This document shows positions 1 through 40,197 of a stretch of DNA of 40,197 nt, piece by piece (positions within the stretch are counted from its first letter, which is position 1; each line of letters starts with the position of its first letter). The stretch lies in NCBI GenBank assembly GCA_903934285.1, contig CAIZNN010000210.1:1-40197 (forward strand), written 5' to 3'. This stretch comes from Akkermansiaceae bacterium (lineage in GTDB: Bacteria; Verrucomicrobiota; Verrucomicrobiia; Verrucomicrobiales; Akkermansiaceae). A model generated the notes under the pieces. It had not been told where the DNA came from. It worked only from the letters and a program-made list of their open reading frames with translations, and made no database searches. A program made the translations under genes and the position numbers.

Positions 1-68
1 CATTTTGTCGCCAGGGGCATCCATGGCGCAGGAAACGATGTCAACCGCGGCGTTTTCCGCCTCTGTAA

Positions 69-87
69 CCCCTTGATTATTAAGGGG
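69..87 (-). terminator. Hairpin just downstream of tRNA-Leu
   Basis: CCCCTT (69-74) and AAGGGG (82-87) form a perfect 6-bp stem around a 7-nt loop. It begins four bases past the 3' end of the minus-strand tRNA, where a processing or termination hairpin is expected. No uridine run follows on the minus strand, so it may be a processing or stabilising hairpin rather than a classic intrinsic terminator. Confidence 0.4.
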
Positions 88-90
88 AAG

Positions 91-172
91 TGCTCGAAAG
101 AGGACTCGAACCTCCACAGGTTTCCCTACTAGATCCTTAGTCTAGCGCGTCTACCAATTCCGCCATCCGAGC
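91..172 (-). tRNA. tRNA-Leu, anticodon AAG
   Basis: The minus strand folds as a class II tRNA. The acceptor stem is GCTCGGA/TTCGAGC with one G-T pair and discriminator A. The D arm contains AATTGGTAGACG, the anticodon stem is CTAGA/TCTAG, and the T loop reads TTCGAGT. A longer variable arm lies between the anticodon and T arms, as is usual for leucine tRNAs. The seven-base anticodon loop reads CTAAGGA, so positions 34-36 are AAG, which decodes CUU and, after A34-to-inosine editing, CUC. The 3' CCA is not encoded. Bacteria normally use GAG for this codon box, so A34 is unusual. Confidence 0.9.
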
Positions 173-194
173 ATTCGGTTGGGTGGGTGGGAAG

Positions 195-222
195 AGATAA
201 GTCTGGGGCGCGCACTTGGCAA
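195..222 (-). promoter_or_regulatory. Putative promoter of the tRNA-Leu gene
   Basis: On the minus strand, TTGCCA (217-222) is followed after 16 bases by TTATCT (195-200). The spacing is typical of a housekeeping sigma factor. Transcription would start about 15 bases before the mature tRNA end at 172. Assigned by pattern only. Confidence 0.4.
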
Positions 223-240
223 GCAAATCTTCCATTGCCG

Positions 241-256
241 GGAAAAATTATTTTCC
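241..256. promoter_or_regulatory. AT-rich palindrome upstream of the ABC importer
   Basis: GGAAAA and TTTTCC flank ATTA, forming a 16-bp inverted repeat about 40 bases before the importer ATPase start in otherwise GC-rich DNA. It could be an operator for a dimeric regulator of the importer, or a short hairpin in its leader. It does not match the Fur consensus well, so no regulator is proposed. Confidence 0.3.
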
Positions 257-294
257 GTGGCTTGTGGCTTGCTTCCGCGGCCGGGTGCGGGACG

Positions 295-1443
295 ATGGCT
301 GCCGCCACCACCATGGAAACCATCAGCGCGGAATCGCTCGTCAAATCGTTTGGAAACATCGTCGCCCTGGACGGGGTGAGCGTGAAGATCGAAGCGGGCG
401 AATTGTTTTTTCTACTCGGCGCGTCGGGCTGCGGCAAAAGCACGCTGCTGCGCTGCATCGCGGGGCTCGAAACGGCCGAGCACGGGACGATCCGCTTCGG
501 CGAACGCGACGTGAGCGGGGTGCCGCCACACCGGCGCGAGACGGCGATGGTGTTTCAAAGCTACGCGCTGTGGCCCCACCTCAGCGTGGCCCAAAACATC
601 GCCTTCGGCCTCGAAGAACGCCGCGTCGCCAAAGCGGAAATCAACCGCCGCGTCCTCGCCGCCCTCGACTTGGTCCAACTCCCCGGCTTCGGCCCGCGCG
701 CCATCGACCAGATGTCCGGCGGCCAGCAACAACGCGTCGCACTGGCCCGCGCCCTGGTGGTCAAGCCGAAGTGCCTGCTGCTGGACGAACCACTCTCGAA
801 TCTGGATGCCCAACTCCGCGTCGAGATGCGCCTGGAGATCCGCAGCCTGGTCAAACGCCACGGCCTGACCGCCATCTACGTCACCCACGACCAGGAGGAA
901 GCCCTCGCCATGGCCGACCGGATGGCGATCCTGAGCCACGGCCGGATCGCCCAGATCGGCACGCCCGAGGCGATCTACCGCGCGCCGCTCAGCGCCGGGG
1001 TCGCCAGCTTCATCGGGGAAACCAACCTGATCCCGGGCATTGTGTTAGAAACGCGGGCGCTCGCCGCCGACATCGCCACCGCGGTTGGCGTGCTGACCGG
1101 CCACCTCACCGATCCGGGCTGGCACCCCGCGCCGGGCACCGCGGTGCAACTCTCAATCCGCCCCGAAGCCTGGTGCCTGGGTGCGGCGTGCGGCGACAAC
1201 GCGGCGTGCGGCGACAATGCAGTGAGCGGGACCATCGTCGCGCGCAGTTATCTTGGCCAGCGCATCCAGTATTGGTTAGAAACCGCCGCTGGGCGCCAAC
1301 AAGTCGTCGAAATGAACCCGCATCACTTGCACCCCCCCGGTGCGGCGGAGGTGCGGTTGCACGTCCGCGAGGAGGACGTGCTGGTGCTTCAGAAGACGCA
1401 AGACTTGAAGACACAAGACTTGAAGACGCAAGACGCAAGATAG
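295..1443 (+). CDS. ABC importer ATP-binding protein (Fe3+/polyamine type)
   Basis: This is the cytoplasmic ATPase that would drive the importer formed with the next two genes. The Walker A motif GASGCGKS is at residues 42-49. It is followed by the Q-loop region MVFQSYALWPHLS, the signature MSGGQQQRVALARAL, Walker B CLLLDEPLSNLD and the switch histidine in YVTHDQEEA. A TOBE-like C-terminal region follows, as in FbpC/PotA/UgpC ATPases. I chose ATG 295; ATG 313 (METISAES) is equally possible, while upstream extension to 187 adds unrelated sequence. The protein is 382 residues. Its last residues (QKTQDLKTQDLKTQDAR) are encoded by an intergenic-type heptad repeat and look like a repeat-derived extension. 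The substrate is uncertain; iron is a guess from family resemblance. Confidence 0.88.
   Translation: MAAATTMETISAESLVKSFGNIVALDGVSVKIEAGELFFLLGASGCGKSTLLRCIAGLETAEHGTIRFGERDVSGVPPHRRETAMVFQSYALWPHLSVAQNIAFGLEERRVAKAEINRRVLAALDLVQLPGFGPRAIDQMSGGQQQRVALARALVVKPKCLLLDEPLSNLDAQLRVEMRLEIRSLVKRHGLTAIYVTHDQEEALAMADRMAILSHGRIAQIGTPEAIYRAPLSAGVASFIGETNLIPGIVLETRALAADIATAVGVLTGHLTDPGWHPAPGTAVQLSIRPEAWCLGAACGDNAACGDNAVSGTIVARSYLGQRIQYWLETAAGRQQVVEMNPHHLHPPGAAEVRLHVREEDVLVLQKTQDLKTQDLKTQDAR
1393..1441. repeat. Heptad-type repeat (AAGACGC/AAGACTTG) at the ATPase gene end
   Basis: The tract contains AAGACGCAAGACTTG, AAGACACAAGACTTG and AAGACGCAAGACGCAAGA in succession. It belongs to the same family as the tracts at 3063-3187 and 39901-39962, but here it lies inside the reading frame and ends at the stop codon of the importer ATPase. 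Confidence 0.85.
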
Positions 1444-1456
1444 GAGTTATCAGTTA

Positions 1457-3022
1457 TTGACACCTTCGCTCTCATGGGTCTCATTTCCACCCAAATCACC
1501 GATAACTGACAACACTAAACTTTCTCTCACCAACAACCTTTTCCCTACCCTGAAAACCCGAGCCCTCATCCTCATCGGCCTGCTGGCGGGCATCGTGGCC
1601 TTGCCGCTGGCGCTGCGGCGGCAAACCAGCAGTGGCAGCGCCAGCGCGGCCGATGATCGGCTGGTGATTCTCAGTCCGCACAATGAGTCGATCCGGCAGG
1701 AAGTGGGCGAGGCGTTTGCCAGTTATTGGCAACAACGCAACGGCCGCAGCGTCTATCTGGATTGGCGCAGCCCCGGGGGCACCTCCGAAATCCGGATGGT
1801 GCTGGATGCCGGCTTCAAAGCGGCCGCCGAGACCGGCCGCGACGGCATCGGCATGGACGTGTTGTTTGGCGGCGGCGAGCCGGATTTTGCGGGGCAGGCG
1901 AAACACGGCCGGCTGCTGCCACTGGAGGTTTTCACCAGCCATCCGGAGTGGTTCGGCCCCGGCGGGCCGATTCTGCAAGCATTTTGCGGCGAACGGTTCT
2001 ATCCGCCCGATCACGTCTGGGTCGGCACCTGCCTGTCACAGTTCGGGATTTGTTATAACCCGGAACTCCTCGCCCGCCTCCACCTCCCCGCCCCCACGAC
2101 TTGGGATGACTTGGGCGCCCCGAGCTATGTGGGGGCCATCGCCCTGGCCGATCCCACCAAGAGCGGCTCGGTGGCGCGTTCGTTTGAATTGCTCGTCCAG
2201 GATCAAATGCAGCGCGCCCTGCGCCAGCCAGCCCTGAACCGCGCCGCCGCGCTGGAAGCCGGCTGGGCCAACGGGTTGCGGCTGATCCAGCGGATGGCCG
2301 CCAATGCGCGCTATTTCACCGACAGCTCGTCGAAAATCCCCCAGGACGTCGGCCAGGGCAACGCCGCGGCCGGCATGTGCATCGACCTCTACGGCCGCTC
2401 GTATGCCGCCGAGTTGCGCACCCGCGACGGCGAACCGCGCGTGGTGTGGCTCGCCCCCAAGGGCGGCACCACTCTGAGCGCCGACCCGATCGGCGTGCTC
2501 AAGGGTGCGCCCCATCCGCAGGTGGCGCAGGCGTTTGTCGAGTTCTGCCTCAGCCCGCAGGGCCAGACGCTGTGGTGTGGCCGCCCCGGCAGCCCCGGCG
2601 GACCGCGCCACCGGGCCCTGCATCGCACGCCGATCCGCCAGGACCTCTATACCCCGGCGATGCTGGCAAACTCGACGCTGCCGGACCTGAATCCATTCAC
2701 CGCCGCTGGCAATTTCACCTATCAGCGCGAACTCACCGGAGCCGCCTTCAACACGCTGCGCATGCTCGTTAGAATCAGCTGCATCGATGCCCATGAGGAA
2801 ATGAAAGCCGCGTGGCGGGCGCTCATCGCCGCCGGCATGCCGGCCGGGGCAGTGGCGGTGTTTGGCGATGTGTCGCGCGTGGCCTATCACAGCTGCGGCC
2901 ACGGCGACCCGGAACTCGACAGCACCGATCCGTTGCGCGCCGAAGCGCGCGCCGCGGACCTCGGCGCCTGGTTCCGCGCCAACTACCGCAAGGCCGAGGC
3001 CATGGCCCGGGCCGGCCACTAG
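1457..3022 (+). CDS. ABC importer extracellular solute-binding protein
   Basis: This is the likely exported ligand-binding component of the importer. A hydrophobic segment (ALILIGLLAGIVALPLAL, about residues 36-53) serves as signal peptide or membrane anchor. The mature part starts around DDRLVILSPHNESIRQEVG and resembles family 1 solute-binding proteins of the FbpA/AfuA class: it includes a GMDVLFGGGEPDFA segment and a late GPRHRALHRTP segment. The TTG at 1457 is taken as start because TAGGAG lies a suitable distance upstream; no in-frame ATG precedes the signal segment, so the true start may be another non-ATG codon nearer to it. The gene lies 13 bp after the ATPase gene and is followed by a 170-bp repeat-rich gap before the permease. 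The substrate is not determined. Confidence 0.8.
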   Translation: MTPSLSWVSFPPKSPITDNTKLSLTNNLFPTLKTRALILIGLLAGIVALPLALRRQTSSGSASAADDRLVILSPHNESIRQEVGEAFASYWQQRNGRSVYLDWRSPGGTSEIRMVLDAGFKAAAETGRDGIGMDVLFGGGEPDFAGQAKHGRLLPLEVFTSHPEWFGPGGPILQAFCGERFYPPDHVWVGTCLSQFGICYNPELLARLHLPAPTTWDDLGAPSYVGAIALADPTKSGSVARSFELLVQDQMQRALRQPALNRAAALEAGWANGLRLIQRMAANARYFTDSSSKIPQDVGQGNAAAGMCIDLYGRSYAAELRTRDGEPRVVWLAPKGGTTLSADPIGVLKGAPHPQVAQAFVEFCLSPQGQTLWCGRPGSPGGPRHRALHRTPIRQDLYTPAMLANSTLPDLNPFTAAGNFTYQRELTGAAFNTLRMLVRISCIDAHEEMKAAWRALIAAGMPAGAVAVFGDVSRVAYHSCGHGDPELDSTDPLRAEARAADLGAWFRANYRKAEAMARAGH

Positions 3023-3062
3023 TTATGGATTATCAGCTTAGAGCCCTTCACTATGTTTTACA

Positions 3063-3187
3063 AAGACACACGACTGCAAGACGCAAGACGCAAGACGAAG
3101 AAGCCGCTTCGACTGGCGGCTGCCATCTGCGTTTTTAGCCATGCTTGCTCTTCTCTTCCGTCTTGCGTCTTGTCGTCTTGCGTCTTT
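3063..3187. repeat. Inverted pair of heptad-repeat arrays between importer genes
   Basis: GCAAGACGCAAGACG-type repeats (about 3075-3100) are followed by the complementary CTTCCGTCTTGCGTCTTG-type repeats (3155-3187). The intervening DNA holds a smaller stem, AGCCGC (about 3103) with GCGGCT. The two arrays can pair into a long imperfect stem in the mRNA, ending six bases before the permease start. This is the only long gap in the importer operon and could tune expression of the permease relative to the binding protein; that role is inference. Confidence 0.75.
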
Positions 3188-3192
3188 CTCCC

Positions 3193-4899
3193 ATGAAACG
3201 CGGCACCGCCATTTTTCTAGCAACAATCACCAGCCTGCTATTGGCGGTGTTTTTCCTGTTTCCGGCGTGGATGGTGCTGAAGCAGGCGTTTGCAGGCACC
3301 CGCGCCGATGGTTCCGGGTATTTCACCCTGGACTTCATCGTGCTGGTGTTCCGCAATCCGATCTATCAGGAAGGCCTGTGCAATGCCCTGGTGCTGGGCC
3401 TCACCAGCACCCTGGTCACCTTGCTCATCGCCATGCCGCTGGCACTCGTCGGCCACCGCTATGAGTTTTTCGGCAAGCAGCTGCTAAGCGCCCTGGTGCT
3501 TGCCCCGATGATCCTGCCGCCGTTTGTCGGGGCGGTGGGCATCAAACAAATCCTCGGCACCAACGGCGCATTCAACGCCCTGTTGATCCACACCGGCTGG
3601 ATGGATGCGGCCATGCCCTACGACTGGCTGGCCAACGGCCGCTTCGCGGGCATCATCGTGATGAACGCGCTGCATCTCTATCCAATTCTGTACCTCAACA
3701 TCGCCGCCGCCTTGGCCAACCTCGATCCGGCGATGGAGCAGGCTGCGGAAAACCTCGGCTGCGCGCCGTGGAAACGGTTCATCAGGATCACCCTGCCGCT
3801 GGCCATGCCGGGGGTCTTTGCCGGCGCCTCCATTGTGTTCATCTGGGCCTTCACCGAGCTGGGGGTGCCCTTGGTGTTCGATTACGCGCGCGTCGCGCCG
3901 GTGCAGATTTTCGATGGCATCAAGGGCCTCGACAAAAACCCGATCCCGTACGCCCTAACCGCCATTCTGCTGGTGGTGGCGTGCGTGGTGTTCGCGCTGT
4001 CCAAGTGGGGGGTCGGCCGGCTCAGGCTCGGCGCCGCGCCGCGCCCGCAAGGCCGCGCCACCACCAGCCGCTGCGGCCCGTGGCAAGCCGCCGCCTGCAC
4101 CTGCCTGTTTCTCGGGGTGTTCCTGATTGCTACCCTCCCCCACCTCGGCGTGCTGTTGCTCTCGGTGGCCGGCCGCTGGTACGGCACCATCATCCCGGAC
4201 CAACTTACCCTGCGCCATTACCTCGAAGCCCTCGGCAATGGACTGGTGGTGCCCTCAATCCACAACAGCTTGCTCTATGCCGGCTGCGCCACCGTGGTGG
4301 CCCTCGCCATCGGGCTGGCGGTGGCCTGGGTGGTGGTGCGCTCCGACCTGCGCTGGCGCGGCGTGCTCGACGCCATGGTCATGGCTCCCTTGGCGGTGCC
4401 CGGCCTGGTGATGGCGTTTGGCTACCTCGCGCTGTCGCAGCAAGGCAAGGTGTTTCATTTCCTGGTGGGCGCGACTGGCAGCCCCTTCCTGTTGCTGGTC
4501 ATCGCCTATGCCATCCGCAGGCTCCCCTACATCGTCCGCGCCGCCGTGGCCGGCCTCCAACAAAGCAATCCGGCGCTCGAGGAAGCCGCCCGCTCGCTCG
4601 GCGCCACCCCCGCCCGGGTGCTGCGCCGCATCGCCCTGCCGCTCATCGGCGCCAACCTCGCCGCCGGCGCGATCCTGGCGTTCGCCTTCGCCATGTTAGA
4701 GGTGAGCGACAGCCTCATTCTGGCCCAACAAACCCAACATTACCCGATCACCAAGGCGATCTACACCCTGCTGAGCACCCTCGGCAATGGCACCGAGCTG
4801 GCCGCCGCCCTCGGCGTCTGGGCGATGCTCTTCCTAACAACCTCGATCGTGGCTGCCAGCGTCCTCGGCGGCAAGCGCGGCGGGCTGTTCAAGCTGTGA
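3193..4899 (+). CDS. ABC importer permease, two fused transmembrane domains
   Basis: This is the membrane channel of the importer, with two BPD_transp_1 domains fused in one polypeptide of 568 residues, as in FbpB/SfuB-type iron permeases. Each half carries an EAA loop: EQAAENLGCAPWKRFIRITLP in the first and EEAARSLGATPARVLRRIALP in the second, where the ATPase would dock. About a dozen hydrophobic segments are visible, starting with AIFLATITSLLLAVFFLFPA. ATG 3193 (MKRGTAIF) is chosen because it places this first segment right after a short positive N-terminus. The gene is preceded directly by the heptad-repeat array and converges with the response regulator gene 9 bp downstream. Confidence 0.88.
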   Translation: MKRGTAIFLATITSLLLAVFFLFPAWMVLKQAFAGTRADGSGYFTLDFIVLVFRNPIYQEGLCNALVLGLTSTLVTLLIAMPLALVGHRYEFFGKQLLSALVLAPMILPPFVGAVGIKQILGTNGAFNALLIHTGWMDAAMPYDWLANGRFAGIIVMNALHLYPILYLNIAAALANLDPAMEQAAENLGCAPWKRFIRITLPLAMPGVFAGASIVFIWAFTELGVPLVFDYARVAPVQIFDGIKGLDKNPIPYALTAILLVVACVVFALSKWGVGRLRLGAAPRPQGRATTSRCGPWQAAACTCLFLGVFLIATLPHLGVLLLSVAGRWYGTIIPDQLTLRHYLEALGNGLVVPSIHNSLLYAGCATVVALAIGLAVAWVVVRSDLRWRGVLDAMVMAPLAVPGLVMAFGYLALSQQGKVFHFLVGATGSPFLLLVIAYAIRRLPYIVRAAVAGLQQSNPALEEAARSLGATPARVLRRIALPLIGANLAAGAILAFAFAMLEVSDSLILAQQTQHYPITKAIYTLLSTLGNGTELAAALGVWAMLFLTTSIVAASVLGGKRGGLFKL

Positions 4900-4908
4900 C
4901 CCGCGCGC

Positions 4909-5526
4909 CTAACTTGTAAGGCCGGACAGTTCGGCGATATGGACCAGCTCGGCAGGATTGCCGGCGCCGAGTTTGTGCATGGCGCGGCCGCGATGAACCT
5001 TGACGGTGATCAACGCCAGGTCGAGATGGTCGGCGATTTCCTTGTTGAGCATGCCCTCGACAACCAGGCGCACGATATCGCGTTCGCGCGGGGTCAGGGC
5101 CGCAACCCGCACGCGGGCTTCAGCGGCAGCAAACTCCTTCTGTTGTCTGGCCCGCGAGCGTTGCAAGGCGAGCGCCACGGCATCCACCAACTCGGCGGGA
5201 TCAAACGGCTTGGTTAGAAAGCCGTCGGCTCCGGCGCGCATGGCGTTGACCACCAGCTGCACATTCCAATGGGCCGTTAGAAAAACCGTGGGGATAAACC
5301 AGCCCCGGTGCAGCAATTCCTCATGCACCTGCACGCCGGTCATGCCCTCGCCCAACTGATTGTCGAGCAGCAAACAGGCCGGCACCGCAGGCAAGCCGAG
5401 GCGGAAGAGTTCCTCCGGCTCCGCATGCAACCTCACTCTGTAGCCGTGAGCCGTGAGCAGGCGCTCCAGACCGGTCCGGATGAACCTATCATCATCCAAC
5501 ACTATCACCGCATGCTCGCCGATCAT
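4909..5526 (-). CDS. LuxR/FixJ-family response regulator
   Basis: This is a cytoplasmic DNA-binding regulator controlled by phosphorylation. The N-terminal receiver domain begins HAVIVLDDDRF, with acidic residues near the start, the likely phosphorylated Asp55 in LLLDNQLGEGMTG and the conserved lysine in FLTKPFDP. The C-terminal LuxR-type helix-turn-helix begins LTPRERDIVRLVVEG and contains NKEIADHLDLALITVKVH. I chose ATG 5526 (MIGEHAV) because it starts immediately before the first receiver strand; the frame stays open upstream without domain sequence. The protein is 205 residues. The gene lies about 200 bp downstream of the histidine kinase on the same strand, which is its obvious partner. 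Target genes are unknown; the convergent importer is one possibility. Confidence 0.88.
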   Translation of the reverse strand: MIGEHAVIVLDDDRFIRTGLERLLTAHGYRVRLHAEPEELFRLGLPAVPACLLLDNQLGEGMTGVQVHEELLHRGWFIPTVFLTAHWNVQLVVNAMRAGADGFLTKPFDPAELVDAVALALQRSRARQQKEFAAAEARVRVAALTPRERDIVRLVVEGMLNKEIADHLDLALITVKVHRGRAMHKLGAGNPAELVHIAELSGLTS

Positions 5527-5723
5527 GGCAGCCTCCCTTCCGTCACCCGGTTGCCACCGCGCGCCGGCGCCTCCACCCCGGCTCCGCAAAATCGTTGCAA
5601 TTCATCAGTATGAAAAACAACAGCCCAAGGATTATCTCTTTCCGCCATACCGATGGTTTTTAACTAGCTGTAAGGTGTAGTGCAACTGTTTTTTTCGGGA
5701 AATTTCGCCGGCCCAATCGCGCG

Positions 5724-7406
5724 TCACGGCGGAGTCGCCGGCAGGCGCACCCAAAACGTGGCACCGATGCCGTCGGCGTTGTTGCAGCCTTGGATGCTGC
5801 CCCGGTGGGCCTCGACAATGGTCCGGCTGAGACGCAGCCCGACGCCCAAACCCTCCGGTTTGGTGGAGAAAAATGGCGTGAACATGCGGGCCAAGGCCTC
5901 TGGCGCGATACCGCAACCGGTATCGCGCACGCTCAACTCGACGCCGTACCCAGCCAGTGCGCGGGTGGTGATGAGCACGCCGCGGCGCTCCGGCGCACAG
6001 CCCTCGGCGGCGTCGAAGGCGTTGCTCACCAGGTTGAGGATCACTTGGCTAAGTTGCACCACGTCGCCAACAACGGCCGGCAAGGCGTCATCCAGCTCGA
6101 GGGAAAGGCGGATCTGGCGGGCTTCGGCTTTCTGCCGCAACAGGGGAAGCACTTCCGCCACGATCTCGTTGCAGTTGATGCCGACACGGTCGGGATGCTC
6201 GGGATCGGCGAGCGCCCGCAGGTGGATCACGATATTGCGCATCCGGGCGACATCGGCCTCGATGTCACTAACAATTTCCAGCGACTCGCGGCACCGTGGC
6301 TCATGCCCGGCGCAGCCGAGTTTCACCACCGCAAGATTGGCGGCCATCGCCGAGAGCGGCTGGCCGAGTTGATGGATGATGCCGGCACTGATCTCGCTAA
6401 CCAAAGCGAGGCGCTGGGCATGTTCGAGCTCGGCTTGCTGGGCATGCAATCTGGCGAGCGCTTGTTTGACGGTGGTGAGGTCGCGCACGGCGGAAATGCG
6501 CATGCGGCTACCCAGCCAAGTGCCCATGCGGGCGTGGCTTTCCGCCGGAAACCTCGACCCATCCTTGCGCAGCCCGACAAATTCGCAGGTGGAATCGATG
6601 GCATCCCCGATGCGTGTGGCGACCATGGCCCGCGACTCCGGCGCGACAAAATCGGCCAGCGGCCGCCCATTCATTTCGGCAGGTTCATAGCCATGAAGCG
6701 CGGCGAGTTGAGGGTTACCGTCCAGCAGGATGCCATCCTCGCTGATGGCGACGCCCTCAAAGGTAGCCTCTGCCAACTGGCTGAAGCGCGCTTCGCTCTG
6801 GCGCAGCTGCATGGTGCGCCTGGCGACGCGACTCTCGAGGGTCTGGTTCAAGTCCTGCAGCGCCAGGGCCGCCTGCTTGCGCTCGGTGATATCGGTCAGC
6901 ACGACCCGCCAGAGGGGCTGGCCGGCTGGGTCCGGCACGAGGGTGGCGGCCAACAGCGCCCAAACCGGCGCGCCGTCCTTGTGCCGCATCCGCAACTCAC
7001 AGGCTTGTGGCGCAGCACCCTCGATGAGTTGCTGCCGGTACCGGGAGTAGCTGGCGCGGTCGTCGTTGAGGATGAAATGCGCGAGCGGCTGCTGGATGAG
7101 TGCGCCGCGGGCCACGCCTAACCAAGTGGCGGCGGCCAGATTGGCTTCCTGGATCAACCCCGCCTCGCTGAGGCTAACATAGGCCACCGGCGCCAGATCA
7201 AAGAGATCAAAATAGCGCGCGCGGGCGGCGGCCAACTCCGCCTGCGCCCGCCGCAACGCGGCGTTTTGCAGCTCCAAGTGCCGCCGGTTCCCTGCCCCCC
7301 GCCCATCGGCCGGCGGCCCGCCCATGCCCTCGGCACCCTCCCCGTGGGAGAATGAAATCCGTGGCTCTGCCGCCTGGTCGATCAAATCTCGGGTCGTCTC
7401 ACTCAT
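5724..7406 (-). CDS. PAS-PAS sensor histidine kinase
   Basis: This 560-residue kinase would phosphorylate the downstream response regulator. After a coiled-coil-like stretch (LQNAALRRAQAELAAARARY) come two PAS domains: the first includes FDLAPVAYVSLSEAGLIQEAN and ends TDITERKQA, the second includes EDGILLDGNPQLAALHGYEP and ends VRDLTTVKQ. The kinase core has the phospho-acceptor His345 in EISAGIIHQLGQPLSAM, the N box ILNLVSNAFDAAEG, the G1 box RDTGCGIAPE, and the F/G2 region FFSTKPEGLGVGLRLSRTIV. No transmembrane segment is visible, so it is probably a cytoplasmic FixL-like sensor. No haem- or flavin-binding motif could be assigned, so the signal is unknown. Confidence 0.88.
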   Translation of the reverse strand: MSETTRDLIDQAAEPRISFSHGEGAEGMGGPPADGRGAGNRRHLELQNAALRRAQAELAAARARYFDLFDLAPVAYVSLSEAGLIQEANLAAATWLGVARGALIQQPLAHFILNDDRASYSRYRQQLIEGAAPQACELRMRHKDGAPVWALLAATLVPDPAGQPLWRVVLTDITERKQAALALQDLNQTLESRVARRTMQLRQSEARFSQLAEATFEGVAISEDGILLDGNPQLAALHGYEPAEMNGRPLADFVAPESRAMVATRIGDAIDSTCEFVGLRKDGSRFPAESHARMGTWLGSRMRISAVRDLTTVKQALARLHAQQAELEHAQRLALVSEISAGIIHQLGQPLSAMAANLAVVKLGCAGHEPRCRESLEIVSDIEADVARMRNIVIHLRALADPEHPDRVGINCNEIVAEVLPLLRQKAEARQIRLSLELDDALPAVVGDVVQLSQVILNLVSNAFDAAEGCAPERRGVLITTRALAGYGVELSVRDTGCGIAPEALARMFTPFFSTKPEGLGVGLRLSRTIVEAHRGSIQGCNNADGIGATFWVRLPATPP

Positions 7407-7466
7407 CGGTTAGCACCGACATACGCTTTCCAAAACGGCTTATCAACAAAAATCTATCGGAAACTT

Positions 7467-7492
7467 ATCCGCTAGAAAATCATCCGCTAGAA
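7467..7492. promoter_or_regulatory. Direct repeat ATCCGCTAGAA x2 in a divergent intergenic region
   Basis: ATCCGCTAGAA occurs at 7467-7477 and 7482-7492, a 15-bp period, in the 256-bp region between the kinase (minus) and the helicase-nuclease (plus). The spacing is about one and a half helical turns. It could bind a regulator controlling either gene. The rest of the region is GC-rich; TAAGAT (7651-7656) lies only six bases before the helicase start codon and may be a -10 box of a near-leaderless transcript. Confidence 0.3.
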
Positions 7493-7662
7493 CGCCCCAC
7501 CCGCAGGGCGCGCCGTTACCCCGGGGTGTGTCGGACAGCGGTCGGACCGGCGAGGGGCCGCCACCGGCAAGCCGGGCCGCCCGCCACCCCCCGCCCGGTC
7601 GAGGCCCGCCATCCCGACATTTCGCGCTTCCCCGGCGGACACCAGGGTGTAAGATAGCGCCT

Positions 7663-10515
7663 ATGCCTCGGGAATGGTCCATCTCACCGCCGCCCGCCGC
7701 CGCAAGGGCCACCACACGGTATGAGCGGGTCGACCGGACCGCGCCGGTGGCGGAAAAAATCGGGCTGTTCCGGTCCTTGTTCCGCGGCCGCAACGAGGTC
7801 TATGCACGGCGCTTCACCAGTGGCAAAACCGGCCGGGCCGGGTACCAGCCGGTGTGCGCCAACGAGTGGCTGCGCGGGGTGTGTGACAAGCCGCGGATGC
7901 GCTGCGGCGAGTGCGCCTGCCAGCGGTTTCTGCCGCTGAGCGATGAGGTGCTGCGCTGGCATTTGTCCGGCGCGGACGAGCGCGGCCGCGAGTTTGTGCT
8001 GGGGCTCTATCCAATGCTGCTAGACGAACACTGCTGGTTGTTGGCAGCTGACTTCGATGGCGAGCACTGGCGCGAGGACTCGGCCGCAGTGCTTGATACT
8101 TGCCGGCGGCTAAACCTGCCGGTGGCGTTGGAACGGTCGCGCTCGGGCGACGGCGGCCATCTGTGGTGGTTTTTCACCGAGGCGGTGCCGGCGGTGTTGG
8201 CCCGCAAGTTAGGCGCCCATCTGCTAACCGAAACGATGGAGCGGCGGCCGGAGCTCGGGCTGCGCTCGTATGACCGGTTTTCCCCCAATCAGGACACCTT
8301 GCCGAGAGGCGGCTTCGGCAATCTGATCGCCCTGCCATTGCAAATGATGGCGCGCAAAGCTGGCAACAGCGTCTTTGTCGACGACTCATTGGTGCCGCAC
8401 GAAGATCAATGGGCGTTGTTAGCAGGACTCGGCCGGATCACCCCTCAGCGCCTGGAAACAATCGTGACCGCGGCCGAAAACCGCGGCCGGATCGTGGGCG
8501 TGAAACTCGCAACGTCGGACGAGGACACCTCCCAACAGTGGACCACTCCCCCGTCACGCACCCGGCAGGCGTTGCCTACGGGCGCAGTCCCCACGATAAT
8601 CGAATTGGTGCTGGGCGACCAACTCTACCTGCCGAAAGCAGGCATGGGACCCTCGCTGCGCAATGCACTGGTGCGGCTGGCGGCATTCCAGAACCCGGAG
8701 TTCTACACGGCGCAGGCGATGCGCCTGCCAACCTACGGCAAGCCGCGCATTGTCGCCTGTGCCGAGGACCATCCGCTCCACCTCGCCCTGCCCCGCGGAT
8801 GCCTCGAGGAAACGCTCGGGTTGTTAGAGTCACTGCAGGTGAAGGTCGCAGTGCGCGACGAGCGCTGCCACGGGCGGGAGTTGGCAGTGGAATTCCGCGG
8901 CACCCTGCGCCTCCAACAACAGCAGGCCGCCGCCGCCATGCTGGCACACGACACCGGCGTGCTGGCGGCCACCACCGCCTTTGGCAAAACAGTGCTGGCT
9001 GCCTGGTTGATCGCTCAGCGCCGGGTCAGCACGTTGATCCTGGTGCACCGCCAGCAATTGTTGGAACAATGGGTCCAGCGCCTGGCGCAGTTTCTCGGAA
9101 TCGCGCCGCAGACCATCGGACGCTGGGGCGGCGGCCGCAGGAAACTCACCGGCAACATCGATGTGGCCTTGATTCAAAGTGTGATCCGCAAAAATGTGGT
9201 GCAGGAATTCGTCGGTGACTACGGGCACCTGGTGGTGGATGAATGCCATCATCTATCCGCACGGAGCTTCGAGATGGTGGCGCGGCGCGCCAGGGCGCGT
9301 TATGTCACCGGGCTTTCGGCCACGGTGACGCGCAAGGACGGCCACCATCCGATCATCTTCATGCAGTGCGGCCCGGTGCGCTACAAGGTCGATGCGCGGC
9401 AGCAGGCCGCCGAGCGACCATTCAGCCACGAAGTCTGGGTGCGCTCGACCGGATTTCTACCGCCGGGCGAGCCCGCCGCCGACACCCGCGTCGAGTTCCA
9501 ACGAGTCTGCGATGCGCTGATGCGCGCGGATTCCCGCAACCGGATGATTTGCGCCGAGGTGCTCGAGGCGCTGCGGGCGGACCGCTCCCCGGTCATCCTA
9601 ACAGAACGCACCGGGCATTTGCAACTGCTCGCCAATCTCCTCGGCGATGCGGTGCCGCACGTCATCACGCTGCAAGGCGGCATGGGGCGCAAGTCCCTGC
9701 ACGCGGCGCTGGAACGAATACGGGTCATTCCGGCCGCAGAAGGCCGCGTGCTGCTTGCCACCGGGCGCTTTCTCGGCGAAGGCTTCGATGACGCGCGCCT
9801 GGACACCTTGTTTCTAACCATGCCGGTGTCATGGCATGGCACCATCGCGCAATATGTCGGGCGGCTGCATCGCCTGCACGATGGCAAGCGCTGTGTGCGG
9901 GTCTATGATTACGCGGATCTGGAGGTGCCGATGCTGGCACGCATGTTTAACAAACGCTGCGCCGGTTATGAGGCGGCCGGCTACACCATCCTGCTGCCCG
10001 CCAGCGCCTTGCCAGGCTGGCCAACCGATGTGGCGTTACCCCACGATTCCCAATGGAAACAGGATTACGCGGCAAGCGTGCGCAGGCTGCTCCGTGATGG
10101 CGTGGATCGGCCGCTGGCCCGCTTGTTTGTGCATGCCACCAACGCGCCGCTTGCGGGGGCCGAGGGCGCGGCGCGGGCGCGCAGTGCCAGTGAGGCGTTT
10201 TTCTATCACCGACTCGAGTCGCTGCCGGATTTGGCAGGACTATTCCAACTCAATGCCTTGCTGCCCATTCCCTTTGATGACCGCAGCCAGATGGAGGTGG
10301 ATTTCCTGGCGGCGGAGGCGCGTTTGGTCATCGAGATCGATGGCGGCCAGCATTTGGCCGATGCCGACGCGTGGCGGCGCGACCGCCGCAAAGATGCCGC
10401 CTTGCAGGCGCACGGGTATTTCGTGCTGCGCTTCCTCGCCGCCGATTTGGGCATGCATCTGGACACGGTACTCGATACCGTACTGCGCACCCTCGCCCAC
10501 CTGCGGCGAGCGTGA
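7663..10515 (+). CDS. TOTE-type primase / SF2 helicase / DUF559 nuclease fusion
   Basis: This 950-residue multidomain protein has the look of a nucleic-acid-targeting conflict enzyme. The N-terminal third is an archaeo-eukaryotic primase domain of the TOTE type: KIGLFRSLFRGRNEVYARR, a Cys-rich stretch CDKPRMRCGECACQRF, the acidic pair Asp130/Asp132 in LLAADFDGEHW, and RSRSGDGGHLWWFF. The middle is a superfamily 2 helicase with the Walker A-like ATTAFGKT (Lys442), motif II DECHH (526-530), GLSATVTRKDG, and motif VI QYVGRLHRLHDGK. The C-terminus carries a DUF559/Vsr-like nuclease core, VDFLAAEARLVIEIDGGQHL (Glu891, Asp893). ATG 7663 is used because the frame upstream is proline/arginine-rich and unlike the family. 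No obvious operon partner follows; a RAYT gene is convergent 33 bp downstream. The biological role is inferred from architecture. Confidence 0.85.
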   Translation: MPREWSISPPPAAARATTRYERVDRTAPVAEKIGLFRSLFRGRNEVYARRFTSGKTGRAGYQPVCANEWLRGVCDKPRMRCGECACQRFLPLSDEVLRWHLSGADERGREFVLGLYPMLLDEHCWLLAADFDGEHWREDSAAVLDTCRRLNLPVALERSRSGDGGHLWWFFTEAVPAVLARKLGAHLLTETMERRPELGLRSYDRFSPNQDTLPRGGFGNLIALPLQMMARKAGNSVFVDDSLVPHEDQWALLAGLGRITPQRLETIVTAAENRGRIVGVKLATSDEDTSQQWTTPPSRTRQALPTGAVPTIIELVLGDQLYLPKAGMGPSLRNALVRLAAFQNPEFYTAQAMRLPTYGKPRIVACAEDHPLHLALPRGCLEETLGLLESLQVKVAVRDERCHGRELAVEFRGTLRLQQQQAAAAMLAHDTGVLAATTAFGKTVLAAWLIAQRRVSTLILVHRQQLLEQWVQRLAQFLGIAPQTIGRWGGGRRKLTGNIDVALIQSVIRKNVVQEFVGDYGHLVVDECHHLSARSFEMVARRARARYVTGLSATVTRKDGHHPIIFMQCGPVRYKVDARQQAAERPFSHEVWVRSTGFLPPGEPAADTRVEFQRVCDALMRADSRNRMICAEVLEALRADRSPVILTERTGHLQLLANLLGDAVPHVITLQGGMGRKSLHAALERIRVIPAAEGRVLLATGRFLGEGFDDARLDTLFLTMPVSWHGTIAQYVGRLHRLHDGKRCVRVYDYADLEVPMLARMFNKRCAGYEAAGYTILLPASALPGWPTDVALPHDSQWKQDYAASVRRLLRDGVDRPLARLFVHATNAPLAGAEGAARARSASEAFFYHRLESLPDLAGLFQLNALLPIPFDDRSQMEVDFLAAEARLVIEIDGGQHLADADAWRRDRRKDAALQAHGYFVLRFLAADLGMHLDTVLDTVLRTLAHLRRA

Positions 10516-10547
10516 GGACCACTAACACCCAACACTCTGGCATTGCC

Positions 10548-11651
10548 CTAACTGATCCGCCGGCGCAAGTCCCGCACGCTCCACAACCGCCCGGCCGCCG
10601 CCGCGCCACTGCCCCGCAATTTGCGCGCCCCATCCTTGCGCGTCGTCCCGAAACGCTCCCGGCACCGCGTGAACACCTCATCCACAAACCCCCGGCTGCC
10701 GAGCACCGCCCCGTCGGTGAAATACCTCACCCGGCAGCGCAGCATCCGGCTTAGCGCCACATCCCGGCTCCGTTCAAGCTGGGCCAACTCCGCTTCCACA
10801 TCGCCCTTCCTCATGCCTTTCCTAACCACTTTCACCGCCCGCCCGCCGCCCTCGCTCACCACTTCCTGCAACTTCTCTGCGCCTTCCGCTAACAAAAGCA
10901 TCCGGTAGCCCTTCGACACCTCGCCCGCCCAATGCCGCGCATCGGCCTCATAGCCCTTGTGCGCCATGAGCGCCCGCACCAGGCCGGCCCGCGCCTTCCT
11001 GCCATCGCCTCTCGCGCCCCCGCCCATCGCCTCGCCATAACTGCTCCAGCGGTAATCCGCCGGGTCGATCACCATCCCCGCGCGCACCGGGTTCAAATCA
11101 ATATAGGCCGCCATCGTCCGCGCCGCCAGCCCGTCCTCCACCAGCACGCTTTTGAAGCGCGATTCCCACAGCGCGCCGGCGCGTTCGTACCTGGAGTTGA
11201 ACCACCGGCTGAAGCGCAGCAGCAGTGTCTTCATAAACTCCCCCAAATCGTGCATCCGATAGGTATAGCGTCCGTGCAGCTCCCGCACCAATGACTCATC
11301 CGCCAAGCCGTCCCTCACCTGCTGCCGCAGCTCCGCCAACTCCTTGGCCACCACCCCTACCGCCGCCTCGGTGTAGATCGCTCGCAGCCGCCGCAGCAAC
11401 TCCGCGTCCGACAATCCTCCCTCCGCCAGTGGCGGCACTTCCAGCAACAAGTGCACATGGTTGCTCATCAAACAATATGCCAGCACCCGGCACCCCGAAA
11501 AATCCTCATACATCCGCAGGTAAGTGCGGAATTGCTCCTTTTCCTTCTGCCCGAACGCCAAGCGGCGCTCCACCACCCGCGTGATGCAGTGATAGATCAC
11601 AGGGCGTTCGGCGGAATCCTTCCACGGGGCCAGCCAGCGCGCGCGTCTCAT
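10548..11651 (-). CDS. RAYT (IS200-like, REP-associated) HUH transposase, copy 1
   Basis: This single-strand DNA transposase belongs to the Y1/HUH superfamily. After the typical N-terminus (PVIYHCITRVVERRLAFGQ) comes the HUH motif His65-Val-His67 in SNHVHLLLEVP, then the helix bearing the likely catalytic Tyr region (RYTYRMHDLGEFMKTLLLRF), LWESRFKSVLVEDG and IDLNPVRAGMV. A long C-terminal extension ends with RVRYFTDGAVLGSRGFVDEVF. The protein is 367 residues, equal in length to copy 2. I start at ATG 11651 (MRRARWLAPWKDS): further upstream the frame runs through a GAAGTT/GAAATT hexamer tract that would encode an artefactual Asn-Phe string. Proteins of this family process REP hairpins and are often domesticated. 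Confidence 0.88.
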   Translation of the reverse strand: MRRARWLAPWKDSAERPVIYHCITRVVERRLAFGQKEKEQFRTYLRMYEDFSGCRVLAYCLMSNHVHLLLEVPPLAEGGLSDAELLRRLRAIYTEAAVGVVAKELAELRQQVRDGLADESLVRELHGRYTYRMHDLGEFMKTLLLRFSRWFNSRYERAGALWESRFKSVLVEDGLAARTMAAYIDLNPVRAGMVIDPADYRWSSYGEAMGGGARGDGRKARAGLVRALMAHKGYEADARHWAGEVSKGYRMLLLAEGAEKLQEVVSEGGGRAVKVVRKGMRKGDVEAELAQLERSRDVALSRMLRCRVRYFTDGAVLGSRGFVDEVFTRCRERFGTTRKDGARKLRGSGAAAAGRLWSVRDLRRRIS

Positions 11652-11660
11652 AGTCGTATA

Positions 11661-11700
11661 GAAGTTGAAGTTGAAATTGAAGTTGAAATTGAAGTTGAAG
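11661..11700. repeat. Hexamer tandem repeat (GAAGTT/GAAATT) before RAYT copy 1
   Basis: Six full units plus a partial one of GAAGTT or GAAATT run head to tail ten bases upstream of the transposase start. The units alternate mostly as a 12-mer. Just upstream, TCACC and GGTGA flank CAC (about 11711-11723) as a small hairpin, and an AT-rich stretch lies near 11765-11780. The tract probably lies in the mRNA leader and is likely length-variable. Confidence 0.85.
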
Positions 11701-11825
11701 GTTGTTGCGGCATCACCCACGGTGACAACAGCGGAGCCTAGCCACGTGCCGCGCGGTCCGCAAGCAAAATATAATTGTTTCTCTGACCCCATGAATAAAT
11801 CCTCGCGCCTCGGGCTTACGCTTCT

Positions 11826-14714
11826 TCATTGGGCGAGATCGAGCAGGCTGGCCTTGAGTTCTTCGGGCCACTCGAGGGCGTCGATGGTGGTGGTTTCGGC
11901 CCACACCGGGGCGAGTTCGAGCAGGTTATGATAGTGGGTGGCGGCCTCCTCGGGGAAGCCGGCTTGGGCGGCGGCCACCGCGAGCATCAGACAGGAGTTC
12001 TCGTGCTTGTCGGCGGGGTAGCCGACGCGGAGGCCAGCCAGCAGGAATTGATAGGCACGCGCCCCATTGCCAGTCAGGAGGGCGATCCAACCGGCGCGCA
12101 GGGCGAAGTTGGGGTCGTCGGGGAAGCGCTGGATGCCGGTGGTTAGGATCGCCATGGCTTGGCTCGCATCGCCATTTTCAAAGGCGGTGTAGGCGGCCTC
12201 GGCATAGTCGCCGGAGAGGTGGGTGGCCACCGGGTGCTCGGTGAGCAGGGTGACCCAGCGGGGGTGGGCGCCGGCGTAATCGCCGAGGCGGGTGAGGGCC
12301 AGTGCCTCGGCGCGCAGGCACGGTTCGGGCGGGGCGCCGAGCGAGCGGGCACGGTTGGCGAGTTGGAAGGTGGCCGCCGAGTGGTCCGGGAAAGCCGCCA
12401 GGGCGAGGGCTGCTTTGAGGCAGTTATCAGCCAGACGGCGGCGACCGATGATGCCCCGGGTGGCGGGATCGAGCAAGCGGGCGGCCAGCGCGGCGCGTTC
12501 ATCGGCAGTGGTCGCCGCGGCAACTTCGTAGCCGGCCAGTTGCTTGTGGATGGCTTGCAGGTGCGCCGCATAACAAGGCGCGAAATCCGCCTGCTCCCAG
12601 CCGTCCCAATCTTCGGTTAGACGGAGCCGTTCATAATCGGGGAATTCGTCCGGCCAAGGTGAGATGGCGTCGGCCATGCGTTGCTGCAACCAGGCGATGC
12701 GCGATTGGCCCAACACCCGCAACACCGGCGGCAGCGCGGTGGCGGACTGCAGGCAGGCGTCTATCCAAGCCGGGGATTCGGATGCGAGCGCGAGCGCCAG
12801 CGCGGTGGCCGCCGCCGGTCCGCGGCCGCCGGCGGCTTGGATTTCCCTGAGGATGGCGGGCTCATCGCGCTTGCCGAAAGCTTCCCGGATGCGGAGTTGC
12901 GCGAGCCAGGGCGAAGGGTCATCGGTGCGGACCACTTCGGCGCGCGGTTGAATCACGGCGCGCAGCGCGGCCGCTTCGGTTAGATCCTGGTGCCAACGGG
13001 TGTCGGCCAGGGGTTGGGCGAGTTCCAACAAGCGCGGCCACGCCTTGGCGGAGTGATCGGACCGGGCCAAGCGGTCCCACAGCGGCAGCAACGCCGCGAC
13101 AGGCGCCTCGCGGGGACACGCCGCCTTGAGCTCCGCCAAGGTGGCGGTAAAGTCCAGCCCGGGAAGCAGCTTGGTGGCGAGCTCCGGCGGCAGCTTGTCT
13201 AACAATCCCAAGCGCTGCGCCACGGTCAGGCCGACGAAGGTCCCGCCAGTGTCCTCGAAGCGGATGCCGGAGAGAATTTCGGCGAGCAGGCCGAGTGCGG
13301 TGGAGTCGATCGGGTCGGAAGCATGCGTGGTGGCGCTAGTGTGAGGCGGCGGCAGGAAGCGATGCATCACGACGCCGCCGTGGTCCGTGCCAAGGATCGC
13401 CACGCCCGGGCCAAATGCCGCGGCGGTGATGGGAGAGGCGCTGTGGATCGGCGCGCGCGGGGAGTTGCAAAAGCTCAGGCTGGCAGCCTGGATGCAAATG
13501 GGTGCCGGCTCTTCGGGGTTGCCGTGATCGCGCAGCAAGCCGGTCCAGACCGACGGTTGGCGGCTCCATGGCAAATCCATCACCCACCCGGGCACGGCGG
13601 CTGGGTTCGTCGGGCCAGCCCCAGGGGCGGGGGGAAGCAAGCACGGGGCGTCACCGTCGGCAAGCCTGTCAATTTGATAGAACCGGCGCACAGGGGCGAG
13701 GTCGGCCCCCCGGCCTAGCAAAACCAGGGCCGCCCCGTCCTGCGGGTGCATCTGGGCATGCTCCAAGGCCAGCGGCGTGCCCGGGGGGTAGCTGCGGGCG
13801 GGGTCCACCGGTGAGACGGGAACATCCAGCAGCGAACCGTCGGCATGCAGAACGCGCAACCGTTGGGAATCGAGCTGCGCGGCAAGCGGGCGCGCGGCGT
13901 CCCCGGCCAGCGGTTCGGAACTGCGGATGACGCCGCCGGTGGCGGCATCGCGAATCCGCCAGACCAGGCGGGGGTCGGTGGCGGAGGCCGCGCCGGGATG
14001 GGCGATGAGCAAGCCGTTGGCAGACGAGACAATGACCGCCTGGGGCGTTAGGTCGGCTGGCAGCGGGCCGAGGTCAGCGATGGGACGCAGGGATGCGGCG
14101 GCGCACAGCAAGGTGACCGCGGTGGGGCCGCTGCCGCGTTGGACCACCAGGGCGTGCGCGTTGTGGCCGACGACAAGGTGATGAGTCGCGGCGCCGCGCG
14201 CAGGAAAGAGCACACTCTGTATTTTCAAGGCCTCGGTATTCCATAAGACGGTGGTGTTGAAACCATCCGGCAGGGGTTCGGCGAGACTGACCCACAGCGA
14301 CGAGGGCGGGGCAAACGCGAGGTGTTGCACCGGCCACGGGTGGCTGATCGAAGCGATGGGGATGTGCCAGAGGGTTTCGGTTAACATCTGGCGGATGAGC
14401 GCGGCCGCCTCGCTGCAACCGGGGTCCACCTTGAGGGCGGAAATGAGCAGCGCGAGGGCTTCGTCTCGGGCAAATTTTTCGCTGCGGGCTTTGGCGGCGG
14501 CGAGCCGTGCGGCGGCGAGTTGGCGCGCCAGGGGGGCTGCCGCGGCTGCCGCGGTGGACGGGTTGACGGAGGGGATGCTAGGCGGGGCGGCGGTTTTTTT
14601 TTGGCAGGCGGCGAGGGCTATGACGATGGCCGCCAGTGCTGTTAGCAGACGGCTGCGGCGGGCTAAAGCCCGCGCTCCTCGCAAGCGGCGGTGGTGACTG
14701 GGTGGATGCGGCAT
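11826..14714 (-). CDS. Large predicted lipoprotein with repeat-like architecture, function unknown
   Basis: I do not recognise this 962-residue protein. The N-terminus is a lipoprotein signal: a basic region (RALARRSRLL), a hydrophobic stretch TALAAIVIALAAC with a lipobox cysteine at residue 37, then a low-complexity Pro/Ala linker. The N-terminal half looks like a WD40-type or beta-propeller scaffold (repeated strands such as VQHLAFAPPSSLWVSLAEP and ITAAAFGPGVAILGTDHGG). The C-terminal half is helical and TPR-like (GDYAEAAYTAFENGDASQAMAILTTGIQRFPDDPNFALRA is an example spanning two helices pairs). ATG 14714 gives a sensible signal peptide; ATG 14804 would overlap the upstream stop as ATGA but puts 66 residues before the cysteine region. 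It is last in an operon with an ABC-2 exporter, suggesting a periplasmic partner. Confidence 0.75.
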   Translation of the reverse strand: MPHPPSHHRRLRGARALARRSRLLTALAAIVIALAACQKKTAAPPSIPSVNPSTAAAAAAPLARQLAAARLAAAKARSEKFARDEALALLISALKVDPGCSEAAALIRQMLTETLWHIPIASISHPWPVQHLAFAPPSSLWVSLAEPLPDGFNTTVLWNTEALKIQSVLFPARGAATHHLVVGHNAHALVVQRGSGPTAVTLLCAAASLRPIADLGPLPADLTPQAVIVSSANGLLIAHPGAASATDPRLVWRIRDAATGGVIRSSEPLAGDAARPLAAQLDSQRLRVLHADGSLLDVPVSPVDPARSYPPGTPLALEHAQMHPQDGAALVLLGRGADLAPVRRFYQIDRLADGDAPCLLPPAPGAGPTNPAAVPGWVMDLPWSRQPSVWTGLLRDHGNPEEPAPICIQAASLSFCNSPRAPIHSASPITAAAFGPGVAILGTDHGGVVMHRFLPPPHTSATTHASDPIDSTALGLLAEILSGIRFEDTGGTFVGLTVAQRLGLLDKLPPELATKLLPGLDFTATLAELKAACPREAPVAALLPLWDRLARSDHSAKAWPRLLELAQPLADTRWHQDLTEAAALRAVIQPRAEVVRTDDPSPWLAQLRIREAFGKRDEPAILREIQAAGGRGPAAATALALALASESPAWIDACLQSATALPPVLRVLGQSRIAWLQQRMADAISPWPDEFPDYERLRLTEDWDGWEQADFAPCYAAHLQAIHKQLAGYEVAAATTADERAALAARLLDPATRGIIGRRRLADNCLKAALALAAFPDHSAATFQLANRARSLGAPPEPCLRAEALALTRLGDYAGAHPRWVTLLTEHPVATHLSGDYAEAAYTAFENGDASQAMAILTTGIQRFPDDPNFALRAGWIALLTGNGARAYQFLLAGLRVGYPADKHENSCLMLAVAAAQAGFPEEAATHYHNLLELAPVWAETTTIDALEWPEELKASLLDLAQ

Positions 14715-14800
14715 GGCTACCTGGCGAAACAACTCCACAGCGGGCGGCTCGTGTCGGTAAAAACCGGCTGGCAGGTGGTGAGGGGGGTGGATTTGCGCCA

Positions 14801-15766
14801 TCATTCATCCGGGGTGTCCGGGGCCGGCTGTTGCAGAAAGATGCTCTTGTCCGCGGGAATCCCGAGGGTGGTTTCGAGGGCATTGAGCGCCGCCGCGACG
14901 CCATGGACGGGGAGCCGCTCGCCGGTGCGCAGCCAGTAGGTGGCGAGGGTTTTGTAGGCATTGTCCGGGGAACCGAAGAGGCTGAGGGCGAAACCCGCGG
15001 GGTCAATGATGTTAGGTCCGGCGTGGACTTCGAGCGCGAAATACACGCACACCAAGGTGGGGGTGCGGTTGGCGCGGGTTTGATAGAGGGTGCGGGCGAG
15101 GGCGAGGGCCTCGGCTTCACGGCTTGGCACGCGGGCGAGGGCGTAGAGTTGGAACCGGCGCAGATAGGGCAGGGCATCGGCGGCATCGGCGGCGATCTGG
15201 TAGGCTGCGGCCGCCGCGGCGAAGGTGGCATCCGCATCGCGGAAGGCGCGGGATTTATTGCGATCCGTGAGCAGAAACCCGAGATAGGCGTTGAGCTTGG
15301 GATCGCCGGGGATGTTGCGGATGCCGCGTTCGAGAAACCCACGGCCTTTAAGCACCGAATCACGCCAGGCCGCGTCGCGGCGCAGCGGCGGCAGGTTCGA
15401 GTCGTTCAGATAGTAGGATGAGGCATTGTAGGCCTGATGCCAGGCGCCGGTTTCCCAATAGTAACTGGTGCGGGGTGCCAAATCGACAATCGTGTTGAAG
15501 GTGTCGGCGACATCATCCCAGCGCCGTTCGGTGAAAAACGTGAAGGCACGGAGATTGAGAAAGGTGGCCACCAGCGTGCGCAAACCACCGAGGGCGACGG
15601 CCGCGCCGGTCTGGCCGATTTTGTCGCGGGTGGCGATTGGCAAGGGCGCCGCGAGCAGTCCGGTGGCGCGCAACTGGCGGGTGAACGCCGCCTCGACGGG
15701 CATGCGCACGGCGCCGGCCACCAGCAGTGCCGACACAAGGATCAGAGGTCTGCGCCAGCGGTTCAC
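14801..15766 (-). CDS. Membrane-anchored secreted protein of unknown function
   Basis: This 321-residue protein has an N-terminal signal or anchor (PLILVSALLVAGAV after a basic MNRWRRP) and a helical, TPR-like body: WDDVADTFNTIVDLAPRTSYYW and LERGIRNIPGDPKLNAYLGFLL resemble TPR helices and loops. I do not recognise a named family. It starts four bases after the permease gene ends, and its own stop overlaps a possible start of the lipoprotein gene, so the four genes probably form one transcript. It likely acts on the outer face of the membrane with the exporter. Confidence 0.75.
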   Translation of the reverse strand: MNRWRRPLILVSALLVAGAVRMPVEAAFTRQLRATGLLAAPLPIATRDKIGQTGAAVALGGLRTLVATFLNLRAFTFFTERRWDDVADTFNTIVDLAPRTSYYWETGAWHQAYNASSYYLNDSNLPPLRRDAAWRDSVLKGRGFLERGIRNIPGDPKLNAYLGFLLTDRNKSRAFRDADATFAAAAAAYQIAADAADALPYLRRFQLYALARVPSREAEALALARTLYQTRANRTPTLVCVYFALEVHAGPNIIDPAGFALSLFGSPDNAYKTLATYWLRTGERLPVHGVAAALNALETTLGIPADKSIFLQQPAPDTPDE

Positions 15767-15770
15767 GGGG

Positions 15771-16706
15771 TTAGAACTCCTTTGTGGCGAAGATGAACCA
15801 GGACGCGGTGGTATAGGTAACGGCGTAGAACAAGCCGCTTGCAGTGAGCATCCCCAAGTCGGCGAGTGCCATGGCTTGACCTTGGATCACCGCATCGATC
15901 ACATTGAACAGTTGGAAGTCCGGCAGCACCAGCGTCACCAACAGGGCAACCGTGCGCGTCACCAGTCCTTGGCCGCCGGTCTCCGCATCCAGGAAAATGC
16001 CGCGCGCATCAGCCTGAAAATAGCCGATGAAATAAATCAGGAACCCGACGATACTGGTGAACAGGGTGCTCGACGAAAAGGTGGAAATGAACAGCGCCAG
16101 CGACGCCATGATTGAGGCCAGCAGAAACACCGCAACCACGGCACCTTGCAGCGACCAATTCGGCCCGTGGGTGAGGATTTCCGCCCGCAGCGAGCCAATC
16201 TCCACCACCGACCAACCGCGGGCCTGCGCGATTTCCAATTGTTGGCTCAGGATCATCGAGGTGCGGACTTGCAGCACCAAGGTCATCAGCAGGTCCATCA
16301 GAGCCAGGGAAACCAACACCAACAACAACACACCTATCAACTTGCCCGCCAGATAGTCGATGCGCGGCACCGGCTTGGCCAAAATGGTGTACAAGGTGCG
16401 GTCTTCGACGTCCTTGGGCAGCAGCAACGCGGTGGCCACGATCGCGAAGACCACCGAAAACAAGGTCATGGCACCAAGCGACCAACTCTTGATGACGCGC
16501 AAGATGCTGATGCCGGCCACTTCCGGTCCGGCATGTTGCGGCAGGTCGAAAAAATTGCTGCCGATGGCAATGAGCGCAAACACCGCGAGAAAGTAAAACA
16601 CCTTCATCCGCACCAACTGGGTGAACGCGTGGGTGGCGATCACCGCGATGCGCCCGCCATGCGAACCACGGTTAGAGCGGACGGGACTGGCAGACTGGTG
16701 ACTCAT
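15771..16706 (-). CDS. ABC-2 type transporter permease
   Basis: This 311-residue integral membrane subunit pairs with the preceding ATPase. Six hydrophobic segments are visible, including VFYFLAVFALIAIGSNFF, AMTLFSVVFAIVATALLLP, LIGVLLLVLVSLALMDLLM and ASIMASLALFISTF. The segment DVEDRTLYTILAKPVPRIDYLAGKL is typical of ABC-2 permeases of the NosY/GldF type. Between the central segments lies a long soluble loop (residues about 135-185). Its start overlaps the ATPase stop by four bases, indicating translational coupling. The exported substrate is unknown. Confidence 0.85.
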   Translation of the reverse strand: MSHQSASPVRSNRGSHGGRIAVIATHAFTQLVRMKVFYFLAVFALIAIGSNFFDLPQHAGPEVAGISILRVIKSWSLGAMTLFSVVFAIVATALLLPKDVEDRTLYTILAKPVPRIDYLAGKLIGVLLLVLVSLALMDLLMTLVLQVRTSMILSQQLEIAQARGWSVVEIGSLRAEILTHGPNWSLQGAVVAVFLLASIMASLALFISTFSSSTLFTSIVGFLIYFIGYFQADARGIFLDAETGGQGLVTRTVALLVTLVLPDFQLFNVIDAVIQGQAMALADLGMLTASGLFYAVTYTTASWFIFATKEF

Positions 16707-17563
16707 GGTTGGTCTCGTTGGGTTTCGCGCAGGAACAGGCGTTCCAAGGTGGTGCGCGGCTTGCCGGTGCGCACCACCGCGGCGCCCGGGTTGCTGGCCA
16801 CCAGCGCGGTGATTTGGGCGACGAGTTCCGGGCTGGCATCGCGCAGGATGATCTCGGTTTGATCCTCGATGGCGATCAACTCGTCGAGACGACCCTCCCT
16901 GACCATTTTACCTTGGAAAATGATACCCACCCGATCGCACACTTCCTGCACCTGTTCGAGCAGATGGGAACACAGAAACACCGTGATCCCGCGCGCGCGC
17001 AGCTTGAGAATCAGATCACGGATTTGGCGCGAACCGATCGGATCGACCCCGGCGGTGGGCTCATCGAGAATGAGCAAACGGGGGTCTTGCACCAAGGCTT
17101 GGGCCAACCCGATCCGTTGCAGCATGCCCTTGGAGTAGCCGCCGAGCCGCCGGTCCCGCGCACTGGTCAAATCCACCAGCGCCAGCAACTCGGCCACCCG
17201 GTCCGCTAGCACCCGGCCGCGCATGCCGCAAAGTTTGCCGTAAAAACGCAGGGTCTCAGCGCCGCTCAGATGCTTGTAAAAATAGGGATTCTCCGGCAGA
17301 AAGCCAACCTCACGCCGCGAATCCACTACGAGCGAATCCTGGCCGAAAATCGCACAGTGCCCGGCAGTGGGGGCCACCAAGCCGAGCAGCGCCTTCATGG
17401 TGGTGGATTTGCCGGAGCCGTTGGGGCCGATCAGCCCATAGACCTCGCCGGGCATGATGCGCAGCGAGACGCCCGCGACGGCACGCAACACCTCGCGGCG
17501 GAAGGAGGTCTTGAAATCCTTCACCAATCCACAAATTTCCACCGCGGGAGTTACATCGGCCAT
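16703..17563 (-). CDS. ABC-2 exporter ATP-binding protein
   Basis: This 286-residue ATPase energises the downstream permease. Walker A is GPNGSGKST, the Q-loop region reads VGFLPENPYFYKHLSG, the signature is LGGYSKGMLQRIGLAQAL, Walker B is RLLILDEPTAGVDPIG and the switch histidine lies in FLCSHLLEQ. This set is typical of CcmA/NatA-type exporters. I start at ATG 17563 (MADVTPAV), which has AGGG six bases upstream, rather than ATG 17578. It heads the four-gene operon and is divergent from the lipoprotein gene at 17680, with a shared 116-bp regulatory region. Confidence 0.88.
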   Translation of the reverse strand: MADVTPAVEICGLVKDFKTSFRREVLRAVAGVSLRIMPGEVYGLIGPNGSGKSTTMKALLGLVAPTAGHCAIFGQDSLVVDSRREVGFLPENPYFYKHLSGAETLRFYGKLCGMRGRVLADRVAELLALVDLTSARDRRLGGYSKGMLQRIGLAQALVQDPRLLILDEPTAGVDPIGSRQIRDLILKLRARGITVFLCSHLLEQVQEVCDRVGIIFQGKMVREGRLDELIAIEDQTEIILRDASPELVAQITALVASNPGAAVVRTGKPRTTLERLFLRETQRDQP

Positions 17564-17679
17564 CGCTGGCCCTAGCATGGCGGATCAAGGAGCGGCTGGC
17601 AACGGGCAAATTGTTCCAAAAACATAGACGGCTTGGCCCCGCCGCCGCGCTCTTAATCCGAATCCTAACCATCCCCCCC

Positions 17680-18510
17680 ATGAAACGCCTCGCCTTACCC
17701 TTCGTCTCGCTACTGACCGCCCTCGCGCTGCCCAGTTGTCTGCAACACGCCACCACCGTCCATCTCAACAAGGACGGCAGTGGAACCTTGGTCGAAGAAT
17801 CCACCGTCGGCACCCAGATGGCCGCGATGCTCGAGCAAATGGCAGGCCTCGGCGGAGACCAAGCCAAAGACCCGGCCAAGGAGATGGCCTCGCCGGAAAA
17901 GGCCAAAGCCCGCGCCGCCACCCTCGGCGAGGGCGTCACGGTGCAAAAGGTGGAAGCTATCGAAGTGAATGGCAACAAAGGCACCCGCACCACCTACCAC
18001 TTCACCGACATCAACCAGCTCAAACTGGCGCTCTCCGACGGCGTGCAGAAGGCCCTGCCCAAGATGCCAGGCGCGCCGGAAGCCGATCAACCGAAGGAAA
18101 AGCCGACCACTTTCAAGTATGCCGCTGGCACCCTCACCATCACCGCTCCCGAGCAGGCCGAGCAGGCCAAGCCGGAAGTCCCGGCGAGCGAGCCGGACAA
18201 GGCCCCCGCCGCCCTTGATCTCGGCGCCGAACAAATGGAACCCATGATGAAACAAATGATGGGGGACATGAAGGTGAGCTTCAAGCTGGTGATCGAACCC
18301 GGCATCGCTGAAACCAACGCCAGCAACGTGGATGGCAACACCGTCACCCTCATGGAGATGGACATGGGCAAGGTCATGGAAAACCCGGGCGCCTTCAAAA
18401 AACTCCAAGCTGTGGACCAGAAAGATCCGGCCAAGGCCATGGCAGCGCTCAAGGATTTCAAAGGCATCAAGATGGAGACCACGAAGGAAATCACCATCAA
18501 GCTGAAGTAA
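17680..18510 (+). CDS. Predicted lipoprotein, function unknown
   Basis: This 276-residue protein starts with a lipoprotein signal (MKRLALPFVSLLTALALPSC, lipobox Cys20). The mature part opens with ATTVHLNKDGSGTLVEESTVG, a pattern seen in secreted proteins with repeated beta hairpins, and ends with a charged helical region rich in Lys and Asp. A Pro/Glu/Lys-rich linker lies near residues 130-180. ATG 17680 is chosen because it begins the signal peptide; the frame is open upstream to 17611 but adds nothing recognisable. No named family was recognised. It stands alone between divergent and downstream ribosomal genes. Confidence 0.75.
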   Translation: MKRLALPFVSLLTALALPSCLQHATTVHLNKDGSGTLVEESTVGTQMAAMLEQMAGLGGDQAKDPAKEMASPEKAKARAATLGEGVTVQKVEAIEVNGNKGTRTTYHFTDINQLKLALSDGVQKALPKMPGAPEADQPKEKPTTFKYAAGTLTITAPEQAEQAKPEVPASEPDKAPAALDLGAEQMEPMMKQMMGDMKVSFKLVIEPGIAETNASNVDGNTVTLMEMDMGKVMENPGAFKKLQAVDQKDPAKAMAALKDFKGIKMETTKEITIKLK

Positions 18511-18544
18511 ACCGGAAAGCCGGAAAAATCCGCAAAAAAATGGC

Positions 18545-18572
18545 TTTACAAGCCAGGACGGCGGGCTAGTCT
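18545..18572 (+). promoter_or_regulatory. Putative promoter of the bL36 gene
   Basis: TTTACA (18545-18550) and TAGTCT (18567-18572) are separated by 16 bases, in the 123-bp gap before rpmJ. It would give a leader of about 55 nt. The match to the TTGACA/TATAAT consensus is partial. Confidence 0.45.
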
Positions 18573-18633
18573 CTGCGCCCCGGTCGCCTGCGCGGCCTTG
18601 CCGTCCCAACCTTGCTCCATCCCTTCCCTTCCC

Positions 18634-18795
18634 ATGAAAGTCCTTTCATCGCTGTCCTCCGCCAAGCGCCGCCATGCCGATTGCCAAGTCGTCAAGCGCA
18701 AGGGTACGGTCTACGTCATTTGCAAATCAAACCCGAAATTCAAGGCCCGCCAAGGTGCCACTCCCGGCACCCGCCTCTCCAAAAAAGGCCTCTGA
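18634..18795 (+). CDS. rpmJ: Ribosomal protein bL36, zinc-ligand-poor variant
   Basis: This 53-residue protein of the large ribosomal subunit reads [18 protein letters not shown], then [19 protein letters not shown] and ARQG, matching the bL36 fold. The zinc-binding form of the family has Cys-X2-Cys, Cys and His ligands. Here the first Cys is replaced by a basic residue and the His by Phe (NPKFK), while two Cys remain, so it is probably a non-zinc or weak-zinc form like the second bL36 of many bacteria. A 12-residue C-terminal extension ([12 protein letters not shown]) follows the usual end. ATG 18634 is set by homology; the frame is open from 18598. Confidence 0.88.
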
Positions 18796-18814
18796 GCCCC
18801 CCGGCTTCAGCCTG

Positions 18815-19660
18815 TCATTTCTTCCGCAGCAGCCCCGTCTCGACGGGGCTGTCTCGCGTTGTGGCGGCGCCCTGCGCCAAGCGCTCCAGCACCCGGCCGG
18901 CGGCAATGAGCCCGAAACACGCGGTGACGTGGCTGGCGGTGCCAAAGCCCGAGGCACAGTTGAGCCGCAACTCCGCGGCGGCAGGGCGGGCATTCGACAC
19001 GCTGCCGTCGCATTGGGGGTAAACCGGGGGCTCGTCGGAAAACACCGCATCGATGCCCAGCGGCTCCGGATCTCGATGCTGCGGAACTTTCGCAAACCCG
19101 TGGTCGTGGCGCAGGCAGCGGCGCAATTGCAACAGCAATGGATCCTTCCCGCTGTGCGCCAGGTCGGCCACCCGGATCCGGGTCGGATCGCGCCGCCCCC
19201 CCGCCCCGCCGCAGGTGACCGCAAAAATCCCGCGCCGCCGACACTCCGCCAGCAACAATGCCTTGTGGCGGGTGGAATCAATCGCATCCAGCAACCCATC
19301 GAAGCCGGCATCCAGAATCGCGGCGGCCGAGTTCTCATTGAAAAACGCCTCCACCACCTCCACCACGCAGCCCGGGTGAATCGCACGCACCCGTTCGGCC
19401 ATCGCCGCGGTTTTCTGGCGGCCGATATGGCCGTCCATCGCGTGCAACTGGCGGTTGACGTTGGTCAGGCAGATCTCATCCAAATCCACCAAGGTGAGAT
19501 GGCCGATGCCCGTGCGCGCCAGCGCCTCGACCGCCCACGAGCCGACCCCACCGATGCCAATCACTGCCACCCGGGCCTGCAAAAACCGCTCCAGCGCCGC
19601 CTGGCCATACAGCCTGGCGACGCCGCCAAATCGATGTTGCAACGATGCTGCCTCGGTCAC
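18815..19660 (-). CDS. tcdA: tRNA threonylcarbamoyladenosine dehydratase (TcdA/CsdL)
   Basis: This E1-like enzyme uses ATP to cyclise t6A37 of tRNA to ct6A. The N-terminal AQHRFGG-like start (SLQHRFGGVARLYGQAAL) precedes the Rossmann ATP-binding motif VAVIGIGGVGSWAVEALART, the Asp-containing LVDLDEICLTNVNRQ and DAIDSTRHKALLLAEC. The C-terminal part has the family's FGTASHVTACFGLIAAGRVL. No in-frame ATG lies near the homologous start; GTG 19660 gives 281 residues, close to the usual length. The open frame extends to 19918, but that extension is encoded by a 23-bp tandem repeat and is not credible. The last codons overlap a perfect palindrome at 18831-18850. Confidence 0.88.
   Translation of the reverse strand: MTEAASLQHRFGGVARLYGQAALERFLQARVAVIGIGGVGSWAVEALARTGIGHLTLVDLDEICLTNVNRQLHAMDGHIGRQKTAAMAERVRAIHPGCVVEVVEAFFNENSAAAILDAGFDGLLDAIDSTRHKALLLAECRRRGIFAVTCGGAGGRRDPTRIRVADLAHSGKDPLLLQLRRCLRHDHGFAKVPQHRDPEPLGIDAVFSDEPPVYPQCDGSVSNARPAAAELRLNCASGFGTASHVTACFGLIAAGRVLERLAQGAATTRDSPVETGLLRKK
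18831..18850. repeat. Perfect GC-rich palindrome between rpmJ and tcdA ends
   Basis: AGCCCCGTC and GACGGGGCT are separated by TC, giving a 9-bp stem. It lies within the last codons of tcdA and 35 bases past the rpmJ stop, so it may stop both converging transcripts. No T run follows on either side. It could also be a REP-like element. Confidence 0.6.
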
Positions 19661-19762
19661 GCCCGCAGCATGCCACAACAACCCAAAACCACAAGCGGAC
19701 AACGCGACAAGGTGGCGGCGCCGCTCTAGCGGAGCGGCGGCTTCAGCCGGCGCCCTGGAATA

Positions 19763-19780
19763 GGCTTCCAGTGGGAAGCC
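19763..19780. repeat. REP-like hairpin upstream of RAYT copy 2
   Basis: GGCTTCC and GGAAGCC flank AGTG, a perfect 7-bp stem with a tetraloop. It lies about 120 bases before the RAYT start and next to a 23-bp tandem repeat. It is a candidate REP substrate of the neighbouring enzyme; this is inferred from position and shape. Confidence 0.5.
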
Positions 19781-19788
19781 AGTGCCTT

Positions 19789-19857
19789 GGAATAGGATGC
19801 TCCTCTTGTGTGGAATAGGATGCTCCTCTTGTGTGGAATAGGATGCTCCTCTTGTGA
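19789..19857. repeat. 23-bp tandem repeat, three copies
   Basis: GGAATAGGATGCTCCTCTTG followed by TGT repeats at 19789-19811, 19812-19834 and 19835-19857, the last ending TGA instead of TGT. A partial relative, GGAATAGGCTTCC, precedes at 19758. The array lies between the tcdA start and the RAYT copy 2 start. Confidence 0.9.
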
Positions 19858-19898
19858 AATTCTGCTTGCGATGCGGATTGAAGGGGTTAGCTTGGCGC

Positions 19899-21002
19899 AT
19901 GCCACGCGCACGCTTCATTGCCCCATGGAAGGATTCGACAGAGAGGCCCGTGATCTACCACTGCGTGAGCCGGGTGGTGGACCGGCGGTTTGCCTTTGGT
20001 CAGGAGGAAAAGGAGAAACTGCGGACATTCATGCGGATGTACGAGAACTTTTCCGGCTGCCGGGCGCTGGCGTATTGCTTCATGAGCAATCATATCCATC
20101 TGCTGCTGGAGGTGCCACCACTACCGGCAGGGGGCTTGAGCGACGCGGAGTTGCTGCGACGGTTGCGGTGCATCTACAACGAGGCGGCGGTGGCCGTGGT
20201 GGCGAAGGAGTTGGCGGAACTGCGGCAGAGCGTGCAGAACGGACTGGCGGGCGAGGCGTTGGCGCGGGAACTGCACGAGCGCTACACCTACCGGATGCAC
20301 GATTTGAGTGAGTTCATGAAGGGGCTCATGCAACGTTTCACCCAATGGTTCAACCGCCGCAGCAAACGCAGCGGCGGGTTGTGGGAAGATGTATTCAAGA
20401 GCGTGTTGGTGGAGGATGGGGTGGCGTCGCGCACGATCGCGGCTTACATCGATCTGAACCCGGTGCGCGCCGGGCTGGCGGCGGATCCGGCGGAGTATCG
20501 CTGGAGCAGCTATGGCGAGGCGATGGGCGGCGGGCCAAGAGGCGATGGCAAGAAGGCGCGGGCCGGCTTGGTGCGGGCGCTGATGGCCCACAAGGGCTAC
20601 GTAGCGGATGCGCGGCATTGGGCCGGGAACGTGTCCAAGGACTATCGGATGATCTTGTTGGATGAAGGCGCGGAGAAGTCGCAGGAGGTGGTGGGTGAGG
20701 GTGGCAAGCGGGAAGTTAGAGTGATCAAGAAGGGCATGACAAAAGAAGCAGTGGAAGCGGAATTGGTGCAATTGGAGCGGAGCCGGGATGTGGCGCTGGG
20801 CAAGATGCTGCGCTGCCGGGTACGCTATTTCACTGACGGTGCGGTGCTAGGGAGCCGCGGGTTTGTGGACGGGGTGTTTCGGGCATGCCGGGATCGGTTT
20901 GGGCCGCAACGCACCAGCGGAGCGCGGAAATTGCGGGGCAACGGGGCGGCGGCGGCCGGCACGTTATGGAGTGTTAGGAATTTGACCAAGGGGATTGGGT
21001 GA
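19899..21002 (+). CDS. RAYT (IS200-like, REP-associated) HUH transposase, copy 2
   Basis: This is a close paralogue of the gene at 10548-11651, with the same 367-residue length and matching blocks throughout. The HUH motif is HIH in SNHIHLLLEVP; RYTYRMHDLSEFMKGLMQRF follows, then LWEDVFKSVLVEDG, IDLNPVRAGLA and the C-terminal RVRYFTDGAVLGSRGFVDGVF. Near the end it has GPQRTSGARKLRGNGAAAAGTLWSVRN, where copy 1 has a very similar segment. ATG 19899 (MPRARFIAPWKDS) matches the start chosen for copy 1. No terminal inverted repeats of a full insertion sequence were seen. It lies directly upstream of the Wadjet operon on the same strand. Confidence 0.88.
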   Translation: MPRARFIAPWKDSTERPVIYHCVSRVVDRRFAFGQEEKEKLRTFMRMYENFSGCRALAYCFMSNHIHLLLEVPPLPAGGLSDAELLRRLRCIYNEAAVAVVAKELAELRQSVQNGLAGEALARELHERYTYRMHDLSEFMKGLMQRFTQWFNRRSKRSGGLWEDVFKSVLVEDGVASRTIAAYIDLNPVRAGLAADPAEYRWSSYGEAMGGGPRGDGKKARAGLVRALMAHKGYVADARHWAGNVSKDYRMILLDEGAEKSQEVVGEGGKREVRVIKKGMTKEAVEAELVQLERSRDVALGKMLRCRVRYFTDGAVLGSRGFVDGVFRACRDRFGPQRTSGARKLRGNGAAAAGTLWSVRNLTKGIG

Positions 21003-21005
21003 GGC

Positions 21006-21025
21006 GGCGGGGAGACCATCCCGCC
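21006..21025. repeat. GC-rich hairpin between RAYT copy 2 and jetA
   Basis: GGCGGG (21006-21011) and CCCGCC (21020-21025) flank an 8-nt loop, four bases past the RAYT stop. It could be an attenuating hairpin that separates the RAYT transcript from the jet operon, or a REP element. No T run follows. Confidence 0.4.
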
Positions 21026-21071
21026 GGTCCCGCTTGACTTGCCCGCACCCCGTAGCCCACCTTGCCCGGCA

Positions 21072-22502
21072 GTGTTGCTCTCCTCCACGCTTTTCCAAGA
21101 GACCCGCGGCACCGGCTTGTTCCGGGTGCTGGCCGGGAAGAACGCGCCGTTTTACGTCGATGTGCTGGATGCCTTGGAACGCGAGTCGGCGGAGCGCCCG
21201 GACGGGATGGCGCGCGAGGAGGTCATTCTGCTCATAGCCGAGATTCTCGAGCAACATCCCGGACTCGAGTTCGACGAGGCCGGCGCCCTGCCCGCCGCCA
21301 CCCCGCGCGAGCGCGGGCGCCAACTGCTCGACTATCTGATGCAATGCCGCTGGCTGGAGGAGCCGCCGCGGCGCGATTGGCGGCGCAGCGTGCATTTCGA
21401 TGCCCACGGTGCCACCCTGATGGCCGCCTTGCGCAAAATCGCCTTCCCGGATGCCGCGGTGTTTACCGACAAGTTGACGGCGGTGTGTGCGCTGCTGGCC
21501 GACGAGGTGGAACTGGTCCAGCGGCCGTGGCAAGTGGTGGAGAACTGCCTCTCTAACGTCAGAGACGGCCTCAACGAATTGCGGGCGATGCAGAAGTCCG
21601 TGCAACGCCTCACCCGCCGCCAGCTCGAGGAAAACACCCTCAAAGGCAACCTGGCCGTCGTGTTCGACGATTACTCGGAGCAAATCTCCCACGCCTGCTA
21701 CGGCGAATTGGTTAGATCCCGCCTGCCGCTGCGCCTGCCGGAGGCGGTGCGGCGGATCGCCACACGTCTGTTAGACGATGCCGGCGCGATGGCCGGGATG
21801 CACACCGAGGTGCTGCGGCGCAACCCGGCGATGAGCGCGGAGACGGCGCGCGCCAAGGTGCGCAACGCGCTGGAGGAGCTGGCCTCATTGTTAGAGAACG
21901 TGTTGCCCATGGCTGACGAGATCGACCGGCGGACGGCGGATTTCACCCGGCGTTCGTTGTCGCGCTTCCGCTATCTGCAGGAAGTCACCGGCGCGCGGCG
22001 CGGCGAAGTGCGCGGGTTCTTCGAGACGGCCAACCGGCTGCTGGCGGGCAAGCGGCTGACCCAGGCGTCGCATCTGCCGGACCTGCCGGGCCTGCGGCTG
22101 CCCGAGGCGCGGCTGCCTGGCGGGCTCGATTCGTTATATGCGCCGCCGCAGCGCCGGGCGCCACTGACCCAAGACGCATTCGAGGACAGCGCGGACGACG
22201 ACGACCGGCAAAGCGGGCTGCGCGACATGCAGCGCGCGTTGCGCGAATCGCTCTCGGTGCAGCGTGCTAACACGTTTGTCGGCACCCTGCCCGGCGGCAA
22301 GGGCGCGCGCATCGCCAGCAACGAACTGCCCCTAACCGACGAAAGCGGCCTGTCGGATTTGATCGCGCTGTTGCTGCACGCGGAATCGTCCGAGGCGCGC
22401 TACCGCCTCGAGGTGGCGCGCACCGCTGAGGAAACCAGCACGCCCGCGGTGGACCCGCTGCCCGGCTGCGGCGTCGAACGCTTCGCCATCATCAAGAAGT
22501 GA
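21072..22502 (+). CDS. jetA: Wadjet system kleisin-like subunit JetA
   Basis: JetA is the kleisin-type (MksF/MukF-like) subunit of the Wadjet SMC complex, which extrudes loops on small circular DNA and cleaves it. The protein begins with a winged-helix-like region (LFRVLAGKNAPFYVDVLDAL) and continues with a helical body that includes FTDKLTAVCALLADEVELV, NVRDGLNELRAMQKSVQRLT and a long segment around LASLLENVLPMADEIDRRTADF. Assignment rests on this resemblance and on the jetB-C-D genes that follow. No ATG is suitable: GTG 21072 or TTG 21075 starts just before the conserved region, and TTG 21039 adds 11 residues. With GTG 21072 the length is 476. Overlap with the next gene, usual in this system, is absent here. 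Confidence 0.82.
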   Translation: MLLSSTLFQETRGTGLFRVLAGKNAPFYVDVLDALERESAERPDGMAREEVILLIAEILEQHPGLEFDEAGALPAATPRERGRQLLDYLMQCRWLEEPPRRDWRRSVHFDAHGATLMAALRKIAFPDAAVFTDKLTAVCALLADEVELVQRPWQVVENCLSNVRDGLNELRAMQKSVQRLTRRQLEENTLKGNLAVVFDDYSEQISHACYGELVRSRLPLRLPEAVRRIATRLLDDAGAMAGMHTEVLRRNPAMSAETARAKVRNALEELASLLENVLPMADEIDRRTADFTRRSLSRFRYLQEVTGARRGEVRGFFETANRLLAGKRLTQASHLPDLPGLRLPEARLPGGLDSLYAPPQRRAPLTQDAFEDSADDDDRQSGLRDMQRALRESLSVQRANTFVGTLPGGKGARIASNELPLTDESGLSDLIALLLHAESSEARYRLEVARTAEETSTPAVDPLPGCGVERFAIIKK

Positions 22503-22510
22503 GTAACCGA

Positions 22511-22550
22511 AGCCTGCATTAGGCGCTTACGTTAGGCGAGGGTGCAGGCT
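22511..22550. repeat. Hairpin with internal TTAGGCG repeats after jetA
   Basis: AGCCTGCA (22511-22518) pairs with TGCAGGCT (22543-22550). The 24-nt loop carries TTAGGCG twice (22519 and 22532). It starts 8 bases after the jetA stop, so it could terminate or protect the jetA message. No T run follows. Confidence 0.6.
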
Positions 22551-22683
22551 TAGCCTCCTCTGACCGGTGACTCAGTGGTAGGGTTGTAGCCCCCCGCCCT
22601 GCCCAGCCTCACCGACTCCGCCAATCCCTCCGGCTATCTCAAGGGCATGCGTCGGCGCGATCCCTTTTTGGCCGAGGCGTTCA

Positions 22684-22708
22684 AAGGGGGGGCAATTTGC
22701 CCCCCCTT
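22684..22708. repeat. Near-perfect 25-bp palindrome in the jetA-jetB gap
   Basis: AAGGGGGGGCAA and TTGCCCCCCCTT flank a single T: a 12-bp stem containing seven consecutive G-C pairs. Such a structure would form a very stable hairpin in RNA or a cruciform in DNA. It is a candidate end of a mobile element, a transcription terminator, or a target of the neighbouring RAYT. Confidence 0.8.
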
Positions 22709-23058
22709 GCTTTGGAGTTCGCGACGGCAGGCGGCCCCCGGAAGCTCCAGTGCAGGAACTGAAGCACGACAAGAACCAGAACGTGCATGACGCCATGGCT
22801 CAGTTTGGCGCGCGCAACCATGCACATAAGATTTTCCAGCATCCGTTTCTCTATCTAGCAGCCGACACCTGCGACGTGATGGCATTTCCGCCCCAAATCC
22901 AGGTGCCCAAAGCAGTTTCACCAGTCGAGATACACAGAGCTGGTGGTCGAAATGCGCCGACGAATTGATCGGACAAGAAATCGCCGCTTGACTGGCCGGT
23001 GAGCACCAACGCAGGCTGCGGGCTCGCTTCCGACTGCCCGGCAGAGCGATGTTCATCG

Positions 23059-23754
23059 ATGAAAATGAATGACATCCAGGAGACTTCCCTGACTCCCGCA
23101 GAGCCGCCCCACGAACCGGCGGCGGTGCCCGACGGCTTGATTGCGTTGCCGGAGGGGGAGAAGCTGCGCCTGGCGGAGGCCTTGCAAGAACTGCTGGCGC
23201 ACGGGTCGATCCTCGGCTTGGATGCCGGGCGCTCGGGGATGTACCATTGGTGCCGGCAACATTTCGAGTGGCTGCGCGAGGCGGCGCTGCTCATCGGCCT
23301 GGAGGTGAGCTTGCTGCATGAGGAACGGCTGGTGCAGGCGTTGCCGCGGGTGGCGGCACTGCGCTTGAATCTGCGCCAGGATGCCACCTTGGTCTGGCTT
23401 GCGCTGTGGTATGCGGCCGACGTGCGCTGGCGCGATGAGGGCGAGGCGCAGGCCTTTCTATCAGTGGCCGAGCTCAACGCCCTGCTCAAGGACCAACTCC
23501 TGCCCGATGCGCTCGGACTGCTGCCGCGCGGCCGCCTGCGCGACATCCTGCGGCAGGCCGCCCGCTTCAACCTGATCCGGCTTTCCCTAACCGAGCCATT
23601 CGAGGATTCCGGCATCGAGGTGCTGCCGACGCTGCGGCGGGTCGTCCCGTTCCGCGATCTGGCGGCGTGGACGGAAGCCGCCGCCGCGTTCCGCAGCGCG
23701 GAGGCCGGCGACGAAGCCGCGGACCCGGCGGACAGCGAGGAGGAAGCATCATGA
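23059..23754 (+). CDS. jetB: Wadjet system MukE-like subunit JetB
   Basis: JetB is the KITE-type subunit (MksE/MukE-like) that binds the kleisin and the SMC heads. This 231-residue protein has winged-helix-like helices (LAEALQELLAHGSILGLD, YHWCRQHFEWLREAALLIGLEV), then VWLALWYAADVRWRDEGEAQAF and a second winged helix near RGRLRDILRQAARFNLIRLSL. The C-terminal tail is acidic. ATG 23059 was chosen; GTG 22999 is in frame but adds nonconserved sequence. The stop overlaps the jetC start as ATGA, and GAGGAGG just upstream serves as ribosome site for jetC, so the two are coupled. Confidence 0.8.
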   Translation: MKMNDIQETSLTPAEPPHEPAAVPDGLIALPEGEKLRLAEALQELLAHGSILGLDAGRSGMYHWCRQHFEWLREAALLIGLEVSLLHEERLVQALPRVAALRLNLRQDATLVWLALWYAADVRWRDEGEAQAFLSVAELNALLKDQLLPDALGLLPRGRLRDILRQAARFNLIRLSLTEPFEDSGIEVLPTLRRVVPFRDLAAWTEAAAAFRSAEAGDEAADPADSEEEAS

Positions 23755-26700
23755 GCCGCTCCATCCGACTAACAAAAATCCACGCGTTGAACTGGTATGG
23801 CTATCGCGACAGCCTGCCGGTGAAGGGCAACCTGGTGCTGGCCGGGGTCACCGGCTCGGGCAAGTCGATTCTGATGGACCTGCTGATGTTGGTGTTGGTG
23901 GGGCCGGAAAAGGCCCATCACTTTTTCAACCGCAGTGCCACCGGGTCGCGCAGCGACCGCACGATCAAGGGGTATTGCCTGTTAGACACCAAGCGCGAGG
24001 AAAACGGCCAGCCGCAGTATTTCCACGACAAGGGGGTGACCACCTACATCGCCGCGGAGTTCACCTGGCCTAACAGCACCCGGGTGGAAACCTGGGGGCT
24101 GCGCTTCGAGTTCCGCAACGCGGCGGAAAGCGACGGCACCACCACCCCGTTTTTCTGCCCCTGCGCCTTGGAGCGTGACGATTTCCTGGCCATCTCGGCC
24201 GAAGACGGCAAGCCGCGCACCCGCACCTTGCCGGATTTCCGCGGCTTCCTCGACGGCCGCGGCGGCAGGACGTTTGCCTCGACGCGCGAATACCTCCGCG
24301 ACATGGCCAATGGCAGCCACCTCAATTTCAACAAGGACGTGCTCGAACGCCTGCTGCCCAGCGCCATGTCGTTCACCAACCTCAAGAGCTTCGACGACTT
24401 CTGCCGCCGCTTCGTGCTGCCCGGCGAGGCGGTGCCGGTGGATGACGTCGTCGCCAGTTACCGCGACTTCGAGTCGTATGAGCGCGAACTGCGCGAACTG
24501 CGCGCCCAACTCGACCGCCTGCTGAGGATCCGCGCCTTGTCTAACACCCGGGAGGCGGCCGAGCGCGACCGCGACGTCGCCCGCTACCTCGCTGCGGAAA
24601 CCGCCTGGCAACACGCCGCCGCCGATGTCGCCAGCATGGCCGCGCACTTGGAGAAACTGCGCGCGGGCTACGCCGAAGACGAAGCCCGACTCCTCGAACT
24701 GGCCGGGCTCACCCAGGACGCCGAGACCCGCCGCGAGCAACTCCTCGCGCTGCTCAACGAGTCGTCCGATGGCCGCCTCTACAAGGAACTGGCGGAACGG
24801 ATCCGCGCCCTCGAAAGCGAAATCGAGCGGCTCCGCGACGTGTCTAACAAAATTGACGGCGGTCTGCGGCTGCGCGTCAAGCACGCGCGGCGCTGGGCGG
24901 CGGAGCTGGCCAAGGCCCCGGTGCAACCGCCGGTCATCACCAGCAACCTGGAGGACGCGATCCGCATGTTAGGTGAATGCGAGGTGGCCGAGACGTCCAA
25001 CGCGCTGGGTCACATTGCCGCCGTGGCCGACCATCTGTGCAAGCAAGTGCGCGAGCGTTTCGCCACCGAGGCCGCCGAACTGCGCCGCCTGCGCGCCGGG
25101 AAATCCGAGCTCGAAACCCAGATCGACTCGCTGCGCCGGGGCTTGCCGCCGGTGCCCCAACCGTTGCTCCAGGCCTTGCGCGAAACCATGCCCGCCCGCG
25201 CCCTGCGCGAATTGTGCGAGGTGACCGATGAGAACTGGCGGGTTGCCATCGAAGTCGCCTTCACCGGGAAATTCGCGGTGCTGGTGGCGGCGGGCGACTA
25301 TCCGCAGGCCCTAACGGTTTTGCACGAGCTGAAAGCCGCGCAAACCGCCAAGGCCGGCAGCCACGCGCAAGCCCTCATCCACCCGGAGCGGGCCGGCGGC
25401 ACGCCGCGCAAGGCGCTCAAGAACTCGCTCGCCACCAAGCTGGAGACGAGCGACCCGCGGGTCCGCGCGGTGCTCGACGAGTGGTTTGGCGAGGTCATCT
25501 GCGTCAACTCGCTCGCCGATCTAACCAAGCACGCGGCGGCGATCCTGCCCGACGGCCTGCTCTGCCGCGGCGCGCTGGTCGAGCGGGCGCGGCACTACGA
25601 CGGGCTGCCGTTTGTCGGCGAGGGCGGCTTGCAGCGCCAACTCGAAACCAAGCTCGCCCGCCTCGGCGAACTCGACGCCGCGCTGCGACGGTTAGAGCCG
25701 CTGGAGCGCGAGATCGAGCGGCTCATCGAGGGGCGCCGCAGCGCCATCGAGGACCACGTTAGCACCTCGCAGGAGCTCATCCGCATCGAGGCGCTGCCGC
25801 GCCTCAACGCCGAGCACGCCGCGCTGATGGAGAAAATCGAGGCGATTGATTCCGACACCTTCGGCGTGCTGGAGGACGAGGCGCAGGCGAAAAAGGCACA
25901 ACTCGCCGCGTGGAAGCGTGAGGAGCTCGCCATCGCCCGCAAGGGCGGCCACAGGGAAATCGAGCAGGCCGAGCGCATTCTAGCAACCCGCAGGGAGGAC
26001 GCCTCGCGCCGCGAGGATGACTTCTCGCGCACCCGCCTCGCCAGCGACATCACCGCCCACCTGCCGCACTACCAGGCATGGAAAGCGGACATGGCCAGCC
26101 GCTTTCCCGCCGCCGACGTGCAGGCGCGCAAGTTTGCCGAGGCTGCCAGCGAGGCGGAAAAGCTCACCCTTGAGACCACCGGCGACCTGAAAGTGGCGAT
26201 GCTGGATTTCAAGAAATCCTTCGCGCCGAAATTCGACGAACTGCCGGAGAACGGCCGCGACACCGCGGCGTACGAGCGGGTGCTCAGCCGCATCGAGGAC
26301 GCCAACATTCCCGACTACGAGCGCAAGAGCGCCGCGGAGCGCAAGCGCTGGAGCAGCCTGTTCCGCACCCAGGTGCTCAGCCGCATGCAACAGGCGATCA
26401 AGAACGTCGAAAACATCATCTCGCTGCTCAACCACCAACTCAAGCGGCCCATCGGCCAGGACCGCTACAAAATCGACCGCAAACCGAATCCCGAGTTCAA
26501 GTTTTATCGGGAGTTGATAGATCTCAACGCGCTGCACCACGAGGACGAGTTGTTTTTCGCGCACATCGGCGAAGACCTCCGCCTCGCCCTCGACGCCTTC
26601 CTCCACACCCTGGTCAAAAACGCCAACAGCCCGGAAGCCGCCAGATTGTTAGATTACCGGCAGTACTTCGATTACGACCTGTTGGTCAGCGACATCCGCG

Positions 26701-27116
26701 ATCCCGATGCCAAGCCGGTGAGCGTGGACAAGCAAAGCGGCAAGATGAGCGGCGGCGAAAACCAAAGCCCGTATTTTGTCGCCATCCTTGCCAGTTACCT
26801 GCATGCCTACAACCGGCACGAGACGCGCTGGAAAGAGCCGTCGCTGGCGCTGGTGCCCATCGATGAGGCGTTCTCGAAGCTCTCCGGCGAGCGCATCCAG
26901 GACTGCCTCAAGGCGATGGCCGAGCTCGACCTGCAAGGGATGTTTTCGATGTCCAGCGGCAACATTCCCTATGCCTTCAGCCTGTGCGACGAGTTGATAG
27001 TCATCACCAAAAAGGAAGAGCGCCGCGGCTCGCGGGTGGGCATCCGCAACGTGCCCAGCGTGTTGTTCCGCGACACTGCGGAAGGCCGCGCCTGGATGCA
27101 GGAACACGAAACCTAA
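23751..27116 (+). CDS. jetC: Wadjet system SMC ATPase JetC
   Basis: JetC is the MukB/MksB-like SMC motor of Wadjet. This 1121-residue protein has an N-terminal head with Walker A GVTGSGKS at residues 32-39. A long central region of coiled coil follows (for example LAERIRALESEIERLRDVSN, and again LDAALRRLEPLEREIERLIE) around a compact hinge near residues 480-640 (VAIEVAFTGKFAVLVAAGDYPQ is in it). The C-terminal head has the ABC signature SGGE at 1000-1003 and Walker B PIDEAFS with Asp1038 and Glu1039. Both head halves and the coiled coil are intact. The last codons and the stop lie inside a 45-bp element also present at the end of RAYT copy 3. Confidence 0.9.
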   Translation: MSRSIRLTKIHALNWYGYRDSLPVKGNLVLAGVTGSGKSILMDLLMLVLVGPEKAHHFFNRSATGSRSDRTIKGYCLLDTKREENGQPQYFHDKGVTTYIAAEFTWPNSTRVETWGLRFEFRNAAESDGTTTPFFCPCALERDDFLAISAEDGKPRTRTLPDFRGFLDGRGGRTFASTREYLRDMANGSHLNFNKDVLERLLPSAMSFTNLKSFDDFCRRFVLPGEAVPVDDVVASYRDFESYERELRELRAQLDRLLRIRALSNTREAAERDRDVARYLAAETAWQHAAADVASMAAHLEKLRAGYAEDEARLLELAGLTQDAETRREQLLALLNESSDGRLYKELAERIRALESEIERLRDVSNKIDGGLRLRVKHARRWAAELAKAPVQPPVITSNLEDAIRMLGECEVAETSNALGHIAAVADHLCKQVRERFATEAAELRRLRAGKSELETQIDSLRRGLPPVPQPLLQALRETMPARALRELCEVTDENWRVAIEVAFTGKFAVLVAAGDYPQALTVLHELKAAQTAKAGSHAQALIHPERAGGTPRKALKNSLATKLETSDPRVRAVLDEWFGEVICVNSLADLTKHAAAILPDGLLCRGALVERARHYDGLPFVGEGGLQRQLETKLARLGELDAALRRLEPLEREIERLIEGRRSAIEDHVSTSQELIRIEALPRLNAEHAALMEKIEAIDSDTFGVLEDEAQAKKAQLAAWKREELAIARKGGHREIEQAERILATRREDASRREDDFSRTRLASDITAHLPHYQAWKADMASRFPAADVQARKFAEAASEAEKLTLETTGDLKVAMLDFKKSFAPKFDELPENGRDTAAYERVLSRIEDANIPDYERKSAAERKRWSSLFRTQVLSRMQQAIKNVENIISLLNHQLKRPIGQDRYKIDRKPNPEFKFYRELIDLNALHHEDELFFAHIGEDLRLALDAFLHTLVKNANSPEAARLLDYRQYFDYDLLVSDIRDPDAKPVSVDKQSGKMSGGENQSPYFVAILASYLHAYNRHETRWKEPSLALVPIDEAFSKLSGERIQDCLKAMAELDLQGMFSMSSGNIPYAFSLCDELIVITKKEERRGSRVGIRNVPSVLFRDTAEGRAWMQEHET

Positions 27117-27153
27117 CGAGGCTTCGGCTCAGACCGAAGACACAAGACCGAAG
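27109..27153. repeat. Dispersed 45-bp element at the jetC end, copy A
   Basis: The element starts AAACCTAACGAGGCTTCGGC and continues into CTCAGACCGAAGAC, then a short heptad-like tail. It matches the reverse strand of 39939-39984 at about 41 of 46 aligned positions, with four substitutions and one single-base gap. Inside, CTTCGG (27122-27127) and CCGAAG (27134-27139) form a hairpin. It overlaps the stop codon of jetC. Confidence 0.85.
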
Positions 27154-27221
27154 CTGATGAAATTGATCTAACGGCATCAGATCCATTGTTGCAAGGACGC
27201 CGATTCGTACCCGTCAAACCG

Positions 27222-28460
27222 ATGAAATCAGCCCATTCCCCCCAAGAGCAGTCACCTGTGTTGCTCGCGCTGGCGCAGTGCTACTGCCATGCCAAGGCCG
27301 GGCGCGAGGGCACCGCCGCCGATTTTCTAGCAGACTTCCGCGACCTCCTGACGGCCGCGGCCAGCGCCGACGGCGAGGCCCGGGTGCGCGCCGTGGAGGA
27401 CCTGCGGCGGGCGGAACATGAGTCCGGCGGCTTGCTCGCGCTGGACCGGCACGGCCGCGATTCTAACATCATCTACCAGGTGCGCCTGCGCCCGGCCGGC
27501 GAGCCATGGTTGTTCCAGCGCCTCGGCCAACTCGCGCCGGCCACCCGGCGCCGCGAGTTGGCCGCCTGGTTTGGCACCCGGGCGGTGCCAACCGCCGCGC
27601 CGCACCCCGGCTGGCAAGCGTGGCTGCTGGATCTATCAGAGCGGGCGGCGGCCGGCAAAAGCGTGCTGCCCTTTGAGCGCGACGACCCGGCATTCAACGC
27701 CGAGTTGTTGCGCGTGGCGGCGGCGGTTCTAACATGGCCCGAGGAATCCCTGATCCGCTATGCCAGCGCGGTGATCTGTGGTGATTCCAAGCGCCTCCAA
27801 ACCCTCGAAGCCCGGCTGCTGTCAGCCCTGCGCGCCATCAGCGGCGATAGCAACGCCAGCCTCGAGAGTTTCCGGATTTTACAATCTCCGCGACGGGTGT
27901 TGCTCCACGGGCCGCTCATGCTGGAGTTGCCGGGCGGCACCCTCGACCTCGGCTTGCTCGGCGGGCCGGCAGCCATTTCCGCCACCGACCTGGCGGCGGC
28001 CACCGCCATCCGCTGCGCTGGCCGCGCCTGCCTCACGGTGGAAAATGAGAGCGTGTTTCACGAGCTGGCCAAGCGCAACCCCGGCATCCTGCTGGTGCAC
28101 ACCAGTTTCCCCGGAGCCGCCACCCGCCACCTGCTCCGCCACCTGCCAGCCACGCTGCCGTGCCATCACTTTGGCGACACCGATCCGGCGGGCTTCGATA
28201 TTCTGCGCGACTTGCGCGAGAAGACCCGGCGCTCATTCCAGCCGCTGGGCATGCAATTTCGCCCGGACCCGACGGCGCCCCCCCTCACGGCGTCCGAACG
28301 CAACACCCTCCACCGGCTGCTGGCCGCACCCACCATGGCCGACGTCCATGCCGAACTCCAAGCCATGCTCGACCACGGAACCAAGGGCGCTTTCGAACAG
28401 GAATCCCTCGGCCACGCCGGACTGCACCGCATCACCGCGTGCTTCCAGCTGCAACCTTGA
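27222..28460 (+). CDS. jetD: Wadjet system Toprim nuclease JetD
   Basis: JetD is the MksG-like nuclease that cuts DNA held by the Wadjet SMC complex. The 412-residue protein has an N-terminal DUF3322-like region (about residues 1-200) and a C-terminal Toprim fold of the DUF2220 type. The Toprim acidic residues are visible: Glu274 in LTVENESVFHEL, and Asp319 and Asp321 in FGDTDPAGFDIL, positions used for metal binding in this fold. ATG 27222 (MKSAHSPQ) is chosen; TTG 27186 is in frame 12 codons earlier. It follows jetC after 105 bp, a gap filled by a dispersed repeat element, and is the last gene of the system. Confidence 0.88.
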   Translation: MKSAHSPQEQSPVLLALAQCYCHAKAGREGTAADFLADFRDLLTAAASADGEARVRAVEDLRRAEHESGGLLALDRHGRDSNIIYQVRLRPAGEPWLFQRLGQLAPATRRRELAAWFGTRAVPTAAPHPGWQAWLLDLSERAAAGKSVLPFERDDPAFNAELLRVAAAVLTWPEESLIRYASAVICGDSKRLQTLEARLLSALRAISGDSNASLESFRILQSPRRVLLHGPLMLELPGGTLDLGLLGGPAAISATDLAAATAIRCAGRACLTVENESVFHELAKRNPGILLVHTSFPGAATRHLLRHLPATLPCHHFGDTDPAGFDILRDLREKTRRSFQPLGMQFRPDPTAPPLTASERNTLHRLLAAPTMADVHAELQAMLDHGTKGAFEQESLGHAGLHRITACFQLQP

Positions 28461-28603
28461 CCCGCCCCGCAACTCCCACAGGACGCTGCGACGGAGCCTC
28501 GCCGCGCCCGCCCCACCCGCCGCCAGGAAGCCGAAAACACGGTTAGTAAAGCCATCAAATATCAAAAAATAAGTCAAAATTTTTATTGCCACCATCCGTA
28601 ATT

Positions 28604-29002
28604 ATGCGTATTACTCGCTGCAGTTCGATGTCCACCATCCCATGCTACCCTCTGAGCCGCGCCACGCAACCCGCCACAGGTAACGGCTTGGTGCGGGTTT
28701 TACGCTTCATCAAGCTGACCCTCATCAGCGGGCCCAGAATTCTACTGACCTCGCAGATCAGCTTGAAATGTGCGGCGGTGATGATAATCATGTGTGTACC
28801 TTCACTGCTGTTTTCCGCGCTTCTCACAGTTCCGGGAATGGTGTTTCAGTCCCCGCAGCAGAACGCCTACTTCTACTTTGCCAAGGCGCTGGAGCAGGAC
28901 CCGACCTGCTGGATCGTGCTGTTCCTCACCGGCCTGTGCGCGCTGCTGTCGCTGGCCCTGCCCGCGACCATGAACAGACCCAGCGATTTAGCGGGTTACT
29001 GA
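28604..29002 (+). CDS. Small putative membrane protein downstream of jetD
   Basis: This frame could encode about 132 residues with two hydrophobic segments: AAVMIIMCVPSLLFSALLTV and CWIVLFLTGLCALLSLAL. No family was recognised. An AT-rich stretch (28545-28600) lies just upstream and could hold a promoter. Candidate starts are ATG 28604 and ATG 28628; an in-frame TTG at 28586 is less likely. It ends 18 bp before the convergent Nudix gene. It may be a real orphan gene or chance coding; otherwise 28461-29020 has nothing else identifiable. Confidence 0.4.
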   Translation: MRITRCSSMSTIPCYPLSRATQPATGNGLVRVLRFIKLTLISGPRILLTSQISLKCAAVMIIMCVPSLLFSALLTVPGMVFQSPQQNAYFYFAKALEQDPTCWIVLFLTGLCALLSLALPATMNRPSDLAGY

Positions 29003-29020
29003 GCAGCGACTGGCGCAACC

Positions 29021-29539
29021 TCACAAGCCCGCCAACCACAAGGCGGCGTGGATCTTGAAATCGATGGCCACGCCCTCGGCCTCACGGGCGGCGAGCCATT
29101 GGCGGAGGCTGACAAGCGGCACCTGATGGACGATGATGTCCTCGGTGCCGACGCCACCACCCGCATGCTCACGGCGCAGCCCGGTAGCCTGAAACAGGTG
29201 CAGGAATTCCGAGGTCATCCCCGCTGAGGTCGGCGTGCTGAGCAGCCGGGTCATGGTCTCAGCCCGGTAGCCGGTTTCCTCGAGCAACTCGCGGCGGGCG
29301 GTTTCGGCCAGCGATTCGCCGTGGTGTTCGACCTCATCGCCGACCAGGCCGGCGGGGATTTCGATCACGCGCCGCTGCACCGGGATGCGGAATTGTTCGA
29401 CGAGCACGACTTCCTGCGCGGCGGTGATGGCGAGGATTCCGACGGCGGCGTCAGCTTGGGGGCGGCGCACGAAATCCCACCGACCTATCCGATAGAGCGC
29501 GAGCCAACGGGTTTCAAACAGCAACTCAGGATTGGGCAT
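29021..29539 (-). CDS. Nudix hydrolase, ADP-ribose pyrophosphatase-like
   Basis: This 172-residue enzyme would hydrolyse a nucleoside-diphosphate-linked substrate, probably ADP-ribose or a nucleotide sugar. The N-terminal part (LALYRIGRWDFVRRP, AAVGILAIT, EVVLVEQFRIPVQRRVIEIPAGLV) is typical of ADP-ribose pyrophosphatases. The Nudix box reads GESLAETARRELLEETGY, with the REL-LEE-G core; the usual preceding glycine is displaced by about two residues. ATG 29539 (MPNPELLFETRW) matches the family start. The frame is open far upstream, over the divergent cyclase gene, but that is a shadow. Confidence 0.85.
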   Translation of the reverse strand: MPNPELLFETRWLALYRIGRWDFVRRPQADAAVGILAITAAQEVVLVEQFRIPVQRRVIEIPAGLVGDEVEHHGESLAETARRELLEETGYRAETMTRLLSTPTSAGMTSEFLHLFQATGLRREHAGGGVGTEDIIVHQVPLVSLRQWLAAREAEGVAIDFKIHAALWLAGL

Positions 29540-29605
29540 GATTTTAAATGGGGCAAAGAAACGATGGCGCAACAGCGTTGAAACGGCTACCACTGTCGCG
29601 CGCTG

Positions 29606-30757
29606 ATGTCCCGCCACGATTTCGAAATTCCCGTCGTTTTCAAGCACCGTATTGTTTTCACGCGAAATGCCTTCGCCCCGGACAATAGGGAACTGGCTGC
29701 GATCCTGCAAGAAGGCGGCGGTCGCCGCGCCTTTGTCTTCATCGAACAAGCCGTCGCCGCGGCCTGGCCGGACTTGGCCGAGGCGGTGGAACGCTACTTC
29801 GACTCCCTCGCGGTGGAGTTCTGCGGCAGTGCCGTCTGGCCCGGCGGCGAGGCGGCCAAGACCGATGACGCCCTGGTCCGCCAGGTCTGGGATGCGCTCG
29901 ATCAGGCCCACATCGATCGTCATTCGTACGCGCTGGCGATTGGGGGCGGGGCGTTTTTGGATGCGGTTGGCCTCGCCGCGGCCACCGCACACCGTGGCGT
30001 GCGCCTCGTGCGCTTTCCCACCACCACCCTCTCCCAAGACGATGGCGGCGTGGGGGTGAAATGCGCCATCAATGGCTTCGGCAAAAAAAATTGGGTGGGG
30101 GCCTTTGCGGTGCCCTTTGCCGTCGTCAACGATTTTGCGTTCCTGCGCAGCCAGCATCCCGAAACCAGCCGCGGCGGGTTGATCGAAGCGGTCAAGGTCG
30201 CCCTGGTCAAGGATCCGGAATTTTTCGCTTGGATTGAAACCCATCGCGCGGCGCTGGCCGCGGCCGACCCAGCCTTCATCGAACCCTGCATCGAGCGCTC
30301 CGCCTTGTTGCACGCCCGCCACATCGCCACCGGCGGCGATGCCTTTGAATCCGGCTCCAGCCGCCCGCTCGATTTCGGCCACTGGGCAGCCCATAAGCTG
30401 GAAGCGCTGACCGGCTACGCCGTTTCCCACGCCCCCGCCGTCTCAATCGGACTGGCGCTCGACACTTGCTATTCGGTGCGCTGCGGCCTGCTCGCCAGCA
30501 CGGCCGCCACCCGGATCCTGCGGGTGCTCGACGCGCTCCAACTGCCCACCTATCACCCGGCCCTCGACTGGATCGATGCGGCCGGGCGCCGGCGCATTTT
30601 TGCTGGTCTGGATGAGTTTCGCGAACACCTGGGCGGCCAACTCACAGTGCTGCTGTTGCAAGACATCGGCATCGGCGTCAACGTCCATCAGATGGACGAA
30701 TCCCTGCTCTGCCACGCCATCGAGCAACTCCGGCTACACTCGGCTACCCGCGCTTGA
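29606..30757 (+). CDS. EboD-like 3-dehydroquinate synthase family cyclase
   Basis: This sugar-phosphate cyclase of 383 residues belongs to the dehydroquinate synthase superfamily, using NAD and a metal ion. The NAD-binding GGGAFLDAVGLAAATAHRG is followed by FPTTTLSQDDGGVGVKCAIN, FGKKNWVGAFAVPFAVVNDF and the metal-site residues in LIEAVKVALVKD, FGHWAAHKLE and VSHAPAVSIGLAL. The replacement of the usual DHQS NLPxGKN-like stretch by NGFGKKNW and the overall wording resemble EboD rather than AroB. No other ebo genes (eboA, B, C, E, F) lie nearby, so it stands alone here. The product is unknown; a role in the shikimate pathway is not supported. Confidence 0.8.
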   Translation: MSRHDFEIPVVFKHRIVFTRNAFAPDNRELAAILQEGGGRRAFVFIEQAVAAAWPDLAEAVERYFDSLAVEFCGSAVWPGGEAAKTDDALVRQVWDALDQAHIDRHSYALAIGGGAFLDAVGLAAATAHRGVRLVRFPTTTLSQDDGGVGVKCAINGFGKKNWVGAFAVPFAVVNDFAFLRSQHPETSRGGLIEAVKVALVKDPEFFAWIETHRAALAAADPAFIEPCIERSALLHARHIATGGDAFESGSSRPLDFGHWAAHKLEALTGYAVSHAPAVSIGLALDTCYSVRCGLLASTAATRILRVLDALQLPTYHPALDWIDAAGRRRIFAGLDEFREHLGGQLTVLLLQDIGIGVNVHQMDESLLCHAIEQLRLHSATRA

Positions 30758-30820
30758 GCCCCTCTGGCCGTGGTCCCTACCCGCGCCCGCGGCGGCATGC
30801 AATAATTCCAATTTTCCCGC

Positions 30821-30850
30821 TTGCCATGGCCGGGATACAGCGGCTAGCCT
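30821..30850 (+). promoter_or_regulatory. Putative promoter of the Sel1-repeat gene
   Basis: TTGCCA (30821-30826) and TAGCCT (30845-30850) are 18 bases apart, and the -10 box ends six bases before the start codon at 30857. If real, the mRNA would be leaderless or nearly so. Confidence 0.3.
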
Positions 30851-30856
30851 ACGCGC

Positions 30857-32455
30857 ATGCTTATGAAAGTATCGCTCCTGTCGTTGTGTTCCTTGCTTCT
30901 AGCTGCTCAATTGCATGCGGCGGCGTCCCTCCCCGTGGGCGGCGTTGAGACCCTTGCCACCGATGCCGACAGCCCCGCCAAGGAGGCCCTCACCGCATTC
31001 CGCGAGGGGCGCCATGCCAAGGCCCTCGAACTCGCCAAACCGCTCGCGGAAAAAGGCAACGCGGATGCCATCTATCTGATGGGCTATGCCTATGAAACCG
31101 GCCAGGGCATCGAGGCCTCGCGCGAGCTTGCCCTTGAAAACTATCGCAAGGCCGCCGCCACCGGCCACAAGGATTCCACCTACCGGCTGTCCTTCATTCT
31201 GCTCGCCTCTGAGGACGAGGCCGAACGCAACCAAGCCCGCGAAGCCCTTGAAACCACCTCCAAGGACGATCCCGCCGTGACCGGGCGCATTCTCGGCGAA
31301 GCCTACCTCCGCAGCCGCCTCAGCAAGGAACCTGACTACGACAAGACCGTCTTCTGGTGGACCAAGGCCGCCACTGCCGGGGACATTCCCTCGCTCTTAT
31401 TGCTCGCCCGCCTTTATGAAGGTCAATTCGGGTTTGCCGACAAAAAAGACCTCAAACAGGCCTTGGGCTTCTATACCAAGGCTGCTGGCCTCGGCGATGC
31501 CTCGGCGATGGTCGCCCTCGGCTCCCGCCTGCTCAACGGCGACAAGGACAACCGCAATGAAAAGGAAGGCCGCGAGTGGCTCAAAAAAGCCATTGATGCC
31601 AAGGAATACACCGCTTATCTCGCCCTCGGCGATTTTGAGGAAAACGTCAAGAAAGACCCCAAAGCCGCCCTCGCCCTCTACGAACGGGGCAAAGACGCCG
31701 GCCAAGTCGATTGCATCCTGCGGGCCGCCGATGCCTACAGCGAAGGCAAAGGCATCGAAAAAGACCCCGAGCGCGGTGCCAGTCTGCTCGAAAGCGCCGC
31801 CAAAGCCGGCAGCCCGCAGGCCCACTACCGTCTCGCCGTCAAGCGCCTCTCCACTGACAAACCTGAACTGCTGCTCGGCTACGGACACCTCCTGTCGGCA
31901 GCGGCCGGCGGCCTGCCCGAAGCTCAAAATGAACTCGGCCTGCTATACCTCTCCGGCAAACTCGCCGTCGCCGACACCCCTGCTGGTGTGGCCTGGCTCA
32001 CCCGCGCCGCCCAAGGCGGGATGGCCCAAGCCCAAAACAACCTAGCCACCCTCTTCGAGCAAGGCGCGGCGGGCGTGCCGCAAAACTTCAACACCGCCGG
32101 CCAACTCTATACCATGGCCGCCAACCAAGGCCATGCCGCCGCCACCCTCGCCCTCGCCCGCCTCTACTCCAAGGGCACCGGCGTCGCCGTCGACCTCCCG
32201 AAAGCTTGGGCCCTCGCCACCCTCGCCGCCGAACGCGGCGAAGAAAGCGCCAAGAAATTTGCCAGCGACCTGACCGAGAAACTCGACGAGACCCAACGCG
32301 CCAAAGGCCTCAAAGACCTCGAAACCATCAAATCCGGCAAGCCCACCGAGGCCAAACCAGCCGACACCAAACCGGCTGACACCAAACCAGCCGACACCAA
32401 ACCGGCTGACGCCAAGCCCGCCAGCGCGCCGAAACCGCCCAAGGCTGCCAAATAG
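30857..32455 (+). CDS. Exported Sel1-like repeat protein
   Basis: This 532-residue protein has a signal peptide (KVSLLSLCSLLLAAQLHAA) and a periplasmic superhelix of Sel1/TPR-like repeats. Repeats with the signature A-x2-LG-x2-Y are visible, such as AIYLMGYAYETGQGIEAS, AMVALGSRLLNGDKDN, and AATLALARLYSKGTGVAVD. Such proteins act as scaffolds for protein-protein contacts at the envelope. The C-terminus is a KPADT tandem repeat rich in Lys, Pro and Ala, probably a flexible tail. ATG 30857 or the ATG two codons on (30863) may be the start. It is followed 38 bp later by the decarboxylase gene. Confidence 0.82.
   Translation: MLMKVSLLSLCSLLLAAQLHAAASLPVGGVETLATDADSPAKEALTAFREGRHAKALELAKPLAEKGNADAIYLMGYAYETGQGIEASRELALENYRKAAATGHKDSTYRLSFILLASEDEAERNQAREALETTSKDDPAVTGRILGEAYLRSRLSKEPDYDKTVFWWTKAATAGDIPSLLLLARLYEGQFGFADKKDLKQALGFYTKAAGLGDASAMVALGSRLLNGDKDNRNEKEGREWLKKAIDAKEYTAYLALGDFEENVKKDPKAALALYERGKDAGQVDCILRAADAYSEGKGIEKDPERGASLLESAAKAGSPQAHYRLAVKRLSTDKPELLLGYGHLLSAAAGGLPEAQNELGLLYLSGKLAVADTPAGVAWLTRAAQGGMAQAQNNLATLFEQGAAGVPQNFNTAGQLYTMAANQGHAAATLALARLYSKGTGVAVDLPKAWALATLAAERGEESAKKFASDLTEKLDETQRAKGLKDLETIKSGKPTEAKPADTKPADTKPADTKPADAKPASAPKPPKAAK
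32354..32413 (+). repeat. 15-bp coding tandem repeat (Lys-Pro-Ala-Asp-Thr)
   Basis: Four copies of AAACCRGCYGACACC encode KPADT four times, the last with Ala in place of Thr (GCC). Copies 1 and 3 use CCAGCC, copies 2 and 4 use CCGGCT, suggesting duplication of a 30-bp block. This tract lies near the end of the Sel1-repeat gene. Confidence 0.9.
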
Positions 32456-32493
32456 CCGGCGTTGCGCGCGGTTCACGGCGGGGCCTTCGCACC

Positions 32494-34176
32494 ATGAGCC
32501 ACTCCGTCACGCCTTACGCCATCCGCCCCGGCTTTGCCCAATCCATCGCCCGGGTGCGCGAGGCGTTCTTTCGGCGCGACCCGGCGCGGTGGCCGGTTTT
32601 TGCGCAAGAGCCGTTTGCCAGCGTCCTTGCCTTCCGCCGCTTGAACCTCCCGCCGGCCGAACGCGTCGCCCACTACCCGGACGGCCCCGCCTTGCACGCC
32701 CAGCTCCGCGCCTTGGCCGCCGTCCCCGCCCAACTCTCCGACCCCTCCGCCAGCCTCGACCCGCTCGTCGTCTTCGCCGCCGCCCTCGCGAAAAATTGGG
32801 AAATCCCGCACAGCGTGGAAAACGTCGCCACCATGCCCTGCGATCCGGCGATTTACGGGGTCATGCTCGGGGCTATGGCCAATGCCAACCTGGTCCATCC
32901 GGAATATGCCGAGATGGCCGTCGAATTGGAAAACTCCGTCGTGCGCCAAATCGCCACCCAAGTCGGCTGGGATCCCACGCTCAGCGCCGGCATCTTCACC
33001 CAGGGCGGCACCTTCTGCAACCTCTACGGCTACCTCCTCGGGATCCGCAAAAACCTCCCGCTGGCCCGCGAATACGGCCTCGAGCACGGCCTGGACTACC
33101 GCATCATCAATTCCCAGGGTGGCCATTACTCCAACACCACCAACCTGTCCCTGCTCGGCGTCAACCTCCGCCGCAAATCCCTGCGCATCCGCATCACCGA
33201 TGACAACGACATGGACATGGCCGACTTGGAACGCCAACTCCGCGCCTGCTTCCAACTCGGCTGCGTCGTGCCCACCATCATGCTCACCATGGGGACCACC
33301 GACACTTTCGCCATCGATCGCGTCAAACCCGTCCGCGACCTCTGCGCCCAACTCTGCGCCCAATACGAAGTCACGGCCAAGCCCCACATCCACGTCGATG
33401 CCGCCGTCGGCTGGCCACTGATCTTTTTCCTCGACTACGACTTCGAGCGCAACCCGCTTGAAATCAACGACGACACCCTCACCGGCCTGCGCCGCAACAC
33501 CGAGCGCTTCCGCGAACTGCGCTACGCCGATTCTTTCACCGTCGATTTCCAAAAATGGGGCTACGTCCCATATACCTCCAGCTTGGTCATGATTCGCGAC
33601 CAGCGCGACCTCGCCGCCCTCGAACACGACCCGGAAAATTTTTCCTACTTCGAGAAGGACACCGAGGGCCAAACCCATCTGCACTCCACCATCGAGTGTT
33701 CGCGCAGTGCCACCGGGGTGTTTGGGGCAGCCACCGCCCTCGCCCACCTCGGCATCGAGGGCCATCAAATCCTCGTCGCCAACTCCCTCCAAACCGCCGG
33801 GTATTTCCGCCACCGCCTCGCCCAAACCCCGGGGGTGATGTGCCTCGCCCCCTCCAACCGCGGCCCCAGCACCAGCTTCCGCCTGTATGATCCGGCACTC
33901 GTCGCCGATCCCGAAGCGGAGTTCTCCCGCGAATACGAGGCGCTGACCACCCCCGACTGGCAGCAACGCGTCACCCGCAACAACGACTACCACCGCAAGG
34001 TCTTCAAACAGCGCGGCAAAGGGGCCCTCTACACCAACTACGTCCAAGGCGCCGCCCACACCGACTACGATGAACACGGCCACTACCACCTCCTGCCGGG
34101 CGAGAAGGCCGTCTTCATGAATCCGCTCACCCGCTTTTCAGACATCGATTCGTTCATCGCCCGCATCCATGGCTGA
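32494..34176 (+). CDS. PLP-dependent group II amino acid decarboxylase
   Basis: This 560-residue enzyme is a fold-type I PLP decarboxylase of the glutamate/aspartate/aromatic class. The PLP-contact region reads GIFTQGGTFCNLYGYLLGIR, the Asp that contacts the pyridine nitrogen is in HIHVDAAVGWP, and the Schiff-base lysine is in FTVDFQKWGYVPYTSS. The N-terminal VENVATMPCDPAIYG matches members whose substrate is glutamate or a related amino acid. It ends eight bases after a possible upstream start of purN but is otherwise unrelated to it. The substrate cannot be fixed from sequence alone. Confidence 0.85.
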   Translation: MSHSVTPYAIRPGFAQSIARVREAFFRRDPARWPVFAQEPFASVLAFRRLNLPPAERVAHYPDGPALHAQLRALAAVPAQLSDPSASLDPLVVFAAALAKNWEIPHSVENVATMPCDPAIYGVMLGAMANANLVHPEYAEMAVELENSVVRQIATQVGWDPTLSAGIFTQGGTFCNLYGYLLGIRKNLPLAREYGLEHGLDYRIINSQGGHYSNTTNLSLLGVNLRRKSLRIRITDDNDMDMADLERQLRACFQLGCVVPTIMLTMGTTDTFAIDRVKPVRDLCAQLCAQYEVTAKPHIHVDAAVGWPLIFFLDYDFERNPLEINDDTLTGLRRNTERFRELRYADSFTVDFQKWGYVPYTSSLVMIRDQRDLAALEHDPENFSYFEKDTEGQTHLHSTIECSRSATGVFGAATALAHLGIEGHQILVANSLQTAGYFRHRLAQTPGVMCLAPSNRGPSTSFRLYDPALVADPEAEFSREYEALTTPDWQQRVTRNNDYHRKVFKQRGKGALYTNYVQGAAHTDYDEHGHYHLLPGEKAVFMNPLTRFSDIDSFIARIHG

Positions 34177-34249
34177 GACCGCCAACCCGAACTGGCAAAA
34201 ATCCAACTTGGCACTTGGCACGGGCGGCAGGACGACTACAACCCTGTGC

Positions 34250-34840
34250 ATGGTGCTCGGCATTCTCGGCTCCGGTTCCGGCTCAAACCTGCAGGCCCTC
34301 CTCGACGCGATCGACGCCGGGCACCTCGCCGCGCGCATCGCGCTGGTCCTCTCCGACAACCCCGACGCCTTCATCCTCGAACGCGCGCGCCGCCACCACA
34401 TCCCCACCGGCCTGATCGATTGCCGCGGGTGCCGCACACGCTTTCCCGAGCAGGCCCAACTGGAAACCGCCGCCACCTTGCAGGCCGCCGGGGTCGAACT
34501 GGTCTGCCTCGCGGGTTTCCTGCGCCTGGTCAAACGCCCGCTGTTAGACGCGTTTCCCAAACGCATCATCAACATTCATCCCTCGTTGCTGCCTGCCTTT
34601 CCCGGGCTGCAGGCGTGGCAACAAGCCCTCGACGCCGGCGCCACCACCACCGGCTGTACCGTGCACTTCGTCGATGAGGGCATGGATACCGGCCCGCTCA
34701 TCCTGCAGGAACCCGTGCCGATCCTGCCCGGCGATACCGCCGCCTCGCTGCATGCCCGCATCCAAGTCGTGGAACACCGCCTCTACCCCGCCGCCATCTC
34801 CAAGCTGGTCGCGAACCACCAGCCTCTCCCCACGCCCTGA
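34250..34840 (+). CDS. purN: Phosphoribosylglycinamide formyltransferase (GART)
   Basis: This cytoplasmic enzyme of purine synthesis transfers a formyl group from 10-formyl-tetrahydrofolate to GAR. The start MVLGILGSGSGSNLQALLDAI carries the GAR-binding loop. The catalytic segment INIHPSLLPAFPGLQA contains Asn and His of the active site, and HFVDEGMDTGPLILQ contains the catalytic Asp. ATG 34250 gives 196 residues, the usual length; ATG 34169 would overlap the decarboxylase end and add 27 residues that match nothing. Confidence 0.9.
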   Translation: MVLGILGSGSGSNLQALLDAIDAGHLAARIALVLSDNPDAFILERARRHHIPTGLIDCRGCRTRFPEQAQLETAATLQAAGVELVCLAGFLRLVKRPLLDAFPKRIINIHPSLLPAFPGLQAWQQALDAGATTTGCTVHFVDEGMDTGPLILQEPVPILPGDTAASLHARIQVVEHRLYPAAISKLVANHQPLPTP

Positions 34841-34860
34841 TCCCCGCTCGCTCGCTTTCC

Positions 34861-35778
34861 ATGTCCCGCGCCGCCTTGCTGCTTCTTCACCAACGCCTCT
34901 GCGCCACCGTCCTCGGCGCCGAGGATGCCGCCACCTTGTTGCTCACCGCATTGTTAGCCAAAGGCCATGTCCTGATCGAAGGCCCCCCGGGCATTGGCAA
35001 AACCACCCTCGGCCATACCCTCGCCGCATCCATGGGTGGCGTGTTCAAACGCATCCAGTTCACTCCGGACCTGCTGCCGGCCGATCTGCTCGGCTACTCG
35101 CTCTATCGAATGGACCGGGGCGAATTCCAATTCATCCCGGGCCCGGTGTTTGCCAATTGCGTGCTGGCTGATGAAATCAACCGCACCTCGCCGCGGGTGC
35201 AGTCGGCTCTGTTAGAGAGCATGAACGAAGGCCAAGTCACCCTCGATGGCGAAACCCGCATGCTCCCCGCGCCGTTCCTCGTTATCGCCACCCAGAACGA
35301 CACCTACGCCACCGGCACCTTCCCCCTGCCCGAGCCGCAACTCGACCGCTTTCTGCTCTCCATCGCCATGACCCTGCCGGCTCCCGCCATGCAAAGCCGG
35401 ATTCTGTTGGCCCACGCCAACGGCGAAATCCCACTGCTCAATGGCGATAGCGCATTGATCAGTCCCGCGGAGATCCGCGCCCTGCAAGACGAAGTGTCCG
35501 CGTTGCCGATCTCGGTGGCCATCGCCGAATATATCACCGCGCTCTGCCAATGCCTGCGCCGCCTGGCCGGGGCCGAACACGCGGTTTCGATCCGCGCGTC
35601 GCTGGCCATCCTGCAAGCGGCCCGCGCCCGCGCCTTCCTGGATGATGCCGCCGCCGTCTATCCCGATCACGTCCAGGCGGTGTTTTCCGCGGTGATGCGC
35701 CACCGCGTCCTGCCCAACGACGGCGCCGACCCGGCCATGCTTGTGCGAGCCGCCCTCGAGCAAACACCGGTGGTCTGA
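34861..35778 (+). CDS. MoxR-family AAA+ ATPase
   Basis: This 305-residue ATPase has Walker A in LIEGPPGIGKTT, Walker B CVLADEINRTSPRVQSAL, and sensor-1 region LVIATQNDTYATGTFPLPEPQLDRF. MoxR proteins usually act as chaperones for metal-cofactor enzymes or assemble complexes together with DUF58 and VWA partners, which are not encoded next to it here. It follows purN after 20 bp. The partner and function are unknown. Confidence 0.88.
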   Translation: MSRAALLLLHQRLCATVLGAEDAATLLLTALLAKGHVLIEGPPGIGKTTLGHTLAASMGGVFKRIQFTPDLLPADLLGYSLYRMDRGEFQFIPGPVFANCVLADEINRTSPRVQSALLESMNEGQVTLDGETRMLPAPFLVIATQNDTYATGTFPLPEPQLDRFLLSIAMTLPAPAMQSRILLAHANGEIPLLNGDSALISPAEIRALQDEVSALPISVAIAEYITALCQCLRRLAGAEHAVSIRASLAILQAARARAFLDDAAAVYPDHVQAVFSAVMRHRVLPNDGADPAMLVRAALEQTPVV

Positions 35779-35788
35779 ACCACCCGCT

Positions 35789-36040
35789 TCAAGGGAGTGA
35801 GGTGCCATCCGGCAGGCTAAACGTCTTGTACCGCGACGAACCGCCTTTTTCCAGCATGACCCGCGACTTGGATAGCCCCAGCGCTTTGGCCAGAAACTCC
35901 CGCAACGCCGCATTCGCCTTGCCCTCGACTGGCGGCGCCGCTATCCGCACCCGCAGCACCCGGCCCACTTGCGGCTCGTCCTCCCACCCCACAATTTCAC
36001 TGCAACGGGCATTGGGCGTGGCTCGGACGTGGAGTTTCAT
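35789..36040 (-). CDS. DUF167 (YggU-type) small protein
   Basis: This 83-residue protein reads MKLHVRATPNARCSEIVGWE, then LRVRIAAPPVEGKANAALRE and FLAKALGLSKSRVMLEKGGSSRYKTF, the DUF167/YggU fold of unknown cellular function. ATG 36040 matches the family start; the open frame reaches 36343 but that part is not conserved. It converges with the MoxR gene 10 bp away. Confidence 0.85.
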   Translation of the reverse strand: MKLHVRATPNARCSEIVGWEDEPQVGRVLRVRIAAPPVEGKANAALREFLAKALGLSKSRVMLEKGGSSRYKTFSLPDGTSLP

Positions 36041-36130
36041 AAATCGACAACCTCGCCGCGACCGTAGCGGATCGTCCCGCCCCGCGCAATGCTCTTGGCA
36101 AATGGAAAATGCTGTGCTACGGCTTGCGCC

Positions 36131-36838
36131 ATGGCCGACGACGATGACGAAACAACCCCTCAAGCACAGGCAACCCCGCGCGGCTGCTCCTCCCGATTGC
36201 TCGTCCTTGCCTTGCTGCTCAGTGCCGTGGGCTTGGGCTTCGCCATCTACTTCATGACCCTGCCACAAGATTTGAGCGATATCCATGGCTACACGCCGGA
36301 CACCCGCTCGTTGTTGCGGCGCGACATCCGCATGATGCTGCAAAATTCGCTAGACCGCTCGTATCCGGTCACCATCACCGAAGGGGAAATCAACCAATGG
36401 CTCCTCGGCGTGCTCAAAACCAAACAGGGCGGCCTGCTCGCCGACAAGGTCACCCTCGATGGGGTGTGGCTGCGCCTCGAAGACGGCCGCGCGGAATTGG
36501 TGCTGGAGCGCAAGGTGATGGGCAAACCGTTCACCGTGTCGATGTATTTGCAAATCCAACAAACCGAGAGTGAAAGCGGAACCAAGACCGAGATCAATCT
36601 TCATGGCGGACCGTTTCACAAGTATCTGCCATTCCCCAAATGCGGCGGCCGCTTCGGCCAATTGCCCGTGCCCCAAGGATTCTTACTGCTGGTGATGCCT
36701 TCGTTCAAAAACCTCGCCGCCGCCTTTCCCGAAGAACTCCGCCTCGGCTTTGAGGAAATGACCCGGATCAAAATCGATAAGGGCCGCCTCACCCTCGACC
36801 CGCGCGTGCCACAGCGCACCGTCACCGGCACCCCCTGA
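36131..36838 (+). CDS. Single-pass membrane protein of unknown function
   Basis: This 235-residue protein has an acidic N-terminus (MADDDDETTPQ), a transmembrane helix (LLVLALLLSAVGLGFAIYFM, about residues 26-45) and a mixed alpha/beta body outside, including VTITEGEINQWLLG and LADKVTLDGVWLRLEDGRAELV. The body resembles the small periplasmic domains linked to AsmA-like or lipid-transfer proteins, but I could not assign it. ATG 36131 is selected; ATG 36089 is also in frame. It is followed 18 bp later by the next gene, probably cotranscribed. Confidence 0.75.
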   Translation: MADDDDETTPQAQATPRGCSSRLLVLALLLSAVGLGFAIYFMTLPQDLSDIHGYTPDTRSLLRRDIRMMLQNSLDRSYPVTITEGEINQWLLGVLKTKQGGLLADKVTLDGVWLRLEDGRAELVLERKVMGKPFTVSMYLQIQQTESESGTKTEINLHGGPFHKYLPFPKCGGRFGQLPVPQGFLLLVMPSFKNLAAAFPEELRLGFEEMTRIKIDKGRLTLDPRVPQRTVTGTP

Positions 36839-36856
36839 GTCCGCCCGCCTCTGCTC

Positions 36857-38299
36857 ATGAAACCGGCTTGCCTGATCGGGTTTGTGTTCGCCACCGCCGC
36901 ACTGGGGCAACAACCCCCGCCTCGGGCCGTGCCGGTGCCGGATACCCCGGCAGCAACCAACCCGGACACCCCCGCGCTTGCCACCGACCGCGCAACCAGC
37001 CGCAGCGGGCAATTCCGCGTGAGTGGCGCCGACGGCCTGTTGCGTGGCACCATAGCCATGATCGCCGAGGATGCCAAGGACGAGTTGTTGCTCCTCACCG
37101 CCGAAAAGGATGCCTGGAAAGTGCCCATCACCATCGTCCTGCACGGCAAACAAGGCGACCCGCTGCCGCCACGATCCGTGGCCATGAAGCTCTGGTTCAA
37201 CGAAACCGGCTATGACCTGCGCGTGAATGTGCACCTCAGCCGCGGCATCGAATTGGAACATTTCAAACATACCACCACCGCCGCCCTGCTCTACGAACGC
37301 GCCTTGCGCGACCGCCCGCCCGGCCAGCCGGAAACGCCCCTGATGGTCCCACCATGGCTCGTCGAGGGACTGCGCGAGGCCACCGCATGGCGCCTGAAAC
37401 GCAGCGACCGACGCCTCTATGCGGCACTCTTCAAACACGGCGGACTCTACAAGCTCGACGAACTCTTCGCCGTCACCGAAAGCCAGTTTGAAGAACTCGA
37501 CGGAGCCATGCACGCGGCTTTCCGCGTGTCCTCCGGCGCGCTGGTCATGGCCTTGTTGAAACAACCGCAGGGCCGCGAAGGCTTCCTCTCGTTTCTATCA
37601 AACTCGGCAGCGTTCGAAGGCGAAATGCCCACCCTCCTGCGCCGCCATTTCCCGGACCTCAATCTCTCCGAAACCAGCCTCGCCAAATGGTGGGCGCTGC
37701 AGCTCGCCGACATGACCACCCCCACCCTCACCGAGGTCCTAACCATCGCGGAAACCGAGATACTGCTCGACGACGCGCTGTACTTGAATTTCCGCACCAC
37801 CGACGGAATCTCCCAGCACAAGCCGCTGGGCGCTTGGCGGGAACTCGAAACCCTCAAGCCCGCCGAACGCGTGGAAGCCGTCAGGCTGGCGCAGGATTCG
37901 CTGGTACGCCTCAGCTACCGCTGCTTCCCGGCATACCGCCCGCTCATTGCCGAATATCAAGTCGTCCTCGGCGCCATCGGCCGCAACAAAACCAGGAAAT
38001 CCGACGCCCAACTCACCCAGCTTCAGGATAACCGCAACTCACTGCGCACCATCGCCAGCCGCGCCCGCGATTACCTCGACTGGTTTGAAATCACCCGCGC
38101 CCGTGAAACCAGCGGCGTGTTCGAAGACTACCTCCGCCTCAAGGACCGCTTGCAGGCCCAGCCCCACAACCGCAGCGACAACCTCTCAATCTACCTCGAC
38201 CGCCTGAACCTCGTCTTCGCCCGCCAGTCTGCGGAAACCCCTGCCACTCTGCCGCCCGGCTTGCCGCCCCCCACAAATAACCTAAAACCACACCCATGA
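36857..38299 (+). CDS. Exported protein of unknown function
   Basis: This 480-residue protein has a short signal peptide (MKPACLIGFVFATAALGQQ) and a Pro-rich segment, then a region beginning FRVSGADGLLRGTIAMIAEDAKDELLLL with peptidase-like or TPR-free helical features (LMVPPWLVEGLREATAWRLKR includes an Arg/Trp-rich helix). No zinc-binding HExxH motif is seen although the WLVEGLREATAW stretch recalls secreted M1/M48-like degenerate peptidases. Its stop overlaps the start of the following AsmA-like gene as ATGA, so they are translationally coupled. Confidence 0.7.
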   Translation: MKPACLIGFVFATAALGQQPPPRAVPVPDTPAATNPDTPALATDRATSRSGQFRVSGADGLLRGTIAMIAEDAKDELLLLTAEKDAWKVPITIVLHGKQGDPLPPRSVAMKLWFNETGYDLRVNVHLSRGIELEHFKHTTTAALLYERALRDRPPGQPETPLMVPPWLVEGLREATAWRLKRSDRRLYAALFKHGGLYKLDELFAVTESQFEELDGAMHAAFRVSSGALVMALLKQPQGREGFLSFLSNSAAFEGEMPTLLRRHFPDLNLSETSLAKWWALQLADMTTPTLTEVLTIAETEILLDDALYLNFRTTDGISQHKPLGAWRELETLKPAERVEAVRLAQDSLVRLSYRCFPAYRPLIAEYQVVLGAIGRNKTRKSDAQLTQLQDNRNSLRTIASRARDYLDWFEITRARETSGVFEDYLRLKDRLQAQPHNRSDNLSIYLDRLNLVFARQSAETPATLPPGLPPPTNNLKPHP

Positions 38300-39819
38300 G
38301 CCGCAGATCCAGAAGACGACAAGGCAACCGGTCCAGCGGATGGATCGGTCGACTCGCCGTGGCCGTGCTCATGCTTGGCATGCTGTGCGCGGCTGTCGGA
38401 TACTGGTCCCTCAAAAACTACCTCCACAGCGATGGCTTCCGGCGCTTGCTCTCATCCAAAGTGAGCAAGGTGCTTGGCATGGCGGGCGAGTTCAGCCCGT
38501 TCAACTGGGATGGCCTGGCCGTCGATACCGGCTCGTTTGAGGCACACGGCTACGGCCCCATCAACTCGCTCCATGCCGACCGCCTGCACTCCGAAGTGAA
38601 TTTGTCCGGCGTGCGCCGCGGCGTCTGGGAACTTCACGGCACCAGCGTCAACCGCGTCGAAATCCACTGGGACACGCGCAACCCGACCTCTACCCAACAG
38701 CCGCCGCCGCCCCCCCCCGAGGCAACCCCAACCGCAACCCGCCACTGGCTCCCCAGCGAGGTCGAACTCAACGGCTTGGACCTGCGCGAATTGATGGTCA
38801 CGGCCATGCTGGAGGATGGCGAGGTTTTTGCTAACGGCATGCGGGTCCGCATCGACCGCACCGGCGACAAACATGCCTATCGGGCCGAAATCGACGGCGG
38901 GCGCATCCGCCTCCCCTGGTCATGGCTGCCGGCAATCAACCTCAACCGCATTCGTTGCCGCTATCAAAACGGCGGCTTGTTTGTGACCGATGCCACCGCC
39001 TCGGTTTTCAAACAAGGCCGGCTCGATGCCAGCGGCGAATGGCATCCCAAAGAACAACCCTATGCTTTCGAAGGCAACGCTCGCGGCATCAAATGCGATG
39101 AATTGCTCAACGCCGACTGGGCAAAGCGCCTAACAGGCGACATCGCGTCATCCTTCGTCATCGAAGGCCGCAGCACCGGCCCGCTGGCCAAGGGCGCTCT
39201 CACCATCAAAAACGGCGTGCTCACCGCACTGCCCATGCTCGATTCGCTCGCCGCTTACGCCGACACCCGCCGCTTCCGCGTGCTGGCCTTGAGTGAAGCT
39301 CACGCCGACTGGCGCTGGCAAAAGGGTGAAACCACCTTCAGCAATCTCGTACTCGCCAGCGAGAGCCTCGTCCGCCTCGAAGGACGCCTGGTCATCCGCG
39401 GCCGTGAGCTCGACGGCTCGTTCCGCCTTGGGCTGGCTCCTGGCACACTTGCCGCCATCCCCGGCGCTGAAACCGACGTGTTTGTCCCGGGCGAACGCGG
39501 ACTGCTGTGGAGTCCCTTGCGCCTCACCGGAACCATCGATGACCCGAAGGAGGATCTAACGGAACGGCTGGTCGCGGCGGCGGGAGGTCGCATGTTTGAA
39601 ATCATTCCGGAAACCGGGGAAAAGGTCCTCAAGTTCACCCGCTCCATCCTCGGCAATTCAGGGGCCATCGAGAAGGGCGTCGAGGCAATCGACACCGCCA
39701 CCGGCGTCGTGAGCGGCGTCCTTAATGGGCTTCTCGGTGGCGGCAACCCGCCAGGGCCACCACCGCAACCGCCAAAGGAACCACCGCAACCGCCAAAGAC
39801 ACTGCCCAAGCCCGAGTGA
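38296..39819 (+). CDS. AsmA-like membrane-anchored protein
   Basis: This 507-residue protein has an N-terminal membrane anchor (WIGRLAVAVLMLGMLCAAVGYW) followed by a long beta-rich body of the AsmA/YhjG/TamB-like type: SSKVSKVLGMAGEFSPFNW near the start, repeated strands, and late segments such as LTGDIASSFVIEGRSTGPLAKGALTIKNG and RLTGTIDDPKEDLTERL. Such proteins are thought to carry lipids or shape outer-membrane biogenesis. Two proline-rich tracts occur, one after residue 130 and one at the C-terminus (PPQPPKEPPQPP). It is the last gene before the terminal repeat region. Confidence 0.75.
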   Translation: MSRRSRRRQGNRSSGWIGRLAVAVLMLGMLCAAVGYWSLKNYLHSDGFRRLLSSKVSKVLGMAGEFSPFNWDGLAVDTGSFEAHGYGPINSLHADRLHSEVNLSGVRRGVWELHGTSVNRVEIHWDTRNPTSTQQPPPPPPEATPTATRHWLPSEVELNGLDLRELMVTAMLEDGEVFANGMRVRIDRTGDKHAYRAEIDGGRIRLPWSWLPAINLNRIRCRYQNGGLFVTDATASVFKQGRLDASGEWHPKEQPYAFEGNARGIKCDELLNADWAKRLTGDIASSFVIEGRSTGPLAKGALTIKNGVLTALPMLDSLAAYADTRRFRVLALSEAHADWRWQKGETTFSNLVLASESLVRLEGRLVIRGRELDGSFRLGLAPGTLAAIPGAETDVFVPGERGLLWSPLRLTGTIDDPKEDLTERLVAAAGGRMFEIIPETGEKVLKFTRSILGNSGAIEKGVEAIDTATGVVSGVLNGLLGGGNPPGPPPQPPKEPPQPPKTLPKPE

Positions 39820-39900
39820 TCTCTGGCTTGATGCGCGCCTCGGTGCGCGAGATCTCCTGGAGTCCTTGAAACCGGCAATGTGTTGTCGCCAGGTCAAATT

Positions 39901-39962
39901 CTTGCGTCTTGTCGTCTTGTCGTCTTGTCGTCTTGCGTCTTGGGTCTTGTCGTCTTGGGTCT
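39901..39962. repeat. Heptad array (CTTGCGT/CTTGTCGT type) before RAYT copy 3
   Basis: Units CTTGCGTCTTG, TCGTCTTG and GGGTCTTG follow one another for about 60 bp, the same family as at 1393-1441 and 3063-3187, here in reverse orientation. It lies between the AsmA-like gene and the convergent RAYT fragment. Confidence 0.9.
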
Positions 39963-39984
39963 GAGTCGAAGCCTCGCTAGGTTT
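39939..39984. repeat. Dispersed 46-bp element, copy B
   Basis: Read on the minus strand it starts AAACCTAGCGAGGCTTCGAC and continues CTCAGACCCAAGACGACAAG. It matches copy A (27109-27153) at about 41 of 46 aligned positions. Copy B begins inside the RAYT copy 3 stop codon TAA and runs into the heptad array, linking the two repeat types. Confidence 0.85.
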
Positions 39985-40197
39985 ATCCCACCGTTCTCAC
40001 CACCAATTGCCTGGCGCTGAACAAACTGCCGTGGGCGTCTTCGCGCAAGGCCCGTGCTCCGCTCGTGCGTTGCGGCCCGAAGTGCCCGCGATAATGCTGA
40101 AACACCCCATCCACGTACGATTTCGAGCCCAACACCAATCCATCTGAGAAATACCTCACCCGGCAGCGCAACAACGCGCCGCGGCTCAATTTCCCCA
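39983..40197 (-). CDS. RAYT transposase copy 3, C-terminal part only
   Basis: The visible 71 residues match the C-terminus of copies 1 and 2: RVRYFSDGLVLGSKSYVDGVF, then GHFGPQRTSGARALRED and a shorter tail ending RTVG. It is cut by the window edge, so the catalytic part and the start lie beyond 40197. Compared with the other copies the C-terminus is diverged, so this copy is not a recent duplicate. Confidence 0.85.
   Translation of the reverse strand, partial: GKLSRGALLRCRVRYFSDGLVLGSKSYVDGVFQHYRGHFGPQRTSGARALREDAHGSLFSARQLVVRTVG

What the first reader, a model, noticed from the sequence alone, without database searches (positions are those of the whole stretch)
7663..10515. TOTE-type primase, helicase and DUF559 nuclease in one chain
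Primase-like residues (Asp130, Asp132), helicase motifs (Lys442, DECHH) and a DUF559/Vsr-like nuclease core (Glu891, Asp893) lie in one 950-residue protein. Known TOTE conflict systems combine primase-like and helicase domains with variable nucleases. Here it stands as a single gene next to a two-component system and RAYT copy 1. It could be a stand-alone anti-mobile-element system.
Basis: partly seen in the sequence, partly recalled or inferred. Interest (0 to 1): 0.6.

Follow-up and report, generated by a model that had tools for sequence, protein, structure and literature searches.

The report
Single-chain primase, helicase and nuclease
One bacterial gene joins a DNA-copying enzyme, a DNA motor and DNA-cutting scissors in a single protein that has spread between very different bacteria, probably as an optional shield against foreign DNA, though this has not been tested here.

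Summary
Window 7663-10515 (+) encodes a 950-residue protein with three supported parts: an AEP primase domain (Pfam AEP-TOTE, E 2.5e-88), an XPB-type SF2 helicase, and a DUF559/Vsr-like nuclease. The label "TOTE system" does not hold: TOTE means TPR, OB, TBP, Effector, and no such partners were found (0 of 52 AEP-TOTE-bearing genomes have a TBP over cut-off; no neighbour cluster in more than 5 of 80 loci). By fold the primase matches CRISPR-associated Prim-Pol (7nqd, Z 24.8), but no cas1 was found near the gene. The closest published kind is the non-CRISPR CAPP-Helicase (PMC8211822, passages). What this adds is a C-terminal nuclease that defines one clade over nine named phyla, patchy, at different loci in close relatives, mostly solitary. 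Nuclease-less relatives occur on plasmids beside recombinases and toxin-like genes. Best reading: a mobile, self-contained anti-foreign-DNA factor; repair or fork restart is the main rival. No activity is shown. The adjacent RAYT is probably incidental. A Wadjet-type set lies 10.5 kb downstream.

The parts
7663..10515 (+). Single gene: AEP primase - XPB-type SF2 helicase - DUF559 nuclease, 950 aa
7753..8460 (+). AEP (Prim-Pol) domain, residues 31-266, fold of CRISPR-associated Prim-Pol (CAPP)
   Evidence: Pfam PF22548 2.5e-88; profile match to 7nqd 2.2e-16; Z 24.8, rmsd 2.2 over 196 residues
7855..7914 (+). Invariant Cys cluster C65, C74, C81, C84, possibly a zinc site (inferred)
   Evidence: invariant in 81 rows
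8050..8058 (+). Primase DxD motif D130/D132; the partner H166 lies further on
   Evidence: 80 of 80 rows
8593..10008 (+). XPB-like helicase, residues 311-782, with an XPB-like N-terminal domain before the two RecA folds
   Evidence: 6p4f Z 26.2, rmsd 3.8 over 392 residues, model 311-767
8968..8994 (+). Walker A (ATTAFGKTV, K442)
   Evidence: K442 80 of 80
9238..9252 (+). DECHH (motif II), residues 526-530
   Evidence: D526 to H529 invariant in 81 rows, 79 of 80 in the other set; H530 75 of 80
10177..10509 (+). DUF559/Vsr-like nuclease, residues 839-949, with E878, D880, E891, D893, H897
   Evidence: Pfam; 3hrl Z 11.0, homing endonuclease I-Bth0305I Z 10.2, Vsr Z 8.4
5724..7406 (-). Neighbour: PAS histidine kinase, divergent, with response regulator 4909-5589; context only
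10548..11792 (-). Neighbour: RAYT (Y1_Tnp) copy 1, convergent, 32 bp away; context, probably incidental

Best explanation
An accessory, horizontally moving, self-contained DNA-processing enzyme whose likeliest job is to restrict foreign DNA. Proposed mechanism: the XPB-type motor loads on forked, gapped or single-stranded DNA and moves along it; the Prim-Pol domain primes or extends DNA there, or senses single strands or 3' ends; the tethered Vsr-like nuclease nicks or cuts the strand being processed. Shown here: the three folds, conserved catalytic residues, one origin of the nuclease-fused form, patchy distribution, different loci in close relatives, no fixed partner found. Inferred: substrate, order of events, and the defence role.
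For: Catalytic residues of all three parts are kept. The fused form is one clade of 91 rows (SH-like 97) with nine named phyla, 17 label changes against a minimum of 8. Patchy: 39 of 288 genomes of a phylum sample carry AEP-TOTE over cut-off; 64 of 386 in an order sample match at E <= 1e-100 (both counts include nuclease-less forms). Four close relatives (73-82% identity) share no flanking DNA with the window; similarity stops at the ORF ends. Ten genomes that have the gene lying downstream of the G019/G029 copy show no AEP gene in the 1-1.5 kb held upstream of it, G000 and G006 among them. G006 has a tmk-like gene where the window has AEP plus RAYT. Usually one full-length copy per genome; three genomes have two AEP-TOTE matches. 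Of nine plasmid regions with nuclease-less relatives, four have a recombinase trio, two TniQ, one HipA, one transposase genes, one no annotation. Ten genes picked by eye beside DUF559-less forms include Fic, HipA, AbiEii, Schlafen-like and McrBC proteins.
Against: No activity is shown. Immediate neighbours of the fused form are mostly ordinary: about 10 of 92 scanned carry toxin-antitoxin, restriction or transposase families among the 25 of 102 families shown, no clear excess over neighbours of RAYTs in the own genome. The gene's GC is ordinary (0.651 against 0.644 for the window). XPB, RadD and Vsr are repair proteins. Thermus Ppol first looked like a barrier to incoming DNA, but later work found addAB mutations in every ppol mutant (abstract of PMC9751324). 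Most homologue records are metagenome bins, so single phylum labels can be wrong.
Confidence: 0.5

Rival explanations
1. Accessory DNA repair or fork-restart factor: the XPB-like motor and Vsr-like nuclease remove damaged strands, as archaeal XPB does with its nuclease partner Bax1 (partner role recalled), and the Prim-Pol refills or re-primes.
For: Best helicase matches are XPB proteins, including XPB-Bax1 complexes, and RadD; the nuclease resembles Vsr, a mismatch-repair nuclease; neighbours are mostly ordinary genes.
Against: Sparse and patchy even within a genus, spread across phyla, different loci; nuclease-less relatives on plasmids and next to recombinases.
Confidence: 0.27
2. Replication or transposition protein of a small selfish element, or a remnant of one.
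For: Related AEP-helicases follow TniQ or stand beside tyrosine-recombinase trios; published AEP-helicases often belong to mobile elements (passages of PMC5862659, and PMC8211822).
Against: Usually one full-length copy per genome; no shared flanking DNA, similarity ends at the ORF in the four closest relatives (L039 shares the RAYT as well); no neighbour cluster in more than 4 of 88 fused loci, while the same method finds shared genes in 4 of 9 plasmid loci.
Confidence: 0.14
3. A CRISPR adaptation Prim-Pol (CAPP) proper.
For: CAPP fold and PADLOC PrimPol model 7.5e-79.
Against: Cas1 is found in 37 of 57 genomes, never on the contig of the homologue except in G377, where both lie on the one contig about 4.9 Mb apart. 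Many contigs are short, so a link beyond a contig end is not excluded in single genomes.
Confidence: 0.03
4. Effector of a complete TOTE conflict system with TPR, OB and TBP partners.
For: The Pfam family name only.
Against: No TBP over cut-off in 52 genomes (two weak matches below it), no conserved neighbour.
Confidence: 0.03

Closest known systems
CRISPR-associated primase-polymerases, third type (CAPP-Helicase), and their non-CRISPR homologues (PMC8211822; passages read)
   Same: CAPP-type Prim-Pol domain followed by a helicase; the paper says the commonest non-CRISPR CAPP architecture has a helicase and that these typically lie in mobile or transposable elements
   Different: Here a DUF559/Vsr-like nuclease follows the helicase; no cas1 was found near it; the words 'nuclease domain' do not occur in that paper's main text
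TOTE conflict systems (definition seen only as quoted in PMC12458937)
   Same: Shares the Pfam AEP-TOTE domain name
   Different: No TPR, OB or TBP partners found
XPB-Bax1 helicase-nuclease pair (6p4f, 6p4o, 6p4w)
   Same: XPB-type helicase in a complex with a nuclease; Bax1 appears among the nuclease matches, but only at Z 6.3
   Different: Nuclease of another family, fused in cis, plus a primase
Thermus thermophilus ICETh2 Ppol/Hel (PMC7693054 abstract and passages; PMC9751324 abstract)
   Same: Prim-Pol with a helicase in a mobile element; [quoted passage not shown]
   Different: Different helicase type and separate genes; no nuclease mentioned in the passages seen; later work found addAB mutations in every ppol mutant
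Helicase-nuclease defence systems such as Hachiman and DdmD (mechanism recalled; HamB weak match E 0.014, DdmD Z 4.5)
   Same: A motor coupled to a nuclease that acts on invading DNA
   Different: No primase; other families

Membership tests
TOTE conflict system | AEP effector domain (AEP-TOTE) | tested here: met
   Pfam 296 bits, cut-off 27
TOTE conflict system | TBP gene | tested here: not met
   0 of 52 genomes over cut-off, own genome none; a very divergent TBP could escape
TOTE conflict system | TPR-OB (cold-shock) partner beside the gene | tested here: not met
   No neighbour cluster in more than 5 of 80 loci; the largest looks like an ABC ATPase. No TPR-OB profile was run on the flanks, and some contigs are short.
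CAPP (CRISPR-associated Prim-Pol) | CAPP-type AEP fold | tested here: met
   7nqd Z 24.8, rmsd 2.2 over 196; profile E 2.2e-16
CAPP (CRISPR-associated Prim-Pol) | cas1 in the same operon | tested here: not met
   57 genomes; cas1 in 37, on the homologue's contig only in G377, about 4.9 Mb away
Non-CRISPR CAPP-Helicase | Prim-Pol followed by helicase, no Cas1 beside it | tested here: met
DUF559/Vsr-like nuclease | Fold and acidic core | tested here: met
   Pfam over cut-off; 3hrl Z 11.0, Vsr Z 8.4; D893 invariant in 81 rows
DUF559/Vsr-like nuclease | DNA cleavage | not testable with these tools
   needs purified protein
XPB helicase | XPB N-terminal domain plus two RecA folds with motifs I and II | tested here: met
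   model 311-767 on 6p4f; K442, DECH invariant in 81 rows
Anti-phage or anti-plasmid defence system | Protection against invading DNA | not testable with these tools
   no experiment; PADLOC matched its PrimPol models to the primase part, other models only weakly

The most novel reading that the evidence does not exclude
A one-protein prime-and-cut immunity: the Prim-Pol marks invading single-stranded or gapped DNA by starting synthesis on it, and the XPB-type motor then drives the tethered Vsr-like nuclease along the marked DNA, with no guide, no methylation mark and no partner. The core would be modular: the same AEP-helicase uses a fused nuclease here and separate toxin-like partners (Fic, HipA, AbiEii, Schlafen-like, McrBC) in some of its nuclease-less relatives.
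Probability: 0.2. Interest if true: 0.75.

Novelty: new variant of a known kind. Interest (0 to 1): 0.42.

Why it matters
Primase, motor and nuclease in one conserved chain, found under nine phylum names, give a single-gene target for testing what the widespread non-CRISPR Prim-Pol helicases do. If it protects against plasmids or phages it would be a compact guide-free interference enzyme; if it does not, it would be a new mobile repair enzyme. Either result would help explain relatives now annotated only as DEAD/DEAH box helicase.

Tried and rejected
TOTE membership: rejected. CRISPR adaptation: rejected.

RAYT as a functional partner: RAYT-like ORFs abut the homologue at five independent loci (window, L039=L011, L099=L149, L170, L058), and with the same queries no further one turned up in the flanks of the other loci, though two more lie in the window. 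Against it: the queries were themselves taken from abutting copies; PF01797 shows an IS200-type ORF about 3.1 kb from the homologue in G296 (L157) that these queries missed; G000 has 42 Y1_Tnp matches; 39 ORFs (of 62 listed) beside 26 of its RAYTs are mostly ordinary genes; only the window and L039 share RAYT type and orientation. Left as suggestive, probably incidental.

Operonic partner in trans for the nuclease-less form only: the raw count of a codirectional ORF just upstream is not decisive (11 of 23 nuclease-less against 31 of 84 fused); the nature of the genes differs more, but one search was a hand-picked ten, and the 54 include related plasmids and two neighbours of L074 and L092, which belong to the fused clade.

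Clean empty site: not found. In G006 the slot holds a gene that I recognise as tmk by its P-loop (no family scan was run on it); at the G019/G029 locus the upstream genes differ too.

A phospholipase-D-like C-terminus in L107 and L168 was judged by eye only; Pfam gave nothing there.

Foldseek on the nuclease alone gave no match at E <= 0.001; the assignment rests on VIA-align, Pfam and 3hrl by sequence.

Rows dropped: one search used 79 of 89 loci (ORF of 850 aa or more); the tree left out L028, L066, L077, L098 (split frames), L156, L171-L174 and three duplicates. L074 and L092 count there as lacking the nuclease, but L074 is a broken frame and L092's DNA matches to residue 945. One search scanned 92 of 131 neighbour ORFs (96 were 150 aa or longer), 54 of 56 (57 listed in all). 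The tree is FastTree; some long branches meet. Plasmid regions: 9 of the 30 listed hits of 242 records were opened.

Full report
What is there. Window 7663-10515 (+) is one open frame of 950 codons. hmmscan gives AEP-TOTE at residues 31-266 (E 2.5e-88), ResIII at 414-556 (4.3e-18) and DUF559 at 879-944 (1.2e-11), all over Pfam's cut-offs. With 80 homologues as alignment (A1) AlphaFold2 gives mean pLDDT 85 and pTM 0.71. VIA-align places residues 30-274 on the Prim-Pol domain of the CRISPR-associated Prim-Pol of Marinitoga (7nqd, Z 24.8, rmsd 2.2 over 196) and 311-767 on archaeal XPB (6p4f, Z 26.2, rmsd 3.8 over 392), from the start of the XPB chain. The C-terminal part folded alone (pLDDT 91.9) matches 3hrl (Z 11.0), the homing endonuclease I-Bth0305I (Z 10.2) and Vsr (Z 8.4); Foldseek alone gave no match at E <= 0.001 for that part. 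A profile search of PDB sequences agrees on 7nqd (2.2e-16), XPB (1.4e-24) and 3hrl (3e-7).

Active sites. D130, D132, H166 and K442 are identical in 80 of 80 rows, and E891 and D893 in 77 of 80; the exceptions are L074 (broken frame), L105 and L107 (no DUF559 match). In the 81-row set C65, C74, C81, C84, D526-H529, E878 and D893 are invariant, D880, E891 and H897 nearly so. The cysteines may bind zinc (inference).

Who else has it. In a FastTree tree of 122 rows built on the primase-helicase part only, the nuclease-bearing rows form one clade of 91 (SH-like 97); nuclease-less forms lie outside it. Two rows inside scored as lacking it are a broken frame (L074) and a row whose DNA match runs to residue 945 (L092), so no true loss is seen. 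Nine named phyla are mixed within the clade: 17 label changes, at least 8 needed, 36.9 if shuffled. Most of these records are metagenome bins, so single labels may be wrong. Plasmid relatives: of 242 matching records the 30 listed match only up to residues 776-788, that is without the nuclease. No phage record covers 80% of the protein (0 of 1090 matching records). Nine viral contigs carry relatives; one (L102) is nuclease-bearing.

Distribution. 39 of 288 genomes in a phylum sample carry AEP-TOTE over cut-off; 64 of 386 in an order sample have a match at E <= 1e-100; both include nuclease-less forms. The own genome has one. In the four closest relatives DNA similarity with the window is confined to the gene. 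In G006, which carries an 82% homologue on another contig, the array response regulator - kinase - TPR gene - two further genes is kept, with a tmk-like gene where the window has the AEP gene and RAYT; its counterpart in the own genome is on contig C234. In ten genomes the gene that lies downstream of the G019/G029 copy has no AEP gene in the 1-1.5 kb held upstream of it. L039 (Luteolibacter) has the same convergent AEP-RAYT pair at 66% DNA identity.

Neighbours. In 80 named loci no flanking protein cluster occurs in more than 5; in 88 fused loci no more than 4, whereas the same method finds shared genes in 4 of 9 plasmid loci. Immediate neighbours of fused homologues (92 scanned) give AbiEii 4, Schlafen-like 2, Y1_Tnp 2, N6_Mtase 1, MmeI 1, SNF2 1 and many ordinary genes (25 of 102 families shown). 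A rough control, 39 ORFs beside RAYTs of the own genome, gives a handful of such families too: PDC-S01, HerA and other PADLOC models, AAA_14-DUF4143 and PIN. Neighbours of forms scored as nuclease-less (54 scanned) give integrases 3, Fic 3, HipA 2, AAA_14-DUF4143 2, TniQ 2, resolvase 2, Schlafen-like 2, McrBC 1, AbiEii 1 (25 of 48 families shown; the three integrases come from related plasmids). In nine plasmid regions opened, four have a trio of tyrosine recombinases (L184, L188, L189 about 40 bp away; L185 further), two TniQ just upstream (L183 overlapping, L187), one HipA (L182), one transposase genes (L186), one no annotation (L181). Ten genes picked by eye include Fic, HipA, AbiEii, Schlafen-like, AAA_14-DUF4143 and McrBC proteins and one DUF2293 protein. 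The count of codirectional upstream ORFs does not separate the two forms well (11 of 23 against 31 of 84).

Is it TOTE? A 2025 preprint spells TOTE out as TPR, OB, TBP, Effector (passages of PMC12458937), citing Aravind et al. 2022, which is not held. TBP: 0 of 52 AEP-TOTE-bearing genomes over cut-off, two weak matches below it. The Pfam family also picks up reverse-transcriptase primases (L172, and L173 beside cas1) and an AEP next to a SNF2 helicase (L174). So the family name does not make the gene a TOTE system. Is it a CAPP? The fold fits, and the CAPP paper reports a CAPP-Helicase type and says that non-CRISPR homologues most often carry a helicase and typically lie in mobile or transposable elements (passages of PMC8211822). 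But cas1, present in 37 of 57 genomes, is on the homologue's contig only in G377, about 4.9 Mb away.

Mechanism. The anatomy suggests a motor that opens or follows DNA, a polymerase that can start strands, and a cutter tethered behind. I prefer an anti-foreign-DNA role because the gene is optional, moves between loci and phyla, has no partner that I could find, and its nearest nuclease-less kin often live among mobile and toxin-like genes. [quoted passage not shown] The nuclease-bearing form shows no clear excess of defence neighbours, and XPB and Vsr are repair proteins, so a repair role stays open.

Novelty. Ten literature searches listed no title or abstract on the AEP-XPB-DUF559 fusion; several listings were cut (for example 15 of 60, 12 of 142), the library lacks most subscription journals, and Aravind et al. 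2022 and Iyer et al. 2005 could not be read. I call it a new variant of a known kind. Passages of PMC10910872, PMC7824862, PMC5512222, PMC12839542 and PMC10853773 were also seen; those passages do not describe this fusion.

Nearby. A JetABCD set (Wadjet type I by PADLOC models) lies at 21039-28460, so the contig holds a recognised kind of anti-plasmid system 10.5 kb from the gene. RAYT copy 2 ends 36 bp before the longest JetA frame.

Noticed in passing
window 21039-28460 (+): Set of JetA, JetB, JetC, JetD genes (Wadjet type I by PADLOC, best E 2e-31, 5e-9, 4e-141, 5e-35), an anti-plasmid kind of system 10.5 kb downstream of the finding.
   Followed up: partly
window 19854-21002 (+): RAYT copy 2 stands 36 bp before the JetA frame, as RAYT copy 1 stands 32 bp from the primase-helicase-nuclease gene.
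   Followed up: partly
G000, 42 places: The genome holds 42 Y1_Tnp (RAYT-type) matches; 39 scanned ORFs beside 26 of them are mostly ordinary genes.
   Followed up: partly
L039 9806-13960 against window 7663-11639: The convergent AEP-RAYT pair is kept at about 66% DNA identity in Luteolibacter in another gene context, while no RAYT was found beside the closer AEP relatives L022-L025: the pair may have moved as a unit.
   Followed up: partly
L206 5310-13255 against window 4909-16706: The kinase/regulator to TPR-gene array is kept in G006 with a tmk-like gene in the slot filled by AEP and RAYT here; its counterpart is on contig C234 in the own genome.
   Followed up: partly
L183 2932-7283; L184, L188, L189 at 4833-10750: On alphaproteobacterial plasmids nuclease-less AEP-helicases overlap the end of TniQ in a Tni-type gene row or stand about 40 bp from a trio of tyrosine recombinases.
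   Followed up: partly
L107 6083-8965; L168 7903-10857: AEP-helicases whose extra C-terminal part is not DUF559; it looks phospholipase-D-like by eye, but Pfam found nothing there.
   Followed up: no
window 11661-11700: A short tandem repeat of GAAGTT/GAAATT units adds a repetitive stretch to the start of the longest RAYT frame; the real start is probably the ATG at 11651-11649.
   Followed up: no
window 39983-40195 (-): Third, partial RAYT at the contig end.
   Followed up: no
L157 3260-3721 (-): IS200-type ORF of 153 aa about 3.1 kb from the fused homologue in G296.
   Followed up: no
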